Source of the DNA: Citreicoccus inhibens
GTDB taxonomy: Bacteria; Myxococcota; Myxococcia; Myxococcales; Myxococcaceae
DNA length: 64,000 nt
Reading direction: 5' to 3'
Assembly (NCBI RefSeq): GCF_019039035.1
Contig: NZ_JAHNZT010000005.1
Span: 1-64,000, forward strand
Under the pieces are notes generated by a model that was not told where the DNA came from, did not search any database, and was given only the letters and a program-made list of their open reading frames with translations. The translations under genes were made by a program, and so were the position numbers. Shown here one piece after another: positions 1 through 64,000 of this stretch; the first letter of the stretch is position 1, and each line of letters begins with the position of its first letter.

Positions 1-1
1 A

Positions 2-145
2 GCGCTCTACCGATTGCGATACCGGGTGGAGTGCTGCTTCCACGACCTCAAGCGATGCCGCGCCGTCGCCACCCGCTACGACAAGACGGCGACCTGCTAC
101 CTCGCCGTCCTCCACGTCGCGGCCATGACTCTGTGGCTGCATTAA
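2..145 (+). CDS. IS5-family transposase, C-terminal end (cut by window edge)
   Basis: The first bases encode the last 47 residues of a transposase, ending in TAA. The stretch YRLRYRVECCFHDLKRCR and the tail ending MTLWLH are typical of the C-terminal end of the DDE domain of IS5-group (IS427-like) transposases, where the catalytic Glu lies in the R-x3-E-x2-F-x-x-L-K context. The gene runs off the left edge, so whether the element is complete cannot be judged. A short inverted-repeat-like end follows directly. Confidence 0.75.
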   Translation, partial: ALYRLRYRVECCFHDLKRCRAVATRYDKTATCYLAVLHVAAMTLWLH

Positions 146-159
146 TCAGGGACAGCCCC
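144..159. repeat. Probable right terminal inverted repeat of the IS element
   Basis: AATCAGGGACAGCCCC starts within the transposase stop codon. Read on the other strand it begins GGGGCTGTCCC, which resembles IS427-type ends. The matching left end lies outside the window, so the exact boundary and any target duplication (the next bases are TAG) are inferred. Confidence 0.35.
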
Positions 160-259
160 TAGCCTGGGACATCGTCGTCACACGGAGGCGGACGACCCTT
201 GTTCCTTGCGGGGGGCAAGGGCTTGTCGGGCAAGTGTGCCCAGTTCTGGCAACGCAGGG

Positions 260-1048
260 ATGGATTGGTTTTCAGTTAAGGCGTGTGATACTGGCATCGG
301 CCTGAGTCCGAGATTCCGCAGCGTCGCGCGACTGCTCCTCCTGAGTGCAATGGTGGCTGTAGGGTTTGGATGCTCATCTCCTACCGCCATTGAGGGCGTT
401 TGGCGCCCAGGCCCCAATTCAGATGGAGCACATATTCCGGGGCCCATGAAGAATTTCGGGCCGTTCAATTCTTATGCGGATGCGCTCAACGCGGCGTGTC
501 CGCTTATCTTATCGAAGCCGAACGCGACCGTTGTTCATCTGCAGGACTCCTCGCCTGACGTCGCTCGGCGCGCGGCGACAGAGTATTGCGCTTGGTTGTA
601 TTACACACCCAGCGAACTCTATGAGATGAGCATGTTGGCGGATCAGTCAGGTCCGGGGGACTTCGTGAGCGGAATGCGCAGTTGCTCGCTCCCTCCATTT
701 GTTGATGACCCGCGCTACTCAGCTGAACAGCTCAAGCATATCTTTGCGTTGCACAATCATCCGTTTGGCACACGGCTCTCGGCGAACGACCTTCGGTTCA
801 TCGAGTCGATGGCAGAAGTTCATGATTGGGAGGTGATGACGCGAAATGGAAAGGTTCGCCTCTCCATCATCGCGTTCTTCTCAAAGTCGCAAGACCCTGC
901 GGCGCCAACGTGTGATGGGTTCTACCAATATGTTCCCGCTACCCGCGAGATGATGCTGTGGACACGGCAGAATGGGCAATGGAAGTTGGATGTGCACGGG
1001 ATCGTGACGTGGATCAACGAGAGGACCTATCGCCTTGAGCCGCAATAG
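260..1048 (+). CDS. Lipoprotein with JAB/DUF4329-like motif
   Basis: About 262 residues from the ATG at 260. An in-frame TTG at 206 would only lengthen the n-region. A basic segment and a hydrophobic run end in a lipobox (VGFGC), so a lipoprotein signal peptide is likely. The mature part contains FALHNHPFGTRLSANDLRFI, the H-x-H-P...S-x-x-D arrangement of JAB/JAMM metal sites, preceded by a SYADALNAAC segment as in DUF4329 domains of polymorphic toxins. The third base is less GC-biased than in neighbouring genes, and the gene lies beside an IS end, which suggests accessory DNA. It overlaps the next lipoprotein gene by 14 bases, so the two are probably co-translated. A toxin or peptidase role is inference. 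Confidence 0.6.
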   Translation: MDWFSVKACDTGIGLSPRFRSVARLLLLSAMVAVGFGCSSPTAIEGVWRPGPNSDGAHIPGPMKNFGPFNSYADALNAACPLILSKPNATVVHLQDSSPDVARRAATEYCAWLYYTPSELYEMSMLADQSGPGDFVSGMRSCSLPPFVDDPRYSAEQLKHIFALHNHPFGTRLSANDLRFIESMAEVHDWEVMTRNGKVRLSIIAFFSKSQDPAAPTCDGFYQYVPATREMMLWTRQNGQWKLDVHGIVTWINERTYRLEPQ

Positions 1049-1661
1049 ACCGGGGCTGTGCTCTCTGGGAGGCGTATTCCTCATGCTCATGGTGAGCGCG
1101 TGCGCTCGGCGTCCGGAGCCGCTGTCCGCTGCCGTGGTGAATGACAGGTCCGTGGTTTTTCCCGGGGAATCAGAGGCGGAGGCCATCACCGTGGGACAGC
1201 CCGGTGTGTCATATTCGCTCGATGGCGATGTTCTGCGCGCCTTGGTCATTGTCGCGAACGATCTGTTCCCTCCGGGCACTCGCGCTGCCTCGTGCCCGAA
1301 GCGGATGGAGGCTCAGACGTACCGGGTTGTTCGCAAGGGAGACGTCATCTTCGTCTTCATCGAGGAGAACCTGGCTGCCTGTGGGCGCCGGTTCCCGGCC
1401 ATGGATTCGGGTGCGAAGTACGCCATCGGGGCCGATGGCCGCATCCTCCGCCGAGTCGTGGATGGCCTCGATGAGGATGATGCGAATTGGTTCGCGGTGA
1501 CCCCTGGAGATGGGGGCAGCCCCAGCGAGGCCGATGCGGGCTCTTCACCGCAGAGGGTGTGGATGTCCGATGGCGGTACCGAGGGGCTTGTCCCGGGCCA
1601 GAGCCTGGCCCCGGTCGTCGCGCCGAACCCGCGTCGAAGCGCGGACGCCGGCAGTCCCTGA
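1035..1661 (+). CDS. Small lipoprotein, partner of the JAB-like lipoprotein
   Basis: A 208-residue protein starting at a TTG inside the 3' end of the preceding gene. The hydrophobic stretch GVFLMLMVSAC gives a clear lipobox, so the product is probably lipid-anchored. The middle has a pair of cysteines (AASCPKRM and NLAACGRR) that could form a disulfide. The C-terminal 60 residues are low-complexity, rich in Ser, Gly, Asp and Pro. No domain is recognised. The overlap suggests it works with the upstream gene, for example as an accessory or immunity factor, which is inference only. Confidence 0.6.
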   Translation: MSRNRPGLCSLGGVFLMLMVSACARRPEPLSAAVVNDRSVVFPGESEAEAITVGQPGVSYSLDGDVLRALVIVANDLFPPGTRAASCPKRMEAQTYRVVRKGDVIFVFIEENLAACGRRFPAMDSGAKYAIGADGRILRRVVDGLDEDDANWFAVTPGDGGSPSEADAGSSPQRVWMSDGGTEGLVPGQSLAPVVAPNPRRSADAGSP

Positions 1662-1736
1662 GCGCTTGTCGTCGCTGGGGACGGTGGGGCGGAAGGGTAC
1701 GCGCCGGTGCCGCCTTGTGTTAACGGTCCGGCTGTC

Positions 1737-3335
1737 ATGAGTCCGTCCTCCTCGTCCCACACCCGTCGCGCCCTGCTCGTCGTCGCTGGTTGGGCCGTGG
1801 CGCTCTTGATCTCCCAGCATCCGGTCATCTTCTCCGGGCTGCGGCTCATGCAAGGCGACGAGGGAGACGCTCGCTTCGTCCACTACGTCCTGGAACACGG
1901 TTGGCGGAACATCACGGGCGTCCCCGCCAATGCGAGCTTCTGGGACCCGAACATGTTCCACCCGGCCCTCAACACCGCGGCGTACTCGGAAGTGATGCTC
2001 GGCGTGGCTCCTGCGTACTGGGTCTGGCGCGCCCTGGGCCTGGAGGAAGACCTCGCCTGGCAGGCGTGGTGTCTGACCATGGGGTCCCTCAATTTCCTGG
2101 TCGCGGCGTGGTTCCTCGCTCGGCCGTTGGGGCTGCGTCTGGGGCCTGCGGTGATGGGCGCCATCCTCTTCACCGTCGGCGCGTCACGCATCAACCAGGC
2201 CAACCATCCTCAGCTCCTCGCCCAGTTCTATCCCCTCCTGGCCATCGCCGCCGTGCTCGCGCTGCTGCGTCCGGAGATGACGCGCCGTCAGGGCGCTCCG
2301 TGGGCGGCCTTGCTGGTCGCCTCGGGTGTGGCGCAGCTCTACGGGGGCTTCTACTGGGGCTGGTTCCTGTTCTTCTTCCTGCTCCTCGCCACGGTCATCG
2401 CGCTCTGTCTTCGCGACCTGCGCCCCCGCTTGGTGTCCGCGCTGCGCACGCATGCGCCCGCGCTCGTGCTCTTCGGCATCGTGGGCCTCGCGGTGCTCGC
2501 GCCGCTGGTCCTCCACGCGCGGCAGGTCATTCGAGAGGTCGGCCTGCGCGACTTCTCCGAAGCCCAGTCGATGATTCCCCGCTTCTGGAGCTGGTTCTAT
2601 CTGGGCCAGGACAGCTGGCTGTATGGCTGGACGAATCCCTTCGTGCGCTTTCAGCGGCTCCCCATTCCCTGGGAGCAACGTCTGGGCTTGGGGCTCGTCA
2701 CCACGGGCGTGGCAGCGGTGGGGCTGTGGAAGGCGCGGAGCCGTCCGGGGATTCGCCTGTTGCTGCTCGTCACCGTCGTGACCGTGCTGCTCTCCACGCG
2801 CTACGCGGGCGGCATCATGCCGTGGGAGCTCATCTTCCATGTCGTGCCCGGCGCCTCGGCCATCCGCGCGGTGGCCCGCATGGGCATCTGGCTGCTCTTG
2901 CCCGCCTCGGTGGGGCTGGCGCTGTTCCTTCAGCGCCAGTGGGACGCGGGGCGGGTCGTGCTGGCGGTGGGGCTCGGGGCGCTCTGTCTGTTGGAGCAGG
3001 GACTGACGGGCCCGACCTTCGATCGCTTCGCGTCCCGTGCGGCGATTCGAGCGCTCTCCGCGCGCATCCCCTCCGGCTGCGACAGCTTCTTCTACAGCCC
3101 CACGTCCGATGAGTGGCCTTCCTGGAAGTACCAGGTGGACGCCATCTGGGCCGCGATGGAGACGGGCGTTCCCACCGTGAACGGGTACTCGGGGAACATG
3201 CCTCGGGGTTGGCGACTGGAGGACATTACACGGCTCGACGCGGCGGCGGCCGCGCGCCAGGACGCCGCGCTGGAGGACTGGGTCCGCGCTCGGGGGTTGT
3301 CACGCGAGCGCATCTGTCGCATCGAATCACAGTAG
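1737..3335 (+). CDS. Polytopic membrane protein, possible GT-C type glycosyltransferase
   Basis: About 532 residues from the ATG at 1737; an upstream GTG at 1707 is possible. It has roughly ten hydrophobic segments. After the first comes a loop with the acidic motif MQGDEGDARFVHYVLEH and WDPNMFHP, resembling the catalytic first loop of lipid-phospho-sugar-dependent GT-C enzymes. The C-terminal soluble part includes SGCDSFFYSP and a conserved-looking NGYSGNMPRGW. Only 11 bases separate its stop from recF. The sugar donor and acceptor cannot be inferred, and a general membrane role cannot be excluded. Confidence 0.6.
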   Translation: MSPSSSSHTRRALLVVAGWAVALLISQHPVIFSGLRLMQGDEGDARFVHYVLEHGWRNITGVPANASFWDPNMFHPALNTAAYSEVMLGVAPAYWVWRALGLEEDLAWQAWCLTMGSLNFLVAAWFLARPLGLRLGPAVMGAILFTVGASRINQANHPQLLAQFYPLLAIAAVLALLRPEMTRRQGAPWAALLVASGVAQLYGGFYWGWFLFFFLLLATVIALCLRDLRPRLVSALRTHAPALVLFGIVGLAVLAPLVLHARQVIREVGLRDFSEAQSMIPRFWSWFYLGQDSWLYGWTNPFVRFQRLPIPWEQRLGLGLVTTGVAAVGLWKARSRPGIRLLLLVTVVTVLLSTRYAGGIMPWELIFHVVPGASAIRAVARMGIWLLLPASVGLALFLQRQWDAGRVVLAVGLGALCLLEQGLTGPTFDRFASRAAIRALSARIPSGCDSFFYSPTSDEWPSWKYQVDAIWAAMETGVPTVNGYSGNMPRGWRLEDITRLDAAAAARQDAALEDWVRARGLSRERICRIESQ

Positions 3336-3346
3336 GGTGTGCCGGC

Positions 3347-4480
3347 TTGCGTCTCCTCGGGCTTCAGCTTCAAGACTTCCGCAACCTCTCTCAGGTGCAG
3401 CTCCTCCCCAGTCCCCACGCGACCATCGCCGTGGGCCAGAACGGGCAGGGGAAGACGAACCTGCTCGAGGCCCTCTATTTCCTCGCCACCCTCAAGCCCC
3501 TGCGCGCGGGCCGGCTGTCGGAGTTGGTGAAGTGGGGCGCCTCGAATGCGCGAGTGACAGGCCGCTTCCTCCTCAAGGGCGCCGAGCGGGAAATCTCCGT
3601 GGAGGTCGGCGGCGGCACGCGGCAGGCCTTCGTGGACGGAAAGAAGGCCGCGAGCCTGGAGGACTACTTCGGCGGCGTGTCCGTGGTGGCCTTCACGCCG
3701 GATGACCTGGAGGTCATCAAGGGCGGGCCCGATGCGCGTCGCTCCTTCTTGGACCGCGCGGTGTTCAACCGCTTCCCCGCCTTCCTGCGCGAGAGCCGCG
3801 AGTACGCGCGCGCGCTCAAGAATCGCAACCGCCTCCTGCGCGAGGGGGCGGCCGTGGAGCCCGCCTACCTGGAGGCCTACGACGAGACGCTGGCGAAGGC
3901 CGGCGCGCGCCTCTACGCGAGGCGCCGCGCCCTGATGGCCGAGCTGGCGCCGCGCGCGCAGGCCACGTTCGCGTCCATTGGCCGCACCGTAGACCCCGCC
4001 GTGTATGGCTATCACCCGGCGCACCTGAGCGGAGACTTCTCCCAAGCGGACGAAGCCGCGCTCGCGGGGGCGCTGCGCGAGGCCCTGACCGCGCGCCTGC
4101 GGCGCGACCTGGACCGTGGCTTCACGTCGGTGGGACCGCACGCGGACGATGTGACGGTGACGCTCGGAGGCCGCAGCGCGCGCGCCTACGCGAGCCAGGG
4201 ACAACAGCGCGCCCTGGTCCTCGGGTGGAAGATCGCGGAGATCGAAAACCTGGAGGGCGCCATGGGCTTCCTGCCCCTGCTCCTGCTCGACGACGTGTCG
4301 AGCGAGCTGGACCCCGAGCGCAACGCGTACCTCATGAACTACCTGGCGAAGAGTGGCGCTCAGGTGTTCCTCACCACGACGGATGCGTCGCTGGTGCATG
4401 CCGCCGCGGCCCAGGACACCCTCTGGCTCTCCGTGAGCACGGGGCAGGTGCGAGAGGGGCTGCCAGACGTGCCGGCCTGA
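3347..4480 (+). CDS. recF: DNA replication and repair protein RecF
   Basis: A 377-residue RecF, the expected length. RecF is an SMC-like ATPase that helps load RecA at single-strand gaps. The product begins MRLLGLQLQDFRNL from a TTG at 3347. The Walker A loop GQNGQGKTN is at residues 30-38, FTPDDLEVIKGGPDARR follows in the middle, and the signature region ASQGQQRAL and Walker B LLLLDDVSSELD lie near the end. No ATG or GTG gives a better fit, and the homologous N-terminus starts exactly at this TTG. It sits 11 bases behind the upstream membrane gene and converges on the gene at 4484. dnaN is not next to it, unlike in many bacteria. Confidence 0.93.
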   Translation: MRLLGLQLQDFRNLSQVQLLPSPHATIAVGQNGQGKTNLLEALYFLATLKPLRAGRLSELVKWGASNARVTGRFLLKGAEREISVEVGGGTRQAFVDGKKAASLEDYFGGVSVVAFTPDDLEVIKGGPDARRSFLDRAVFNRFPAFLRESREYARALKNRNRLLREGAAVEPAYLEAYDETLAKAGARLYARRRALMAELAPRAQATFASIGRTVDPAVYGYHPAHLSGDFSQADEAALAGALREALTARLRRDLDRGFTSVGPHADDVTVTLGGRSARAYASQGQQRALVLGWKIAEIENLEGAMGFLPLLLLDDVSSELDPERNAYLMNYLAKSGAQVFLTTTDASLVHAAAAQDTLWLSVSTGQVREGLPDVPA

Positions 4481-4483
4481 CGC

Positions 4484-4864
4484 TCAGGCCGTGTGCCGTC
4501 GGTGCCAGGGCCAGTGCACGTGGAAGCGCCGCTCCGAGTGCGCCTCCGTGGGCGAGACGTGCTCGAAGTAGGGGAAGCGGTACTCCGCCCACAGGATGCC
4601 GAAGGCCGCCGCGAACAAGAAGGTGGCCAGGGTGAGCCACCACGCGGTCCCTGTCACCAACGCCACCAGCGTCAGCACACCAAGCGCCACGGCGATGCCC
4701 AGCGACCACTCGCGCAGCCGCTTCGACTCGCTGAAGGCCATGCCCATCGCGATGAGCGACAGCGCCAGCGTCGACCACGCGAGCCAGAACGCGCTGCGCG
4801 CGTACAGATTGGCGATCGACAGGATGAACAACCCGAAGCCAAACACCGCGAGTCCGCCGTCCAT
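4484..4864 (-). CDS. Small four-helix membrane protein
   Basis: A 126-residue protein with four hydrophobic segments (about residues 3-20, 23-42, 54-73 and 75-92) and a His/Arg-rich tail. The start is well supported: AAAGGAGG precedes the ATG by 7 bases on the minus strand. No enzymatic motif is visible. It converges on recF with three bases between the stops. Function unknown. Confidence 0.7.
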   Translation of the reverse strand: MDGGLAVFGFGLFILSIANLYARSAFWLAWSTLALSLIAMGMAFSESKRLREWSLGIAVALGVLTLVALVTGTAWWLTLATFLFAAAFGILWAEYRFPYFEHVSPTEAHSERRFHVHWPWHRRHTA

Positions 4865-5226
4865 GATGTGCCTCCTTTCGAGTTAGAGCGTCGCTGCCAG
4901 GCGCCGCTGACAGGACGCCGCGCGCCACCTCGCGTCACGAGCCCACGTCCTGGCAGGAACATGGGGTGTTCATCCCAGGCGCGGGACTCCCCGCGCGCCG
5001 CCGCGCAACGTGACCGACCGGGGACGCAGCGGGAGAGCGACGAGGCGCGTGCGTGGGAATGAAGCGCGCCCTCGCGAGGTATGGCGAGGAAGGAGACGAG
5101 CGCAGGCCGTGCGGGCTCGGCGGGGAAGTGGACGTTTGTGCGCACGAATTCCTTGCGGTTGCGCTGCCGCTGCACCATGACTCTGGCGTCGGGCCGGGAG
5201 ACTCGGGACTGCCGAAGAACGGTGCC
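4865..5226. other. Intergenic region, 362 bp
   Basis: This divergent spacer must hold the promoters of the small membrane gene (minus) and of the Mla operon (plus). The Shine-Dalgarno sequence of the minus gene is at its left end. I see no convincing promoter boxes, repeat or extra gene; the ORFs here are short and antisense. Confidence 0.5.
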
Positions 5227-5730
5227 ATGTCGCGGACGTTGGGGATGCTCGTGCTGCTCGCCTCGCTCACGGGCTGTCGGCACGTGAGCTTCGAGGACTC
5301 CGTGTTCCAGAAGTCGGACGTTCGCTATCGCGTGGGCGAGGTGTCCAAGGATTGGCAGCGCGTCTATTTCAATGACAACGACCTGGCCTTTTCGGAGCGC
5401 GCGGAGACAGGTCGGGTGTTGTCGGTGAACGCCACCTGCAAGGGCCACGATGACCCGCCTTTGCCCGTGCTCACACGCCACCTGTTGATGGGCTTCACCG
5501 AGCGACAGGAGCTCGCTCAGCGCACCATTCCCCTGGACGGGCGCGAGGCGCTGCGCAGCCGCTACGTGGCGAAGCTGGACGGCGTTCCCGTGGAGCTGGA
5601 GTTGGTGGTGCTGAAGAAGGACGGCTGCGTCTTCGACTTCACCTACGTGGCGCCCCCCGGAATGGCCGAGGCGCGCATGCCGGACTTCGACGCGCTGCTC
5701 GCGGGCTTCCACGCGGAGCCACAGCGATGA
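5227..5730 (+). CDS. Small lipoprotein heading the Mla-type operon
   Basis: 167 residues from the ATG at 5227. MSRTLGMLVLLASLTGC is a compact lipoprotein signal. The mature part (SDVRYRVGEVSKDWQRVYF, then a Cys-containing beta-rich segment) has no domain I can name. Its stop overlaps the start of mlaE (ATGA), which ties it to lipid transport. A periplasmic partner of the Mce system is the natural inference, because no mlaC or mlaB is present here. Confidence 0.65.
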   Translation: MSRTLGMLVLLASLTGCRHVSFEDSVFQKSDVRYRVGEVSKDWQRVYFNDNDLAFSERAETGRVLSVNATCKGHDDPPLPVLTRHLLMGFTERQELAQRTIPLDGREALRSRYVAKLDGVPVELELVVLKKDGCVFDFTYVAPPGMAEARMPDFDALLAGFHAEPQR

Positions 5731-6533
5731 ACTCGGAGGTCGAGGCCGGCGCCAGCTCGCTCGCGTCGCGGTTGCCGCTGGGCATGCGCGCCAGGGCGAG
5801 CCTGGAGTCGCTGGGCGAGCTGACCCGCATGACGGGGCAGGTGTTCAGCCGCGCCGTGCGTCCGCCGTACGGCTGGAGCGCGCTCATCTATCATACGGAG
5901 TCGCTCGGCGTTCGCTCGCTGCCCATCGCGTTGCTCACCGCGACGTTCGCGGGCCTCGTCATCTCGCTGCAGTTTGGTTACTTCCTGGCGCGCTTCGGCG
6001 TGCAGTACACGGTGGGGCGCGTGGTCGTGCTCACCTTGTTCCGCGAGCTGGCGCCGGTGTTGACCGCGCTCACGGTGGGCGCGCGCATCGGCTCAGGCAT
6101 GGCGGCGGAGCTGGGCGCCATGTCCGTGACGGAGCAGGTGGACGCCATCCGCGCGCTGGGCGCGGATCCATTGCGCAAGCTGGTGGTGCCGCGCGTGCAG
6201 GCGTGCCTGCTGGTGATGCCCGTGCTCACGGTGTTCGCGGACGTGGTGGGCCTGTGCGCGGGCGCGCTGGTGGTGCGGCTGCAGTACGGCATCACCCTGG
6301 AGCTCTTCTTCCAGGGCGCGCTGGACGCGGTGCTGATGAACGACTTCATCTCTGGCGTCGTGAAGGGCGCGGTGTTTGGCCTCATCATCGGACTGGTGGG
6401 GTGCTTCAAGGGGCTGACGGTGCAGGGCGGAACGGAAGGCGTGGGCGGCGCCACCACGCAGACGGTGGCCATCACCTCCGTCACGGTGTGTCTGGCGGAC
6501 TTCTTCATCACCAAGCTGACGCTCTTCTTCTGA
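5727..6533 (+). CDS. mlaE: MlaE-family ABC permease
   Basis: 268 residues, usual for MlaE permeases, which form the inner membrane channel of Mce phospholipid transporters. The N-terminus is amphipathic and five to six hydrophobic segments follow. The family signature EQVDAIRALGADPLRKLVVP is at about residues 136-155, preceded by GARIGSGMAAELGAM. The gene starts within the upstream lipoprotein stop and is followed 6 bases later by its ATPase. Substrate (probably glycerophospholipid) and direction are inferred from the family. Confidence 0.88.
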   Translation: MNSEVEAGASSLASRLPLGMRARASLESLGELTRMTGQVFSRAVRPPYGWSALIYHTESLGVRSLPIALLTATFAGLVISLQFGYFLARFGVQYTVGRVVVLTLFRELAPVLTALTVGARIGSGMAAELGAMSVTEQVDAIRALGADPLRKLVVPRVQACLLVMPVLTVFADVVGLCAGALVVRLQYGITLELFFQGALDAVLMNDFISGVVKGAVFGLIIGLVGCFKGLTVQGGTEGVGGATTQTVAITSVTVCLADFFITKLTLFF

Positions 6534-6539
6534 CGCGCC

Positions 6540-7361
6540 ATGCCCCCTGCCCGCCGCTACGCGCCCTCCTCCTTCGAGTTCCGCCGGCCCACGCCGGGCG
6601 AGCAGCTCATCCGCTTCGAGAACCTGGTGAAGGCGTTTGGCGCCAAGCACATCTACGACGACGTGAACCTGGACGTGCGCGCCGGGGAGACGATGGTGGT
6701 GATGGGCGGCTCGGGGGTGGGCAAGAGCGTGCTGCTCAAGTGCCTCATCGGGCTCATGCGCCCGGACTCGGGGCGCATCCTCTTCGAGGGGCACGACGTC
6801 ACGAACTTCTCCGAGGAGCAGTTCATCCAGGTGCGCCGCCACGTGGCGATGGTGTTCCAGGGTGCGGCGCTGTTCGACTCGCTCAGCGTGGGCGAGAACG
6901 TGGCCTATCCGCTGCGGGAGCACTTCCCGGAGCTGTCGCGCGAGGAGTTGCGCCGCCGCGTCGCGGAGAAGCTGGAGCTGGTGGACCTGCCGGGCATCGA
7001 GGCGATGATGCCGGCGGACCTCTCTGGCGGCATGAAGAAGCGCGTGGGGTTGGCGCGGGCCATCGCCACGGACCCGGAGGTCATCCTGTGGGATGAACCC
7101 ACCACGGGGCTGGACCCGGTCACCACGCAGACCATCAACGAGATGATCAACTCCATGAAGGTCCGCTTGGGCTGCACCTCCATCGTCGTCACGCACGACA
7201 TGGTGAGTGCCTTCACGGTGGGGGACCGGATGGCCATGCTGGCCAATCGCCACATCGTGGCGGTGGGGACGCCGGAGGAGATGCGGCGCTCCACCGTGCC
7301 GGAGGTCCGGGCCTTCCTGGACGCGCGCCGCCTGGAGCTGGGCGCCCGAGGAATGCCATGA
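6540..7361 (+). CDS. mlaF: MlaF-family ABC transporter ATP-binding protein
   Basis: 273 residues. The Walker A loop is GGSGVGKSV (about residues 58-66), the Q-loop lies in VAMVFQGAALFDSLSVGENV, the ABC signature is LSGGMKKR and Walker B is VILWDEPTTGLDP with the switch His in VVTHDM. The FQGAALFDSLSVGENV region is typical of Mla/Mce ATPases. It powers the MlaE channel from the cytoplasmic side. It overlaps mlaD by four bases (ATGA), so the three genes are one translational unit. Confidence 0.92.
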   Translation: MPPARRYAPSSFEFRRPTPGEQLIRFENLVKAFGAKHIYDDVNLDVRAGETMVVMGGSGVGKSVLLKCLIGLMRPDSGRILFEGHDVTNFSEEQFIQVRRHVAMVFQGAALFDSLSVGENVAYPLREHFPELSREELRRRVAEKLELVDLPGIEAMMPADLSGGMKKRVGLARAIATDPEVILWDEPTTGLDPVTTQTINEMINSMKVRLGCTSIVVTHDMVSAFTVGDRMAMLANRHIVAVGTPEEMRRSTVPEVRAFLDARRLELGARGMP

Positions 7362-8590
7362 GTCTGTTCACCTCCGTCTCGACGAAGGAGCGCCGGCTGG
7401 CCCTCCGCGCGGGCCTCTTCGTCGCCATCGGCCTGGCGGTGGCCGGGGTCGTGGTGTTCTTCATCGGCCAGGAGTCGCACCTGTTCCAGAGCAAGGTGCG
7501 CTACCGCGCCTTCTTCAGCCACGTGGATGGCCTGAGCGACAAGTCGCCGGTGTGGCTCGGCGGCATGGAGGTGGGCCACGTCACGGGGGTCAACTTCGCG
7601 GCGGACATCCGAGACGCCCGGCTGGAGGTGGAGCTGGATGTGTCCTCGCGGTACGCCGAGCGCGTCCGGGGAGACTCGGTGGTGCGCCTCACCAGCATGG
7701 GCGTGCTGGGGGACAAGGCCGTGGACATCTCCATGGGCACGGCGGATGCGCCGCAGGTGCCGCCCGGCGGCGTGCTCCAGACCGCCGAGGGCGGAGACCT
7801 GTCCTCGCTCATGCGCAGCGCGAGCCGCGTCATGGAGAACTCCGTGGCCATCAGCGAGTCGCTGAAGGAGGCGGTCGCCATCTACTCGAACCCCGACCTG
7901 GGCCGGGACCTGGCGCGCAGCGTGGCGTCATTGCGTGCCGTGTTGGAGGAAGTGGAGAAGGGGGACGGCGCGCTGCACGCGCTCATCTTCGACAAGGCGT
8001 CTGGCCGCGAGGTGCGGGCCCTGCTGTCTCGCACCGCGAGCGCGGCGGAGCGGCTGGACGGCGCGGTGGGCCACGTGGAGGCCATCCTCGCCGAGGTGCA
8101 CCGGGGCGACGGCACCGCGCATCAGCTCATCTACGGCAACGAGGGCACCACCGCGCTCCATGAGCTGGGCGAGGCGGCCGGCCAACTCGCGGGCCTGCTC
8201 GAGGACGCGAAGAAGAGCCCCAACGGCGCCGTCCACCAACTCATCTACGGGGACGCCCGCGACCTCTTCGCCAACCTGGGCGGTGCCGCCGCGGACCTGC
8301 GCAAGGTGACCGCCACGGTGGCCAAGGGCGAGGGCACCGTCGGCGGTCTCATCTCCGACCCCACCATCTACGAGGACATCCGCGAGGTGCTCGGCAACGT
8401 GAAGCGCAACCGCATCCTCCGGGCGCTGGTCCGCTTCTCGCTCGACAACCGCGAGAGCCTCGAGCAGGTCGGCAAGCCCCGCGAGCAGCCTGTCCCCACC
8501 CCGCCCACGAACAGCCTGGGCGCGCGCCCCACCTCCCCGGCGACCGAGGGCGAGGCTCAGGTTCCCGCCGAAGTCACGCCAAATCCGTGA
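7358..8590 (+). CDS. mlaD: MlaD/Mce-domain protein with C-terminal repeats
   Basis: 410 residues, much longer than E. coli MlaD (183). One transmembrane helix lies at about residues 17-37 and the Mce domain at about 45-130 (GLSDKSPVWLGGMEVGHVTGV, then TSMGVLGDKAVDI). A helical region with four degenerate repeats follows, each opening with a Gly-Asp/Glu/Asn-Gly motif at residues 202, 250, 289 and 324, two of them followed by HQLIYG. Such tails form the needle or tunnel of longer Mce proteins that bridge the periplasm. The C-terminal 50 residues are Pro-rich. Confidence 0.88.
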   Translation: MSLFTSVSTKERRLALRAGLFVAIGLAVAGVVVFFIGQESHLFQSKVRYRAFFSHVDGLSDKSPVWLGGMEVGHVTGVNFAADIRDARLEVELDVSSRYAERVRGDSVVRLTSMGVLGDKAVDISMGTADAPQVPPGGVLQTAEGGDLSSLMRSASRVMENSVAISESLKEAVAIYSNPDLGRDLARSVASLRAVLEEVEKGDGALHALIFDKASGREVRALLSRTASAAERLDGAVGHVEAILAEVHRGDGTAHQLIYGNEGTTALHELGEAAGQLAGLLEDAKKSPNGAVHQLIYGDARDLFANLGGAAADLRKVTATVAKGEGTVGGLISDPTIYEDIREVLGNVKRNRILRALVRFSLDNRESLEQVGKPREQPVPTPPTNSLGARPTSPATEGEAQVPAEVTPNP

Positions 8591-8649
8591 GCAGTGCGTA
8601 CCGGGTAATGCCGATAACGTGATTCGCGACAAGACCAGCTAATGTGGAG

Positions 8650-8678
8650 TTGACAGATAATTCACGGAAGGGTATTTC
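8650..8678 (+). promoter_or_regulatory. Candidate promoter of the M43 protease gene
   Basis: TTGACA at 8650-8655, a 17-base spacer and TATTTC at 8673-8678 give a plausible sigma-70-type promoter 30 bases before the ATG. The -10 box lies in a small inverted repeat (ACGGAA at 8664-8669 and TTCCGT at 8676-8681) that could be an operator. GAGGAG near 8696 is the ribosome site. Confidence 0.4.
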
Positions 8679-8708
8679 CGTACTCCCCCTTTTCCGAGGA
8701 GTCGGGAA

Positions 8709-9605
8709 ATGTTTGGTATCGTTGCGCGTCGCAGTGGTCGTTTCGCGATGGTTGTCGGTGCCCTGACGGCGCTGGCTGGCTGTAACAACGCGGCCCCGGC
8801 CTCCGAGGAGAAGCCGGCGGAGCCGCCTGCCGCGACGCAGCAGGAGACCCCGCACCGCGGCTGCGCGACCATTGAGCCGTCGGCCGATGAGCGCGAGGCC
8901 ATCGACGCGTTCGTGCGCACCCAGAAGCACGAGATGCGCGCGGTGGGCTCGGTGACGGTGCCGGTCTACTTCCACGTCATCAACAAGGGCGCGGGCCTGG
9001 CCAACGGCGACATCCCCGACTCGCAGATCACCGCGCAGATGAACGTGCTGAACGCGGCGTACAGCGGCACCCCGTTCAAGTTCGTGCTCCAGGGCACCGA
9101 CCGCACCACCAACGCCACCTGGTTCAACCTGAGCCAGGGCGGCAGCGCCGAGAAGAAGATGAAGGCGGCGCTGCGCAAGGGTGGCAAGGAGTCGCTGAAC
9201 CTCTACTCCGCGAACCTGGGCGGCGGCCTGCTGGGCTGGGCGACCTTCCCCTCCAGCTACGCGTCGCAGCCGAGCATGGACGGCGTGGCGTTCCTGTACA
9301 CCAGCGTGCCGGGCGGCACCGCGGCGCCGTACAACGAGGGCGACACCATCACCCACGAGGTTGGTCACTGGGTCGGCCTGTACCACACGTTCCAGGGCGG
9401 CTGCACCGGCACGGGTGACAGCGTGAGCGACACCCCGCCCGAGGCCTCCGCGGCCTTCGGTTGCCCGGCCGGTCGCGACACCTGCTCCGGCGGCGGCGTG
9501 GACCCCATCTACAACTTCATGGACTACACCGACGACAACTGCATGAACTCGTTCACCGCGGGCCAGGTCACGCGGGCGGACAGCCTGATGGCGACGTACC
9601 GCTAA
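8709..9605 (+). CDS. Secreted lipoprotein zinc metalloprotease, M43 (pappalysin-like)
   Basis: 298 residues. The signal ends in the lipobox ALAGC (Cys25). The extended zinc motif [11 protein letters not shown] is at residues 216-226, and the Met-turn [10 protein letters not shown] follows near residue 275. Paired cysteines in the catalytic half ([15 protein letters not shown]) fit the disulfides of the M43B group. The enzyme should act outside the inner membrane as an endopeptidase. It is monocistronic, with its own promoter and a strong downstream hairpin. The substrate is unknown. Confidence 0.88.
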
Positions 9606-9636
9606 TCAGCGTTCACGCAGCCTGAAGTGAAGTCGG

Positions 9637-9666
9637 CGCCGGAGTGACCACCAGGTCGCTCCGGCG
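9637..9666 (+). terminator. Hairpin terminator after the M43 protease
   Basis: A 13-base stem (CGCCGGAGTGACC with GGTCGCTCCGGCG, one G-T pair) closes a 4-base loop and is followed by TCGTCGTTTCC. It lies 31 bases after the stop codon. Confidence 0.7.
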
Positions 9667-9735
9667 TCGTCGTTTCCAGCACACCGTCGCGCGTGGACGT
9701 GGACAGCCGCGCCCCGGGTTGGCGACAGTGGCGGG

Positions 9736-10899
9736 GTGAGAGACCTGCTGATGATTCCCGGCCCCGTGGAAGTGGAGCCGGAGGTGCTGCAGGCGCTGAG
9801 CGCGCCGGTGCCCGGACACCTGGATCCAACCTTCGTGGCCACCTTTGGCCGCGTGCTGCGCCGACTCCGCGAGGTGTGTCTGGCGCCCGGCGCGCAGCCC
9901 TTCGTGGTGGCGGGAAGCGGCACGTTGGCCATGGAGCTGGCGGCGGCCAACCTGGTCGAGCCCGGGGACGCCGTGTTGGTGGTGAACACCGGCTACTTCA
10001 GCGACCGGATGGCGCACATCCTGGAGCGCCATGGCGCCCGCGTCACGCACGTGCGTGCGCCGCCGGGGGAGGCGCCGGACGTGGCGCGCGTGGAGGCCGA
10101 GCTGGCCCGCGGCGGCTTCAAGCTGATGTCGGTGACCCACGTGGACACGTCCACCGCGGTGCTCGCGCCCATGGAGCCGCTGCTGCGCGCGGCCCGCCAG
10201 CACGGCGCGCTGTCCGTGGTGGATGGCGTGTGCGCCACCGCGGGCGAGGCCTTCCACCAGGACGCCTGGGGCGCGGACGTGTACTTCACCGCCAGCCAGA
10301 AGGCGCTCGGCGTGCCGCCGGGGCTGGCGCTGCTCACGGCGAGCCCCCGCGCGTTGGAGGTCTGGCGCGCGCGCAAGGCGCCCGTGGCCAGCGTGTACGC
10401 GGATTGGGCGGAGTGGCTCCCGGTCATGGACGCCTACGAGGCGGGTCGCAACGCCTACTTCGCCACGCCGCCGACCTCGTTGATCTGCGCGCTCGATGTC
10501 AGCCTGGGCCTCATCCTGGCCGAGGGCATGGCCGCGCGCTTCGCTCGGCACCGCCGCATGGCGCTCGCCTTCCGCGCCGCGTGGAGCGCCCTGGGGCTGC
10601 GCATGCTGCCCACCTCGGAGGCCGTCGCCGCGCACACCTTGAGCGCCGTCTACTACCCCGAGGGCGTGGACGCGGGGCTGGTGGCCCGCGTGCGCGGACA
10701 GGGGGTGACCGTGGCCGGTGGACTCCACCCCGAGCTCAAGGCGCGCTACTTCCGCGTGGGTCACATGAACCGCGTGAACGCCTCGGATGTGCTCACCACG
10801 GTGGGCGCCATCGAGCGCGCGTTGGTGGAGGCGGGTCATCGCCACGCCGCCCCGGGCAGTGCCGTCGCCGCCGCTCAGGCCGCGCTCGGCGCCGCCTAG
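9736..10899 (+). CDS. Class V aminotransferase (alanine-glyoxylate / serine-pyruvate type)
   Basis: 387 residues from the GTG at 9736. The N-terminus (LLMIPGPVEVEPEVLQAL and PGHLDPTF) matches the alanine-glyoxylate/serine-pyruvate aminotransferase family. PLP-site features are visible: GSGTLAMELA, then SVVDGVCATAGE and the Schiff-base lysine in TASQKALGVPPG. Typical reactions are transamination of serine or alanine with glyoxylate or pyruvate; the exact donor is not predictable. It stands alone between a terminator and an AT-rich dyad. Confidence 0.87.
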   Translation: MRDLLMIPGPVEVEPEVLQALSAPVPGHLDPTFVATFGRVLRRLREVCLAPGAQPFVVAGSGTLAMELAAANLVEPGDAVLVVNTGYFSDRMAHILERHGARVTHVRAPPGEAPDVARVEAELARGGFKLMSVTHVDTSTAVLAPMEPLLRAARQHGALSVVDGVCATAGEAFHQDAWGADVYFTASQKALGVPPGLALLTASPRALEVWRARKAPVASVYADWAEWLPVMDAYEAGRNAYFATPPTSLICALDVSLGLILAEGMAARFARHRRMALAFRAAWSALGLRMLPTSEAVAAHTLSAVYYPEGVDAGLVARVRGQGVTVAGGLHPELKARYFRVGHMNRVNASDVLTTVGAIERALVEAGHRHAAPGSAVAAAQAALGAA

Positions 10900-10992
10900 C
10901 CCTGCCTCACCCGCGACTCCGTGGCCGCGCTGACCACCCGCGCCCACGGAGACGGACGTCCCCTCCGTCCACTCTTCAAACGGAATACATGA

Positions 10993-11040
10993 CTTCCGGG
11001 CTCTACTGAATTATTCGACAAAGTCGTAATTATCCGGAAG
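10993..11040. repeat. AT-rich nested dyad upstream of the DUF2378 gene
   Basis: CTTCCGG (10993-10999 region) pairs with CCGGAAG (11034-11040). Inside is an AT-rich core with ATTCGAC and GTCGTAAT around AAA. The core is strikingly AT-rich for this genome. It may be a promoter/operator for the gene starting at 11161 or a cruciform; which is not known. Confidence 0.4.
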
Positions 11041-11160
11041 GGCGTGAGGGCGCCGGGTCGGCGTGAGCGCCGGCGAGCGTGAGGGGGAGGAGGCGCGAGC
11101 GGACCCACCGGGAGCGGCGGGGCGGCGCGTCGCGACGACAACGACAAGAAGGAGGTCACC

Positions 11161-11775
11161 ATGCACGTCGGGCCGTTGGAGCGGGCGGTGGGAGGCGGGT
11201 CGGGCTGGGAGATGGAGCTGCGGCGACTTGCGGCCAGTGAGCAGGACACCGCGCGGGGCATGTTCTTCCTGGGCGTTCTGGACGTGGTGGGCTTCGTGGG
11301 CGGAGACGCGGTGGCCGAGCGGTGCATGGAGGAGTGCGGCACGCGCGAACTGGACCCCTTCCACATGTACCCGGTGGCGCGCTTCCTGAAGATGACCTCC
11401 ACCGCGGCGCGGCTGTTGTGGCCGCAGTTGGACGGGTGGGAGGGCGTGCTCCGGCGGATGGGGACGCAGGCCACGGTGGACTACCTGGCGTCCATGTTCG
11501 GCCGCGAGCTGATGCAGGCGGCGGCGGGCAACCCGCGCCGGCTCTTGCCGCACCTCATCGAGGGCTACCGCGCGGCGGTGAGCTACGGCGAGCGCCACGT
11601 GGAGTGGACGGGAGATCGCAGCGCGCGCTTCGTGATGCGCCGCGACTTCATGCCCGCCGCCTACCACGAGGGGGTGCTCCAGGGCGTCCTGGAGGCCGTG
11701 GGCGCGCGAGACGTGTCCGTGCATGGCCGGCAGCTCGCGCTGCTCGACAGCGAGTACGACCTGTCCTGGAGCTGA
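11161..11775 (+). CDS. DUF2378/TIGR02265-like myxobacterial protein
   Basis: 204 residues with a near-perfect ribosome site (AAGGAGGT) before the ATG. The C-terminal third, from YRAAVSYGERHVEWTG through RRDFMPAAYHEGVLQGVLEA to LLDSEYDLSWS, matches my recollection of the conserved end of the Myxococcales-restricted DUF2378 (TIGR02265) family. These are soluble proteins of about 200 residues present in many copies per genome, with no assigned function. A second, more divergent member is at 28646. No signal peptide or membrane segment is seen. Confidence 0.75.
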   Translation: MHVGPLERAVGGGSGWEMELRRLAASEQDTARGMFFLGVLDVVGFVGGDAVAERCMEECGTRELDPFHMYPVARFLKMTSTAARLLWPQLDGWEGVLRRMGTQATVDYLASMFGRELMQAAAGNPRRLLPHLIEGYRAAVSYGERHVEWTGDRSARFVMRRDFMPAAYHEGVLQGVLEAVGARDVSVHGRQLALLDSEYDLSWS

Positions 11776-11896
11776 GCAGACCCAGCGTGGCCCCCGGTCG
11801 CGGGTGAAGCAGGCGAGCGAGTTCGCGCGCGTTGACGCTGCGCGCGAACGGCTGATAAGCGCTCACTTAACACCCATTCCGACGAGGGGAAGACCG

Positions 11897-14026
11897 ATGC
11901 ACTCCAATGCACTCGCGCTGCTGATTGTGCAGCTCATCGTCATCATCGGTCTCTCCCGGCTCATCGGGCGAGGGGCGCGGTGGTTGGGGCAGCCGCTGGT
12001 CATCGCCGAGGTGGTGGCGGGCATCGTGTTGGGGCCGTCGTTGCTCGGCTGGGTCTCGCCGGACGCGATGAACTGGCTGTTCCCCACGGACTCGCTGCCG
12101 GTCCTGAAGATGCTCAGCCAGGTGGGGCTGGTGCTCTTCATGTTCCTCATCGGGCTGGAGCTGGACCCGAAGCTGTTGAAGGGCCGGGGGCACGCGTCGG
12201 TGGCCATCAGCCACTCGAGCATCATCGTGCCGTTCGCGCTGGGCGCGGGGGCGGCGGCGCTGTGGCTGTACAAGGACTGGTCGAGCCCGACGGTGCCGTT
12301 CTCGTCCTTCCTGCTCTTCACGGGCGTGGCCATGAGCATCACCGCGTTCCCGGTGCTGGCGCGCATCCTCACCGAGCGCGGGCTCATGCAGTCCAAGGTC
12401 GGCACCATCGCCATTGCCTGCGCGGCCGTGGATGACGTGACGGCGTGGTGCCTCCTGGCCTTCGTCGTCTCGCTGGTGCGCGCGTCGGACCTGACGCACG
12501 CGGCGCTCACCACGGTGTTCGCGCTGCTCTACATCGCCTTCATGCTGATGCTGGTGCGCCCGTTCCTGGCGCGCCTGGGCGCCCGGGTGGCCAGCCGCGA
12601 GGGGCTCACGCAGAACATCGTCGCGGGCACGCTCCTCTTGCTGCTCGGCTCCGCGTTCGTGACGGAGCTCATTGGCATCCACGCGCTGTTCGGCGCGTTC
12701 CTCTTCGGCGCGGTCATCCCCAAGGAGGGCGGGCTCGCGGCGGCGCTGCTGGAGAAGCTGGAGGACGTGGCGGTCGTCCTGCTGTTGCCCGTGTTCTTCG
12801 CCTTCAGCGGCCTGCGCACCCAGGTGGGGTTGCTCGACAGCACCGAGGCCTGGGTCACCTGCGGCGCCATCATCGTCCTGGCGTGTCTGGGCAAGTTCGG
12901 CGGCAGCGCGGTGGCGGCGCGGCTCACGGGCCTGCGCTGGCGCGAGGCGGGCGCGGTGGGCATCCTGATGAACACGCGGGGCCTGATGGAGCTCATCGTG
13001 CTCAACCTGGGCCTGGACCTGGGCGTCATCTCCCCCACGCTCTTCACCATGATGGTGCTGATGGCGCTGGTGACGACGTTCATCACCACGCCGCTGTTGC
13101 GCTGGATGTACTCGCCCGAGGAGCTGGCGCGCGACCGCGTGTCCCTGGCGCCCCCGGCGGCCACGGAGGCGCCGGGCTTCACGGTCCTCATGTGCGTGTC
13201 GCACGAGCAGGTGGGCGCGGGCATGGCCGCGCTGGCCAAGGCCCTGGCCTCGCCGCAGGACGGGCTCTACGCCCTGCACCTGCTGTCGCCGGAGCGCCCG
13301 CTGCGCACGCGGCAGGAGCCCGCGGGAGACGGCGCGCTCGCCCCGCTCTTGGGCCGCGCGCAGGCGCTGGGCCTGTCGGTGCGTCCGCTGTCGTTCGTGT
13401 CGACCGAGCCCGCGGTGGACATCTGCCGCACCGCCGAAGCCAAGCACGCGGACCTGCTGCTGCTCGGAATGCACAAGCCCCTCTTCAGCCAGACGGTGCT
13501 GGGCGGCACGGTGCACGAGGTGATGCAGGGCGCCACGGGCACGGTGGCGGTGCTGGTGGACCGCGGCCTGTCCGAGGTGAAGCGCGTGCTGGTGCCCTTC
13601 GCGGGAGGCCGGCACGACAAGGCGGCGCTCGGGCTGGCGCGGCGGTTGATGCGGCACTCGGGCGCGGAGGTCACCGTGCTGCACGTGACCTCGGCGGAGC
13701 GCGAGGGGCAGGCGCGGGCCGTGGTGGAGGAGTTCTTCCCGGGCGACGAGGGCTCCCGCGTGCGGTTCAAGGTCGTCCGCCACGAGTCGCCGGAGGACGC
13801 GGCGCTGGAGGAGGCGCGCACCGGTTATGACCTCGTGGTGGTGGGCGTGGGCGCCGAGTGGGGCCTGCAAGGGCGCCTGTTCGGCCTGCAGCGCGAGCGC
13901 ATCGTGCGGGACGCCCCGGGCTCGCTGATCATGGTCCGCGAGCCGGAGCCTGTTCGCGAGGTCGAGCCCGCCGCGAGCCCCGTGGCCAGCACCCGAACCG
14001 CGGACATCGTCTCGGCGGGAGGCTGA
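11897..14026 (+). CDS. CPA2 cation/proton antiporter with two universal-stress-type domains
   Basis: About 709 residues from the ATG at 11897, preceded by GACGAGGGGA. The first 400 residues carry some 12 hydrophobic segments with CPA2 landmarks: IAEVVAGIVLGPSLLG, MFLIGLELDP, and the paired Asp region AAVDDVTAW. Two tandem UspA-like domains follow, at about residues 430-555 (FTVLMCVSHEQ) and 560-690 (RVLVPFAGGRHDKAAL, ending DLVVVGVGAEWGLQ). Family members exchange K+ or Na+ for H+; the cytosolic domains probably sense nucleotides. The next gene, an XRE-EIIA fusion, follows after 18 bases and is probably its regulator. Confidence 0.88.
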   Translation: MHSNALALLIVQLIVIIGLSRLIGRGARWLGQPLVIAEVVAGIVLGPSLLGWVSPDAMNWLFPTDSLPVLKMLSQVGLVLFMFLIGLELDPKLLKGRGHASVAISHSSIIVPFALGAGAAALWLYKDWSSPTVPFSSFLLFTGVAMSITAFPVLARILTERGLMQSKVGTIAIACAAVDDVTAWCLLAFVVSLVRASDLTHAALTTVFALLYIAFMLMLVRPFLARLGARVASREGLTQNIVAGTLLLLLGSAFVTELIGIHALFGAFLFGAVIPKEGGLAAALLEKLEDVAVVLLLPVFFAFSGLRTQVGLLDSTEAWVTCGAIIVLACLGKFGGSAVAARLTGLRWREAGAVGILMNTRGLMELIVLNLGLDLGVISPTLFTMMVLMALVTTFITTPLLRWMYSPEELARDRVSLAPPAATEAPGFTVLMCVSHEQVGAGMAALAKALASPQDGLYALHLLSPERPLRTRQEPAGDGALAPLLGRAQALGLSVRPLSFVSTEPAVDICRTAEAKHADLLLLGMHKPLFSQTVLGGTVHEVMQGATGTVAVLVDRGLSEVKRVLVPFAGGRHDKAALGLARRLMRHSGAEVTVLHVTSAEREGQARAVVEEFFPGDEGSRVRFKVVRHESPEDAALEEARTGYDLVVVGVGAEWGLQGRLFGLQRERIVRDAPGSLIMVREPEPVREVEPAASPVASTRTADIVSAGG

Positions 14027-14044
14027 GCCCCGCCGTCCTCCATC

Positions 14045-14884
14045 ATGGGAAAGGTCCCCCAAGGCATGCACATGGGAGCCACGCTGCGCCTGCTGCGCGT
14101 CGACGCGGGACTGTCCCTGCGTGACCTGGCGCGCCGCATCGGCGTCTCCAGCGCGTACCTGAGCCGCGTGGAGAACGGGCTCGACGCTCCGCCCACGCAG
14201 GAGCGTCTGTCCGCCATCGCCCGCGAGCTGGATGTGCCCGCGGCCTTGCTGATGGACGTGGCCAACAAGGTGAGCCCCTACGTGACGGGCTACCTGGAGG
14301 AGGTGCCCGCGGCGGGGACGCTCCTGTTGGACATCGCGCGGCGCCGGCTCACCGCCGCCCAGCTCGCCCGGGTGCGGACCTTCCTGGACGCCGAGTTCCC
14401 GGTCCGCGAGGCGCGCGGCGACGAGCCCGTGCCGGCCCTCTCCTCGCTCCTGTCGCCCGAGCGCGTCGTCCTGCAACTGGGTTGCGAGAGCTGGGAGGAC
14501 GCGCTGGACGTCGTCGCGGGGCGGCTCGCGGCGGCGTGCCCGGGCGTGGACTCGGCGCGGCTGGCCGCGCACCTGCGGCAGCGCGAGGAGGAGTCCGCGA
14601 GCGCGGTGGGCAACGGCGTGGCCACGCCCCATGGTTACTCGGCGGGCGCGGCCCCTGCCGCGGTGCTGGTGACGCTGGCCCAGCCCCTGTCGCGGGACAC
14701 GCCGGATGGGCAGCCGCTGCGGTTGGTGGTGGCGCTGCTGGATGGACTGCACGGCCGCGCGCGCTTGGTGCGGCTGGCGCACGTGGCGCGGCTGGCGGGG
14801 CGCGGCATGGCGGACTGGCTGATGGACGCGCGCCAGCCCGCGGAGGTCATCGAGCGGTTGGCGGAGCTTGAAGCGCTGCGCTGA
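14045..14884 (+). CDS. XRE-type HTH regulator fused to a PTS EIIA(Ntr)-like domain
   Basis: 279 residues. Residues 11-70 form a Cro/CI-type helix-turn-helix (SLRDLARRIGVSSAYLSRVENG). Residues 130-276 form a PTS EIIA type 2 (PtsN-like) domain, with the phosphorylatable histidine H196 in GVATPHGYS and the preceding EESASAVGNG that is typical of the fold. EIIA(Ntr) proteins control K+ transport in enterobacteria. Here the domain is joined to a DNA-binding domain and sits directly behind a K+/H+-type antiporter, so phosphorylation-dependent transcriptional control of ion transport is a reasonable inference. An internal ATG at 14072 could also serve as start. Confidence 0.82.
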   Translation: MGKVPQGMHMGATLRLLRVDAGLSLRDLARRIGVSSAYLSRVENGLDAPPTQERLSAIARELDVPAALLMDVANKVSPYVTGYLEEVPAAGTLLLDIARRRLTAAQLARVRTFLDAEFPVREARGDEPVPALSSLLSPERVVLQLGCESWEDALDVVAGRLAAACPGVDSARLAAHLRQREEESASAVGNGVATPHGYSAGAAPAAVLVTLAQPLSRDTPDGQPLRLVVALLDGLHGRARLVRLAHVARLAGRGMADWLMDARQPAEVIERLAELEALR

Positions 14885-14893
14885 CGCCCGCGC

Positions 14894-15646
14894 TCAGCCG
14901 CCCGGCACCCAGTGCCACCAGGGGCCGAGGTCGCGGTAGCCCAGGCGCAGATACACGCTGTGCCCCGAGGGCGTGGAGTGCAGCGCGGACGCCACGCGCC
15001 CCCGGGCCCGCGCGCCCGCGAGCAGCGCCTGCATCACCGCCGAGGCCAGTCCCCGCTTGCGCGCGGCGGGCGCGGTGGCGACCAGGTAGATGCCCGCGAG
15101 GTCCTCGGTGTCGAGCGCCACGCCGCACGCCAGCCCCCGCCCCGCCTCGCGCGCCACCACGGCGTGCACGGGAGGCCGGGGCGCCCGCTCCCAGGACGCC
15201 AGCATGTCGCGCCAGTGCTCGCCGTAGGCCTCGGCGTTGAGCCCCACCACGGCCCCGAGCGCGTCCACGTCCACCACGGGGATGTCCGAGGACACGGCGG
15301 GCACGTCCTCCAGTCCACGCCCCATGGCGCACAGGGACTCCGACGGACGGTACCCCTGGGCTTCGAGCAGCCGGACGGCCTCGGGCTCACCTGGAAGCAC
15401 GGTGATGCGCCAGCGAGGGATGCCGAGGCCCCGGTAGAACGCGGTGAGCGCGGGCAGGTGGGCGTCCAGCGCGCCGGCGTGGGCGAAGAGCACCTGCTGG
15501 AAGTGGACCTCGTGGGGATGCGAGGGCAGGGCGAAGGACTCCAGGCCCGGGAGGGCGAGGTGGCGCAGGAGGCCGCGCTCACATTGCAGGTGCTTGAAGG
15601 CGAGGAGGTTGCTGTGCAGTCGCGTGGTCAGTTCGGCATCCGTCAT
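14894..15646 (-). CDS. GNAT-family N-acetyltransferase
   Basis: 250 residues starting MTDAELTTRLH; an upstream in-frame start at 15721 adds only low-complexity residues. The C-terminal half has the GNAT acetyl-CoA core: GIYLVATAPAARKRGLASAVMQ (Q/R-x-x-G-x-G/A) at about 180-205 and GYRDLGPWWHW at the end. The N-terminal half looks like a second degenerate GNAT lobe. The acceptor is unknown. It converges on the XRE-EIIA gene with 9 bases between the stops. Confidence 0.8.
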   Translation of the reverse strand: MTDAELTTRLHSNLLAFKHLQCERGLLRHLALPGLESFALPSHPHEVHFQQVLFAHAGALDAHLPALTAFYRGLGIPRWRITVLPGEPEAVRLLEAQGYRPSESLCAMGRGLEDVPAVSSDIPVVDVDALGAVVGLNAEAYGEHWRDMLASWERAPRPPVHAVVAREAGRGLACGVALDTEDLAGIYLVATAPAARKRGLASAVMQALLAGARARGRVASALHSTPSGHSVYLRLGYRDLGPWWHWVPGG

Positions 15647-15749
15647 GCGGTGGCCGAGCCTAGGCCGCGCGTCGCCGGACGGAGAACATGAAGCGCGGAA
15701 AGGACAGGCAGGGGAGCGCATGGACGGCTAGGGTGCGTGGCCGCCCGCC

Positions 15750-18822
<3,073 letters not shown>

Positions 18823-18834
18823 GACACGGGCCGA

Positions 18835-18859
18835 GCGCGCCAGCCAGCCGCTGGCGCGC
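18835..18859. terminator. Hairpin between gyrB and the rsb module
   Basis: A perfect 10-base stem (GCGCGCCAGC / GCTGGCGCGC) with a 5-base loop begins 12 bases after the gyrB stop and 14 bases from the end of the convergent STAS gene. It probably acts on both strands. Confidence 0.65.
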
Positions 18860-18873
18860 GGGCACCTCGGGGC

Positions 18874-19296
18874 TCAGGTGGCCTTGCGCGCCGCCTCGGC
18901 GCGGGCGCGGTGATTCGCGAGCCACGCTCGGCCCGCGTCCTCGGTGTCGAGGAACACCATCTCGCCCGTGGCCGCGCGGCCCAGGAGGGCCATGGCGCGC
19001 ATCATCATGTTGGCGATGGTCTTCATGGCGAAGCTGGCGCCGCAGAACACGGTGGCCGCGTAGGGCGCCAGGCTCGGGTCGTCGCTGACGGCCTTGCGCG
19101 CCTCGGCGGAGAAGCCCGTGCCGTGGCGCACGTCCGCCAGCAGGTAGATGGCGGGCTTGCCCTCGTGGAAGGCCCGCACCCCGACAATCATCTCCCGCAT
19201 GTCTTTCTCGGACAGCTCACCCACCAGGGTGAGCCGCACGATGTCGGGCTCCTCGAAGGACAGCGTGTGCGCGCCGTAGGTCCACTCTGCTCCCAA
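18874..19296 (-). CDS. STAS/SpoIIAA-like protein, last gene of the rsb module
   Basis: 140 residues from a TTG. Alternating strands and helices (DIVRLTLVGELSEKDMREMIVGVRAF, AIYLLADVRHGTGF, then VFLDTEDAGRAWLANHR) resemble the SpoIIAA-like/STAS group. It lies 51 bases behind rsbR in the same direction and is probably co-transcribed. No phosphorylatable Ser/Thr in the usual DSxG context is obvious, so it may not be an RsbS/RsbV-type switch. Confidence 0.65.
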   Translation of the reverse strand: MGAEWTYGAHTLSFEEPDIVRLTLVGELSEKDMREMIVGVRAFHEGKPAIYLLADVRHGTGFSAEARKAVSDDPSLAPYAATVFCGASFAMKTIANMMMRAMALLGRAATGEMVFLDTEDAGRAWLANHRARAEAARKAT

Positions 19297-19347
19297 GATG
19301 TCGTGCTCCCGTGTGGTGGTGGCTCGAAGAGGCCGTGGCTTGGAGGC

Positions 19348-20034
19348 TCAGCGGCGCGACGCGGTCGGTGCGGAGGCGCGCTCGCTCAAGTGGCGGAAGC
19401 AGTCGCGCAGGCCTTCCTTGAGGCTGCTGAGCGTCCGCACCTCGCGCAGGTCCACGCCAATCTGCACCAGCGTCTGGGCGATGAGCGGGCTGATGCCCGT
19501 CACCACGCAGTACGCGCCGAGCAGCCGCGCCGCGTTCACCATCTTGATGAAGTGGTTGGCCGTCATTGTGTCCACCACCTCCACGCCGGTGATGTCGATG
19601 ATGACGCAGCGGGCCTTCGTCTGGACGATGCGGTGGAGCAGCCGCTCGGTCATCTCCACCGAGCGCTGCGTGTCCACCACGCCCACGATGGGCAGCGTGA
19701 CGATGTCGTCCCACAGCTCGATGATGGGCGTGGACAGGTCGCGGATGGCCAGCCGCTGCTGCTCGATGGTGGTCAGCTTCTCTTGCAGCTCGCGGTGTCC
19801 CGCCTCCAGCCGCGCGAGGGCGTCTTCGTTCTCCCGGCGGGTGGCGGACAGCTCCCGCACGAAGACGTTGAGCGTCTCCTCCAGCGCGGCGAACTCGTCC
19901 TGCTCCTGGATGGACAGCGTGGTGCGCGCGGCGTCGTACTGGCCCACGGAGATCATCGACAGCACGTCGATGATGCGGCTCACGCGGTCGGGGCGCACGG
20001 TCAGGTCGGGCGGGGGTGTGGGCGAGGTCGTCAT
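19348..20034 (-). CDS. rsbR: RsbR-type stressosome sensor with STAS domain
   Basis: 228 residues. The N-terminal 95 residues are helical, HAMP-like and coiled-coil (EEFAALEETLNVFVREL through ALARLEAGHRELQEKL), not the globin fold of Bacillus RsbRA. The STAS domain (about 100-215) contains the RsbR hallmark DITGVEVVDTMTANHFI, whose Thr corresponds to the kinase target, and GAYCVVTGISPLIAQTLVQIGVDL. With RsbS it should build the stressosome shell that holds RsbT. The start follows the RsbS stop after 10 bases. Confidence 0.85.
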   Translation of the reverse strand: MTTSPTPPPDLTVRPDRVSRIIDVLSMISVGQYDAARTTLSIQEQDEFAALEETLNVFVRELSATRRENEDALARLEAGHRELQEKLTTIEQQRLAIRDLSTPIIELWDDIVTLPIVGVVDTQRSVEMTERLLHRIVQTKARCVIIDITGVEVVDTMTANHFIKMVNAARLLGAYCVVTGISPLIAQTLVQIGVDLREVRTLSSLKEGLRDCFRHLSERASAPTASRR

Positions 20035-20044
20035 CGCGCAAGCC

Positions 20045-20542
20045 TCAGGCGCTGGTCTTCATCGGGGCGGGGGTGGTCAGTCCGAGCATCTCGTCGGCGA
20101 GCTGCTGCGCGGCCGCGCGCTCGGCCTCGGCGGTGCGCGCGCCCGTCACCTGGACGCCGAGCATGGCCAGGCCCTCCTCCAGCCCCAGCGCCGTCTCCAC
20201 GCCCTCCAACTGGATGCCCATGCTCTGCAGCGTGAGCGCCACGTCCGCGCCCATGCCGGAGAGCACCGTGCGCGTGCCCATCAGCCGGGCCGCGTTCGCC
20301 AGCCGCGCGAGCACCGCGCACAGGTGGCTGTCCACCAGCCACAGTCCGGAGATGTCCACCACCATGCCGCGCGCGCCGCTGCGCTGGATGTCGCGCAGCA
20401 CGTCCGAGCAGAGCTGCGCCGCCTGGGCATCCGTGATGTCGCCCTGGAGGGGAACGATGAGCTGTCCCCACAGCGGAATGATGGGGATGCGCGAGGTCTC
20501 GCGCGAGGGCCCCGTGGGCCGGTTCTCGTCCGGGTAGCTCAT
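20045..20542 (-). CDS. rsbS: RsbS-type stressosome scaffold
   Basis: 165 residues, a single STAS domain with short extensions. IIPLWGQLIVPLQGDITDAQ at the start and DISGLWLVDSHLCAVLARL carry the serine equivalent to the RsbT-phosphorylated Ser of RsbS; GMGADVALTLQSMGIQLEG completes the fold. The C-terminal 30-residue extension is unusual for RsbS. Its ATG overlaps the rsbX stop (ATGA). Confidence 0.84.
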   Translation of the reverse strand: MSYPDENRPTGPSRETSRIPIIPLWGQLIVPLQGDITDAQAAQLCSDVLRDIQRSGARGMVVDISGLWLVDSHLCAVLARLANAARLMGTRTVLSGMGADVALTLQSMGIQLEGVETALGLEEGLAMLGVQVTGARTAEAERAAAQQLADEMLGLTTPAPMKTSA

Positions 20543-21108
20543 GGATTCTCCACGTCCGCCACCAGGACGGTGGCGTCATCGGTTTCGCGGCCGTAGCGCT
20601 CCAGCAACAGCGCGCACGCCGCCTCGGGCAAGAGCCCGCGCGTCAATTCCAGCTCCAGCCGCGAGCTCACGCCGTCGCTGAAGAGGACCAGTCGGTCTCC
20701 GCGCGCCGGCGTCACCTCGGCCTCGCGCACCGCGCGCACGTGCTGCCCGAGGATTCCGGGCGTGGGCAGCACGGGAATCTTCGTGCCCATCGCGCGCAGC
20801 TCCACGTTGCCCACGCCACCACAGCGCAGCGTGCGTCCGTCATACAGCGCGAGCATGGCCGCGGCGCCGCGTCCGCCGCGCAACGCCTGGTGCAGCGACT
20901 CCAGCACGGAGGCCAGGCCCGCCGTGAGCGGCACCTGCTCCAAGCAGCGCAGCGCCGCCTGGGCCGCGTCCGCCGCCAGCGGCCCGTGGCCCAGCGCATC
21001 CACCACCGCGAGCAGCGTGTGTCCGCCGTCCTCGCGGATCAACGCGCTGTCACCGTTCGCCGTCTCGCCGTGGCGGGGGCGTGAGCGGTGGGCGGCGGAC
21101 CACCTCAC
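20539..21108 (-). CDS. rsbX: RsbX-like PP2C phosphatase
   Basis: 189 residues from a GTG that overlaps the upstream stop (GTGA). The longer open frame upstream is only antisense to the RsbT coding frame. PP2C/SpoIIE metal-site elements are GDSALI, VVDALGHGP, FSDGVSS and DDATVLVAD. RsbX resets the stressosome by removing phosphates from RsbS and RsbR, and its place between rsbT and rsbS fits that. Confidence 0.82.
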   Translation of the reverse strand: MRWSAAHRSRPRHGETANGDSALIREDGGHTLLAVVDALGHGPLAADAAQAALRCLEQVPLTAGLASVLESLHQALRGGRGAAAMLALYDGRTLRCGGVGNVELRAMGTKIPVLPTPGILGQHVRAVREAEVTPARGDRLVLFSDGVSSRLELELTRGLLPEAACALLLERYGRETDDATVLVADVENP

Positions 21109-21818
21109 AGCCACACCTCGAACTCCACCTGGGTGCCCGCGGGGCCGGTGCGCACGTCGAACCGGTCCGCCAGCCGCTTCACGCCGAGCAGTCCCAGGCC
21201 CATGCCCGTCTTGCTGCGGTAATTGCCGGACAGCACCAGCTCCACGTTGGGGATGCCCTGGCCCTTGTCCTCGGCGCGCACGCGCAACATCCGCTTGGGC
21301 GTGCGCTCGGGGTGCAGGTGGATGATGCCGCCGCCCGCGTACGAAAGCTGATTGCGCGCCAGCTCGCTCACCGCGGTGGCCACCTTCTGGCACTCGAAGC
21401 CTCGGCCTCCCAACTCCTCGCACAGCGTTCGCGCCGTGAGTCGCGCGCTGCTCGCGTCCGCCTCCGAGCGGATGGTGAGCGTGGCGGGACGGACCACGAG
21501 CGCGGGGGGCGCGGCCTCCATGGGCGCGCTGGGCGTGGGCCGCGTGCCGAGCCCCGGCACGCTGGCGCGCGCCGCGGGGACGCCCGTGGCCATGCCCTTG
21601 AGCTCGGCCGCGAGCCGAGGGCGCTGGGCCGGGTGCATGAAGTGCCGCGACGCGGGCTCGAGCGCTTCGATGATGCGCGGCAGGTCTTCCGCGCGCAGCG
21701 AGCTTGCGGACAGCTTCAGGGGCTCCAAGGTGCCGCGAAGCACCAGGCGTGCCGCCGTCTCCGACATGAAGCCCTGAAGCACGCGCAGCAGCTGCGCGTG
21801 TAGCCCGTCTGCGTTCAA
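21105..21818 (-). CDS. rsbT: RsbT-like switch kinase with N-terminal extension
   Basis: 237 residues from a TTG overlapping the previous stop (TTGA). The C-terminal 130 residues are a GHKL kinase with RsbT motifs: SELARNQLSYAGGG, EDKGQGIPN and KTGMGLGLLGVKRLADRF. The N-terminal 100 residues (MNADGLHAQLLRVLQGFMSETAARLVL) are extra compared with the 133-residue Bacillus RsbT and form a separate helical domain. Released from the stressosome, RsbT normally activates the PP2C RsbU; no rsbU is in the window. Confidence 0.82.
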   Translation of the reverse strand: MNADGLHAQLLRVLQGFMSETAARLVLRGTLEPLKLSASSLRAEDLPRIIEALEPASRHFMHPAQRPRLAAELKGMATGVPAARASVPGLGTRPTPSAPMEAAPPALVVRPATLTIRSEADASSARLTARTLCEELGGRGFECQKVATAVSELARNQLSYAGGGIIHLHPERTPKRMLRVRAEDKGQGIPNVELVLSGNYRSKTGMGLGLLGVKRLADRFDVRTGPAGTQVEFEVWL

Positions 21819-22288
21819 AACAGTCTCCTCTCGCCCGGGGGTGTCAATCGCTTGCGAGCCACGACTTCGAGTCCGCCGCCCACGCGGTTGGTGACGCGCA
21901 CCGCGTCCATCAGCCGGCGCACCGCCGCGCCGCCCTCGCCCAGGCTCTCGCCCGGCAAGGGGCCCGGACGGCCGTCGCGGCCCGCGAAGAGGCGCTCCGG
22001 CTCCACCATCCCCGGGCCGTCATCCCAGGCGCGAATCCAGAGCCACTCCGCATCCACCCAGAGGTCCACGGTGCCGCCCGAGCGCGTGTGGCGGATCAGA
22101 TTGCTGGCCAGCTCGCTCACCACCACGGCCACCTCGGCGCTGCCCGCGGCCGCCAACCCCGCTTCGCGCGCGAACCGCCGGGTGAGCGCCGCCGCGACGG
22201 CCACATCGGAGGGGACCCGAATCGACAACCGAAACGGAGGCGCATCAGGTGGCTGACAAGGAGGCTCGGTAGGCAAGCAAGCAGTCAC
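21815..22288 (-). CDS. RsbW/RsbT-like GHKL anti-sigma-type kinase
   Basis: 157 residues starting at a GTG. The ATP-binding fold has VVVSELASNLIRHTRSGG, WDDGPGM and SLGEGGAAVRRLMDAV. It is closer to the HATPase_c_2 anti-sigma/RsbT class than to sensor kinases. As first gene of the module it overlaps rsbT by four bases. Its target could be STAS proteins of the module or a sigma factor encoded elsewhere; the sequence does not decide. Confidence 0.75.
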   Translation of the reverse strand: MTACLPTEPPCQPPDAPPFRLSIRVPSDVAVAAALTRRFAREAGLAAAGSAEVAVVVSELASNLIRHTRSGGTVDLWVDAEWLWIRAWDDGPGMVEPERLFAGRDGRPGPLPGESLGEGGAAVRRLMDAVRVTNRVGGGLEVVARKRLTPPGERRLF

Positions 22289-22772
22289 AGCGGAAAAATG
22301 CGCTGATTGAAGTATCAGAGTTCGAAAATGTGTCCAGTGGGTGACAATCGCCCGCTCGTGAGTCCGACTCTACCCCTGACAGGGATTCGGCCGTGAGCAA
22401 TGGATTGTCATATCCGATGGGGTGAAAACGGCCCCGGACGGTGAGAGGGCGGAGAGACTTTGTGCGTGAAAAGGCCCGTGGGCCCGGTGCCCTCCTCGGC
22501 GCCGCGCCCACGTGCCTTTCCCGTCCTTGTTGAGCCGGGCCGTCCGTGTTCCGCGGCCCTGCTGGCCCTTACGGAAGGAACCGTCCAAGAGAGCCCCCTC
22601 CGGGTCGCCGCGCGGATTCCAGGTCGAGGACGGGGAGGGGGTGTCGCCAGGGAAAGGTAGCCATGGCGCCGCGGCGGACAGCGAGCGAGTCCGCCCGCGT
22701 GGCGCGTGGATGCCCGAGGGACGAGGCGCACACGCAGGGCCCGTCTTCTTGTCTGTCGCGTTGCGTCGTGCG
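22289..22772. other. Intergenic region, 484 bp, with candidate rsb promoter
   Basis: The region lies upstream of the rsb operon and downstream of the PEGA kinase, both on the minus strand. On that strand TGGACA (22331-22336) and TACTTC (22309-22314) are 16 bases apart and could be a promoter, ending about 20 bases before the GTG. GGCCCGTGGGCC near 22470 is a short GC dyad. ORFs on the plus strand here are antisense or low quality. No repeat array. Confidence 0.35.
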
Positions 22773-25736
22773 TCAGCGCTCGGAGCGGCTGGAGCCCTTG
22801 AGGGCCTCGGCGCGTTGCTTCCGGTTCATCGTGGTGACGTCGACGATGTCCACGTCGATGGCGCCTTGGTTGTCGCTCGCGCGCGTGTCGGGGAAGGTGC
22901 AGCGCAGGTCCTCGGCGCCAGTCACCTGATAGCGCTTGCCCGTCTCGAACAATCGATGGGAGCGCCGCACGGACTCCGCCGTGGGACCTCGCTCCACGCA
23001 CAGCACCTGATGCACGCGGCCGTTGGCGCCGGGGTGCAGCTCCGCGATGTCATCGCGCACGGTGAGCAGGTACGTGGAGCGCGGATTGAGTCCGCGCAGG
23101 ATGACCTGGTGCTCGGGCTTGAGCTGGAGCGCGTTCTTCTCGGCGTCGAACACGAGCGCGCGCGGGGGCACGTACGCGGACTGCCGCAGGTGGACGCGCA
23201 CGCTGCCGCGGTTGTCCTCGGGGCCGTTCTCGTCGAGGACGAAGAAGTGCAGCCGCTTGGCTCCCTTCACGGTGCGCGGGGACGCGCCCACGAGGCCGAA
23301 GGAGTTGTCGGCGGGGACGTCGCCCTCGGCGAAGTAGACGAGCGTGTTGGACGTCGTGCCCTCGCCGTCCGCGAGCGCCGCGCTGCCATCCGTCCAGACG
23401 GAGTAGGCGGCGTTGGGGCTCACGTCGATGTTGGCCGTGGCGTACTCCGGCACGGGCATCGCGTTGAACATGGGGCGCAGCACGAGCAGGCGCGTGGGGT
23501 AGTCCACCTCGTACATGTCGCGGTTCTTGCCGTCGAGCGAGTCGCCCGTGCCGCCGTCACCCGCGGGCGCCGGCGCGACCGCCACCGCGGCGCCGCCATC
23601 GCTCGGAGCCGTGCCGCCAGCCGTGGCGGCCTGGGCAACGGCCTGCGGCGCGGTGCCGGCATCTCCCGCGCCCGTGGTCGCGGGGGCCGTTGCGGCTGGC
23701 TCCGAGGGCAGGCGCTGTAGGTCCGCGTTGAGGTGGACCTCGCTGTTGATGGGCACGAAGCGCTTGGTCCAGGGCTGGTACCCCTGGAGCGAGAGCACGA
23801 GCGTGTGCGGCGCGTGGACATCTCCGCCCACGAGCTTGCTCGGCGTGCGACCTCGCTCCTGGCCATTGAGGAGGATGGTGGCCCCCTCGGGCTTGGAGGT
23901 GATCCACAGGACGGTGACGACCTCGGGGTCCTGCGTCGCACCTTCGTGCGGGATGACGAAGTGCCAGAACAGCCAGACGAAGAGCACCGTGATGGTGGCC
24001 CCGAAGATGCCGAGGCTCAGGGTGCGCATCTGCTTCTGGCGCTGCGCGTTGCGCTCGGCCTCCTCGCGGGCAATCACCTCGCGCGCGTTGTCCGCGTGGG
24101 CCTTCGCGCCGACAGGCGGGCGGAGCACGGTGGGCGGCGCGTGCACCTCGGTGGAGGCCGCGGGGCTCGCGGTGGCCGTCTCCGTCATGACGGCGGGGAT
24201 CTCCACGGGCGTGTCGCGCGGAGCCGCCAGCGTGGGCATCGCCGTCGGCTGCTTCGCCAGCGTCGAGTCGGTATCCGGCTCGACGGAAAGCTCTGGCGGC
24301 GTGGGCGGGAGCGGGCGCCGTCCCGTGCCGGTGTTCTCGCCGCGCGGGATGTTGGGATTGGTCACCCGACGCATGCCGGACGTGGTGTTGCGGCGCGCGG
24401 AGGCGTTGCTGGTGACGGAGTTCCCACCGCCATCACTGCCGGGGCGCGAACCGGGAGCGCTGGGCGGACGACTTCCACCCGCGGCGGGCGCGCGAGGGAT
24501 GTTGGCGCTGGAGGGGCGCGCGGAGCCCGCGGACGAGGGCAGCTTGGCGCGCCCCTGGGACGGCTCCACCGCGGAGCTCTGCCACGACGCGAGCAGCTCG
24601 CGGAAGCTCGGGGAGATCTCCACCTTGCGCCCCTCGGCGGCCAGCTCCTCGGCGAAGAGGAAGGCCATGAGCTGGCTGAGCATCGCGGTGGAGAAGCGCG
24701 TGTTGTCCCGGTACAGCAGCTCGCTCAGGGACTCGCTGAGGTCCTGCGCCGTCTGGTAGCGCGACTCCCGGTCGAGCGCCATCGCGTGACCGATGACGGT
24801 CTCCAGCTCCGGGCTGACGCCAGGATTCACCGCGGAGGGGGGCAGGTAGTCCGCCGTGAGGATGCGCGGCAGCACCGTGACGAACTCGCCCTCCAGCGGA
24901 CGGCGTCCGCACACCATCTCGTAGAGGACGACGCCCGCGGCGTAGACGTCCGTGCGCGGATCCAGGTCCTGCCGGCCTTGCGCCTGCTCGGGGGAGAAGT
25001 AGGGGTACTTGCCCTTGAGCGTCCCGGGAGACGTCTTCGCCTCCACCACGCTGGTGGCCTTGGCGATGCCGAAGTCGATGACCTTGACCTCGCCCTCATA
25101 CGAGATGAGGACGTTGTCGGGGGACACGTCGCGGTGCACGAGCCCGAGCGCCCGTCCATCCTCGCCCACGTGCCGGTGCGCGTAGTCCAGCCCGTCACAC
25201 AGCTTGCTGGCGATGTGCAGCGCCAGGGGCATGGGGAAGAAGCCCATGCCCGCGCGCGCCGCGCGCCGCAGCACCTTCGACAGGGGCTGGCCGTGCACCA
25301 GCTCCATGGCGATGAAGTACTGCCCGTCCACCTCTCCGAAGTCGAAGACCTGCGCGATGTTCCCGTGGGTCAGCCCCGCGGCCACCCGCGCCTCGCTGAT
25401 GAACATCTCGACGAAGTCGGTGTCGTCGACGAAGTGCGGGAGGATCTGCTTGATGACGCACGGCTTCGTGACGCCTGCCGCGCCCGTCAGTCGAGCGCGA
25501 TACGTGACGGCCATGCCGCCCGCGGCAATCTTCGACAGCAGGACGTACTTGCCAAATGGCTGAAGGCTGTTGGGGTCCGCCACGGGTGCTGGTTCGGGGG
25601 AAGAAAAGGGATGTGGAGCATACTCCCCTTCACCGGAAAGTCCCGTTAGCGCTCGCATCTCACGCGAAGTTTTCGCTGGTGGTGGTGCAGTCCGCGCCGT
25701 GACGCCCACCTGTCGCCCCGTGAAATGCGATGTCAT
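22773..25736 (-). CDS. Membrane Ser/Thr protein kinase with PEGA domain
   Basis: About 987 residues from the ATG at 25736; starts at 25904 and at Met27 are possible. The kinase domain (about 64-345) has the glycine loop IAAGGMAVTYR, the ATP lysine in CVIKQILP (K96), HRDVSPDN at 201-208, DFG at 221-223 and the YFSPEQAQG activation segment. A 200-residue Ser/Pro/Arg-rich linker leads to one transmembrane helix (571-595). A PEGA domain follows at about 608-675 (SKPEGATILLNGQERGRTP), then an Ala/Gly linker and a 280-residue outer region with no domain I recognise. The topology puts the kinase inside and the PEGA part outside. This architecture is common in myxobacteria. Confidence 0.88.
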   Translation of the reverse strand: MTSHFTGRQVGVTARTAPPPAKTSREMRALTGLSGEGEYAPHPFSSPEPAPVADPNSLQPFGKYVLLSKIAAGGMAVTYRARLTGAAGVTKPCVIKQILPHFVDDTDFVEMFISEARVAAGLTHGNIAQVFDFGEVDGQYFIAMELVHGQPLSKVLRRAARAGMGFFPMPLALHIASKLCDGLDYAHRHVGEDGRALGLVHRDVSPDNVLISYEGEVKVIDFGIAKATSVVEAKTSPGTLKGKYPYFSPEQAQGRQDLDPRTDVYAAGVVLYEMVCGRRPLEGEFVTVLPRILTADYLPPSAVNPGVSPELETVIGHAMALDRESRYQTAQDLSESLSELLYRDNTRFSTAMLSQLMAFLFAEELAAEGRKVEISPSFRELLASWQSSAVEPSQGRAKLPSSAGSARPSSANIPRAPAAGGSRPPSAPGSRPGSDGGGNSVTSNASARRNTTSGMRRVTNPNIPRGENTGTGRRPLPPTPPELSVEPDTDSTLAKQPTAMPTLAAPRDTPVEIPAVMTETATASPAASTEVHAPPTVLRPPVGAKAHADNAREVIAREEAERNAQRQKQMRTLSLGIFGATITVLFVWLFWHFVIPHEGATQDPEVVTVLWITSKPEGATILLNGQERGRTPSKLVGGDVHAPHTLVLSLQGYQPWTKRFVPINSEVHLNADLQRLPSEPAATAPATTGAGDAGTAPQAVAQAATAGGTAPSDGGAAVAVAPAPAGDGGTGDSLDGKNRDMYEVDYPTRLLVLRPMFNAMPVPEYATANIDVSPNAAYSVWTDGSAALADGEGTTSNTLVYFAEGDVPADNSFGLVGASPRTVKGAKRLHFFVLDENGPEDNRGSVRVHLRQSAYVPPRALVFDAEKNALQLKPEHQVILRGLNPRSTYLLTVRDDIAELHPGANGRVHQVLCVERGPTAESVRRSHRLFETGKRYQVTGAEDLRCTFPDTRASDNQGAIDVDIVDVTTMNRKQRAEALKGSSRSER

Positions 25737-26014
25737 TTCAAACCCGGGTCCTTCTCGAAGCGAGCCGGTGCTGTCTCGGAATGATTGGTTCAGGTGGGTG
25801 AAGTATCTGGAGAAGCTCGGCAACCACTTGGATTCTTTAGGGTTGTTTGACGTCCGGTCGTTGCCGCGCGAGGCATGGTGAGGCGCGCTGCTGGGGGACT
25901 TCACACTTCTTCACGGCGCTTCATGCGGCCTGGGCGGGGCTCGGCGTTATGTACGGCCCCATGCCGGGCCGGGCGGACTGAAGACGTGCCTTCCCGGGAA
26001 TCGAGGCAGCGGTG

Positions 26015-27331
26015 ATGGCATCGGCGCTCCACCTCCCAGGTCGGTGGGCAGTCCTGGCGGCGGTGTTCGCGCTGCTGGTGTCCGCGCGTCCCGCGCGAGC
26101 TCAGGACCTGGGGAGTGATTCCCTCTCCGCGCTCGACCTGCTGGCGCGCGGGCCGGAGCTGGGCGCCTCCGACGTGCCAGGCGAGTCGCGTGCGAGGAAG
26201 GCCGCGGCGGACATCACGTCGCGCACGCTGGCGGATCCGCCCGTGAAGCCTCCGGAGAGGGTCTCCTCGGATTCCTCCTTGCCTGAGCCCATGGCCGAGG
26301 TGGCCGTGCCGCCCTCGCGGTGGAGTCCCGCGGAGCGCCCTACGTTCAAGCCGCTTCCGGCGGTGGCCGCGGTGGTGCCGGGGCTGGTGTTGCATGGCCT
26401 CGGGCCGTGGCTGGCGGGAGACGCGAAGACCGGGCGCCAGTTGTTCGCGCTGGAGGGCGCGGGACTTGGGCTCATCGCGGTGGGCGGTGTGCCCATCGTG
26501 TTGACGGGGGCCTCGCGTCGGACCATCGGGCCGCTGTACGCGGTGACGCTCGCGGGCGCGGGGCTGTTCTCCATCTCGGCGCTCTCGAATCTCTATGCGG
26601 TGATGGCTCCGGTGGTGGAGCCCGGTGTGGTGCCGGCGTCACTGCCGCCGCTGGAGCTGGAGATGGGCTACCAGTACGTGCACGACCCCGCGTTCCAATA
26701 CGACCACTTCGTCGCGCTGGGCGCGGTGGCGCGAGTGTCCGCGTTCCGGTTGGAGGCGGCGGCGCGCATGGCCCCAGGCGAAGGGAACACGCGAGTGCGC
26801 GCGGGCGGTGCATACCGGTTGATGGGCGCACCCGAGCAGACGCTGGGCCAGGGAGACGGGACGTCATTGGACGCCGAGCTGTTCGCGCTCTACCACCGCT
26901 TCCCCACGGAGGGCTTCACGGTGGGCGGTGGCGAGGCGGGGCTGCGCGGACGTTACGCGATGGCGCGCCTGAGTCCGCGGCTGGAGGGGGCGTTCGCAGA
27001 GGCGAGCCTGGGCATGTCCTTCCAGGGCTACAGCTACCCAGGGCCGCCCTCGGACGACAACCTGCATGAGCAACTGCTCTTCACCTTCGGCTACGGCGTG
27101 TGGCTGGGCCGAGGAGGGCCACTGCGAGGCGAGGCGATGATCTTCTACGACCATCGCAAGGACGACCTCGCGGGCGGCATGCGCACGCTGGGCGGAGGCG
27201 TGGTCGGCTCGGTCGGGTTGCGAGGGCGCGTGCTGCTGTCCAACTCGTGGGGCATCGCCGCGGAAGCGCAAGCAGGTGGAGCGCTCGTCGGACGGCTGTC
27301 GCTCCTCTACGCCTTGGGCGGCGAGACGTGA
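26015..27331 (+). CDS. Secreted outer-membrane-type protein, unknown
   Basis: 438 residues from the ATG at 26015 (a GTG directly precedes it). A signal peptide ends near SARPARAQ. After a polar linker there are two hydrophobic hairpin-like stretches (about 115-195: VAAVVPGLVLHGLGPWL, then GLFSISALSNLYAVMA). From residue 215 amphipathic strands alternate to a glycine-rich end, suggesting a beta-barrel in the outer membrane. No family recognised. It is transcribed divergently from the PEGA kinase. Confidence 0.6.
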   Translation: MASALHLPGRWAVLAAVFALLVSARPARAQDLGSDSLSALDLLARGPELGASDVPGESRARKAAADITSRTLADPPVKPPERVSSDSSLPEPMAEVAVPPSRWSPAERPTFKPLPAVAAVVPGLVLHGLGPWLAGDAKTGRQLFALEGAGLGLIAVGGVPIVLTGASRRTIGPLYAVTLAGAGLFSISALSNLYAVMAPVVEPGVVPASLPPLELEMGYQYVHDPAFQYDHFVALGAVARVSAFRLEAAARMAPGEGNTRVRAGGAYRLMGAPEQTLGQGDGTSLDAELFALYHRFPTEGFTVGGGEAGLRGRYAMARLSPRLEGAFAEASLGMSFQGYSYPGPPSDDNLHEQLLFTFGYGVWLGRGGPLRGEAMIFYDHRKDDLAGGMRTLGGGVVGSVGLRGRVLLSNSWGIAAEAQAGGALVGRLSLLYALGGET

Positions 27332-27531
27332 GCGGCGGAATGAAGCACGGCGTGCTCGGTAACAAGCGCGTGGCGCGCGCACAGGACCGGGTGCGAGCGT
27401 CTCCCCGTGACGCAGTGGGAGGCGCGAGCGGTGCGATGTTTCCATGCGTGCTCACCGCGCGCGGCCGCGCCACGGAAGCGCGCGGCGGGCGGAGGGCGTG
27501 TGTCACTCCTGGGTGCAAGGGGAGGCGCGGC

Positions 27532-28641
27532 GTGAACGGTGCGATGTGGCAAGGTGTCCTCGCGGCGCTGTTGATTACGGCCTGTGTCCGTCCTGCGGAG
27601 GAGCGCGCGACGCGTGATGCGGCCGTGGGGCGCGAAGAGGTCGGTGGCGTGTCGGTGGAGGTGGAGGGCGGGCTGGCGTCGGTGCGCGCACTGGCGCCCG
27701 GTGGCCTGGAGCTGTGGGGACAGGCACCTGTCTTCTCCGCGAAGGTGACGACGGCGGCGGACGCGCCCTCGGGGCTGTTGCTCACCGTGCACAACGCGAT
27801 GCCGGATGCGGAGCTGACCGCGACGGACGACAGCGGCGGCGGGGTGCCCGTGGAGCCGTTCCCGTCGGTGCGGCCCACGTTGAAGGTCTGGCGTGTAGGG
27901 GTTCGCCCAGGGAGCGTGGCGCGCCTCACGGTGTCGCCGCCCGATTGGGACGCCGATGCCCCCTTCCGCTTCGCGGCGCTGGCGGATGTTCAGGAGGCAT
28001 TGTCGCGCGTGGGGGATGTCTACGCGCGCATGTCCGAGGACCCTTCGCTGCGCTTCATCTTCTTCGCGGGAGACCTGACGGAGCGGGGCCAGCGCGAGGA
28101 ACTGGAGGAGTTCCAGCAGCGGCTGGAGTTCGGCGCCCGCATCCCGTTGTTCGCCACGTTGGGCAACCACGAGACATTCACGCAAGACGCGCGGGCGTAC
28201 CACCAACGGGTCGGTCGAGGCAGCCAGCACTTCGTCTTCCACGGCGTGCACTTCAGCTTGGTGGACTCGGGTAACGGAACGGTGGACCCCATCGTGGAGA
28301 CGCAACTCGACGGGTGGCTCGACGAGGCACGCGATGCCGTGCATGTGGTGGCCATGCATGTGCCTCCGTTGGATCCCGTGGGGGTTCGCGGAGGCGGGTT
28401 CGCCAGCCGGAACGAGGCCGCGGGGCTGGTGGGCAAGCTCGCGCGCGCGGGTGTGGACCTCACGCTGTATGGGCACATCCATTCGTATTATTCGTTTTCG
28501 AACGCGGGAATTCCGGCGTTCATCTCCGGTGGCGGAGGTGCCATCCCCGAGCGCTTCGACGGAGTGGGTCGGCACTACCTCGCGGTGGAGGTGTCACCCC
28601 GCGAGGGCGTTCGGGATGTGGGGCTGGTGCGCGTAGACTGA
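27532..28641 (+). CDS. Lipoprotein metallophosphoesterase (calcineurin-like)
   Basis: 369 residues from a GTG with GGGGAGG seven bases upstream. ALLITAC is a lipobox, so it is membrane-anchored on the outer side. Metallophosphoesterase motifs in order are LADVQ (Gln where many members have His), FAGDLTERG, TLGNHETF, VVAMHVPPLD and LYGHIHSYYS. The N-terminal 100 residues are a beta-rich domain that resembles the one preceding the catalytic domain in purple-acid-phosphatase-like enzymes. It probably hydrolyses phosphomonoesters or diesters outside the cytoplasm. Its stop precedes the next start by 4 bases. Confidence 0.82.
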   Translation: MNGAMWQGVLAALLITACVRPAEERATRDAAVGREEVGGVSVEVEGGLASVRALAPGGLELWGQAPVFSAKVTTAADAPSGLLLTVHNAMPDAELTATDDSGGGVPVEPFPSVRPTLKVWRVGVRPGSVARLTVSPPDWDADAPFRFAALADVQEALSRVGDVYARMSEDPSLRFIFFAGDLTERGQREELEEFQQRLEFGARIPLFATLGNHETFTQDARAYHQRVGRGSQHFVFHGVHFSLVDSGNGTVDPIVETQLDGWLDEARDAVHVVAMHVPPLDPVGVRGGGFASRNEAAGLVGKLARAGVDLTLYGHIHSYYSFSNAGIPAFISGGGGAIPERFDGVGRHYLAVEVSPREGVRDVGLVRVD

Positions 28642-28645
28642 GCCC

Positions 28646-29242
28646 GTGATGACGGATTCCGCGCAGGCGTTACGAGCCCGGATGGCGCTGTGCCAGCCGG
28701 AGCACACGCTCATGGGGTTCTTCTTCGAGGGGCTGCTGGAAGGAGTGGAGCGGCTCGCGGGAGAGGAGACATTGCGCGAGGCGCGCGCGATGACGCGAGG
28801 ACTGGCGAAGCTCAAGTCTCATCAGTCGTGTTCCGCGCTGGAGTATCTGAGCGTGCTCGACCTGGCGGCGCGCGAGTTGGAGCGGCGCGGTCAGGGGTAT
28901 GCGAGTGCGGTCGAGCAGGTGGCGCGCGAGGCCTCCGCGCGGGTGTTCTCCTCGGCGGTGGGGCAGCTCGTGTTGGCCATCGCGGGAGATGATCCGCACC
29001 GAGGCTTGTCCAACGTGCCAGGGCTCGCGGGGGCGACGTGCACGTTCGGTGAGCGGGACTACGAGCGCGTCTCGGACACAAGCGCGCGGCTCACCTTCCG
29101 GGGCGACCTCTTGGGGCCCTCCTGGTGCACGGGGCTGACGCTGGGCGGGGTGTCACGTGGACCCACCGGGCAGCGCTTCGTGGCCGAGTTGGAGTCCGGC
29201 GCGGAGCCCTTCACGGACTTCGCGCTGGTGGTCCGCTGGTGA
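28646..29242 (+). CDS. Divergent DUF2378/TIGR02265-like protein
   Basis: 198 residues beginning at GTG-ATG. The stretch CTFGERDYERVSDTSARLTFRGDLLGPSWCTGL matches the conserved end of the Myxococcales DUF2378 family (compare the gene at 11161), but the final motif is altered. The N-terminal half is helical. It is soluble, with unknown function. Coupling to the metallophosphoesterase suggests co-expression. Confidence 0.6.
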   Translation: MMTDSAQALRARMALCQPEHTLMGFFFEGLLEGVERLAGEETLREARAMTRGLAKLKSHQSCSALEYLSVLDLAARELERRGQGYASAVEQVAREASARVFSSAVGQLVLAIAGDDPHRGLSNVPGLAGATCTFGERDYERVSDTSARLTFRGDLLGPSWCTGLTLGGVSRGPTGQRFVAELESGAEPFTDFALVVRW

Positions 29243-29347
29243 ACGTGCGCCGAGGCCCGACTTTCAGGCTCCGGAGCGAACCCCCTTGAAAGGACACTGA
29301 ACATCTGGGCAGATGGTGGCTCCCCTGCCTTGTGAGGAGGCACCCAC

Positions 29348-29875
29348 ATGTTCGATCCGACCGACAACGACTCCATCTCTCCCTCGCTGCGCGCGCTGCT
29401 CGAGCTGTTCGCCACGGACCTGGCCGAGGTTCGCTTCCCGGACCTGGACACGGCGGTGCTGGGTGATGCCGCGGCGCTGGTGCGTGAGCGGGCCGAGGTG
29501 GTGGCGCGGGCGCAGGCCGGTCTGGAGGCGGCGCGCCAGGGGTTGCAGGAGAGCCAGGACGCGCTGCTCCAGAAGGGACAGCGGGCGCTGGCCTATGCGC
29601 GGGTCTTCGCCGAGGACGACGCCGCGCTGACCGAGAAGCTGGAGGGCATCCACCTGCCGCGCCCGATGCGCAAGGCGAGCAAGGCGGAGGGCACGCTCGC
29701 CGCGGAGCCCGTCGCGCCGTCCATTGGCTCCGAGGAGAACGCGCCCCGTCGCCGTGGCCGTCCGCCGAAGGTGCGGCCCCTGAATGGCGCCCCGCTGTTC
29801 TCGGACGGAGCCTCCGCGGAGCTCATCGCCGCGGTCCACGAAGAGTCCTCCAACGGAATGCTGCCGTCGGCTTGA
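29348..29875 (+). CDS. Coiled-coil protein with AT-hook-like motif
   Basis: 175 residues with a strong ribosome site (GAGGAGG). Residues 40-95 are helical with coiled-coil character (LVRERAEVVARAQAGLEAARQGLQ). Residues 128-137 contain RRRGRPPKV, the core of an AT-hook that binds the minor groove. This suggests a small nucleoid-associated or regulatory protein. The rest is unrecognised. Confidence 0.6.
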   Translation: MFDPTDNDSISPSLRALLELFATDLAEVRFPDLDTAVLGDAAALVRERAEVVARAQAGLEAARQGLQESQDALLQKGQRALAYARVFAEDDAALTEKLEGIHLPRPMRKASKAEGTLAAEPVAPSIGSEENAPRRRGRPPKVRPLNGAPLFSDGASAELIAAVHEESSNGMLPSA

Positions 29876-29916
29876 GCCCTCACTCGGGCGCGTCGCGCCA
29901 CGAAGGGCCCACTGCC

Positions 29917-29934
29917 AGGAGCGCGAGCGCTCCT
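29917..29934. terminator. Short palindromic hairpin between convergent genes
   Basis: AGGAGCG and CGCTCCT flank CGAG. It lies in the 119-base gap between the AT-hook gene and the convergent membrane gene, so it could terminate both. Confidence 0.45.
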
Positions 29935-29994
29935 CGGATGGGCCTCGCGCCTGCGCAGTGAATCGCGGCCCAGTGGCCCGCGAGCGGGGATGCG

Positions 29995-31263
29995 TCACGG
30001 GGCGCGGCTGCTTGCGAGCCCACGCGGCAGCTGCGTCACCTCTCCACTCGAGAGCATGGCGGTGGGCGCGCCACGGCGATGTATCTGCCACACCGTGGCA
30101 AGAAGCAGGGCCGTGTGCGCGAGGGCGAAGGGGCGGAAGAGGAGCACCTGCCGCGAGAGCTCCGGCCCGAACGCGGTGTCCGAGACCAGCATCCCCGTGA
30201 ACGCCACCAGCGCAACGAGCGCGACGCCGAGGCGCGTGCGCCCTTCCAGCAGTCCGCGGAGCAAGGGCCACGCGAGGACATAGTTGGCGCGCCAGGCCAG
30301 GGGCGACAGCAGCGTGACGCCCAGGCAGCACATCGCGAGCAGATCCGCGGGGCCAGGGCGAGCCCACGCGATGGCCGCGAGGAACAGCACGAGCGCCACG
30401 CCCTGCGCGAGCGGGAGCGCGTGAGGCGGCGGCACTGACTCCGCGGGCAACACCAGCGAGAGCAACAGCGTGGGGAGCCCCTGGGGGTTGTGGCCCAGCG
30501 CCCAGGGCGGCGTGGTGCGCGCGAGCGTCTCGGTCCACGCGTGGAGCTGAGACAGCGTCCCCGCCACGCCGTAGCGCGCGAGAGTGGGCAGCACGAGCAG
30601 GCTGCCCACCGCGGCGGTCGTGCCCACGACGCGCCAGTGTCGACGCCAGAGGAAGAACAAGCCGACCAGCGCGGCCGGGGGCTTCAGCAGACAGGCGACG
30701 GCGAACGCCGCCCCAGGCACCCAGGCCTCACCACGCTCCGCACGGGCCGCGGCGAGCGCGAGCAACAGGAGGAGCACGGCATCCACCTGTCCATAGAAGA
30801 GTTCGAAGGAGAAGGCCGGGAAGAGCGCGAGCGTGGCGAGCATGGGAGCCCACGCCCAGGAAGGAGCCTCCCCCGGAGACGGTTGCGCGCGGGCCGTGAG
30901 GCGCGCCACGGCCAGCAGCGCCACCACGGATCCAAGATTCCACAGCGCCACCGCGAGCCGCGCGGGCAGCACGAGGAACGGAATGAAGAGGGGCGCGGTG
31001 ACGGGGGCGTACTTGAACGGCATGGTGCCGTCGGCGACGCGGTACAAGTCAGAGCCTTCGAGGAAGCGCTCCGCGGCGGTGAGGTAGACGCGGAAGTCGA
31101 CCCCGCGCCGAGGATGCTGTCCCAACGCCACGGCCATGACGGCGAGCACCGCGAGCACTCCCCAGCCCACCCAGCGAGCCACCTGAGGCGCCTCACGCCA
31201 ATCGCGTGAGGCGGGGGAGGCGCGGGGAGAGGGAGGGGCGTGCCCAGGCGTGACGGCGTTCAT
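29995..31263 (-). CDS. GT87/DUF2029-like polytopic mannosyltransferase family protein
   Basis: 422 residues with about ten transmembrane segments. The first periplasmic loop has RRGVDFRVYLTAAERFLEGSDLYR, the conserved DF-x-VY-x-x-A motif of DUF2029/GT87 (polyprenyl-phosphate-mannose-dependent transferases). Next comes PFKYAPVTAPLFIP, and later FYGQVDAVLLLLLALA and LLKPPAALVGLFF, also typical of the family. It probably adds a sugar to a lipid or glycan on the outer face of the inner membrane. It has no glycan-gene neighbours. Confidence 0.78.
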   Translation of the reverse strand: MNAVTPGHAPPSPRASPASRDWREAPQVARWVGWGVLAVLAVMAVALGQHPRRGVDFRVYLTAAERFLEGSDLYRVADGTMPFKYAPVTAPLFIPFLVLPARLAVALWNLGSVVALLAVARLTARAQPSPGEAPSWAWAPMLATLALFPAFSFELFYGQVDAVLLLLLALAAARAERGEAWVPGAAFAVACLLKPPAALVGLFFLWRRHWRVVGTTAAVGSLLVLPTLARYGVAGTLSQLHAWTETLARTTPPWALGHNPQGLPTLLLSLVLPAESVPPPHALPLAQGVALVLFLAAIAWARPGPADLLAMCCLGVTLLSPLAWRANYVLAWPLLRGLLEGRTRLGVALVALVAFTGMLVSDTAFGPELSRQVLLFRPFALAHTALLLATVWQIHRRGAPTAMLSSGEVTQLPRGLASSRAP

Positions 31264-31301
31264 GCAGCCGGCGTCATTCCATGGGCGGCGCCGGGCCGCA
31301 A

Positions 31302-32699
31302 TCAGAGGCCGTAGGTCTCCAGCAGGCGCAGCCACACCTCGCTCAGGGTGGGGAAGGACGGCACCGCGTGCCACAGCGTGTCCAGGGACACCTGGCCGGC
31401 GACGGCGATGGTGGCCGCGTGGAGCATCTCGCCCACCTCGGGCCCAGTGAAGCTGGCGCCTACGATGATGCGGCGCTTCTCGTCCACGACGAGCTTCGCG
31501 GTGCCTTTCAGGCCCTCGCCCAGCAGCACGGTGCCCGTCACGTTTCCCAACTCGTACTGCACCGCGCGCACGGGCAGACCCGCGCGGCGAGCCTGTTCCT
31601 CCGTGAGCCCCACGCTCGCGACCTGGGGATGGGTGAAGACGACCTGGGGCACCGCGCGCGCGTCCGCCCAGGCCGCTGCCTGCTTGCCGAGGATGACGTC
31701 TCCGGCGGTCCTCGCCTGGTACTTGCCCATGTGCGTGAGCAGGTTGCGGCCGTTCACGTCGCCGCACGCATAGAGCCAGCCTCCCGCCACGCCTCTGGCG
31801 CGAAGTTGATCATCCACCTCCACCGAGCCCCCCGGCTTCAGGCCCACGGTCTCCAGCCCCAGGTCATCGGTGCGGGCCACGCGGCCCATCGCCACGAGCA
31901 GCGCATCGGCGCGCACCTCGCCCGCATCGTGCGTGAGCGTCACCGCGTATTCGCCCGAGGTGCCAGCGCGGCTCACTCGCGCGGCCTCCGTCTCCAGCAC
32001 CACGCGCACGCCGGAGTCTCGCAGCGCCTGGGCCACCTGCTCTCCCACGAAGGGCTCGAAGCGGGTGAGGACGCGCGGACTGCGCTGCACCAACGTGACT
32101 TCCTCCGAGCCCAACCCGCGCCACGCCTGCGCCAGCTCCACGGCCTCCACGCCACCGCCCAACACCAGGAGCCTCCGAGGCGCGCGCGCCGCCGCCGTGG
32201 CGTCTCGATTGTCCCAGGGCTTCGATGCCCGCAGGCCGGGGAGGTCCGGCACGCGAGGGTGGCTGCCCGTGGCCAGCACCACCGCGCGGCGCGCCTCCAG
32301 TTCGCGCGTCGAGCCGTCCTTGGCCGTCACGCTCACCCGCCGGGCCCCGGCGAGCCGTCCGTGGCCGCGCACGGGCGTGAGGTTCGCGTTCTCGGCCCAC
32401 TTCACCTGCGACGAGTCGTCGTAGCCCTTCACCAAGGCATCGCGATGCGCGAGCACCGCGCTCGCCACCAACGGGCCCTTCAGGGCCTCGCGAGCGCCCG
32501 GGGTGTGCTGGGCGAGCCACAGGGCTTCCGTGGGGCGCAGCAGCGCCTTGCTGGGGACGCAGGCCCAGTAGGAGCACTCGCCGCCGTAGAGTTCGTGCTC
32601 CACCAGCGCCACGGACAGGCCGCCCGCGGCGGCTCGGGCCGCGACGTTCTCGCCCGTGGGGCCGCCTCCGATGACCACGACATCGAATGTCTCGGACAT
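31302..32699 (-). CDS. Class I pyridine nucleotide-disulfide oxidoreductase
   Basis: 465 residues, the family's usual length. The FAD motif VVVIGGGPTGENVAARAA is at the N-terminus and the redox-active disulfide is in GGECSYWACVPSKALLRP (C-x4-C). The NAD(P) site is LLVLGGGVEAVELAQAW and the second FAD contact YACGDVNG. The C-terminal interface domain ends with HAVPSFPTLSEVWLRLLE, where the catalytic His is in the expected HAVPSFPT context. It belongs with the dihydrolipoamide dehydrogenase/mercuric reductase group but has no lipoyl or metal-binding domain, and no 2-oxoacid dehydrogenase genes are nearby. The substrate is unknown. Confidence 0.87.
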   Translation of the reverse strand: MSETFDVVVIGGGPTGENVAARAAAGGLSVALVEHELYGGECSYWACVPSKALLRPTEALWLAQHTPGAREALKGPLVASAVLAHRDALVKGYDDSSQVKWAENANLTPVRGHGRLAGARRVSVTAKDGSTRELEARRAVVLATGSHPRVPDLPGLRASKPWDNRDATAAARAPRRLLVLGGGVEAVELAQAWRGLGSEEVTLVQRSPRVLTRFEPFVGEQVAQALRDSGVRVVLETEAARVSRAGTSGEYAVTLTHDAGEVRADALLVAMGRVARTDDLGLETVGLKPGGSVEVDDQLRARGVAGGWLYACGDVNGRNLLTHMGKYQARTAGDVILGKQAAAWADARAVPQVVFTHPQVASVGLTEEQARRAGLPVRAVQYELGNVTGTVLLGEGLKGTAKLVVDEKRRIIVGASFTGPEVGEMLHAATIAVAGQVSLDTLWHAVPSFPTLSEVWLRLLETYGL

Positions 32700-33137
32700 G
32701 GGTCCTCCCAGGTGACTGCTTGCCTGGAGGCGAGCGGTCCGCCAATGCACCTGGGCCCCACGCGTCGGCTGGTGGACCGAGCGAATGGTCACCGGTGGAC
32801 AACCGCCGACCCTGGCGCGCCGGGACGAGAGACAGAGGCCGTGTCAGGAATTCAGGAGCCAACTCGTCGGCGCGGCCCGTCGCGCTGGCTGGTGACTGAA
32901 CGCGACGGTGCGAGCCGCGCCGATGCGCGCGGCGGGAGGTGTGCCATGGATGCTGTCTTCAACGGTGTCTCGGAGTGTGTTCGCGCGTCGTCGCGCGCCT
33001 AGCCGGGCTCATCCGTCGTCTCGCCGGGCTCCCCGTGGGGAGTCGGGCATGGGAACGGGTTCGCCAACTCGGGCACGCGTGCGCCGCGCGGAGCCGCTGT
33101 CTGCGTGCACCCTGCTGTCTGGGAACCGTCCCTTTTC
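32700..33137. other. Divergent intergenic region, 438 bp
   Basis: It separates the oxidoreductase (minus) from the rbfA-like gene (plus). It holds an 18-codon ORF (32946-33002) with an unusually good ribosome site (GGGAGG, 7-base spacing), which may be a leader or chance. Longer ORFs here are off-frame readings of GC-rich DNA. No clear promoter or repeat. Confidence 0.4.
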
Positions 33138-33554
33138 ATGTCACCTTCCACGCCCCGTCGTCCCCGCGCGCCGCATCGGCGCTCGGGTTCCTCGCTGCTG
33201 AAGTCGCAGCCGTTCACCGCGCGTCACCTGCGCGTGCAGTCCACCTTGTTCCACGAGGTGGACCTGTTGTTCCGCTCCGAGCTGTCCGACCCACGCCTGG
33301 AGGGCTTCGCGCTGAAGTCCTTCGAGCTGTCCCCGGATGGTCGGCTCATCCGCATCGGCTACACCCTCCACGCCACTCGCCATGAAGCGTCCTCGGTGGA
33401 GGACGCGCTGGAGGGAGCGCAGGGCTACCTGCGCGCGCAGCTCGCGGCCCACCTCAACCTCAAGCGCGTGCCGTACCTGCGGTTCGTCTACCTGGGCACC
33501 GTTCCCTGGTCAGACGATGAGGACGCGTCCGACGAGGACGGAGACGCGTCATGA
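33138..33554 (+). CDS. RbfA-like ribosome-binding factor
   Basis: 138 residues from the ATG at 33138. The core VQSTLFHEVDLLFRSELSDPRLEGF, then VEDALEGAQGYLRAQLAAHLNLKRVPYLRFVYL, follows the RbfA KH-like fold, which helps mature 16S rRNA in the small subunit. The N-terminus is Arg/Ser-rich and the C-terminus strongly acidic (DDEDASDEDGD). The canonical rbfA usually sits behind infB, so this may be a second, diverged copy; it is not assigned the symbol for that reason. It overlaps the start of the rtcB remnant. Confidence 0.65.
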   Translation: MSPSTPRRPRAPHRRSGSSLLKSQPFTARHLRVQSTLFHEVDLLFRSELSDPRLEGFALKSFELSPDGRLIRIGYTLHATRHEASSVEDALEGAQGYLRAQLAAHLNLKRVPYLRFVYLGTVPWSDDEDASDEDGDAS

Positions 33555-34373
33555 TGCCGCGCGTCCTCGATGACTCGCCGAGCGGCATCCCCATCCTCGC
33601 GTGGGCCCGCGCCGTTCCACCCAAGGCGCTGAAGCAGCTTCAGCACCTCGCGGCGCAGCCCTATGTCGTCGAGCACCTCGCGGCCATTGGAGTTGGACCG
33701 CGATGGCGCGGGAGACCTGTGGCTGCTCATGCACTCGGGCTCTCGGGGCGTGGGCGCCGCCGTGGGCGCGCACCACCAGCAGGCGGCGCTCGCGAGCGGC
33801 GAGGGCTCACTCCCCGGTCTCCGGACCGACACCCCCGAGGGGCTCGCGTGCCTCGAGGACATGGCGCTCGCCTGCCGCTTCGCGCGCGCCAATCGGGAGG
33901 CCCTCGCGGACCAGGCCCTCGCGGTGATTCACGAGGTGCTCGGCGTGTCGCCGGAGCCTGACTCCACCGTGGACGTCCACCACAACCACGTCGCGCGGGA
34001 GGCGCACTTCGGCCGCGCGCTGTGGGTGCACCGCAAGGGCGCGGTGGGGTTGGAGGAGGGCGCGGTGGGCCTTCTTCCTGGCTCGATGGGGACGGCCTCC
34101 TACCTCGTCACGGGCCGAGGGGCGCCCCGGGCCTACCGCTCCTGCGCGCACGGCGCCGGCCGCGTCCTCACCCGCACGGAAGCCCGCCAGCGCATCCGCC
34201 CCGCCGCATTGGAGCACGCCCTGCGTCGTGTCGTCTTCGACCCTCGGCGCCTCGATTCGCTCGTGGAGGAAGCCCCGGCGGCCTACCGCGACATCTCCGA
34301 GGTGCTGGAGGACGCGGCAGATCTCGCCGTGCCCCGGGTACGACTCACCCCGCTGGCGGTCCTCAAGGGCTGA
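33551..34373 (+). pseudogene. rtcB: rtcB (RNA ligase) with internal deletion and frame change
   Basis: The start overlaps the rbfA-like stop (ATGATG). The first 45 codons (IPILAWARAVPPKALKQLQ and following) read as an RtcB N-terminus in one frame. Near 33690-33700 the sequence jumps to the region that in full RtcB follows GNHF (ELDRDGAGDLWLLMHSGSRG) in another frame. From there RtcB continues to the end, with VDVHHNHVARE, VHRKGAVG, LLPGSMGTASY and the guanylylated histidine motif CAHGAGR. The roughly 400-residue family has lost its central part, including the GxDIGCGM metal-binding Asp/Cys and the GNHF histidine. It should be inactive unless the assembly is wrong. Confidence 0.8.
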
Positions 34374-34381
34374 CCGGCTGG

Positions 34382-34408
34382 GCGGATTTCACGAAAAGTG
34401 AAATCCGC
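34382..34408 (+). terminator. Terminator of the rbfA-like/rtcB operon
   Basis: A perfect 11-base stem (GCGGATTTCAC / GTGAAATCCGC) with loop GAAAA begins 8 bases after the rtcB stop. TGTGCTTCCTCC follows. The stem is AT-richer than usual here, and clearly not part of a gene. Confidence 0.75.
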
Positions 34409-34488
34409 TGTGCTTCCTCCTCACGGGACGGACGCTCCGCGTGAGGGGGAGCGCGTCAGGGTGGGTTCCCGAGCCCGTCGGGATGCCG

Positions 34489-34494
34489 TACAAT
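34489..34494 (+). promoter_or_regulatory. Candidate -10 box of tRNA-Gln
   Basis: TACAAT lies 28 bases before the mature tRNA 5' end. No good -35 is visible. Confidence 0.35.
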
Positions 34495-34522
34495 CGGCTC
34501 GAAGGTACGCGTGCGAACCTGC

Positions 34523-34596
34523 TGGGGCGTCGTCTAATGGCAGGACGTCAGACTTTGAATCTGATTATCAAGGTTCGAATCCTTGCGCCCCAGCCA
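34523..34596 (+). tRNA. tRNA-Gln (anticodon TTG)
   Basis: A full cloverleaf. The acceptor stem TGGGGCG pairs with CGCCCCA, and the D-arm follows. The anticodon stem TCAGA/TCTGA encloses CTTTGAA with anticodon TTG at the centre. The T-arm is CAAGG-TTCGAAT-CCTTG, the discriminator is G and CCA is encoded. It reads CAA glutamine codons. It stands alone and is followed by its own hairpin. Confidence 0.96.
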
Positions 34597-34606
34597 CTCC
34601 GCTCCG

Positions 34607-34630
34607 GGGGGACGCGGTAGAGCGTCCCCC
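34607..34630 (+). terminator. Terminator hairpin of tRNA-Gln
   Basis: A perfect 9-base stem (GGGGGACGC / GCGTCCCCC) with a 6-base loop lies 10 bases after the CCA end and 24 bases before the next gene. There is no long T-run. Confidence 0.65.
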
Positions 34631-34654
34631 ATCGGGAACAAGGACGGTGGGCCG

Positions 34655-35182
34655 ATGCCGCAGAAGACACTCCTGCTGCTCTCCGTAGGGAGCCCTCCGG
34701 CCACCCTGTTGAGGGAACTGCAGGATCCGCTGGCGACGCACATGGGCGTCACGGCGGTGGTGGGACGCGCGGCGCTGCCAGCTCCCACCTACGCCTTCAA
34801 CAAGGATCGCGGCCAATACCACTGTAACGCCATCATGCGCCGGCTCACGCCCTTGATGGAGCCGGGGCAGCACCTGGTGATGGGCGTGACGGACGTGGAC
34901 CTGTTCGTCCCGGACTCGCCCTTTGTCCTGGGCGAGGCGGACCGCGAGTCGAAGGTCGCGGTGGTGAGCCTGTCCCGCATGCGCCATGGCGCGGAGGGAG
35001 AGCACCTGCGCCGCCGCCTCCAGGTGGAGGTAGTGCATCAGGCCGGCCACCTGCTGGGCCTGTCGTACTGCGAGGACCTCCGCTGCGTGATGTTCTTCGC
35101 TCAGGCGCCACAGGACTGTGACCGCAAGCAGCTGTCGCTCTGCAACCTGTGCCGCAACGAGCTGCAGAAGCTCAACCGCTGA
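34655..35182 (+). CDS. Archaemetzincin-like protein with altered catalytic motif
   Basis: 175 residues from the ATG at 34655. The layout is that of archaemetzincins (minigluzincins with HExxHxxGxxHC): YAFNKDRGQYHCNAIMR, then MGVTDVDLFVPDSPFVLGEAD, and a C-terminal zinc-binding pattern ending LCNLC. The metal site reads HQAGHLLGLSYC, so the catalytic Glu is Gln and the third zinc His is Tyr. The structural-zinc cysteines (YCEDLRC and LCNLC) are kept. Known members are cytoplasmic aminopeptidases; this one should lack normal hydrolysis and may bind peptides instead. It follows the tRNA terminator and precedes a TolB-like lipoprotein. Confidence 0.78.
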   Translation: MPQKTLLLLSVGSPPATLLRELQDPLATHMGVTAVVGRAALPAPTYAFNKDRGQYHCNAIMRRLTPLMEPGQHLVMGVTDVDLFVPDSPFVLGEADRESKVAVVSLSRMRHGAEGEHLRRRLQVEVVHQAGHLLGLSYCEDLRCVMFFAQAPQDCDRKQLSLCNLCRNELQKLNR

Positions 35183-35281
35183 CCCCCACCGGAAGTTGAA
35201 TCCGCTGTCCGCGTTGACGTCGGAGCCTTCGCCCTTTGTAGTGCGGGCGCTTTGCCAACAGGGCCGACAGTGGAGACAGCG

Positions 35282-36241
35282 ATGCGTGGCATCCGGCGAA
35301 TTCTCGGCGGGATGGTGGCGGTGGGACTTCTGGGCGCGTGCCAGCCCCTGGACGAAGGCGGCGGCGGTGGCGCGGGCGATGTCCTCTTCACCCGAGGCTT
35401 CGCGTTCGTGCGCAACGACCGCAACGTCTACGTGGTGGATGACAACGGAGACCCCAACAGCCCGCAGCGGCTGACATCCGGTGGCGGCGCGTTCCAGCCC
35501 TCGGTGTCGCGTGATGGGCGCAGCATCGTCTTCGTGCAGAAGTCGGGCAGCACCACGTCGCTGCAGACGGTGCCCACCTCGGGCGGCGTGACGGCGACCC
35601 TCTTCACGTCCACCGACCAGGCCTGCCGGGGCTGCGGCAACTTCCGCTATCCGACCTTCAGCCCGGACTCTCGCACCGTCGTCTTCGTGTTCGACCGGGG
35701 CTCTGGCTCCAATAGCGAGCTGGGGCAGGTGAACGCGGATGGCAGCAGCTTCAAGTCGCTCACCCCGGGCGCCACCATCTCCTACGGCGCGCCGTCCTTC
35801 TTCCCGAATGGGTCGGTGGTGCTGGCGCCCGCAGGCAACAGTCTGACCCAGCTCAACCAGCTCGCGCGTGTGCCGCTCAATGGCGGGACCGCGACGTTCA
35901 GCTCGCTGGGCAACGAGGTGTTGTTCATCGTGAACCGCGCGGTGGTGTCTCCGGACGGCACGCAGGTGGCGCTCGATGGGAAGCTGTCCTCGGGCAGCAC
36001 GCGCATCTTCGTGGGGCCGCTGACGTCCACGGGCACCGGACAGCTCCGCCGTCTGTCGGACTACACCACGGCGACCGTGCAGGAGACCTTCCCCAACTGG
36101 ACGGGGTCCAGTGGTCTGGGCTTCCTCTTCTCCGACGCGGGCGGAGACCCCAGCATCTACCGTGCGACGGTGAGCGCCATCCCCAGCTCGGTGAGCCTCG
36201 CGGTGCCCACGGCCGCGGAGCCGTCCTACGGGCCCATCTGA
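35282..36241 (+). CDS. TolB-like beta-propeller lipoprotein (PD40 repeats)
   Basis: 319 residues from the ATG at 35282. The signal ends in the lipobox LLGAC and is followed by a Gly-rich linker. Five to six WD40-like/PD40 repeats can be seen, with recurrent motifs such as FQPSVSRDGRSIVFV, RYPTFSPDSRTVVFVF and RAVVSPDGTQVALDG. This is the propeller of TolB and related periplasmic sensors. No Tol-Pal genes are nearby, so it is not TolB itself. A TTGACG box near 35214 may be its -35. Confidence 0.8.
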   Translation: MRGIRRILGGMVAVGLLGACQPLDEGGGGGAGDVLFTRGFAFVRNDRNVYVVDDNGDPNSPQRLTSGGGAFQPSVSRDGRSIVFVQKSGSTTSLQTVPTSGGVTATLFTSTDQACRGCGNFRYPTFSPDSRTVVFVFDRGSGSNSELGQVNADGSSFKSLTPGATISYGAPSFFPNGSVVLAPAGNSLTQLNQLARVPLNGGTATFSSLGNEVLFIVNRAVVSPDGTQVALDGKLSSGSTRIFVGPLTSTGTGQLRRLSDYTTATVQETFPNWTGSSGLGFLFSDAGGDPSIYRATVSAIPSSVSLAVPTAAEPSYGPI

Positions 36242-36969
36242 GGTCGGGGGCGCGGTGCCTCCTCGCCGCGGGGCTCCTGGGCCTCGCGGCGTGCGCGACG
36301 GGTAGACCGCGGCCCTCGCCCCCGTCGGGTGTGAGGCTCATGACGGGGGCGCCGCTTGCCGGGTTGCCGTATCGGCTCTTCGTCTCCGACAGCGCTACGC
36401 CCGTGCGGCCGCACCGGTTGCTCGTGTGGCTGCACCCGACGGGCACCGATGGGCTCACGCTGGTGGAGCCGTGGGCCGAGGAGCTGGCGCGGCATGGCTG
36501 GGCCTTGTTGACGCTTCCTCGCGAGCGCGTGGAGGGGTGGAGCGGCGCGGAGGCGAACCGCTTGATGCTCGGCGTGGTACCGGACGTGGCGCGGGTGCCG
36601 GGGGTCGATGCGCGACGTCCCGTGTTGTTGGGCTTCAGCGCCGGTGCGCAGATGGCGCTCGAACTCGGGACTGCGCGTCCGGAGGTCCTGGGTGGACTGG
36701 CGCTGGTCGCCGGCTCGCCGCGCATCTCTCGCGCGGATGAGCGCCGTCCGCCCGTCGGGCTCGCCACCGCGCGTGTGCCGTTGGTGTCTTGGATTGGGGC
36801 GCAGGATGGGAGTGCGCCGCTGTGGCGCGAGGCGCGCGGGCCCTGGCTCGCGGCGGGCCTCTTGCTGGAGCTGCATGAGGTGCCCGGTCAGGGCCACGCG
36901 TGGTTGCTGGCGGACTCCTTCGTGCGAGGGGCCCTGCTCGCGTGGCTGGATGCCCTGCCGGGGAACTGA
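36238..36969 (+). CDS. Alpha/beta hydrolase, probable lipoprotein with non-standard start
   Basis: The hydrolase core is clear: HRLLVWLHPTGTDG (oxyanion region), GFSAGAQMALELG with the nucleophile Ser, IGAQDGS with the acid and GQGHAWL with the His. An esterase or PHB-depolymerase-like fold is likely. ATG at 36331 or GTG at 36322 are the normal starts. But the codons before them read CLLAAGLLGLAACATG, a perfect lipoprotein signal, and the only start-like codon there is CTG at 36238, overlapping the upstream stop (CTGA). I therefore give the long form, about 243 residues, with an uncertain start. Confidence 0.68.
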   Translation: MRSGARCLLAAGLLGLAACATGRPRPSPPSGVRLMTGAPLAGLPYRLFVSDSATPVRPHRLLVWLHPTGTDGLTLVEPWAEELARHGWALLTLPRERVEGWSGAEANRLMLGVVPDVARVPGVDARRPVLLGFSAGAQMALELGTARPEVLGGLALVAGSPRISRADERRPPVGLATARVPLVSWIGAQDGSAPLWREARGPWLAAGLLLELHEVPGQGHAWLLADSFVRGALLAWLDALPGN

Positions 36970-37157
36970 AGCATCCAGGCGCGCGACGCCTGGCGCTCAC
37001 TGCCTGACGGCACGAGGCTCACGGGATGTGCCCGTGGGCGTGGTGTCTGCGTGGCGCGTGTCGCTCGGCTGACGGGCAGCCCTGCCCAAGGAGTCGGGGG
37101 CCTCTGGCGCGCGGGGCCTTGGGGGCGCGATGCTCTTGCCGCCGCTGGAGGTGGCTG

Positions 37158-37628
37158 ATGTCCTTGTTCGATGCCGTGAGCGCGGGAGACCGCGCCGCCG
37201 TGCTGGCCCAGCTCGATGCGGGCGCGGACCTCAATCCCTTTGACCTGGAAGGCCGCACGCCCCTCATGTTGGCTGCTCGCGAGGGCCAGACGGACCTGGT
37301 GGGCCTGCTGTTGGAGGCCGGTGCGGACCCCATCCTCACGGACTCCATCGGCGAGACGCCGCTCATCATGGCCGCCGCCCATGGTCATGCCGAGGTGTGC
37401 CGCCTGCTCCTGCCCCACGCTCGCGCGGACGAGAAGGACCTGGCTCGCACGCTCCTGTCGGGACTCGGCCTGGGACACATCCCGATGGATCCTCCGGCCG
37501 TGCCGCCGGACAGCTTCCGCCGCAAGCTCGCCTCGGCGGGCGCTTACGTGGCGGGGAAGCTGGGCGATGACGGCCCCGCGAAGCGGCTGGAGCGCGCGCT
37601 GCGCGCGGAGAAGCAGCGCAAGCCCTGA
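37158..37628 (+). CDS. Ankyrin-repeat protein
   Basis: 156 residues from the ATG at 37158 (GGAGGTGG upstream). Three ankyrin repeats occupy residues 1-100: SLFDAVSAGDRAAVLAQLDAG, then GRTPLMLAAREGQTDLVGLLLEAGADP and GETPLIMAAAHGHAEVCRLLL. The remaining third is helical and basic. Ankyrin proteins bind other proteins; the partner is unknown. It ends at a strong convergent hairpin. Confidence 0.82.
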   Translation: MSLFDAVSAGDRAAVLAQLDAGADLNPFDLEGRTPLMLAAREGQTDLVGLLLEAGADPILTDSIGETPLIMAAAHGHAEVCRLLLPHARADEKDLARTLLSGLGLGHIPMDPPAVPPDSFRRKLASAGAYVAGKLGDDGPAKRLERALRAEKQRKP

Positions 37629-37657
37629 GTCCTCGCGCCTGTGGCTTGGAAACACGA

Positions 37658-37697
37658 AGGGCCCGGCGCTTCCTGGAAGAGAAGCGGACCGGGCCCT
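37658..37697. terminator. Bidirectional terminator between ankyrin and EtfD-like genes
   Basis: AGGGCCCGG with CGCTTC pairs with GAAGCG, a 2-base bulge and CCGGGCCCT, giving a stem of about 15 pairs around an 8-base loop. It lies midway between convergent stops. Confidence 0.75.
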
Positions 37698-37739
37698 GTC
37701 GTCAGTGCGCCGGGAGCGTGCCCGGCGCCTGACGCGTGA

Positions 37740-39914
37740 CTACTCCGGCTTGGCGCTGACCGTCACGCCGGGCGCCACGGTGCCGCCGCGCGTCTCCATC
37801 GCATCGGCGACCAGCTCGGTGATGTCCTTGATCTTGATCTGCTCGCGGCCCGTGTCGTTCACGGCGTCGTTGAGCATCGTCGAGCAGAACGGGCAGGCCA
37901 CCGCGACCACGCCGCTGCCGCCCGTCTCCTTGTAGTCGCCCACCTGGCCCGGCTTCTTCTTGTCCGTGGCGTCGGGGAACGGCGTGGACGGGTCCTCGGC
38001 GTGCTTGAGCGTGAGCGCCACTTCGTTGATGCGGTTGTGGTTGATGCGCGTGCCGATGTGCTCCTCCATCCACATCCGCCCGCCACCGGCGCCGCAGCAG
38101 AAGCCCTCGCGCTTGCTGCGCTGCATCTCCACGACCTCCAGACCGGGGATGCTCTTGAGCACCTCACGAGGCGCGTCGTACACGCCGTTGTGGCGGCCCA
38201 GGTAGCAGGGGTCGTGGTACGTGAGCTTCGTATTCATCACCGCGGACAGCTTGATGCGCTTGTCCTTCAGCAGCTCGTTGATGAGCTGCGTGTGGTTGAT
38301 GACGCGGTACTCGCCGCCGAACTCCGGGTACTCGTTCTTGATGGTGTTGAAGCAGTGCGGGCACTGGGTGATGACCGCCTTCACGCCCATCGAGTTCCAC
38401 GACTCGACGTTCGTCTTGGCCATCGTCTGGTACAGGTACTCGTTGCCCATGCGGCGCGCCGGGTCGCCGTTGCACATCTCCTGCTTGGAGAGCGTGGCGA
38501 AGCTCACCCCCGCCTCGCGCATGATCTTCACGAGCGAGCGGCTCACCTTCTTCTGCTTGTCGTCGTAGCTGCCCGCGCAGCCCACGAAGAACAGGTACTC
38601 GTACGGCCCGCCGCCGTCACCCCACGTGGGCAGGTTCAGGTCCTCGGCCCACTCGTCGCGCCGGTCCTGGCCCAGGCCCCAGGGGTTGCCCTGGCGCTCG
38701 ATGCCCTCGAACACGCGCTGGATCTCCGGCGGGAACTCGGCCTTCACCTGCACCTGGTAGCGGCGCATGTCGATGAGGCGCGGGACGTTCTCGATGAACA
38801 CCGGACACGCCTGCTCGCACCAGCCGCAGCTCGTACAGGCCCACACCGTCTCGGCCTTCAGCGCGCTGCCGATCATCTCCGGCAGGGGCTGCTTCATGCC
38901 GTCGTGGTAGCCCTCTTCCACCCACTGCTCGTGGTCCCAGAGCCAGTGCTTCAGGTCCTGGTTGACGGCCTTGTGCGTGAGCGGCTTGCCCGTGATGTAC
39001 GTGGGGCAGTGCGTCTGGCAGCGGCCGCACTCGGTGCAGGAGTAGAGGTCCAGGCCCTGCTTCCACGTGAGGTCCTTCACCGTGGCCGCGCCGAACTCTT
39101 CCTTCTCCAGGTTCGGCGTGGGCAGCTTGCCGGTGGAGTGGGTGCGCTGGAAGAAGACGTTGGGCAGGCCCGTGATGATGTGGAAGTGCTTGCCCAGCGG
39201 CAGGAAGTTCAGGAACGCCAGGATGATGGTCAGGTGCAGCCAGAAGCCCGCCGTACCCAGCGCGTGCGCGGCCGAGGGGCCCAGGGGCATCATCGCCAGC
39301 CCCATGGCGCTGGTGACCGGCTCGTACCACGCGAGGGACGGCGCCGTGGCCTGCGCGCCCTGTGCCGCGTGCGCCGTGACCAGGTGCCCGCCGCCGAAGA
39401 TGAACTCCGTCACCATCAGGCCCGCGATGAAGCCGAGGATGAGGTACGCCTCCCACGACTGCGACATGCGGTCCGGCTTCACCTTCCAGCGCGTCCACAC
39501 GAAGAAGACCACGCCCAGCACCGCCAGCGCCGCGACCACGTCCTTGATGAGCAGGTAGACGCGGTACACCCACGCGAGCGCCGGGACGTCCGCCCACACC
39601 GGGTGGCTGAAGTCCGTCAGCACTTCCAGCGCCGTGGACGAGAAGCCCATGGTGAAGAGCATCACCGTGCGCACCGCCAGCACCATGAAGGCGGCGTAGA
39701 TGAAGATGTGGAAGAGGCCGGGGGTGAACTCCTCCGGGTCCACCATCCGCTTCTGGCCCAACCCGAAGCGCACCAGCTGCGCGACGCGGTAGGGAATCTG
39801 GTCCAGCCGGTTCTCCTTCTTCATCGCGAGCAGCACGCCGGCTCGGCCGGACATGGTGATGACGAAGAGGGAGACGGCGACGGCGAGTAGCAGGCCGGTG
39901 ATGATGGGACTCAT
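37740..39914 (-). CDS. Membrane Fe-S oxidoreductase, EtfD/HdrD-like
   Basis: 724 residues. The N-terminal 270 residues form a NarI-like cytochrome-b-type domain with about six helices and several His. A ferredoxin domain with two [4Fe-4S] sites follows (CTECGRCQTHCP at about 294 and CTSCGWCEQACP near 357). Two CCG domains come next (CPHCFNTI, YHDPCYLGRHNGVYDAPREV, then CCGAGGGRMW and CPFCSTML), as in heterodisulfide reductase subunit D and GlpC. This arrangement is that of EtfD-type proteins, which carry electrons from electron-transfer flavoprotein to menaquinone during fatty acid oxidation. No etfAB is adjacent, so the donor is inferred. Confidence 0.85.
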   Translation of the reverse strand: MSPIITGLLLAVAVSLFVITMSGRAGVLLAMKKENRLDQIPYRVAQLVRFGLGQKRMVDPEEFTPGLFHIFIYAAFMVLAVRTVMLFTMGFSSTALEVLTDFSHPVWADVPALAWVYRVYLLIKDVVAALAVLGVVFFVWTRWKVKPDRMSQSWEAYLILGFIAGLMVTEFIFGGGHLVTAHAAQGAQATAPSLAWYEPVTSAMGLAMMPLGPSAAHALGTAGFWLHLTIILAFLNFLPLGKHFHIITGLPNVFFQRTHSTGKLPTPNLEKEEFGAATVKDLTWKQGLDLYSCTECGRCQTHCPTYITGKPLTHKAVNQDLKHWLWDHEQWVEEGYHDGMKQPLPEMIGSALKAETVWACTSCGWCEQACPVFIENVPRLIDMRRYQVQVKAEFPPEIQRVFEGIERQGNPWGLGQDRRDEWAEDLNLPTWGDGGGPYEYLFFVGCAGSYDDKQKKVSRSLVKIMREAGVSFATLSKQEMCNGDPARRMGNEYLYQTMAKTNVESWNSMGVKAVITQCPHCFNTIKNEYPEFGGEYRVINHTQLINELLKDKRIKLSAVMNTKLTYHDPCYLGRHNGVYDAPREVLKSIPGLEVVEMQRSKREGFCCGAGGGRMWMEEHIGTRINHNRINEVALTLKHAEDPSTPFPDATDKKKPGQVGDYKETGGSGVVAVACPFCSTMLNDAVNDTGREQIKIKDITELVADAMETRGGTVAPGVTVSAKPE

Positions 39915-40001
39915 GGAATCTTGGAGACCTCGTGGGCGCGCGGCGAAAGGCCCGGTTGCCGCGTCGCGGCAATTCTTGAGTTCGGGTCAACCCTAACAGG
40001 G

Positions 40002-40015
40002 GTGATTCGCGAATC
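40002..40015. promoter_or_regulatory. Palindromic operator candidate upstream of the EtfD-like gene
   Basis: TGATTCGCGAATCA is a perfect 14-base palindrome 88 bases upstream of the EtfD-like ATG, in a position suited to a TetR- or MarR-type repressor. Its half-site TGATTCG is shared with the direct repeats at 40238. Confidence 0.45.
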
Positions 40016-40237
40016 AAGCACGCTGCTGAAACCCCTGTCCGTCACCGCGCGAGGCTGGAGCAGGGCAGGGTGAGGCGCTGGCGGGGCGCGGCAGCAACGG
40101 GGGCCGGAAGTCTGCCACGCAAGGCGGTGCCTGTCGCGCGGGCGGAGCTGCGGCCAGCCGGGCAGACGTGCGCTTCCTGACGCTCGCCGCACTTTCCTGG
40201 AGCGGGGGCTTTACAACGCGAAGCGGCATGGGCAACC

Positions 40238-40272
40238 TGATTCGTAAATCGGTCAATAGCTGATTTGTAAAT
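40238..40272. repeat. Tandem direct repeat TGATTyGTAAAT
   Basis: TGATTCGTAAAT (40238-40249) and TGATTTGTAAAT (40261-40272) are 23 bases apart start to start, about two helical turns. A partial third copy (ATTCGTAAA) is at 40620-40628, just after the small ORF. The AT-rich copies stand out in this genome and may be regulator sites for the acidic ORF. Confidence 0.45.
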
Positions 40273-40378
40273 GGCACCGCATGGCGCGGGGCTCCCTTGA
40301 CCGGCCGGCGGGACGCCTGAGGAGATGCGAGCGAAGAGCCGCACACTCCGTGAATGCAGAGCGCCCCAGGAGCATCCC

Positions 40379-40537
40379 ATGGGCCACGACGACACCACGT
40401 ACCTGGATGAGCGGTCGAACTACCTGGACCTGGGTGAAGATGGAGAATCCGAGACCGTGGTTCCGGTCCTGGCGGACGACCGGGGCGACTGGGGCAACCT
40501 GGGCGAGGAGGCCTGGGGAGGCTGGGACGCGGAGTGA
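40379..40537 (+). CDS. 52-residue strongly acidic protein, unknown
   Basis: Starts MGHDDTTYLD with an AGGAG ribosome site six bases upstream; about 84% of third positions are G or C, which supports coding. It contains 16 Asp/Glu and two Arg. The middle is VVPVLADD and the C-terminus is Gly/Trp-rich (DWGNLGEEAWGGWDAE). No known family. Its charge would fit a DNA mimic, a chaperone-bound peptide or a modified-peptide precursor. Nothing nearby decides between them. Confidence 0.5.
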   Translation: MGHDDTTYLDERSNYLDLGEDGESETVVPVLADDRGDWGNLGEEAWGGWDAE

Positions 40538-40832
40538 GGTGCCGTGGGTCCCCGGCGCTCCGCCGCGCCGCGCGGACGGTCCCCGGGGCCCGAGGCATGT
40601 GGACGCTGGCCTGAAGTAAATTCGTAAACCCCCCAAGGGGACTCAGCTGGCCCGGGCGAGCCGGCCGTGAGGTCCGACGTGGCGGCTCCCCCGGCCTGCT
40701 TGCTCCAGGGGCGAAGCCCCGACATGCTCGGTGGAAGTGCCCCCTCCCGTGAGCCCGCGCTCTCTGGGGGCTTGTGGGCCATGAGACTTCCGCGCGGGCG
40801 AGGCCCCCTCGGCCTGGCGGCAATCACGCAGA
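40538..40832. other. Intergenic region, about 295 bp
   Basis: A third partial TTCGTAAA copy is near 40620. GGGGCGAAGCCCC at 40708-40720 is a tight 5-base stem with a 3-base loop, too short to be a sure terminator. ORFs on the minus strand here are low-complexity. The promoter of the VWA gene should lie at its right end, unseen. Confidence 0.4.
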
Positions 40833-42125
40833 ATGCCTCACGACCTCGTGCGGGGGTGTGCATTGATGCAAACAGCCTGGGCGGTGGAGCGCGACGCGGA
40901 GCCCGGCCGCGAGGTGCTCCTGCTCGTCGTGCTGGAGGCGGACGCGGACTCCCCGCGCGCGCCTGTCGCGGTCAACCTCGTCATGGACCGCAGCGCCTCC
41001 ATGCGCGGGGCCCCGCTGGCCGCGGCGGTGGATGCCGCCCGGTCGCTCGTGGAGCGCGCCGGCCCGCGAGACTACCTGGGACTGCTCACGTTCGACGCCG
41101 AGCCGGAGCAGGTGCTGCCCCTGCGCGCCATGGAGCCAGGGGCGAAGGCCGCCTTCCTTCAGGCGCTCGCACGCCTGGAGTGCGGTGAAGGCACCGCGTT
41201 GCACGAGGCCATCGAGCGAGGCGCCGAGGCCGTGCGCCGCGTGCTCGTGCCCGGCGCGCGACCGCAGCTCCTGGTGCTCACCGATGGCGAGCCCTCCGTG
41301 GGCACCACGCTGCTGCCCGACTTCCGCGCGCTGGGCGGCAAGGTGGCAGAGTCCGGCGTGTCGTTGCAGGCGCTGGGCCTGGGGCGCCACTACCTGCCGG
41401 AGATCCTCGAGGCGCTCACGGGGCCGTCCGGCACGGGCTTCACGCACGTGGACGATGCCGAGGGCTTGCCCCTGGCCGTGGACGTGGTGGGCGCGGACCT
41501 CTTCGGTGAGGTCGTCTCGGATGCACGCGTGTACGTGCTCCCCACGGGCTTCTCCGCGGTGCGGTGCAGCCACCGCTATCCGTCGCGCGTGGAGGGAGAC
41601 GCGATGAGCGCGACGCTGGGCTCGGTGTCTCGCGCCTTCCCGCGCCGCGTCCTCTTCACGGGCACGTTGGAGCGCGCCGAGTGGAGCCTGAGCGTCACGG
41701 CGTCCTACACGCAGGACAACGACGCGCGCCGCGTCAGCCTCCCCGTCACGCGGCTGTTGCCCGACAGCGAAGAGGGGCGCTTCGTGCGCGCCGTGTCCGC
41801 CGAACTCGACCTGGTGGCGTGCGAGGCCGCGGCGTGGAAGGCGCTCGGCAAGCGACAGGTGGAGGCGGCCGACCGAGCGCTCGACGGCGCGGACCGAGCG
41901 CTCTTCAAGCTCGCCCGGCTGGCTTCTCCCGCGGTCCCCGCGCAGCGGCATGTGGACCGTCTGGCGGAGCTGCGGCGCGCGGTGGAGCGGCGGGCCTCAC
42001 AGCTTCCTCCGCTCGGCATCCGACGCGCGCAGTCCGAGGTGTCCCGCGTCTCCATCAGCCGCGTAGGCCCTGCTCCGGCGCCCGTGTCCGCGATGGTTCC
42101 CTGGAAGGTGGGCGAGGAGTCCTGA
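40833..42125 (+). CDS. VWA-domain protein
   Basis: 430 residues from the ATG at 40833; Met12 at 40866 is an alternative. The von Willebrand A domain (about 48-215) has the MIDAS motif MDRSASM (D-x-S-x-S), TFDAEPEQV, GGEGTA-type ECGEGTALHEAI and LTDGEPSVG. C-terminal beta-strands (about 230-325) and a helical region (330-400) follow. No signal peptide is visible, so it is probably cytoplasmic. Such proteins often pair with MoxR ATPases or assemble complexes; no partner is adjacent. Confidence 0.8.
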   Translation: MPHDLVRGCALMQTAWAVERDAEPGREVLLLVVLEADADSPRAPVAVNLVMDRSASMRGAPLAAAVDAARSLVERAGPRDYLGLLTFDAEPEQVLPLRAMEPGAKAAFLQALARLECGEGTALHEAIERGAEAVRRVLVPGARPQLLVLTDGEPSVGTTLLPDFRALGGKVAESGVSLQALGLGRHYLPEILEALTGPSGTGFTHVDDAEGLPLAVDVVGADLFGEVVSDARVYVLPTGFSAVRCSHRYPSRVEGDAMSATLGSVSRAFPRRVLFTGTLERAEWSLSVTASYTQDNDARRVSLPVTRLLPDSEEGRFVRAVSAELDLVACEAAAWKALGKRQVEAADRALDGADRALFKLARLASPAVPAQRHVDRLAELRRAVERRASQLPPLGIRRAQSEVSRVSISRVGPAPAPVSAMVPWKVGEES

Positions 42126-42187
42126 GCGCTTCCCGATGAGGGGAATGCATGCCCGCCCGGAGGGTTGACCGGTCCCCCGGTGGAGGG

Positions 42188-42204
42188 CCCGCCAGTGTGG
42201 CGGG
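42188..42204 (+). terminator. Short hairpin after the VWA gene
   Basis: CCCGCCA-GTG-TGGCGGG, followed by TCTGTCG. It is only 30 bases before the dsbD start and could also attenuate that gene. Confidence 0.4.
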
Positions 42205-42233
42205 TCTGTCGTCAGTGGGTTAACGGGAGGCGC

Positions 42234-44534
42234 ATGTCGCGTCCGTGGTTCAAGAGGCTTGGGTGGAGTGGTGGTCTGGGTGCGTTGCTCCTGGCAACGG
42301 GAGCGAATGCCGCGCTGCCTCCTTCCGCCGTGGCCAGTGGTGCTCCTGACGAGGGCGATCCACGTGTGGAGGCCGCGCTGGTGGTGGACTCCACCCAGGT
42401 CCAGGCGGGCGGAGACTTCCGAGTGGGCGTGCGCTTCCGCTTGGATCCTGACTGGCACATCTACTGGAAGAATCCGGGCGACTCGGGGCTGGCCACGGAC
42501 GTGGCGTGGGACACGCCGGGCGTCACGGTGGAGGCGGTGCGTTGGCCCTTCCCGTCCACCTTCCGGACGTCGGATGGCTTCATCACCACGTACGGCTACC
42601 ACGACGAGGTGTTGCTGTTCGCGCCCGCGCACGCGTCGAAGCAGGCCACCGGTGCGTTGACGTTGTCGGCCGCGGTGGATGCGCTCGTGTGCAAGGTGCA
42701 CTGCATCCCCGCGCAGCTGATGCTCACGCGCGCCCTCCCCGTGGGCCCTCGCACGGAGCCCGACCCGGAGTTCACTCCGCTCTTCGATGCGGCGCAGGCG
42801 CGCGTTCCTCAGGCCGAGGGCGCCGCGGGCCTCAAGCTGTCGGTGGCGCTGGATGCGAAGACGCTGACCGCGGATCAGCCCTTCACCGGCACGCTCACGG
42901 TGGGCTCGGCGCAGGCGCTTCCCCCGGTGGAGGGAGACTTCTTCGTCCCCGAGCGCATCGACGGCGTGGACACCGTGGCGTTGAAGTCGCTGGGCGCGGG
43001 GCGCTTCACGCTGGAGGGGAAGACCTCTTCCGTCGCGCCCAAGGCTGAGCCTCGGCTCACGGGGGTGCTGCGGTTGGGCACGGCGAGCCAGGGCTACCGC
43101 GCGGTGGAGGTGAACCTGCCGCTGGCGCCCTTCGCGGCTGCCGCGGTCGCGCCGACTCCGCCCGCGCCGTTGAAGATGCCCTCGGTGCAGGACGCGATGA
43201 ACAAGGTGAAGCCCGTGGCGGTGGCTCCCGCCGCGGAGGCCGCGCCGTTCGGGCTCGGGCTGGCGCTGCTGTTCGCGTTCCTCGGGGGGGCGTTGCTCAA
43301 CCTGATGCCGTGCGTGTTTCCGGTGCTGGCGCTCAAGGCCTACGGCTTCACGCGCATGGTGCAGGAGGAGAAGGGGCGCGTGGCCCCGCATGCGGCGGCG
43401 TACGCGGGCGGCATTGTCGGCACGATGATGCTGCTGGCGGGCGCGGTGCTCGCGGTGCGCGCGGGCGGACACAGCGTGGGCTGGGGCTTCCAGTTCCAGG
43501 AGCCGCTCTTCGTGGCGGGCGTGAGCGCGGTGCTGGTGGTGTTCGCGCTCAACCTCTTCGGACTCTTCACGCTGGGCACCGATGGGACGGCGCTGGCCGG
43601 CAAGGTGGACCAGAGCCACGGCCTCTTGCGCAGCGCGGGCGAGGGTGTGCTGGCCGTGGTGCTGGCGACGCCGTGCTCGGCGCCGCTGTTGGGGACCGCG
43701 GTGGGCTTCGCCTTCGCGGCGGGCCCGGCGACGGTGCTGGCCGTGTTCCTCGCGCTGGGCCTGGGTCTGGCGCTGCCCTTCTGCGTGCTGGTGATGGTGC
43801 CGGGGCTGGTCAAGCGCCTGCCCAAGCCGGGCGCGTGGATGGAGCGCGCCAAGCAGTTGCTCGGGTTCGCGCTGCTCGGCACCACCGTGTGGCTGGTGTG
43901 GGTCATGGGCGGGCTGGCGGGTGTGGATGGCATGGCGCGCCTCTTGGCCTTCCTGGTCGTGGTCGGGTTGGGGACGTGGCTGTATGGCCAGGCGCAGTTG
44001 ATGGAGGGCGCGCGCAAGCTGGGCACGGTGGGCATCGCGGCGCTGCTGCTGGTGGCCTGTGGCGCGCTGGCCCTGCGCTTCGATGAGGCGCAGGCCTCGC
44101 GCGGCGCGGCGGGCGCGGCGGTGGCGCACTCCGCTCAGCCGTGGGACGAGGCGGCGGTGGCGGCGGCGCTGGAGGCGGGGCAGCCGGTGTTCATCGACTT
44201 CACCGCGGACTGGTGCCTCACGTGCAAGTTCAATGAGCGCACCGTGCTGTCGCGCGAGGAGGTGCGCGCCGCGTTCACGAAGTACGGCGTGGCCTTCTTC
44301 GTGGCGGACTGGACGCGCCGGGACGCGCGCATCACCGCGAAGCTGGCGGACCACGGTCGCGCGGGCGTGCCCATGTACCTGGTGCTCAGCCCCTCCTCAC
44401 CGGACAAGCCCGAGGTGCTCTCGGAGTTGCTCACCACGGACTCCGTCATCGAGGCGGTGCGTCGCGCGGCGGAATGCGGGCCCGACCGCAAGGGTTCTGG
44501 AGCGCTGTGCGCCGCGGATTCTCCGCGCCGCTGA
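42234..44534 (+). CDS. dsbD: ScsB/DsbD-type protein-disulfide reductase
   Basis: 766 residues from the ATG at 42234 (GGGAGG upstream). A signal peptide ends near ATGANAA. The periplasmic N-terminal part (about 45-170) has PDWHIYWKNPGDSGL and the redox pair in ALVCKVHCIPAQ, features of ScsB rather than classic DsbD. The DsbD membrane core (about 330-620) carries NLMPCVFPVLALKAYG and ATPCSAPLLGTAVG. The C-terminal thioredoxin domain has ADWCLTCK. It moves electrons from cytosolic thioredoxin to outside partners, often in copper or oxidative stress. The redoxin gene follows after 48 bases. Confidence 0.88.
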   Translation: MSRPWFKRLGWSGGLGALLLATGANAALPPSAVASGAPDEGDPRVEAALVVDSTQVQAGGDFRVGVRFRLDPDWHIYWKNPGDSGLATDVAWDTPGVTVEAVRWPFPSTFRTSDGFITTYGYHDEVLLFAPAHASKQATGALTLSAAVDALVCKVHCIPAQLMLTRALPVGPRTEPDPEFTPLFDAAQARVPQAEGAAGLKLSVALDAKTLTADQPFTGTLTVGSAQALPPVEGDFFVPERIDGVDTVALKSLGAGRFTLEGKTSSVAPKAEPRLTGVLRLGTASQGYRAVEVNLPLAPFAAAAVAPTPPAPLKMPSVQDAMNKVKPVAVAPAAEAAPFGLGLALLFAFLGGALLNLMPCVFPVLALKAYGFTRMVQEEKGRVAPHAAAYAGGIVGTMMLLAGAVLAVRAGGHSVGWGFQFQEPLFVAGVSAVLVVFALNLFGLFTLGTDGTALAGKVDQSHGLLRSAGEGVLAVVLATPCSAPLLGTAVGFAFAAGPATVLAVFLALGLGLALPFCVLVMVPGLVKRLPKPGAWMERAKQLLGFALLGTTVWLVWVMGGLAGVDGMARLLAFLVVVGLGTWLYGQAQLMEGARKLGTVGIAALLLVACGALALRFDEAQASRGAAGAAVAHSAQPWDEAAVAAALEAGQPVFIDFTADWCLTCKFNERTVLSREEVRAAFTKYGVAFFVADWTRRDARITAKLADHGRAGVPMYLVLSPSSPDKPEVLSELLTTDSVIEAVRRAAECGPDRKGSGALCAADSPRR

Positions 44535-44582
44535 TGAAGTCTCACGCTGTCGTCGTCTTCCCTCGCTGAAGGAGAGAACGTC

Positions 44583-45170
44583 ATGAAGCAGGTCTTCACC
44601 GCTCTCGCGCTCACCACGGCCTTCGTGGGCGCCCCCGTGTTCGCCGCCGACACCGCCGAGGTGGGCAAGCCCGCTCCCGCCTTCACGCTGAAGGACGAGT
44701 CCGGCAAGGAGCACTCGCTGGCCGAGTACAAGGGCAAGGTCGTCGTCCTCGAGTGGACCAACCCGGAGTGCCCCTTCGTGCAGCGGCACTACGAGGCCAA
44801 GACGATGCAGGACACCGTGAAGGGCTTCGACGCGAAGAAGGTCGTGTGGCTCGCGGTGGACTCCTCCTCCACGCACTCGGCGCAGACCGCGTCGGAGTGG
44901 AAGAAGAAGGAGGCGCTGAGCTACCCGGTGCTGCTGGACACGGCCGGCACCGTGGGCAAGTCGTACGGCGCGAAGACGACGCCGCACATGTACGTCATCG
45001 ATGAGAAGGGCGTGGTCCGCTACGCGGGCGCCATCGACGACGACCCGCGCGGCAAGAACGAGACGAAGACCAACTATGTGAAGGGCGCGGTGGACGCGCT
45101 GCTGACCGGCAAGCAGGTGCCCACCGCCACGTCCCAGCCCTACGGCTGCTCGGTGAAGTACAAGGGCTAG
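44583..45170 (+). CDS. Secreted thioredoxin-fold redoxin
   Basis: 195 residues with a signal peptide cut near FAADTAEVG. The fold is of the AhpC/TSA-redoxin type: GKPAPAFTLKDESGKE, KVVVLEWTNPECPFVQRHYE with the active Cys, and TTPHMYVIDEKGVVRYAGAIDDD. Only one Cys is in the active-site loop and a second near the C-terminus (YGCSVKY) may be the resolving partner. It is a likely substrate of the upstream DsbD-like protein. Confidence 0.83.
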   Translation: MKQVFTALALTTAFVGAPVFAADTAEVGKPAPAFTLKDESGKEHSLAEYKGKVVVLEWTNPECPFVQRHYEAKTMQDTVKGFDAKKVVWLAVDSSSTHSAQTASEWKKKEALSYPVLLDTAGTVGKSYGAKTTPHMYVIDEKGVVRYAGAIDDDPRGKNETKTNYVKGAVDALLTGKQVPTATSQPYGCSVKYKG

Positions 45171-45181
45171 CGCTCGCGGCC

Positions 45182-45373
45182 TCAGGGCGCCGGCGGCTTC
45201 AAGTCCGCCGGCAGTCCCGGGCCCGAGGGAGGACGTTCGAGCCGGGTCGCGGGGCGCTCCAGTCCCGAGGGAGACTCGGTGCCTGCATCCGCCGTCGCGG
45301 GCGGCGTGGGGTGCTTCTCCGCGCAGGCGCACAGCAGTCCGGCGGCGATGACGACGACATGCCAGGTTCGCAT
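45182..45373 (-). CDS. Very small lipoprotein
   Basis: 63 residues. MRTWHVVVIAAGLLCAC is a lipoprotein signal (two cysteines, lipobox LCAC) after a good ribosome site (GGGAGA). The mature part is a 45-residue Pro-rich stretch without domain. It is 17 bases behind the YcnI-type gene and probably co-transcribed. Confidence 0.6.
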   Translation of the reverse strand: MRTWHVVVIAAGLLCACAEKHPTPPATADAGTESPSGLERPATRLERPPSGPGLPADLKPPAP

Positions 45374-45390
45374 CGTGGCTGTCTCCCGCC

Positions 45391-46113
45391 TCAGTACTTC
45401 ACCCAGATGTCCGTGCCGGGATGAATCTCCGCCAGCGGCTGGACGCCGGGCTCCTGTTCAATCTGCGCCTGGGTGACGGGGTTGAAGCTGTAGGCCGCGG
45501 TGCCCGACCAGACGATGAGCGCGTCCTTGAAGACCGTGAGGTCGTGGACGTGCTCCGTGACGGTGTACTTGTTCCAGCCCGGCAGGCGCGAGGGCACCAG
45601 GAACAGGGATGGGGCGGGCTCGGCGGCGGGAGTCGTGCCCGCGTCGCCGCCCTCGTGGTCGTGGCCTCCCGAGGTGCCCACCCACTCCACCGTCGACTCC
45701 GTTCCATCCGCCGCGCGGCACGTCTGCGTGGTGGGGAAGTACAGCGTGGTGAAGGGCTTGCCCGGCATCTTCGCGCGCAGCGTGAAGCGATAGAGCTGCG
45801 TGTCGGCCGCGAGCACGTCCGCGCTCGCCTTGGTCCACGTCACGGCCGTCACGTTGCCGGTGGCGGCGTCCTTCTCCACTACGGCCTTGCCGAACACCGA
45901 GTCCATCGGGCGCACCGAGGTGACGCCCTCGGGGATGGCGATGCGCACGCGGAAGGTGTCCGCGCCGCTGCATCCGTGGCTGAGCGTGAAGTCCGCGTCG
46001 AAGCTCGCACCCGCGACGGCGGGGCCCGGGCCCGTGACGGACACGTGCGCCTGCGCGGACGTGGCGAGGAGGGAACCTGCGAGAGCGAACAGCGTGCCGA
46101 CCGGGAACTTCAT
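45391..46113 (-). CDS. YcnI-family (DUF1775) secreted copper-binding protein
   Basis: 240 residues with a signal peptide ending SAQAHVSV; the N-terminal His after cleavage is the copper ligand in YcnI. The core has SHGCSGADTFRVRIAIPEGV, TAVTWTKA, and FPTTQTCRAADGTESTVEWVG. An additional C-terminal domain from residue 175 (LFLVPSRLPGWNKYTVTEHVHDLTVF) is not part of the family. The gene has AGGAGG upstream. Together with the DsbD-like gene it suggests a copper or redox role at the envelope. Confidence 0.8.
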   Translation of the reverse strand: MKFPVGTLFALAGSLLATSAQAHVSVTGPGPAVAGASFDADFTLSHGCSGADTFRVRIAIPEGVTSVRPMDSVFGKAVVEKDAATGNVTAVTWTKASADVLAADTQLYRFTLRAKMPGKPFTTLYFPTTQTCRAADGTESTVEWVGTSGGHDHEGGDAGTTPAAEPAPSLFLVPSRLPGWNKYTVTEHVHDLTVFKDALIVWSGTAAYSFNPVTQAQIEQEPGVQPLAEIHPGTDIWVKY

Positions 46114-46211
46114 GCGTCCATGCCTCCTGGCGAGAGAACCGACAGAGGCCGGCTTAGCAAAGCGTCCCGGGTTCCCTGGATGCGGTCATTTGTCGCAGCG
46201 CGCTCCCCGGG

Positions 46212-47060
46212 TCATGGCCAGACGATTCGCCCCGGCGCGTCGTGGTTCCCCTGCTCGGTGTGACACGTGTTGCAATCGCCACTGCGTTGCAGGGTGTTCA
46301 TCTCACGCACACGGCCCTGGGCCGTGACGCGCGCGCGGTAGGGCAGGGCGAAGGCGGGCTGGAGTCCCGCGGAGAGGAAGTTGCCCGCCGCGTTGGGCGT
46401 GAGCGTGAGCTGGACGCGCCCCGCGCTGTCGAGGATCTCCACGCGGGCATCGGCGGGCGGGGGCGCGTTGCAGGCGTCCTTCTCGTGGAAGGAGGGGAAC
46501 ACCGTCCCCATGAAGAAGTAGGCGCGGTCGGGCGCGAGGCGCAGGTGGCAATCCCGGCACGCGAGCCCCGGGGCCATGGTGGCGCTGGTTTGGGCCGAGT
46601 CCGTCCAGAAGCTGCCGCTGCCGCAGGACGTGGCGACCTGTCCCGAGGGCAGCGCGCCGCAACTCCCCGCGGGCATGCCCGCCTGGACCCAGTGTTCGAT
46701 GAGGTCGCGCTCCTCGTGGGTGAGGGAGGGCTCGGAGGTGGGCGGCATGGGGGCGCCCGAGTCCTTCATCCGCGCGACGCTGCGCTCGCCCCAGGTGGTG
46801 CCGGGATACAGCGACGAGCCCTTCTGGAGATCCGCGCGCGACAGGAGCGGGGCGGGGGCACCCGAGGTCGGCGGTGAGGCGTGGCACTGCGCGCAGCGCC
46901 GCGCGAGCACGTCCTTCACGTCACAAGGCAACGCGTTGGGGCCGGGGTCCGGCGCGGTGGGCTCCGAGTCACCGCAAGCAACCCAGGGCAGCAAGAGGCC
47001 CAGGGGCAGCAGGCGCTTCCATGGCGAGGACGAGAGGGATGACTTCCAGGGTGTGGGCAT
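46212..47060 (-). CDS. Lipoprotein with three CxxCH heme motifs
   Basis: 282 residues. The signal ends in the lipobox PWVAC. Heme-binding motifs are CAQCH (about residue 56), CRDCH (about 168) and CNTCH near the C-terminus, so a covalent multi-heme cytochrome c is likely. ERDLIEHWVQAGMPAG resembles DUF1588/planctomycete-type cytochrome segments. It may pass electrons at the periplasmic face; no oxidase genes are beside it. Confidence 0.75.
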   Translation of the reverse strand: MPTPWKSSLSSSPWKRLLPLGLLLPWVACGDSEPTAPDPGPNALPCDVKDVLARRCAQCHASPPTSGAPAPLLSRADLQKGSSLYPGTTWGERSVARMKDSGAPMPPTSEPSLTHEERDLIEHWVQAGMPAGSCGALPSGQVATSCGSGSFWTDSAQTSATMAPGLACRDCHLRLAPDRAYFFMGTVFPSFHEKDACNAPPPADARVEILDSAGRVQLTLTPNAAGNFLSAGLQPAFALPYRARVTAQGRVREMNTLQRSGDCNTCHTEQGNHDAPGRIVWP

Positions 47061-47142
47061 GCCGGCGCGAGGCTACCGAGGCTTGGGACCATGGCCTGCG
47101 TGGCATGTTGTCGCGGGGGACTCGATACGAGGGATGTGCGTG

Positions 47143-48633
47143 TCAGGAGCGTCCACCGCCCGAGGGCGCGGGCGTGCGACCCAGGGGCGGACGCACGGGA
47201 GCGCGGTCCTCCTTGGGGCGAGGGCGCTCCACCTTCCCGGTCGACTTCGGCAGCATGAGCTGCGCGCACAGGGCCCCCAGCGCGCACAGGGCCGCGGAGA
47301 TCCACAGCGCGCGCCGCATGCCGCCCAGGAAGTTCTCGGGGGTCTGGCCGGTGATGCCGCCCAACATGGGCAGCAGTGCCACCGCGAGCAGGCCCGCGAT
47401 GCGCGCCACCGCGTTGTTCACCCCGGAGGCCACGCCCGCATGCTTGTCGTCCACGCTGCCGAGGACCACCGCCGTCAGCGGGCCCACCGTGAGCGCCAGC
47501 CCGATGCCCAGCACCACGACGCCCGGGAGCACGGTCGTCACGTAATCCCCCCCTCGGTGGATGCGCGTGAGCAGCGCGAGCCCCGCGCCGGCCAGCAGCG
47601 GCCCCGCCACCATGAGCGGACGCGCGCCGATGCGCTCCGCGAGCCGACCCACGGGCGGTGACAACAGCATCATGAGGAGCGTGAGCGGAAGCATGGACGC
47701 CCCCGCCGCCAGGGCGGAGTAACCTGCTTGCTGTTGCAACGCGATGACCACGAGGAACAACGCGCCGCCCAGCGCGAAGTACACCGCGAGCGTCGTCAGG
47801 TTGGCGCCCGAGAACGTGCGGGAGTGGAACAGCGACAGCGGCAGCATGGGATGTGGCTCGTGCGCCTCCAGGTAGAAGAAGAGGCCGAGCAAGAGGACTC
47901 CGCCCACCGCCGCGCTCACGGACAGGGAGGTCCACCCATGCGCCGGGCCCTCGATGAGCGCGTAGATGACGCCGCCCAGGCCGAACGCCACGGTGACCGC
48001 GCCTCTCAGGTCCAGGGTGCGCGCGTCGCGCTCGGGCGCGATGTCCGGCACGAAGCGCATCGCGGCCCAGAGCGCGAGAAGTGACACGGGCAGGTTGAGG
48101 AAGAACACGAAGCGCCAGGAGGCCGTGTCCACCAGCCAGCCACCCAGCAGCGGACCCACCGCGGTGCTGACGCCGGACAAGCCAGCCCAGGCGGAGACCG
48201 CGCGCTGCCGGTCCACCGCGGGGAAGGCGGTGCGCAAGAGGGCGAGGCTGGTGGGGACGAGCATCGCCGCGCCGATGCCTTGTGCGGCTCGGGCTATCGC
48301 GAGCACCGAGGCGGTGGGCGCCAGTCCGCACACCACGGACATGGCCGTGAAGGCGATGAGGCCGAGGAGGAAGACCTTGCGTTGGCCCCATGCGTCGCCC
48401 AGCGCGCCACCCGTGAGGACGAGCGAGCCGAGCGTCAGGAGGTAGGCATCCACGGCCCACTGGAGGCCCGCCATCCCCGCGCCCAGGTCGCGCCCCAACG
48501 CGGGCAGGGCCACGTTGACGGCTGTCGAGTCGAGGAAGGCCATGCCGCTGCCGACGATGCTCGCGAGCAGGACGCCGCGGCCTCGGCTGCTCGCATACGC
48601 GACGGTGCGGTGTTCGGTGGATGACCGGGCCAT
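47143..48633 (-). CDS. DHA2-family (EmrB/QacA) MFS drug efflux transporter
   Basis: 496 residues starting at MARSSTEHR; the region upstream is not conserved-looking. About 14 hydrophobic segments are present. The family motifs GSGMAFLDSTAVNVALP in TM1, GALGDAWGQRKVFLLG between TM2 and TM3 and SLALLRTAFP are clear. It exports drugs or metabolites in exchange for protons. No adjacent regulator of the TetR type is seen. Confidence 0.86.
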   Translation of the reverse strand: MARSSTEHRTVAYASSRGRGVLLASIVGSGMAFLDSTAVNVALPALGRDLGAGMAGLQWAVDAYLLTLGSLVLTGGALGDAWGQRKVFLLGLIAFTAMSVVCGLAPTASVLAIARAAQGIGAAMLVPTSLALLRTAFPAVDRQRAVSAWAGLSGVSTAVGPLLGGWLVDTASWRFVFFLNLPVSLLALWAAMRFVPDIAPERDARTLDLRGAVTVAFGLGGVIYALIEGPAHGWTSLSVSAAVGGVLLLGLFFYLEAHEPHPMLPLSLFHSRTFSGANLTTLAVYFALGGALFLVVIALQQQAGYSALAAGASMLPLTLLMMLLSPPVGRLAERIGARPLMVAGPLLAGAGLALLTRIHRGGDYVTTVLPGVVVLGIGLALTVGPLTAVVLGSVDDKHAGVASGVNNAVARIAGLLAVALLPMLGGITGQTPENFLGGMRRALWISAALCALGALCAQLMLPKSTGKVERPRPKEDRAPVRPPLGRTPAPSGGGRS

Positions 48634-48822
48634 GCGCTCAGCGTGGGACGCGCGCGCACCATGTGCCAGCCATCGCGTTGCCGACCCGACGGGCGCTCGG
48701 GACACTTCGCCTGGGGCGAGGGAACGGCGAAGCCCCAGCCCGCCCGCCGAGGGGATGGGGTGTCCTCGGGCCGTGTGCACGGTAGTCGCGCGCGGAAGTT
48801 GGTGGCGCGAGGGAGGTGGGCC

Positions 48823-49113
48823 ATGGCCGAGATGTGTGAGCACATCCTGCAAGCAGGCGACCCGGAGCCGCGGACCGAGGGCTGCGAGGAGTGCCTGAAG
48901 ATGGGCGACACCTGGGTGCACCTGCGGCGCTGTTTGTCGTGCGGGCACGTGGGGTGCTGCGACTCGTCCAAGAACAAGCACGCGACGAAGCACTGGCGCG
49001 CGACCCAGCACCCCGTGGTCCAGTCCTTCGAGCCGGGCGAGGACTGGCTGTGGTGCTTCAAGGACGAGGTCTTCGTGGACGAGCGACCCTCGGCGGACGA
49101 AGCGCGCGTGTGA
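48823..49113 (+). CDS. UBP-type zinc finger protein
   Basis: 96 residues from the ATG at 48823 with GGGAGG upstream. The zinc finger is complete: CEECLKMGDTWVHLRRCLSCGHVGCCDSSKNKHATKHWR..HPVVQSFEP, with the C-x2-C, C-x2-C, Cys and His spacing of ZnF-UBP domains. In eukaryotes these bind free ubiquitin C-termini. Bacterial members are small stand-alone proteins of unknown target. It converges on the htrA-like pair. Confidence 0.85.
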   Translation: MAEMCEHILQAGDPEPRTEGCEECLKMGDTWVHLRRCLSCGHVGCCDSSKNKHATKHWRATQHPVVQSFEPGEDWLWCFKDEVFVDERPSADEARV

Positions 49114-49119
49114 GGACGC

Positions 49120-49146
49120 GCGGCTCCGGTCGAGCGCCGGAGCCGC
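49120..49146. terminator. Bidirectional hairpin after the UBP zinc finger gene
   Basis: A perfect 10-base stem (GCGGCTCCGG / CCGGAGCCGC) with a 7-base loop lies between convergent stops. Confidence 0.7.
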
Positions 49147-49156
49147 GGTCCCCTCG

Positions 49157-50071
49157 TCACGCGGCGGCGGACTCCAGGCGCGGATGGGCCCGCACCGTCG
49201 TCGTCTTGCGGCGTCCCTTGCGGAGCACGTCGAGCTGGACGACGTCCGCCGTGGACAGCGCCATCAAACGCTGGAGGTCGTCCACGCTCTGCACGGGCCG
49301 ACCGTTGATGCTCAGGAGCAGGTCCTCGGCGACGAGGCCCGCATCATCCGCGGGCGCGCCGGGCTTGACCTGAAGCACGCGCACCGCGCGCGGTTGGCCA
49401 ATGTCCCTGGCCAGCCCGGCCTCCAAGGCGACCGCCGTGGCGGCGATGCCCAGGAACTTCCGCTCCACCTTGCCCCGCTGAATCAGCAGGCTGGCCACCC
49501 AGGCAGCGGTGGCCGCGCTCACCGCGAAGCCGATGCCCTGTGCGTCTGGCAGCACCAGCGTGTTGAGGCCCACCACCTGCCCCTGCGTGTTGAGCAGCGG
49601 GCCGCCTGAGTTGCCCGGGTTGATGGCCGCATCGGTCTGGAGCATGCCCTCCAAGATGACGTCGTTGGGCAACGTGATGGAGCGGTTGATGGCGCTCACC
49701 ATGCCCAGCGACACGGATTGCTCCAGGCGGAAGGGATTGCCGATGGCCACCACGAGCTGACCCACGCGGACCTTCTCTGGATCCGCCAGGGGCAACGTGG
49801 GGAAGGCATCGCCCTCCGCGCGCACCACCGCGAGGTCGGTGGGGAGGTCCACGCCCACGAGTGATGCGCCGCGCTCCTCGCCCGTGGAGAGCTGGACTCG
49901 GAGCTTGCGAGGGCTGCGCATCACCACGTGGCGGTTGGTGAGGACGTAGCCATCCGGCGTGAGGAAGAGGCCCGTGCCGTGGCCGCGCGCGTGCTCCACG
50001 CCCACCACTGCGGGCGAGGCCCGCGCCACGAGGTTCTCGAGGTCCTCGGAGAGTTGTTGCAGGAACTTCAT
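49157..50071 (-). CDS. HtrA/DegP-like serine protease, no signal peptide
   Basis: 304 residues. The trypsin-like triad is seen as TNRHVV (His), TDLAVV (Asp) and INPGNSGGP (Ser). One PDZ domain follows (about 215-300: VLQVKPGAPADDAGLVAEDLLLSINGRPV). There is no signal or membrane segment, so it should be cytoplasmic unless a distal start was missed. It is 12 bases behind the second htrA-like gene, with which it forms a unit. Confidence 0.83.
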   Translation of the reverse strand: MKFLQQLSEDLENLVARASPAVVGVEHARGHGTGLFLTPDGYVLTNRHVVMRSPRKLRVQLSTGEERGASLVGVDLPTDLAVVRAEGDAFPTLPLADPEKVRVGQLVVAIGNPFRLEQSVSLGMVSAINRSITLPNDVILEGMLQTDAAINPGNSGGPLLNTQGQVVGLNTLVLPDAQGIGFAVSAATAAWVASLLIQRGKVERKFLGIAATAVALEAGLARDIGQPRAVRVLQVKPGAPADDAGLVAEDLLLSINGRPVQSVDDLQRLMALSTADVVQLDVLRKGRRKTTTVRAHPRLESAAA

Positions 50072-50083
50072 CGCGGCGCTCCC

Positions 50084-50968
50084 TTACGCTCTCTTGCCAA
50101 TGGTGATGGACACGTCGCGTGCCTCGCCCGCGCGCAGCACCTTCGCCGTCACGGTGGTGCCCACCTTCTCGTCGCCCAGGTAGCCGAGCAGGTCCTCCAC
50201 GCCGTGCAGTGATTGGCCGCCCAGGCTCACCAGCACGTCGCCCAGGAGCAGCCCGGCGCGGTGCGCGGGGCCGTTGGGGTCGACAGACAGGAGGATGAGC
50301 CCGGTCTCTCCCTGGGACTCAGGCAGTCGCACGGGATGGGCTCCCACGCCGAGGTAGCCCCGGCGAATGCCTCCGTGCTCCACGAGGCCATTCGCCACGC
50401 GGGTGAGCGTGCTGCCCGGAATCACCACCGCGGCCGAGCGGGAGAACGCCGCCGTGAGCAGCCCGAGGAAGCGCCCCTGGGCATCCACGAGCGCGCCGCC
50501 CGAAAAGCCAGGCGGGAGGTCCGCGTCGGTTTCCAGGTAGTGGTCCACGCGGCCTCCGGCGTGCGTGCGCCAACCTTCTCCGAACGCGCTGACGATGCCG
50601 AGCGTGGCGCGCGCGGTGCGACCCGGACGTCCCACGGCGAGGACGAGGTGACCCACCTTCACGTCGTCGAGCAGGGTGGGCGTGAGCGGCGTGAGACCCG
50701 AGGTCTCGGTCTTCAGGAGCGCGAGGTCGGTGCTGGGGTCGCGGCCCACCAGCTCGGCGGAGACCGTCCTCCCGTCGGCGAGGCCGAGCTGGATGTGGCC
50801 TTCATGCTCGACGGCATGGCTGGTGGTGAGGATGTGCCCGTCGTGACCGAAGACGAGGCCCGTGGCGCCACGGCGGCGACGGGCCTCCACGCGGACGATG
50901 CTCGGCGCGATGCGCTCGACGACGGATGCAATGGATTGAGAGAGGGAGACGAGGGAGTCGGCGGACAT
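50084..50968 (-). CDS. Second HtrA-like serine protease with PDZ domain
   Basis: 294 residues starting MSADSLVSLSQSIASVV (ATG at 50968). The triad lies in TTSHAV, TDLALL and LPPGFSGGA; the GFSGG in place of GNSGG still keeps the serine. A PDZ domain (about 205-290) contains LLSVDPNGPAHRAGLLLGDVLVSLGG. Again no signal peptide. It lies 114 bases downstream of the ROK-like gene, so common regulation is possible. Confidence 0.8.
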   Translation of the reverse strand: MSADSLVSLSQSIASVVERIAPSIVRVEARRRRGATGLVFGHDGHILTTSHAVEHEGHIQLGLADGRTVSAELVGRDPSTDLALLKTETSGLTPLTPTLLDDVKVGHLVLAVGRPGRTARATLGIVSAFGEGWRTHAGGRVDHYLETDADLPPGFSGGALVDAQGRFLGLLTAAFSRSAAVVIPGSTLTRVANGLVEHGGIRRGYLGVGAHPVRLPESQGETGLILLSVDPNGPAHRAGLLLGDVLVSLGGQSLHGVEDLLGYLGDEKVGTTVTAKVLRAGEARDVSITIGKRA

Positions 50969-51082
50969 GGGAGATTCCTTTCGAGGCAGAAGGTAAAGGC
51001 CGCGAGGAATCGCCACATCGGCGGACAGGCTAGGGCGTGGACCTGTCCGTTCGGACAGGTCCCTCCCCATCCGAAGGGGGCG

Positions 51083-51940
51083 TCACGTTCGTTCGAGCAG
51101 GGCCCCGCCAGGCCCAAAGCCGAGCGTGAGGCACAACACCTTGCGGCCCTTCACGCGCGCGTCGCGTCGCGCGGACTCCGCGGCCAGCTCGGCATCGTTG
51201 AGCACCCACACCGTACCGCCGCTCATGGGCAGACCCGCCTGGGTGACGATGTCTGTGATGAGGGAGGCGTGTCCTTCCCAGCCGTAGGTGCAACCTCCGG
51301 GGCGCAGCGCCTCATCCAGTGGACAGGGCAGGGCGAGGCACAAGGCGTCCGGTGCCTCGGCGTTCGTCTCGATGAACGTGTGCATCGTGCCCGCGATGAA
51401 TCTCACGGCCGCGGCGAGGTGGTGCCCATCCTTCGGGCGGGGCATGCCGATGAACAGCCACGGCAAGGTCACGGGGCTGCGCTCGACGAGCCACGAGACA
51501 TGGGGGCTCGCGCACTTGATGCTGGTCTGTCCAACGTCCACGGAGAGGGGGGCGCGTGCCGAGAGGGATTGCAGCACGGCGAGCCCCGCGTGCACGGGCG
51601 CGAAGCGGGGGGCCTCCGCGACGTGCACGGCGCAGGGCAGTGCGGTGGTGACACGCGCGAGTTCGGCGTTGAAGCCCTCCAGGCAGGCGAGCCCGCCGCT
51701 GAGATAGACGGCGTCCGGTGCGTGCTGGCGCACGAGGAGCTCCAGCGCGGCCTGCACCGTGGCCACGAGCCTCGTGGTGAGCAGGGGCTCGGGGACTCCC
51801 GCGCGACGGGTCGCGTCCACTCGGACCGCTCCCGCCAGCTCCCAGAACTCCTGTCCCAGCACGGGCAGGTTCCACACCTCCAGCGGCGTGACGCCCGGAG
51901 GGTGATGCCGGCGCGCGAGCCAGGGTCGAGCGTCGGTCAC
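51083..51940 (-). CDS. ROK-type sugar kinase with swapped lobe order
   Basis: 285 residues from a GTG that overlaps the glycosyltransferase stop (GTGA). Normal ROK kinases run phosphate-1 loop, then the phosphate-2 region LTxGxGxGGAL, then HHP..G.T.E and the YLGGG adenosine loop. Here HHPPGVTPLEV (12-22) and VYLSGGLA (78-85) come first. DVGQTSIKC (135-143), LALPCPLD (202-209), LNDAELAA (248-255) and LTLGFGPGGALL (271-282) follow. The protein therefore looks circularly permuted. Lengths of both parts fit one complete ASKHA fold. It probably phosphorylates a sugar or its analogue for the adjacent glycosyltransferase; the substrate is inference. Confidence 0.75.
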   Translation of the reverse strand: MTDARPWLARRHHPPGVTPLEVWNLPVLGQEFWELAGAVRVDATRRAGVPEPLLTTRLVATVQAALELLVRQHAPDAVYLSGGLACLEGFNAELARVTTALPCAVHVAEAPRFAPVHAGLAVLQSLSARAPLSVDVGQTSIKCASPHVSWLVERSPVTLPWLFIGMPRPKDGHHLAAAVRFIAGTMHTFIETNAEAPDALCLALPCPLDEALRPGGCTYGWEGHASLITDIVTQAGLPMSGGTVWVLNDAELAAESARRDARVKGRKVLCLTLGFGPGGALLERT

Positions 51941-53139
51941 GCGACCAGACCCGCGATGCGCTCGGCGGCTTCTCGGGCCCCGTCGCGTGCGTTGTAGGCC
52001 GCGGAGATGGCGGACACCTTGCTCCGGATGGCGGACTCCGGCGCCATGAGCTGGCTGAGCGCCGCGCGGCACTCCTGCACGGTCATTCGCGAGGGGGAGA
52101 GCGCTCGCCCGGCCCCTGCCTTCTCGAGGAAGTGCGCCTGCACCGGCTGATCATTACAGACGGGCAGCAAGAGGAGCGGAACGCCCGCGGTCATCGCCTC
52201 CATCACGGAGTTGGCGCCGCCATGCGAGATGAACACGGACGTGCGCCGCAGGAGCTGGCGTTGCGGCACATACGGAACGGCCACGACGTCACCGGGCAGG
52301 GTGTCGGGGAAGTCCGTGCCGGCGAGCTCTCCCGCGGTGAGGACCAGGGTGACGCCCAACGGCGCGGCGGCCTCCGCGATGAGGCGGAACAGCTCGGGCT
52401 GCCATGAAATCTGGCTGCCGAACGAGGCATACACCACGGGCTTGTCGCCCAGGCGGTGCCACGGGAAGTCCACTTCGTCGCCTCGGCCCTCGGGCGGAAT
52501 CGAGGGGCCCACGAGGTGCGTGGCGGGCGGCACACGCGCGTCGGCGCCGACGAGGTGCTCGGTCGCGAAGACGGTGTTGAGGCGCGGTGACAGACACTCA
52601 CAGGTGCGGAAGCGCGCGTCGAAGCCGTAGCGGGCGAACAAGGCCTGACGGTCTGCCGCCAGTGCTCTCACGTTGCGCAAGAGCGCCAGGTCCAGCTCCG
52701 GCTCCAGCAGCGTCAGCGCCGAGGACACTCCCGCCCAAGGGATGCCCTCCGCGTGCGCGGCGAGCACGGCCGCGTACTGCATTCCATCCAGCGCCATCAC
52801 GTCGGGGCGGAAGGCGCGCACCACCTCGCGCACGGAAGGGATGAGCGCGGGCACCGCGTCCAGGAGCAGCCCGCGGATCCACGCACCCAAGGCGGCTTCG
52901 TCTTGGACGAGCCTCGCCAGGGCCTCGCCGCCGGTCTCGATGGCGGGAGCGGCGGGGCGCGCGGTGGGGAGGTGGAGCAGCTCGACGCCGAGGTGTTCGA
53001 GCTGTGGCGCGGGCTCGGGCAGGCAGAGCCAGCCGACGGTGTGGCCCATGCGGCGCAGCCACTGCGCCACGCCGACCATCGGGTTGAGGTGGCCCTTCTC
53101 GGGCGAGGTGGCGATCAGGATTCGGGACATGCGAGACAT
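51937..53139 (-). CDS. GT1 (UGT/MGT-like) glycosyltransferase
   Basis: 400 residues. The N-terminal acceptor domain starts RILIATSPEKGHLNPMVGVAQWLRRMGH, and the C-terminal donor domain has VVYASFGSQ, VVAVPYVPQRQLLRRTSVFISHGGANSVMEAMTAGVPLLLLPVCNDQPVQA, i.e. the HGG...E...D-Q plant-UGT/MGT motif. These enzymes glycosylate small molecules with NDP-sugars. It overlaps the AsnB-like gene upstream by 25 bases (or 16 if Met4 is the start) and the ROK-like gene downstream by 4, so the three genes are tightly coupled. Confidence 0.88.
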   Translation of the reverse strand: MSRMSRILIATSPEKGHLNPMVGVAQWLRRMGHTVGWLCLPEPAPQLEHLGVELLHLPTARPAAPAIETGGEALARLVQDEAALGAWIRGLLLDAVPALIPSVREVVRAFRPDVMALDGMQYAAVLAAHAEGIPWAGVSSALTLLEPELDLALLRNVRALAADRQALFARYGFDARFRTCECLSPRLNTVFATEHLVGADARVPPATHLVGPSIPPEGRGDEVDFPWHRLGDKPVVYASFGSQISWQPELFRLIAEAAAPLGVTLVLTAGELAGTDFPDTLPGDVVAVPYVPQRQLLRRTSVFISHGGANSVMEAMTAGVPLLLLPVCNDQPVQAHFLEKAGAGRALSPSRMTVQECRAALSQLMAPESAIRSKVSAISAAYNARDGAREAAERIAGLVA

Positions 53140-54386
53140 GCCTCGGGGTGAGCTTGGAGCATGGCGAGTGACACCAGTCGCATCAACAGGCGATCCACCG
53201 CCGCCGCGCGGGCGTCCTCCGGAGCGAGCCGCGCATGGTCATCCAAGAGCGCGAGCACCGCGACCGGGTCGATGACCTGGAGTGGTTCCAGCCGATGAGG
53301 CGAGAGCCATGCGCGGTACAGCTCCAGCCAGCGGTGGCGCATGGGGCTGGAGAGAGCCGTGTGGGCATAACGCGGCGTCTTGCGCGCGAGCCGGACCTCG
53401 TCGGGGACGCGCGTGCGCACCGCGTGACGGAAGAGCCACTTGCCCAGGTCACCTCGCATCAGCGCCGAGGTCGGGAGCGCGAGCACGAAGCGGGAGAACG
53501 TCTCCTCCAGGTACGGCGTGTGGACGGTGAGGCCGTGGGCGCGGGCGCCGCACAGCTCGGGCGGCAAGACCCGCTCTTGTAGAATCCAGGCCGCGTGGCG
53601 GACTTCGTCGGAGAGCCGCGACTCCCACGGCGCGAGGTCCCACGGCATGGTCGCGGCGTCCGAGACGGGGCCATGCGCGCTGGGGCGGAGCACCTGGGAC
53701 GCGAGCCTCCGGTCCTCTTCCACCTGGGCGCGGGTGTTGGCGCGGGCCCTCGGATTGCCAAGCATCACTTCGTCCGCGCCCGCGCCGCTGAGCAGGGCCG
53801 GACCGACACCGCGTCGCTTGGCCTCCGCGTAGAAGGCGAAGCTGGCGATGGCGCGGGCATTGAGGATGACGCGTCGGTTGGCGAGCACCGCGGGCTCGAA
53901 CAGGTCGGGCAGACAGCCATCGGGGATGGGCACGTCCACCTGTTCGACTCCGGCCACGCGGGCCATGAGTCGGGCGTTGGCGCGCTCGGCTGCATCCGCG
54001 AAGTGGACGTCCATGGTCCACGCGCGGATTCGTCCCGGAGCGTGGCTCGCGGCCATGGCGCAGAGCGCCGCGCTGTCGACCCCGCCGCTGAGGCTCACGT
54101 CGCGCGTGCCTGTGTCGAGCTGGGCTCGGACGGCTTGCTCGGCGTGCGCGAGCAGGGCATCGGCCAGCGCGTCCTCGTCACGTGGCGTGTCCTCGCTTCG
54201 CGCGATGTCGGGAGGAGGGACTGGGAGGCATTGGGAGCCTCGGAACAGGCTCGTGGTGGGAGGGAGCGCGTGACGCAGGAGGGCCGCGACGGACGCGGGG
54301 GCGAGCCCGGGCTCGGCCCTTTCGGTGGCTCGCCACGAGGGCAGTCGGGCGAGGGGCCCGCGCGTTTCTCCGAGAGGATGCGGCAC
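53115..54386 (-). CDS. Asparagine-synthetase-like amide-forming enzyme lacking the glutaminase domain
   Basis: 423 residues from a GTG. The synthetase domain has the PP-loop LSGGVDSAAL (about 98-108), LLSGAGADEVMLG (198-210) and the later ARAIASFAFYAEAKR, RKTPRYAH. The N-terminal 95 residues hold only the last part of the Ntn domain (LRHALPPTTSLFRGSQCLP), and the Cys2 nucleophile is absent. This resembles beta-lactam synthetase or lasso cyclase relatives, which adenylate a carboxylate and close an amide without glutamine hydrolysis. Divergent from the radical SAM gene with 53 bases between them. Product unknown. Confidence 0.8.
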   Translation of the reverse strand: MPHPLGETRGPLARLPSWRATERAEPGLAPASVAALLRHALPPTTSLFRGSQCLPVPPPDIARSEDTPRDEDALADALLAHAEQAVRAQLDTGTRDVSLSGGVDSAALCAMAASHAPGRIRAWTMDVHFADAAERANARLMARVAGVEQVDVPIPDGCLPDLFEPAVLANRRVILNARAIASFAFYAEAKRRGVGPALLSGAGADEVMLGNPRARANTRAQVEEDRRLASQVLRPSAHGPVSDAATMPWDLAPWESRLSDEVRHAAWILQERVLPPELCGARAHGLTVHTPYLEETFSRFVLALPTSALMRGDLGKWLFRHAVRTRVPDEVRLARKTPRYAHTALSSPMRHRWLELYRAWLSPHRLEPLQVIDPVAVLALLDDHARLAPEDARAAAVDRLLMRLVSLAMLQAHPEACLACPES

Positions 54387-54439
54387 GGGGCGATGGTGCA
54401 GGCGCGCGAGGTTCAGGGCAACCCTGGCAGGATGCGGCC

Positions 54440-55246
54440 GTGCATTACGACCTCCACGACGGTCGCATCCTCACCTGGGCGCTGGAGGCGCACGCCGCCA
54501 CGCACTGCAACCTGCGCTGCGTGCAGTGCTGCCCCTTGTCTCCCCACTTGCCTGCCTGGACCGTGTCGCCCGAGCGGCTCGGGGATGAGCTGCGGACCCT
54601 GGCCCGTGTCCTCAAGCCGCAGGTGTTCAAGTTCACGGGAGGCGAGCCCTTTCTGCATCCGGACCTGCCGGCGTTGCTTGATGTGGCGCGGGCCTCGGGC
54701 ATCAGCGAGCAGTTCTCCGTCACCACGAACGGGTTCCTCGCGCAGAGCGCGCCGGATGCGGTCTACGAGCGGCTCGACCGGATGACGTTGTCTGTCTATT
54801 CGTCGCGGCCGTTGCCGGAGCGCTCCATTGCGCGCATCACGGAGCGGTGCGAGCAGCACGGCATCTATCTCACGGTGAAGCGCATCGACGCGTTCCAGCA
54901 GCTCACCCCCGATTCACCCTGGGCCTCGGAGGCACAGACGCGAGAGGTCTTCGCGCGTTGCTGGCTCAAGACGCGGTGCCACCTGGTGCACCAAGGTCGC
55001 TTCTACCTGTGCACGCGGCCTCCGCATGTCGAGACCGTGGTGCGGCGCGAGCATCCGGAGTTGCCTGCGTTGTCGGAGGTGGATGGCGTATCCCTGGACG
55101 GTCCAGAGTTGCTCGCGCGGATGCTCGGCTATCTGGAGCGAGAGACACCGTTGGAGACCTGTCGGCGATGTCTGGGGTCCAGTGGTCCCTGGGCGCCCCA
55201 CGCTCAACTCCCTCGGGGCGCCGAGCAGGACAGGCGCGAGGGGTAG
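54440..55246 (+). CDS. Radical SAM protein with auxiliary-cluster cysteines
   Basis: 268 residues from the GTG at 54440. The SAM cluster motif CNLRCVQCC (C23, C27, C30) and GGEP at 67-70 are canonical. C174, C180, C191, C241 and C244 in FARCWLKTRC, FYLC and CRRCLGSSG suggest a SPASM/twitch-like second iron-sulfur cluster. Such enzymes modify peptides or small molecules. The neighbouring AsnB-like, GT1 and ROK genes point to a shared pathway. It reads away from them, and two tiny ORFs follow. Confidence 0.87.
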   Translation: MHYDLHDGRILTWALEAHAATHCNLRCVQCCPLSPHLPAWTVSPERLGDELRTLARVLKPQVFKFTGGEPFLHPDLPALLDVARASGISEQFSVTTNGFLAQSAPDAVYERLDRMTLSVYSSRPLPERSIARITERCEQHGIYLTVKRIDAFQQLTPDSPWASEAQTREVFARCWLKTRCHLVHQGRFYLCTRPPHVETVVRREHPELPALSEVDGVSLDGPELLARMLGYLERETPLETCRRCLGSSGPWAPHAQLPRGAEQDRREG

Positions 55247-55249
55247 GCG

Positions 55250-55336
55250 ATGCGGCGGGCCGGCCGCTTCGCCTGTGGCGAGGTGTGGCGGCTCGGACAG
55301 GTGCTGCGCCCGGGGACGCCACGAGTCGCGAGATGA
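55250..55336 (+). CDS. Tiny ORF behind the radical SAM gene (28 residues)
   Basis: ATG four bases after the radical SAM stop. The product MRRAGRFACGEV... has eight arginines and one Cys. Its stop overlaps the next ORF's ATG (ATGA). It may be a peptide of the cluster or chance; no ribosome site is convincing. Confidence 0.25.
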   Translation: MRRAGRFACGEVWRLGQVLRPGTPRVAR

Positions 55337-55422
55337 CTCAGGCAGTGTCTGAGCCGCTGTCGATTGAAAGCACACGCTCGGACGTGGGGGTGAAGCCAGA
55401 CATCGAACACTCGGGGATGTGA
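55333..55422 (+). CDS. Second tiny ORF (29 residues), coupled to the first
   Basis: MTQAVSEPLSIEST... ending HSGM. Three quarters of the codons end in G or C, as in coding DNA here. The 4-base overlap with the first tiny ORF is suggestive of coupling. A modified-peptide precursor is possible but unproven. Confidence 0.25.
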   Translation: MTQAVSEPLSIESTRSDVGVKPDIEHSGM

Positions 55423-55510
55423 CGGAGCCGGGACCCTTGCGTCGCGGAGTGTTGGCGAGACACTGCCCGACGGACACGTAGGGTTCCGAGTCACCATCCT
55501 CGGAGGTCTC

Positions 55511-57370
55511 ATGATGCGTTCCCCCCGTCTGGCGCGTTCACTGCGTGCCACGATTTCTTGTCTCGTCGGTGTCTGTCCCCTCCTGACCGGATGCGACGAC
55601 TCGGGAGGACCCCCGCCCGTCACCGTCGTTCCCCAGGCGGCTGACTTCTCGCCGCGGACGCTCACCGTCCTCCAGACCAGCGACCTGCACTCCAACATCT
55701 TCGCGTGGGACTACTTCACCGGGAACGCCGACGCGAAACGTGGCCTGGCCAAGGTCGCCTCGCTCATCAAGCAAGAGCGCGCCAGGAACCCCGACTGCAC
55801 CCTGCTCATCGATACCGGTGACACCCTCCAGGGCACGCCGCTCGGCACGTATTACGCCCTCGTCGACAACAAGCCCCAGCACCCCATGGCCACCGCCATG
55901 AACGAGCTGGGCTACGCCGCCATGGCGCTCGGCAATCACGAGTTCAACTACGGGCTCGACGTCCTCGGGAAATTCAAGGGCGAGGTTCACTTCCCCATCC
56001 TTGGCGCCAACGTGCGCCACGCGCTCGACGGCTCCGAGGCCTTCACGCCCTATGTCCTCCGGAATGTGTGTGGCGTCACCGTGGGCATCCTGGGACTCGT
56101 TACCCCAGGTGTCACCACGTGGGAGCGCTCGGAGAACATCCCGGACCTGCGGTTCGATGCTCCGCTGGCAACCGCGAAGACCTACGTGCCTCGGCTGAAG
56201 AGGGCGGGCGCTGACGTCATCGTGGTGGCCATTCACAGTGGACCGGACAAGCAGCCCACCGGGAACGCCAGCAACGCGGACTCGTGGCTCGCGGACTATG
56301 CGGACCCCACGAAGTGGGCTGACCGCGGCAACCTCCCGGGCGAGAACGAGGCCGTACAGATTGCCCAGGGCGTGCCCGACGTGGACGTGCTCCTCACCGG
56401 GCACACCCATCAGCCCATCCCGAAGATGCTGCTCCACAACAAGGATGGGCGCGAGGTCCTCCTCACCCAGCCCAACCGCTGGGGCAGCCACCTCGCGGAG
56501 GTCCAGCTCCAACTCACCTGGAATGATGCCCACTGGATCGTCAACGGCCATGACTCGCGGCTCCTCGCGGTGGATGCGGCGGTCTCGGAGGACGCGGAGG
56601 TGGCGCGGCTCTCCCAGGCCGCGCACGACACCACCCTCGCGTATGTGAATCGCAAGGTGGGCCACACCACCGAGGCGTTCCCCGGGGGCTTCGCTGGGCG
56701 ATACGTCGACAGTCCCCTCGCGGACCTCATCAACCTCGTGCAGGAGGAGGCCGCGCATCAGGCGGGTTTTGACGTGGACCTGTCCCTGGCGGCCCTCTTC
56801 TCCAACGAGGGCGCGCTGCCGGCCGGAGACCTCACCCTGCGCGACGCATACAGCATCTACATCTACGACAACACGCTGTATGTGATGGAGATCAACGGCT
56901 CCATCCTGCGCCGTGCGTTGGAGGTGAATGCGCGCTACTTCGCCACGCTCGATGGCAACCACCTGCCCGCGAAGCCCGAGGACGCGAAGGCCACCGCGCC
57001 CAGCGTGCCGGACTTCAACTGGGACCTCTACTCAGGCATCGAGTACGGCTACGACCTCACGCGGCCCGCGGGCGCTCGCCTCACCCACCTGCGCTTCCTC
57101 GGCAAGGACGTGACCGACGACCAGGTCTTCCACATCGCCATCAACAACTACCGCGCGGGCGGAGGCGGCGGCTACGACATGTTCCGCGAGGGCCATGTGC
57201 TCTGGACCTCCGCCGATGGCGTTCGCGACTACATCGCGAGCTATCTGACCGCGCACTCCAACCTCTCTCCGCGCGACACGAACACGTGCAACTTCTCGCT
57301 CACTCCGGACCTCTACGGCGCGTACTTCGCTCCCACTTTGGGGCCGGCGAAGTGTGGCGCGGCGCCGTGA
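55511..57370 (+). CDS. 5'-nucleotidase/2',3'-cyclic phosphodiesterase-type lipoprotein
   Basis: 619 residues with GGAGG upstream. A signal with lipobox LLTGC is followed by the metallophosphatase domain: LQTSDLHSNIFAW, LIDTGDTLQGTPL, ALGNHEFNYGLDVL, AIHSGPD and LLTGHTHQPIPK. The C-terminal 5'-nucleotidase domain (about 390-610) has DLINLVQEEA, FSNEGALPAGDLTLRDAY and INNYRAGGGGGYDMF. CpdB/UshA-type enzymes release nucleosides and phosphate from nucleotides outside the cytoplasm. It is single and converges on the histidine kinase gene. Confidence 0.9.
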   Translation: MMRSPRLARSLRATISCLVGVCPLLTGCDDSGGPPPVTVVPQAADFSPRTLTVLQTSDLHSNIFAWDYFTGNADAKRGLAKVASLIKQERARNPDCTLLIDTGDTLQGTPLGTYYALVDNKPQHPMATAMNELGYAAMALGNHEFNYGLDVLGKFKGEVHFPILGANVRHALDGSEAFTPYVLRNVCGVTVGILGLVTPGVTTWERSENIPDLRFDAPLATAKTYVPRLKRAGADVIVVAIHSGPDKQPTGNASNADSWLADYADPTKWADRGNLPGENEAVQIAQGVPDVDVLLTGHTHQPIPKMLLHNKDGREVLLTQPNRWGSHLAEVQLQLTWNDAHWIVNGHDSRLLAVDAAVSEDAEVARLSQAAHDTTLAYVNRKVGHTTEAFPGGFAGRYVDSPLADLINLVQEEAAHQAGFDVDLSLAALFSNEGALPAGDLTLRDAYSIYIYDNTLYVMEINGSILRRALEVNARYFATLDGNHLPAKPEDAKATAPSVPDFNWDLYSGIEYGYDLTRPAGARLTHLRFLGKDVTDDQVFHIAINNYRAGGGGGYDMFREGHVLWTSADGVRDYIASYLTAHSNLSPRDTNTCNFSLTPDLYGAYFAPTLGPAKCGAAP

Positions 57371-57374
57371 GCGC

Positions 57375-59540
57375 TCACGAGTCGCGTGCGTGATGCGCGC
57401 GGGGCAGCTCCACGGTGAACGTGGAGCCTCGTCCCAGGAGGCTCTCCACTCGCACCGTGCCGCTCATGGCCTCCACGAGCGTCCGGGTGATGTAGAGCCC
57501 CAACCCCAGGCCGCCGTAGTGGCGGTCGGACACCGCGCGCTCGAAGCGGCCGAAGATGCGCGGCAGGTGCTCGGGCGCGATGCCGATGCCCTCGTCGCGC
57601 ACCGTGAGCCGGGCGCGCTCGGGCCCCTCGGCGAGCCGCAGGTGGATGGGACGCCCCTGGCCGTACTTGATGGCGTTGTCCACCAGGTTCATCACCACCT
57701 GCTCCAGCCGGAGCCGGTCCCACCACCCGATGATGGGCACGTCCGCACCCTCCAGTTGGAGCGGTGAGCCCATGCGCACGGCCTGCGCCTCGTGCCGTCC
57801 CACCAGCTCCCGCACGAGCGCGGCCAGGTCCACCTCCACCGCGTCCAGCCGCAGCCGCCCCGAGGCGATGCGCGAGACATCCAGCAGCGTGTTCACCAGT
57901 TCTGAGAGCTTCTTCACCTGTCGCGAGCCCACCTCCACGTAGCTCTCCACCAGCGGGCGCGGCAGCATCCCGGCGGTACGGCTCAGCTCGCGTGAGAGGG
58001 ATTGCAGCTTGAGGCTCAACGGCGTGAGCGGGGTCTTGAGTTCGTGGCTCGCGATGGAGAGGAACTCATCGCGGAGGTGGATGGCTTCCTGGGCTTCGCG
58101 ATACAGGCGCGCGTTCTCCATGGAGAGCGAGGCCCGGCTCGCCAGCTCGCGGAAGAATGACAGGTCGATGTTCGTGTAGTGCCGGCCCGAGTGGGTCGTG
58201 AAGCACGTGAGCACGCCCATGGTCCGCTCTCGCACCACCAAGGGGACGATCACGAACGAGCGAGGTCGGATGGCGCGCATGATGCTCACGTGCTCCACGC
58301 TGTGGCCGCTCGCCTCCAGGCGCGCATCCGTGAAGTCCTCGATGATGAGCGCTTCGCCACGCAGCAGGGCCTGGGTGGGGGGATGCAAGGGATTGCCGGC
58401 CAGCACGGCGGTGAACCCTCTCGCGCGTTCCGCGAGGGGCGCGTCCTCGGGCGCGGCGTGCGCCACCTCCACCCGCTTGAAGGTGCCGTCCGCCATCGCC
58501 ACGTCCACGAAGCACCAGTCCGCCAGCCGAGGCACCGCGAGCCTCGCCATGTTCTTCAGCGTGGCCTCGTAGTCGAGCGAGGAGGCCAGGGTGGCGCCCG
58601 CCTCGGCCAGCATGCGCAGCCGCTCTTCTCCGTGGCGAAGCTCGGCGGTCAGCGCCTCCGCGCGCTGGCGGGCCTGCGCCAGGTCCGTCACGTCGAAGCC
58701 GAAGCCCGCGATTCCATCCACCTGCCCCTGCGAGTTGCGCGTGGGCTGGTACACCAGATTGAAATAGACCTCGTGCTCGCCGCCGTCGGAGCGCGGGACG
58801 CGAATGGGCATCTCCCTCCCGACGAACGGCTCGCCCGAGGTGTAGACGCGGTCGAGCAGCGAGGCGATGACCTCGGCCTCGGCGGTGGGCACGGCCTGCC
58901 GGACGGTGCGCCCCACGAGCTGACGGTGGCCCAGCAGCTCGTTGTTCGGCGGATTGGACAGCTCGTAGATGTGCTGGGGGCCTCGGAAGAGCGCGATGTG
59001 CGCGGGGGCCTGCATGAAGAGCGCGTGGAGGCGGGCGCGCTCGTTCTCGGCCTCGCTGCGGGCCGCGCGCTCCCGCTCCAGCAGCAGCGCGCGCTCGGCG
59101 TTGGTCTGCCGCAGGCTCACGTTCAGCTTCGTCACGAGCAGCGACAGCATCGCGAAGATGCCGAGCGACACGACGTCCGAAGGACGCACCCAGTCCCCCT
59201 GGTGCCCCAGGGGGAAGAAGGCGCTGAAGGAGATGAGCGACAGCGCCGTGTTCATGAGCGCCGGGCCCCAGCCTCCCCACCAGCCCGCGATGGCGACGGC
59301 GCCGTAGAAGAACAGGAAGGGGTGGGTGGCCATGAAGACGCCCAGGACGCGCTCCAGGAACAGCGCGATGCCGAAGGCCAACAGCGCCACGCTGTACTGT
59401 CCGACCGCGGACGTCTTCACCTGGACCACCGCGAGTCCCGTGCGTGACTGTCCCCGAGCCTCGGGGACCCTGGGCGACGCGACATTCTCATGTGCGACAA
59501 CGCCAGACGCTCGAGCTGTGGGCTCGGACTGTGCGGGCAT
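57375..59540 (-). CDS. Membrane sensor histidine kinase (PAS, GAF, HisKA, HATPase)
   Basis: 721 residues from the ATG at 59540; a TTG six bases earlier fits the GGGAGG site better. Three to four transmembrane helices (about 45-140) form an MHYT/DUF4118-like sensor (FYGAVAIAGWWGG). A coiled coil leads to a PAS domain (about 175-290), a GAF domain (315-470) and the kinase. The phosphoacceptor is in FLSIASHELKTPLTPL, and the ATP site has NLVDNAIKYG, DEGIGIAP and GGLGLGLYITR. No response regulator lies next to it. Confidence 0.88.
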   Translation of the reverse strand: MPAQSEPTARASGVVAHENVASPRVPEARGQSRTGLAVVQVKTSAVGQYSVALLAFGIALFLERVLGVFMATHPFLFFYGAVAIAGWWGGWGPALMNTALSLISFSAFFPLGHQGDWVRPSDVVSLGIFAMLSLLVTKLNVSLRQTNAERALLLERERAARSEAENERARLHALFMQAPAHIALFRGPQHIYELSNPPNNELLGHRQLVGRTVRQAVPTAEAEVIASLLDRVYTSGEPFVGREMPIRVPRSDGGEHEVYFNLVYQPTRNSQGQVDGIAGFGFDVTDLAQARQRAEALTAELRHGEERLRMLAEAGATLASSLDYEATLKNMARLAVPRLADWCFVDVAMADGTFKRVEVAHAAPEDAPLAERARGFTAVLAGNPLHPPTQALLRGEALIIEDFTDARLEASGHSVEHVSIMRAIRPRSFVIVPLVVRERTMGVLTCFTTHSGRHYTNIDLSFFRELASRASLSMENARLYREAQEAIHLRDEFLSIASHELKTPLTPLSLKLQSLSRELSRTAGMLPRPLVESYVEVGSRQVKKLSELVNTLLDVSRIASGRLRLDAVEVDLAALVRELVGRHEAQAVRMGSPLQLEGADVPIIGWWDRLRLEQVVMNLVDNAIKYGQGRPIHLRLAEGPERARLTVRDEGIGIAPEHLPRIFGRFERAVSDRHYGGLGLGLYITRTLVEAMSGTVRVESLLGRGSTFTVELPRAHHARDS

Positions 59541-59789
59541 GGACAAGGTGATGGCCTCCCCCCGGTCCCATCGTAGCGACGGACGTGTCTGGGCGGCAGG
59601 GACCCCCTTGTTGAGGCGTTCACTTGAGCGGCGGCGCGAGGAATCGGACACGCCGCGGTCTCCGAGGGGCCGACACCGGTGTGCCCGGAGGTGGGTGGCG
59701 ATGTCGGGTGTTGGACCGGGGTCTGCCCCCAGCGCGTGCGCGGCCCGCCTGACCCCTGGGTCCGCACCAGCCCCAGCCGCGCCTCCGGG

Positions 59790-60165
59790 GAACGCTCGCC
59801 CCGCGTCAACACCCAGGCGAACGCGAGCTGCGTGGGCGTGCAGCGCTTCTTCAGTGTCAGGCGCTCGAGGTCCTCGGGCCGGCCGTTGACGCCGCGCGTG
59901 CGCGGGGCGTTCGGGTCGAGCACGAGGCCGGACCGAGGACCGGAGCGCGGTGCGGGCTCAGCACGCGGCCCACCAGTTCCTCGTCGCGACCGGGGCCGTA
60001 GATGTCCGCGGTGTCGAAGAAGGGGATGCCCCGCTCCAGCGCGCGCAGCAGCGTGGCCTCCGACTCCGTGTCGTCGTGGCTGGAAGAGAAGTCGGACACC
60101 CCCATGCCGCCCAATCCCAACATTGAGACGACGGGCCCTTGAGCCCCCAGCCTGCGCGTCTCCAT
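59790..60165 (-). pseudogene. Aldo/keto reductase remnant
   Basis: From METRRLGAQGPVVSMLGLG through DTADIYGPGRDEELVGRVL the reading frame is a normal aldo/keto reductase N-terminus with the catalytic Asp and Tyr. Near 59940 a frame change leads into LDPNAPRTRGVNGRPE, the segment that normally follows about 10 residues later. After that only LTLKKRCTPTQLAFAWVLTRGE, from the end of the barrel, remains. The rest of the barrel with Lys and His is lost. It is a decayed gene. Confidence 0.75.
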
Positions 60166-60311
60166 GTGCTCCGAGTCCTCGGGTTCTTCACGGCGCGTTC
60201 TGCGGGAGCCCCAGAGGCGGGCCGGAAACGGGCCCTCCCGGGGGGACATCTCCTGCTCGGGAGGATTCTTCCGTATTGTCCCGACACGGGCCGGTGCGCG
60301 GCCCGCGCCGC

Positions 60312-61559
60312 ATGTCTGGGAGCTACCCCGTGGGACTGTCGGTTCCCCGCCTGTGCCTCGCGTTGTTGGCCGCCGCCGCGGGGGTGGTGGCGTGCGACCC
60401 CATCGTCGTGAAGCCGCTGGACGTCCCGATGGCGAAGTTCCCGCCCAACGGCGGCGGCTCCAGTCACAACCCGGTGGGCGACGTGCTGGATGGAGGGTGG
60501 GCGGAGCCGGTTCCGCCAGGCCTGGAGCGCCGGCCGCAGGCCCTGCCTGCGTGGGGCGCGTGCATCGGCGGCTGGCAGAGCATGGAGCTGGCGCGAGGCA
60601 CCATCTCCGCGGGCTTCACGCTGGGGGCGGGGGACGAGGGGCTCTACGCGTACTCTCGCCCGGGCGGCATCAAGACCGGCAACGTGTCATCGGACCCGTG
60701 GCTGGAGGAGCCGGGGTTTCGCGGCACGCCGCACCTGGCGGGGCTGAAGGTGGATGCCTCCCATGCGTTGCATCTGCTCTATGACGCCCGCGCGGAGGAC
60801 TCGGAACTGAGCGCGCCGTCGCTGGTGTACGCGGGCAGCAATGCCGGCGGGCGGTGGCGGCGCAGCCTGGTGGGGACGGGCACCGCGATGGCGTTCGACC
60901 TGGATTCGCGAGGGGTCACGCACGTCCTCTACGTCAGCGATGCGCAGGGCGGTGAGCTGTACTACGCGAACGACCGGCTCGGGGTGTGGACCGCCACGGA
61001 CCTGGGCGTCGCCACCGACATGGAAGGCGCGGTGCTGCGGGTGGACGGTCTGGGCAACAGCCACGTGGTGTACAGCACGCTGGAGGACTCGCGGCTGCAC
61101 TACCTGACCAATGCCTCGGGCGCGTGGGTGGATGAGGAGGTCCGCGCGTACGGCTATGGGCAGTCCCTGGACCTGGATGTCATGGGCGTGCCCCACGTGA
61201 CGTTCTCGGACGGCGACCTCTGGTATGGCGTGCGACGGGATGGCGCCTGGTCGCTGTCGCGCATTCGCACGGGCGCGGACGCGCAGACGACGCTCGCGGT
61301 GGATCAGCTCGGCATGGCGCACCTGGTGGGCGCGGACAGCCAGGGCACCTTCGTGCTGTACATGACCAACGCGAAGGGGGCGTGGCGCGAGCTGCCGGTG
61401 ACGTCTCGGATGAAGCCCTACTCGGTGAACCTGGCGAGTGAGCGGCTGCTCTCGGTGGACAGCCAGGGGCGCGCGCACATCGTCTGGGTGAAGGTGGTGC
61501 TCATCGACCGGGAAGGGAACCGAGACATCCTGCTCCAGTACTCGCGTCAGTGCCCCTGA
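60312..61559 (+). CDS. Beta-propeller lipoprotein, unknown
   Basis: 415 residues from the ATG at 60312. The lipobox GVVAC follows a good hydrophobic stretch. From residue 100 about six repeats of 45-50 residues can be seen, each with a core like LDSRGVTHVLYVSDAQGGELYYA or VDGLGNSHVVYSTLEDSRLHYL, which fits a six-bladed propeller. It may bind a ligand on the outer membrane. Its 3' end overlaps the convergent ligase gene by 13 bases. Confidence 0.75.
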   Translation: MSGSYPVGLSVPRLCLALLAAAAGVVACDPIVVKPLDVPMAKFPPNGGGSSHNPVGDVLDGGWAEPVPPGLERRPQALPAWGACIGGWQSMELARGTISAGFTLGAGDEGLYAYSRPGGIKTGNVSSDPWLEEPGFRGTPHLAGLKVDASHALHLLYDARAEDSELSAPSLVYAGSNAGGRWRRSLVGTGTAMAFDLDSRGVTHVLYVSDAQGGELYYANDRLGVWTATDLGVATDMEGAVLRVDGLGNSHVVYSTLEDSRLHYLTNASGAWVDEEVRAYGYGQSLDLDVMGVPHVTFSDGDLWYGVRRDGAWSLSRIRTGADAQTTLAVDQLGMAHLVGADSQGTFVLYMTNAKGAWRELPVTSRMKPYSVNLASERLLSVDSQGRAHIVWVKVVLIDREGNRDILLQYSRQCP

Positions 61560-62872
61560 GGTGTCACGAGGCACCGGAACGGCTGAGGCTTGGCGGGTGC
61601 GCTCCACGCCGCGGCGTCCTCGTGGCGCACGGCCACGCGTGGTGAGGCCCAGCCCAGGTTTCGCAGCGCCGCGACGAGCCGCTCCGTCAAGGCGTGGGCC
61701 TCCGGCTCCGAGGCCCCGGCCAGCTCCAGCAGGAACCCCTCGGGCGCGTCCTGCGTGAGTCGGAAGGCGCGCAGCGCGTGGTGCTTGAACACCCACGCCA
61801 CGGCCCACGCATCCACCGCGCGGCCCGTGGGCGCGAGGAAGCGACACGCGCCCCGTCCGCCGAAGCCCGTCAGCGTCCAGCCGCGGAAGCCGCACGCGCA
61901 CGCATCCCGTCGCACCGTGCCGCGGTCTCCCGGCCGATAGCGCAACAGGGGCAGCACGCTGGGGCGCAGGCGCGTCACCACCACGTCGTCCGAGTCCGGC
62001 TCCAGCCAGACATCGGGAGCGAAGACATGGAAGTGCCCGGGCGTGCGCAGACACTCCCACGCGAGCGGCCCGGTCTCGGTGGTGGCGTAGTAGTTGAGCA
62101 CGGGCACGCCGAGGTCGCGCGTGAGGGTGTCGCGCAGCGCGGTGGGCAGGTGCTGCGCGGACGTCAGCATGAGCGCGGGCCGAGGCAGCTCCGGCCGCGC
62201 GGTCCACCAGCGCAGCCCCTCGGGGTCCGAGAACACCACGGCCGGACGCACGCGGTGCAGCCGCTCGGCCGCGTCGGCGCGCAGCACGGAGACGCGGTGC
62301 AGGGCGCCATCCTCCAGGATGGGCAGGCGCACCGAGTACTCCAGTCCGCCGGGCAGCGCGTCCAGCAACACCACGCGGGGCCGCCGAGGCAGACGGGCCC
62401 CGGCGCGCGCGAGCAAGAAGCGCAGCACGGCCCACATCAGCAGGCAGTCGCGGCGGTCGCGCACGACGTTCACGGGAGCGCCCGTGGTCCCCGAGCTGCG
62501 CACCACCACGCACTCCGACGACGCGGTGGGCAGGGTGGGGATGGCGTCCCAGTGCGCCGCGAGCGTCGCGCGCTCCAGGACGGGGAAGTGCCGCAGGTCG
62601 TCCAGGCCACGCAGGTCGCCGGGATGCATCCCCGCGTCGCGCAGCCGCCGCGCATGGAAGGGCGAGGCGTGCAGGGCGAGCCGAAGTCCGTCGAGTCGGG
62701 CCTCCACGCGCGCGCGGGCCTGGGCCTCGTCCGCGAGTGAGGCGAGCGCGGACAACTCCCGCGCGACGGCCTCCGCCCAGGGGATGTGCGGGCGCTGTGT
62801 CGCGGTGTCTCGGCGGATCCTCGCCCGAGGCGCGACGCCCAGGTCCGGCGCGAGGACGGAGACAGGAGACAT
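61547..62872 (-). CDS. PaaK/CapK-like adenylate-forming enzyme
   Basis: 441 residues. The ATP motif SSGTTGAPVNVV (about 128), the central YYATTETGPLAWEC and LLRYRPGDRGT with CACGFRG are those of the phenylacetate-CoA ligase/CapK/coenzyme F390 synthetase group. These activate a carboxylate as AMP ester and transfer it to CoA or an amine. Substrate unknown; there are no phenylacetate genes here. Confidence 0.82.
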   Translation of the reverse strand: MSPVSVLAPDLGVAPRARIRRDTATQRPHIPWAEAVARELSALASLADEAQARARVEARLDGLRLALHASPFHARRLRDAGMHPGDLRGLDDLRHFPVLERATLAAHWDAIPTLPTASSECVVVRSSGTTGAPVNVVRDRRDCLLMWAVLRFLLARAGARLPRRPRVVLLDALPGGLEYSVRLPILEDGALHRVSVLRADAAERLHRVRPAVVFSDPEGLRWWTARPELPRPALMLTSAQHLPTALRDTLTRDLGVPVLNYYATTETGPLAWECLRTPGHFHVFAPDVWLEPDSDDVVVTRLRPSVLPLLRYRPGDRGTVRRDACACGFRGWTLTGFGGRGACRFLAPTGRAVDAWAVAWVFKHHALRAFRLTQDAPEGFLLELAGASEPEAHALTERLVAALRNLGWASPRVAVRHEDAAAWSAPAKPQPFRCLVTPQGH

Positions 62873-62884
62873 GCGCGCCTGGCC

Positions 62885-63448
62885 TTACTCTCGCCAGCCG
62901 CGCGCCTCGGCCTCACGCCGCGCGGCTTCCTGGAGGAGTTGCTCGCGGCGGTCGGCTTCTTTCTTTCGGGCGGCCTCCGCCGCGCGGAAGTCCGCCATGG
63001 CCTTGCGGTAATCGAGTTGCTCCAGGCGCTGCTTCGAGGCCGCTGGAGTCTCGTTCTCGAGCGCGCCCCCCATCGCGCGGATCCACACGCGGAGGAACTC
63101 CTCCTGGCGGAAGGCGTTCGCGCGCACCATCTCCGCGGTGAGCGGTTCAATCTCCTGGAAGAACTGCTCCAGGCGCGCCATGGGTGTGCGAGTCGTGTCG
63201 AGCGCCTTCACCGTCTCCTCGCGCAGCGACGTGGAGGCCAGCACGTGGGCCAGCATGCTCACCTGCTCACGCCAGAGAGCGTGGCCGCGGTGCCGCTCGA
63301 ACTGGACGAAGGCTTCTCGCCGGGGGGGCCGCTGGTTCGCGGCGCGGAACACGTCGCAGATGACGGCCACCGCCAGCTCGTGCGGATAGGGCGAGGCGAG
63401 CGGCGCCGCGGCGAGCTGCTCACGAAGTCGAGGAATCGAGAAGGCCAT
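62885..63448 (-). CDS. Unknown soluble protein with C-terminal coiled coil
   Basis: 187 residues from the ATG at 63448, which overlaps the upstream stop by one base (TGATG). The last 50 residues (DYRKAMADFRAAEAARKKEADRREQLLQ) are charged and helical, as in coiled coils. The first 130 residues are unrecognised. Coupling to the VWA gene suggests a partner role. Confidence 0.7.
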   Translation of the reverse strand: MAFSIPRLREQLAAAPLASPYPHELAVAVICDVFRAANQRPPRREAFVQFERHRGHALWREQVSMLAHVLASTSLREETVKALDTTRTPMARLEQFFQEIEPLTAEMVRANAFRQEEFLRVWIRAMGGALENETPAASKQRLEQLDYRKAMADFRAAEAARKKEADRREQLLQEAARREAEARGWRE

Positions 63449-64000
63449 CAAGTCTCCAGCAGCGCCCGAGAGAGCGCCGCGGCCATGGGTCCGAAGTCGG
63501 ACATCCACGCCACCGTCACCAGGCGAAAGCGCCGGTCCGCCAGCGCCGGCGCGAACACCCTGCGCGCGGCCTGCGCGTCCGGCAGCGCGAGGAAGACCAC
63601 GAGCAGACGCGAACGCCGAGTCGCCTCCACCAGCTGTTTCAGCGCGCCGGGGGCCGACATGTTCGACAGGAAGTCGCTGTCCGAGATGAGGACGCGCAGC
63701 ACATCGGGCGTCTGTTGCGCGGACTCCGTCAGGCGCTCGATGGGGAACTGCGTGCCCCCACCGATGAACTGGAGGAGGAACTCGCGGGCGGTGTCCTCGC
63801 TGTACATCCAGCCGGACTCCAAGGGCGGTCCATCCGAATACACCACGGCCCGCACGCGGCCCTGCTTGCGCAGCGCGGACGCGGACAGCACCTGCGCGGC
63901 CAACGTCATCGCGTTGAGCTGCGTCTGCGGATTGGGCATGGAGCCGCTGGTGTCCAGGTACAGCTCCAAGGCTGGAATGCCGGGCTCCGAGGCGGGCGGA
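63448..64000 (-). CDS. VWA-domain protein, C-terminal part (cut by window edge)
   Basis: The frame is open to the right edge. It contains ELYLDTSGSMPN (MIDAS, D-x-S-x-S), AVVYSDGPP and VLISDSDFL, then LLVVFLALPD. The 5' end lies outside. It resembles the VWA proteins that work with MoxR AAA+ ATPases. One base overlaps the downstream gene. Confidence 0.75.
   Translation of the reverse strand, partial: PPASEPGIPALELYLDTSGSMPNPQTQLNAMTLAAQVLSASALRKQGRVRAVVYSDGPPLESGWMYSEDTAREFLLQFIGGGTQFPIERLTESAQQTPDVLRVLISDSDFLSNMSAPGALKQLVEATRRSRLLVVFLALPDAQAARRVFAPALADRRFRLVTVAWMSDFGPMAAALSRALLET

Follow-up and report, generated by a model that had tools for sequence, protein, structure and literature searches.

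A conserved myxobacterial locus encoding a SpeY-like radical SAM enzyme and a candidate permuted kinase, and its linked MoxR/VWA module

Four adjacent genes in a 64,000-nucleotide stretch of Citreicoccus inhibens DNA (the window, that is, the whole stretch analysed) form a real, widely conserved and co-inherited set. A second conserved module of five genes, recognised here, is tied to this cluster. We read the four genes, with a probability of about 0.5, as a conserved locus that would make a glycosylated small molecule resembling a sugar or an aminocyclitol; the substrate, product and chemistry proposed below are predictions from sequence profiles and a structural model. The gene set matched no characterised pathway, in agreement with the first-pass annotation, and no published account of it was found in the open-access literature.

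Results

The genes of a candidate permuted ROK-like (actin-fold) kinase with swapped halves (51083-51940, 285 aa), a GT1 macrolide-type (GT-B) glycosyltransferase (51937-53139) and an AsnB-like amide synthetase without a glutaminase domain (53115-54386) overlap on the minus strand. The gene of a SpeY-like twitch radical SAM enzyme (54440-55246, 268 aa, GTG start) is divergent on the plus strand, with 53 bp between its start and that of the AsnB-like gene. All four genes of the cluster noted at first are thus present in the arrangement described. The GTG start of the kinase gene shares the tetranucleotide GTGA with the GT1 stop, and the GT1 frame, which has two ATG starts (53139 and 53130), overlaps the AsnB-like stop. 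Position 55422 was rejected as a gene end: it belongs to an overlapping ORF not taken for a gene, and the last position of the radical SAM gene is 55246. No Rfam matches were observed in 49000-57000, and there is no break in composition at the locus.

The kinase and the radical SAM enzyme occur in an identical set of genomes, 49 of 195 in the phylum, and are encoded on the same contig in 48 of them, at a distance of 983-14,553 bp (median 2,666). Two genera supply 43 of the 49 genomes, so these counts are not independent; all genomes listed for the two genera (27 and 16) have the cluster, and the genomes listed without it, which are only part of those lacking a match, include large ones from other genera in this family. 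Of 60 relatives, 8 have the full-length radical SAM enzyme, and these 8 are also the ones with the kinase. A scan of genome contigs with the single radical SAM sequence gave no relative; a profile scan gave 60 loci. Across the radical SAM family, 37 loci in all, GT1 is present in 32, the AsnB-like gene in 32, the kinase in 28 and a PIG-L deacetylase in 8, against none of each in 23 control loci of more distant radical SAM enzymes; the HMMs were built from members of the counted loci themselves, and the independent part of this comparison is the control only. GT1 is missing from the DNA retrieved for five of the family loci, which can be excused by insertions (L053, L055) or by a short contig or contig end (L066, L068), not in L074. 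The survey of flanking genes covered the window and loci L032-L075, with L076-L098 entering the 37- and 23-locus counts only; L060 and L038 are on one contig.

Relatives in Nannocystis, Polyangia, Acidobacteriota, Verrucomicrobia, Bacteroidota and one betaproteobacterium keep the theme, some of them with the PIG-L deacetylase, and GT2 and a full AsnB join the locus in other lineages. In one Bacteroidota MAG, GT1, PIG-L and the radical SAM enzyme are fused in a single frame of 1187 aa. Insertions separate the radical SAM gene from AsnB in Corallococcus, and an APH-family kinase adjoins the radical SAM gene in L059 and L074. The locus is also present in a strain of Myxococcus xanthus (L050). That the genes belong together, as first proposed, is borne out by their occurrence in the same genomes and on the same contig; they were not seen scattered in homologous genomes.

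The radical SAM enzyme has the CxxxCxxC motif and six more conserved cysteines. The motif (C23, C27, C30) is kept in all 30 aligned sequences, as are C174, C191, C241 and C244, whereas C31 and C180 are found in 29; G67, G68, E69 and P70 are invariant. The five extra cysteines counted initially are right for the C-terminal part. The predicted structure (pLDDT 91.4) matches SpeY, which we take to be an enzyme of spectinomycin biosynthesis, with Z 32.6 and rmsd 1.6 over 257 aligned residues at 33% identity; the next matches are BtrN (Z 15.4) and BlsE (Z 12.6). A sequence profile gives the same ranking: SpeY is matched over nearly the whole profile (E 1.6e-57), the next entry over the core only (1.4e-7). 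C174, C191, C241 and C244 align with SpeY cysteines. By profile and model, the enzyme has the fold and closest kinship of SpeY, with four putative auxiliary-cluster cysteines. This kinship leaves its reaction unfixed. However, since the model matches SpeY, oxidation of a sugar or aminocyclitol in a glycoside pathway fits better than formation of a cyclised peptide. We know of no AsnB-like or permuted-kinase neighbours in the spectinomycin cluster. Identification as viperin was rejected, as PADLOC gave only weak pVip matches (42 bits), which reflect the core domain in general. The N-terminal extensions of ten long radical SAM proteins gave a single Pfam match under E 0.02, in L067 (FkbO/Hyg5-N, 3.2e-5).

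In the kinase, the order of motifs is unusual for the ROK family: the phosphate-1 motif DxGxT is in the middle of the protein, and NDA and the phosphate-2 motif GxGxG are at its end. The motif residues are conserved in 28 of 28 aligned sequences (T140 in 26). The C-terminal half matches the N-terminal half of ROK proteins (E 5.3e-7). On the other hand, the match of the N-terminal half to the ROK C-terminal half (E 0.17) does not surpass its match to the wrong half (0.071). Searched as a profile against the PDB, the N-terminal half aligns with the C-terminal part of actin-fold ATPases, among them MreB, DnaK and TsaD, with best E 2e-4 for the sequence and 0.016 for the domain. This half thus appears recognisable as actin-fold only, and the sequence does not show it to be ROK. 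No Pfam family matched the kinase at E 1, and hence there is no ROK match (PF00480) in the native order; two ROK proteins of the same genome (L099, L100) score 186.4 and 196.7 bits with PF00480. The zinc-binding motif of ROK kinases, CxCGx2GCxE, was not seen by eye in the kinase alignment.

The ROK comparison set listed 20 loci, of which 15 passed the motif filter. Swapping the halves did not raise the alignment score against ROK, and the default alignment covers the ROK N-terminal part only (about 140 columns); a collinear alignment of 253 columns, obtained only with a permissive realignment threshold, was not relied on. Sequential structure aligners gave only middling matches to the kinase (best Z 10.0). 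The swap of halves is supported by the profile matches of the two halves, one half being better backed than the other. Of the permuted ROK kinase suggested at first, the assignment of the C-terminal half to the ROK N-terminal half stands, and the N-terminal half is recognisable only as actin-fold. No permuted ROK kinase was found among the open-access literature matches listed, including the retrieved part of PMC1079889.

The AsnB-like protein matches Pfam Asn_synthase (4.3e-39) and no GATase domain, in line with the missing glutaminase domain noted at first. The open frame, at most 451 codons, is too short for such a domain. Its PP-loop, LSGGVDS, is intact. In the alignment of this truncated AsnB paralogue, the pattern SGGxDS is intact in 14 of 19 rows and degenerate in the other five (L060, L061, L062, L064, L069). 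A full AsnB including GATase was found in Nannocystis. In GT1, His14, Asp115 and the HGG...NDQ stretch are kept in 19 of 19 aligned sequences. GT1 is below the cut-offs of macrolide glycosyltransferase models (159.2 vs 260 bits for TIGR01426, 78 vs 700 bits for another) and above that of the wider UDPGT family PF00201 (73.3 vs 19.5 bits).

The linked module is also encoded on the minus strand where it lies within the window. It consists of an AMP-forming ligase (61547-62872), a 187-aa protein with the C-terminus ARGWRE (62885-63448), an M48-peptidase and VWA protein (63448-64000, cut by the window end and running on to 65103 of contig C79), a 275-aa protein (65109-65933 of the same contig) and a MoxR-type AAA+ ATPase (65933-67465). 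The 187-aa protein is present in 47 of the 49 cluster genomes; in 43 it shares a contig with the radical SAM gene, at a distance of 1.3-8.3 kb. The module accompanies the pathway in Myxococcaceae, another Myxococcales family, a Myxococcales MAG and a Thermoanaerobaculia MAG. Its tail ARGWRE is found in 20 of 20 matches of the 187-aa protein, with ARGWQE in the Thermoanaerobaculia MAG. The M48-VWA protein was found in 3 of the 15 genomes behind more distant loci (one match weak; L068 is not among the 15), and no genome of Nannocystis or Polyangia among them has it.

The window ligase scores 23.2 bits with Pfam AMP-binding, short of the cut-off of 29.9; its L042 orthologue passes it (30.6 bits) and is nearest to the DVU_1553 AMP ligase model of NCBIfam, with a score under the cut-off of that model. 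The ATPase is over the Pfam cut-off for AAA_3, and VWA_2 is below its cut-off (20.7 vs 27 bits). The 187-aa protein has no Pfam match over cut-off, and no Pfam family matched the 275-aa protein; a vWA-MoxR ternary conflict system would combine MoxR and VWA with a VMAP-type third protein and a variable effector.

No gene for a precursor peptide was found: 16 short ORFs in 48900-57500 were checked and none is credible. Each of those conserved beyond the genus is the zf-UBP gene, a fragment of a longer gene, or a frame overlying a longer gene on the other strand or in a different reading frame. The HtrA pair is present in the flanking DNA retrieved for 15 of 21 Myxococcaceae-like loci, and in that of none of the 16 others. 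HtrA1 is 73-78% identical in three cluster-less genomes (G008, G028, G029), is on another contig than the cluster in G015, and has no match at E 1e-60 in the cluster-bearing G023. The pair is probably a frequent but separable neighbour and not part of the system, and the contribution suggested for these proteases is judged unlikely. Beyond the pair lies an MFS transporter gene (47146-48633), seen again in L035 and L036.

Discussion

In the proposed pathway, GT1 would move a sugar from a nucleotide sugar onto an acceptor, and PIG-L, where present, would N-deacetylate it. PIG-L has no match in the window genome, so this deacetylation is unavailable there. The radical SAM enzyme may take a carbinol hydrogen and pass an electron to the auxiliary cluster, leaving a ketone, as in BtrN. 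The AsnB-like enzyme would adenylate a carboxylate and couple it to an amine other than ammonia derived from glutamine. The kinase may phosphorylate a hydroxyl, in precursor activation or self-protection. Of the two products suggested in the first-pass annotation, an unusual amino sugar fits the SpeY/BtrN-type enzyme and the PIG-L genes of 8 of 37 loci; the glycosylated, cyclised peptide was not upheld, given the ranking of the radical SAM enzyme and the short ORFs.

The linked module suggests a role not explained by a plain natural-product reading, and it may activate or load the product. One tentative possibility, with the odds clearly against it, is a two-part system: the permuted-kinase/SpeY-type pathway would make a glycosylated small molecule, and the MoxR-driven M48-VWA machine, the adenylating ligase and the ARGWRE-tailed adaptor would activate it and install it on, or insert it into, a protein target. 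If so, predatory myxobacteria and Acidobacteriota would have in common a system dedicated to modification or cofactor loading, or a conflict system derived from one.

Because of the linked module, modification of a peptide or protein is retained as a reading, albeit an unlikely one. The 187-aa protein or another would be the substrate, the M48 peptidase would cleave it, and the radical SAM enzyme, AsnB-like enzyme, GT1 and kinase would modify it, akin to peptide processing coupled to vWA-MoxR systems. The retrieved part of PMC7159879 describes such systems adjoined by a zincin peptidase, a C-terminal peptide and a radical SAM enzyme, and the near-constant presence of the module and its invariant tail agree with this. 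However, the M48-VWA protein is rare behind distant loci and absent from the Nannocystis and Polyangia genomes, the radical SAM enzyme ranks with SpeY and BtrN and not with SPASM peptide maturases, and 48900-57500 contains no credible conserved short ORF. A housekeeping pathway for an envelope glycan, a glycolipid or a cofactor, fixed in a myxobacterial clade, is also a rather improbable alternative to a specialised metabolite. The presence of the locus in all genomes listed for two genera, the even composition, and GT2 and PIG-L in relatives are consistent with this, as are MoxR/VWA pairs that elsewhere put metals into proteins (retrieved parts of PMC13036017 and PMC9976466); its patchy spread over distant phyla and its absence from large genomes elsewhere in the family, in other genera, are not. 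No flippase or polymerase gene was noticed in the gene lists inspected.

Salvage or detoxification of a scavenged glycoside or antibiotic by glycosylation and phosphorylation is very unlikely. The macrolide glycosyltransferase models do match GT1, and an APH-family kinase adjoins two of the radical SAM genes, but the scores are far below the cut-offs, and to our knowledge AsnB-like synthetases and radical SAM dehydrogenases are not typical of drug inactivation. Least probable by far is coincidental neighbourhood, which finds support only in the differing strands of the genes and in the Corallococcus insertions. The shared phyletic sets and linkage, the empty control loci and the gene fusion contradict it, and chance is excluded since the gene set is conserved in other genera and phyla.

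With the glycosylated small molecule as the preferred reading, SpeY-like sugar oxidation would be a testable assignment for an uncharacterised radical SAM family of Myxococcus and Corallococcus. A kinase-like family with swapped halves is indicated, and both families are tied to a MoxR/VWA module. The M. xanthus strain offers a tractable organism for deletion genetics and comparative metabolomics.

Comparison with known systems

The likeness to SpeY (PDB 7wzv, 7wzx, 7x0b) covers near whole-length sequence and fold, CxxxCxxC, GGEP and the four putative auxiliary-cluster cysteines; the differences at 33% identity include the family-specific H18, K147 and R193 and the extra C31 and C180. BtrN (PDB 4m7s, 4m7t), the butirosin 2-deoxy-scyllo-inosamine dehydrogenase, is the second-best structure match and has one four-Cys auxiliary cluster, but the fit is looser (12% identity, rmsd 3.8). 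The retrieved part of PMC9012708 describes four cysteine ligands of this cluster and an aminocyclitol as the substrate oxidised.

The PP-loop synthetase domain is common to the AsnB-like family and asparagine and beta-lactam synthetases (8sue, 1ct9, 1jgt; profile E 1.7e-23 for 8sue and 9.4e-22 for 1jgt), whereas the glutaminase domain is missing or a remnant in the family. Beta-lactam synthetase keeps a defunct glutaminase domain and uses an internal amine; the window protein has lost the domain. With ROK kinases (polyphosphate/ATP-glucomannokinase 1woq; L099, L100) the C-terminal half of the window kinase has the phosphate-1, NDA and phosphate-2 motifs in common, but its halves are swapped and Pfam ROK is not matched.

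The vWA-MoxR ternary systems, as described in the retrieved part of PMC7159879, have in common with the window a MoxR AAA+ ATPase, a VWA protein, a metallopeptidase and a nearby radical SAM enzyme. The window module differs in the fusion of M48 to VWA and in the AMP-forming ligase. Its ARGWRE protein is conserved and its radical SAM neighbour is SpeY-like, whereas in the ternary systems the peptide is variable and the radical SAM enzyme is of the SPASM type.

Conservation of the gene set

Gene calling and family searches recovered, at 51083-55246, all four genes of the set proposed in the first-pass annotation: a ROK-like kinase with apparently swapped halves (51083-51940, minus strand), a GT1 glycosyltransferase (51937-53139, minus), an AsnB-like protein lacking the glutaminase domain (53115-54386, minus), and a divergent radical SAM enzyme (54440-55246, plus). 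The kinase and GT1 genes overlap by GTGA, the GT1 gene begins within the 3' end of the AsnB-like coding sequence, and 53 bp separate the AsnB-like start from that of the radical SAM gene. The GC content, measured in 2-kb steps over 50001-56000, is 0.68-0.71, inside the window's own range. No PIG-L match was found anywhere in the 9.05-Mb host genome.

The kinase, GT1, AsnB-like and radical SAM genes form one set whose members belong together, and the clustering claimed for them was upheld by searches of other genomes. Full-length relatives of the radical SAM enzyme and of the kinase occur in the same 8 of 60 related genomes; other radical SAM matches among these relatives are partial (E 1.3e-11 or worse). 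In the phylum set of 195 genomes (numbered G) both genes are found in an identical set of 49, sharing a contig in 48 of them at a median distance of 2,666 bp. Since 43 of the 49 genomes come from just two genera (27 and 16), the occurrences cannot be counted as 49 separate events. In the lone exception, G036, AsnB-GT1-kinase-PIG-L lies on a different contig from the radical SAM gene.

A profile scan of named genomes yielded 60 loci (numbered L), 37 with a radical SAM protein 33-78% identical and 23 more distant or partial. The former come from Myxococcus, Corallococcus, Pyxidicoccus, Nannocystis, Polyangiaceae, Labilithrix, Byssovorax, Paraliomyxa, the betaproteobacterium Verticiella, and MAGs of Thermoanaerobaculia (Acidobacteriota), Verrucomicrobia and Paludibacteraceae (Bacteroidota). 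They contain GT1 (32 loci), AsnB-like (32), kinase (28), GT2 (9) and PIG-L (8) genes; the 23 control loci contain GT2 in two cases and no GT1, AsnB-like, kinase or PIG-L genes. Pairwise divergences of the radical SAM, GT1 and kinase proteins rise together (Spearman 0.59, 0.73 and 0.75 for 19, 20 and 14 loci), and none of 999 permutations gave equally high correlations.

Flanking genes

The HtrA protease pair beyond the kinase is a neighbour of the four-gene set. Of 21 Myxococcaceae-like loci, 15 have it in the fetched flank, sometimes near the kinase; the 16 other family loci have it in no case. Three genomes that lack the four-gene cluster have an HtrA1 that is 73-78% identical; the gene lies on a different contig in G015, and gave no match at E 1e-60 in the cluster-bearing genome G023. 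The suggested contribution of these proteases is judged unlikely. The idea of a cyclised peptide is not supported: no credible precursor peptide was found in 48900-57500.

A zf-UBP zinc-finger protein (48823-49113) is kept next to the HtrA pair in Myxococcus loci. Past the pair there is an MFS transporter gene (47146-48633; Pfam MFS_1), a possible exporter, shared with L032, L035 and L036. A histidine kinase gene (57378-59651), possibly regulatory, is also near the radical SAM gene in these three loci and L033 (58.9-93% identical). An open-ended fragment at 2-142 resembles, by eye, a transposase remnant.

Variant loci

Six loci from Nannocystis, Polyangiaceae, and deltaproteobacterial or Polyangia MAGs (L060, L062, L063, L064, L069, L071) contain radical SAM, truncated AsnB, full AsnB, GT1, GT2, kinase and PIG-L genes, and their radical SAM proteins have an N-terminal extension of about 130 aa. 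The gene order in Verticiella is FkbM - APH - radical SAM - truncated AsnB - GT1. In the Paludibacteraceae MAG (L070, 7232-10792) the GT1, PIG-L and radical SAM domains share a single 1187-aa frame, adjoined by a cytidylyltransferase-like gene (6336-7229), with another radical SAM gene nearby (2410-3315).

The Verrucomicrobia radical SAM protein (L067, 9242-10798) has an N-terminal extension similar to the N-terminal domain of chorismatase FkbO/Hyg5 (E 3.2e-5); relatives of the AMP ligase are at 828-2375 and 4180-5553 of this locus. An FkbM-type methyltransferase and an APH-family kinase (L059, 7181-8925; L074, 8139-9929) lie immediately 5' of a SpeY-like radical SAM gene, the former assigned by Pfam in L059 only and the latter in both loci. 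The opposite side of this gene in L059 is flanked by an RMNT/CmcI-type gene. A record titled Comamonas sp. KCTC 72670 (L075, BNCN01000009.1) contains the whole Myxococcus-like locus, including the HtrA pair, kinase and linked module, with a 77% identical radical SAM protein; it is probably a mislabelled or contaminated assembly.

Linked module

The flanks hold five further genes, encoding an AMP-forming ligase, a 187-aa protein with the tail ARGWRE, an M48-VWA protein, a 275-aa protein, and a MoxR-type ATPase. They are contiguous in the window genome (61550-67465 of the contig), and their order is identical in Pyxidicoccus (L042). Pfam backs these names unevenly: the MoxR-type AAA_3 domain is over the cut-off, M48 is just at it (20.3), and VWA_2 is under it (20.7 vs 27); the ligase is under the cut-off in the window and over it in L042. 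In G036 the ligase and radical SAM genes are immediate neighbours, and in L058 the four-gene set together with PIG-L is nested within the module.

The 187-aa protein has strong matches in 48 of the 195 genomes and weak ones in two more. It occurs in 47 of the 49 radical SAM genomes (exceptions G041 and G186), on the radical SAM contig in 43 of the 47, at 1,310-8,341 bp, and on another contig in four; G004 (86% complete) also has it, though neither the radical SAM enzyme nor the kinase gave a full-length match there. The M48-VWA protein is strong in the identical 48 genomes, with weaker matches in five more. Among 15 genomes behind more distant loci, it is strong in those of L058 and Thermoanaerobaculia, weak in Verrucomicrobia, and absent from 12; it is likewise absent from Verticiella and Paraliomyxa, whose radical SAM proteins are short. 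The Thermoanaerobaculia genome has all five module genes, with the tail ARGWQE. Its ligase and radical SAM genes are both near contig ends (contig 27 of G195 and the contig of L057), which would fit a neighbourhood as in G036.

Enzymes and possible pathway

The predicted model of the radical SAM enzyme (pLDDT 91.4) has SpeY as its top structural match (Z 32.6, rmsd 1.6, 257 aligned residues, 33% identity), followed by BtrN (Z 15.4) and BlsE (Z 12.6); Foldseek is consistent with the SpeY ranking. The profile matches SpeY over nearly its full length (E 1.6e-57), and other radical SAM proteins in the core only. SpeY, titled in PDB just as a twitch radical SAM dehydrogenase, acts in spectinomycin biosynthesis. 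The four auxiliary cysteines are invariant across 30 sequences. BtrN, as described in PMC9012708, binds a single auxiliary cluster through four Cys ligands and oxidises an aminocyclitol by two electrons.

The PP-loop is intact in the AsnB-like protein, whose family profile is closest to asparagine synthetase and beta-lactam synthetase. In 5 of 19 rows, all from loci that also have full AsnB, the PP-loop of the truncated paralogue is degenerate. The GT1 His and Asp, which we take to be catalytic, are kept in 19 of 19 sequences.

Pfam assigns the ROK-like kinase to no family, whereas it recognises both ordinary ROKs encoded in this genome, at 186 and 197 bits. When the kinase is compared with a profile built on 15 ROKs, its C-terminal half aligns to the ROK N-terminal half (E 1.1e-6; 5.3e-7 with halves taken separately). 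The N-terminal half matches the ROK C-terminal half at E 0.24 and 0.17, no better than the wrong half (0.071), so this half-by-half test does not support its ROK identity. In a PDB profile search, columns 129-276 fell on the N-terminal half of glucomannokinase (E 1.5e-5), and the N-terminal-half columns on the C-terminal part of MreB (E 2e-4 sequence, 0.016 domain) and, at E 0.11-0.99, on those of DnaK/Hsp70, TsaD/Gcp, CoA-enzyme activases and an actin-like ATPase. An actin-fold kinase whose halves have changed places would account for the matches of both halves. The model is confident (pLDDT 93.2), but sequential structure aligners reach Z 10.0 at most. All 28 of 28 sequences keep the motif residues unchanged.

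Taken together, the parts suggest a pathway in which GT1 would build a glycoside, an amide or lactam would be formed, a phosphorylation step would occur, and a hydroxyl of a sugar or cyclitol would be oxidised, with deacetylation only where PIG-L is present. A protein-modification system is an unlikely alternative, kept at about one chance in five because the linked module resembles the vWA-MoxR systems treated in PMC7159879, some of which occur with metallopeptidases, C-terminal peptides and radical SAM enzymes.
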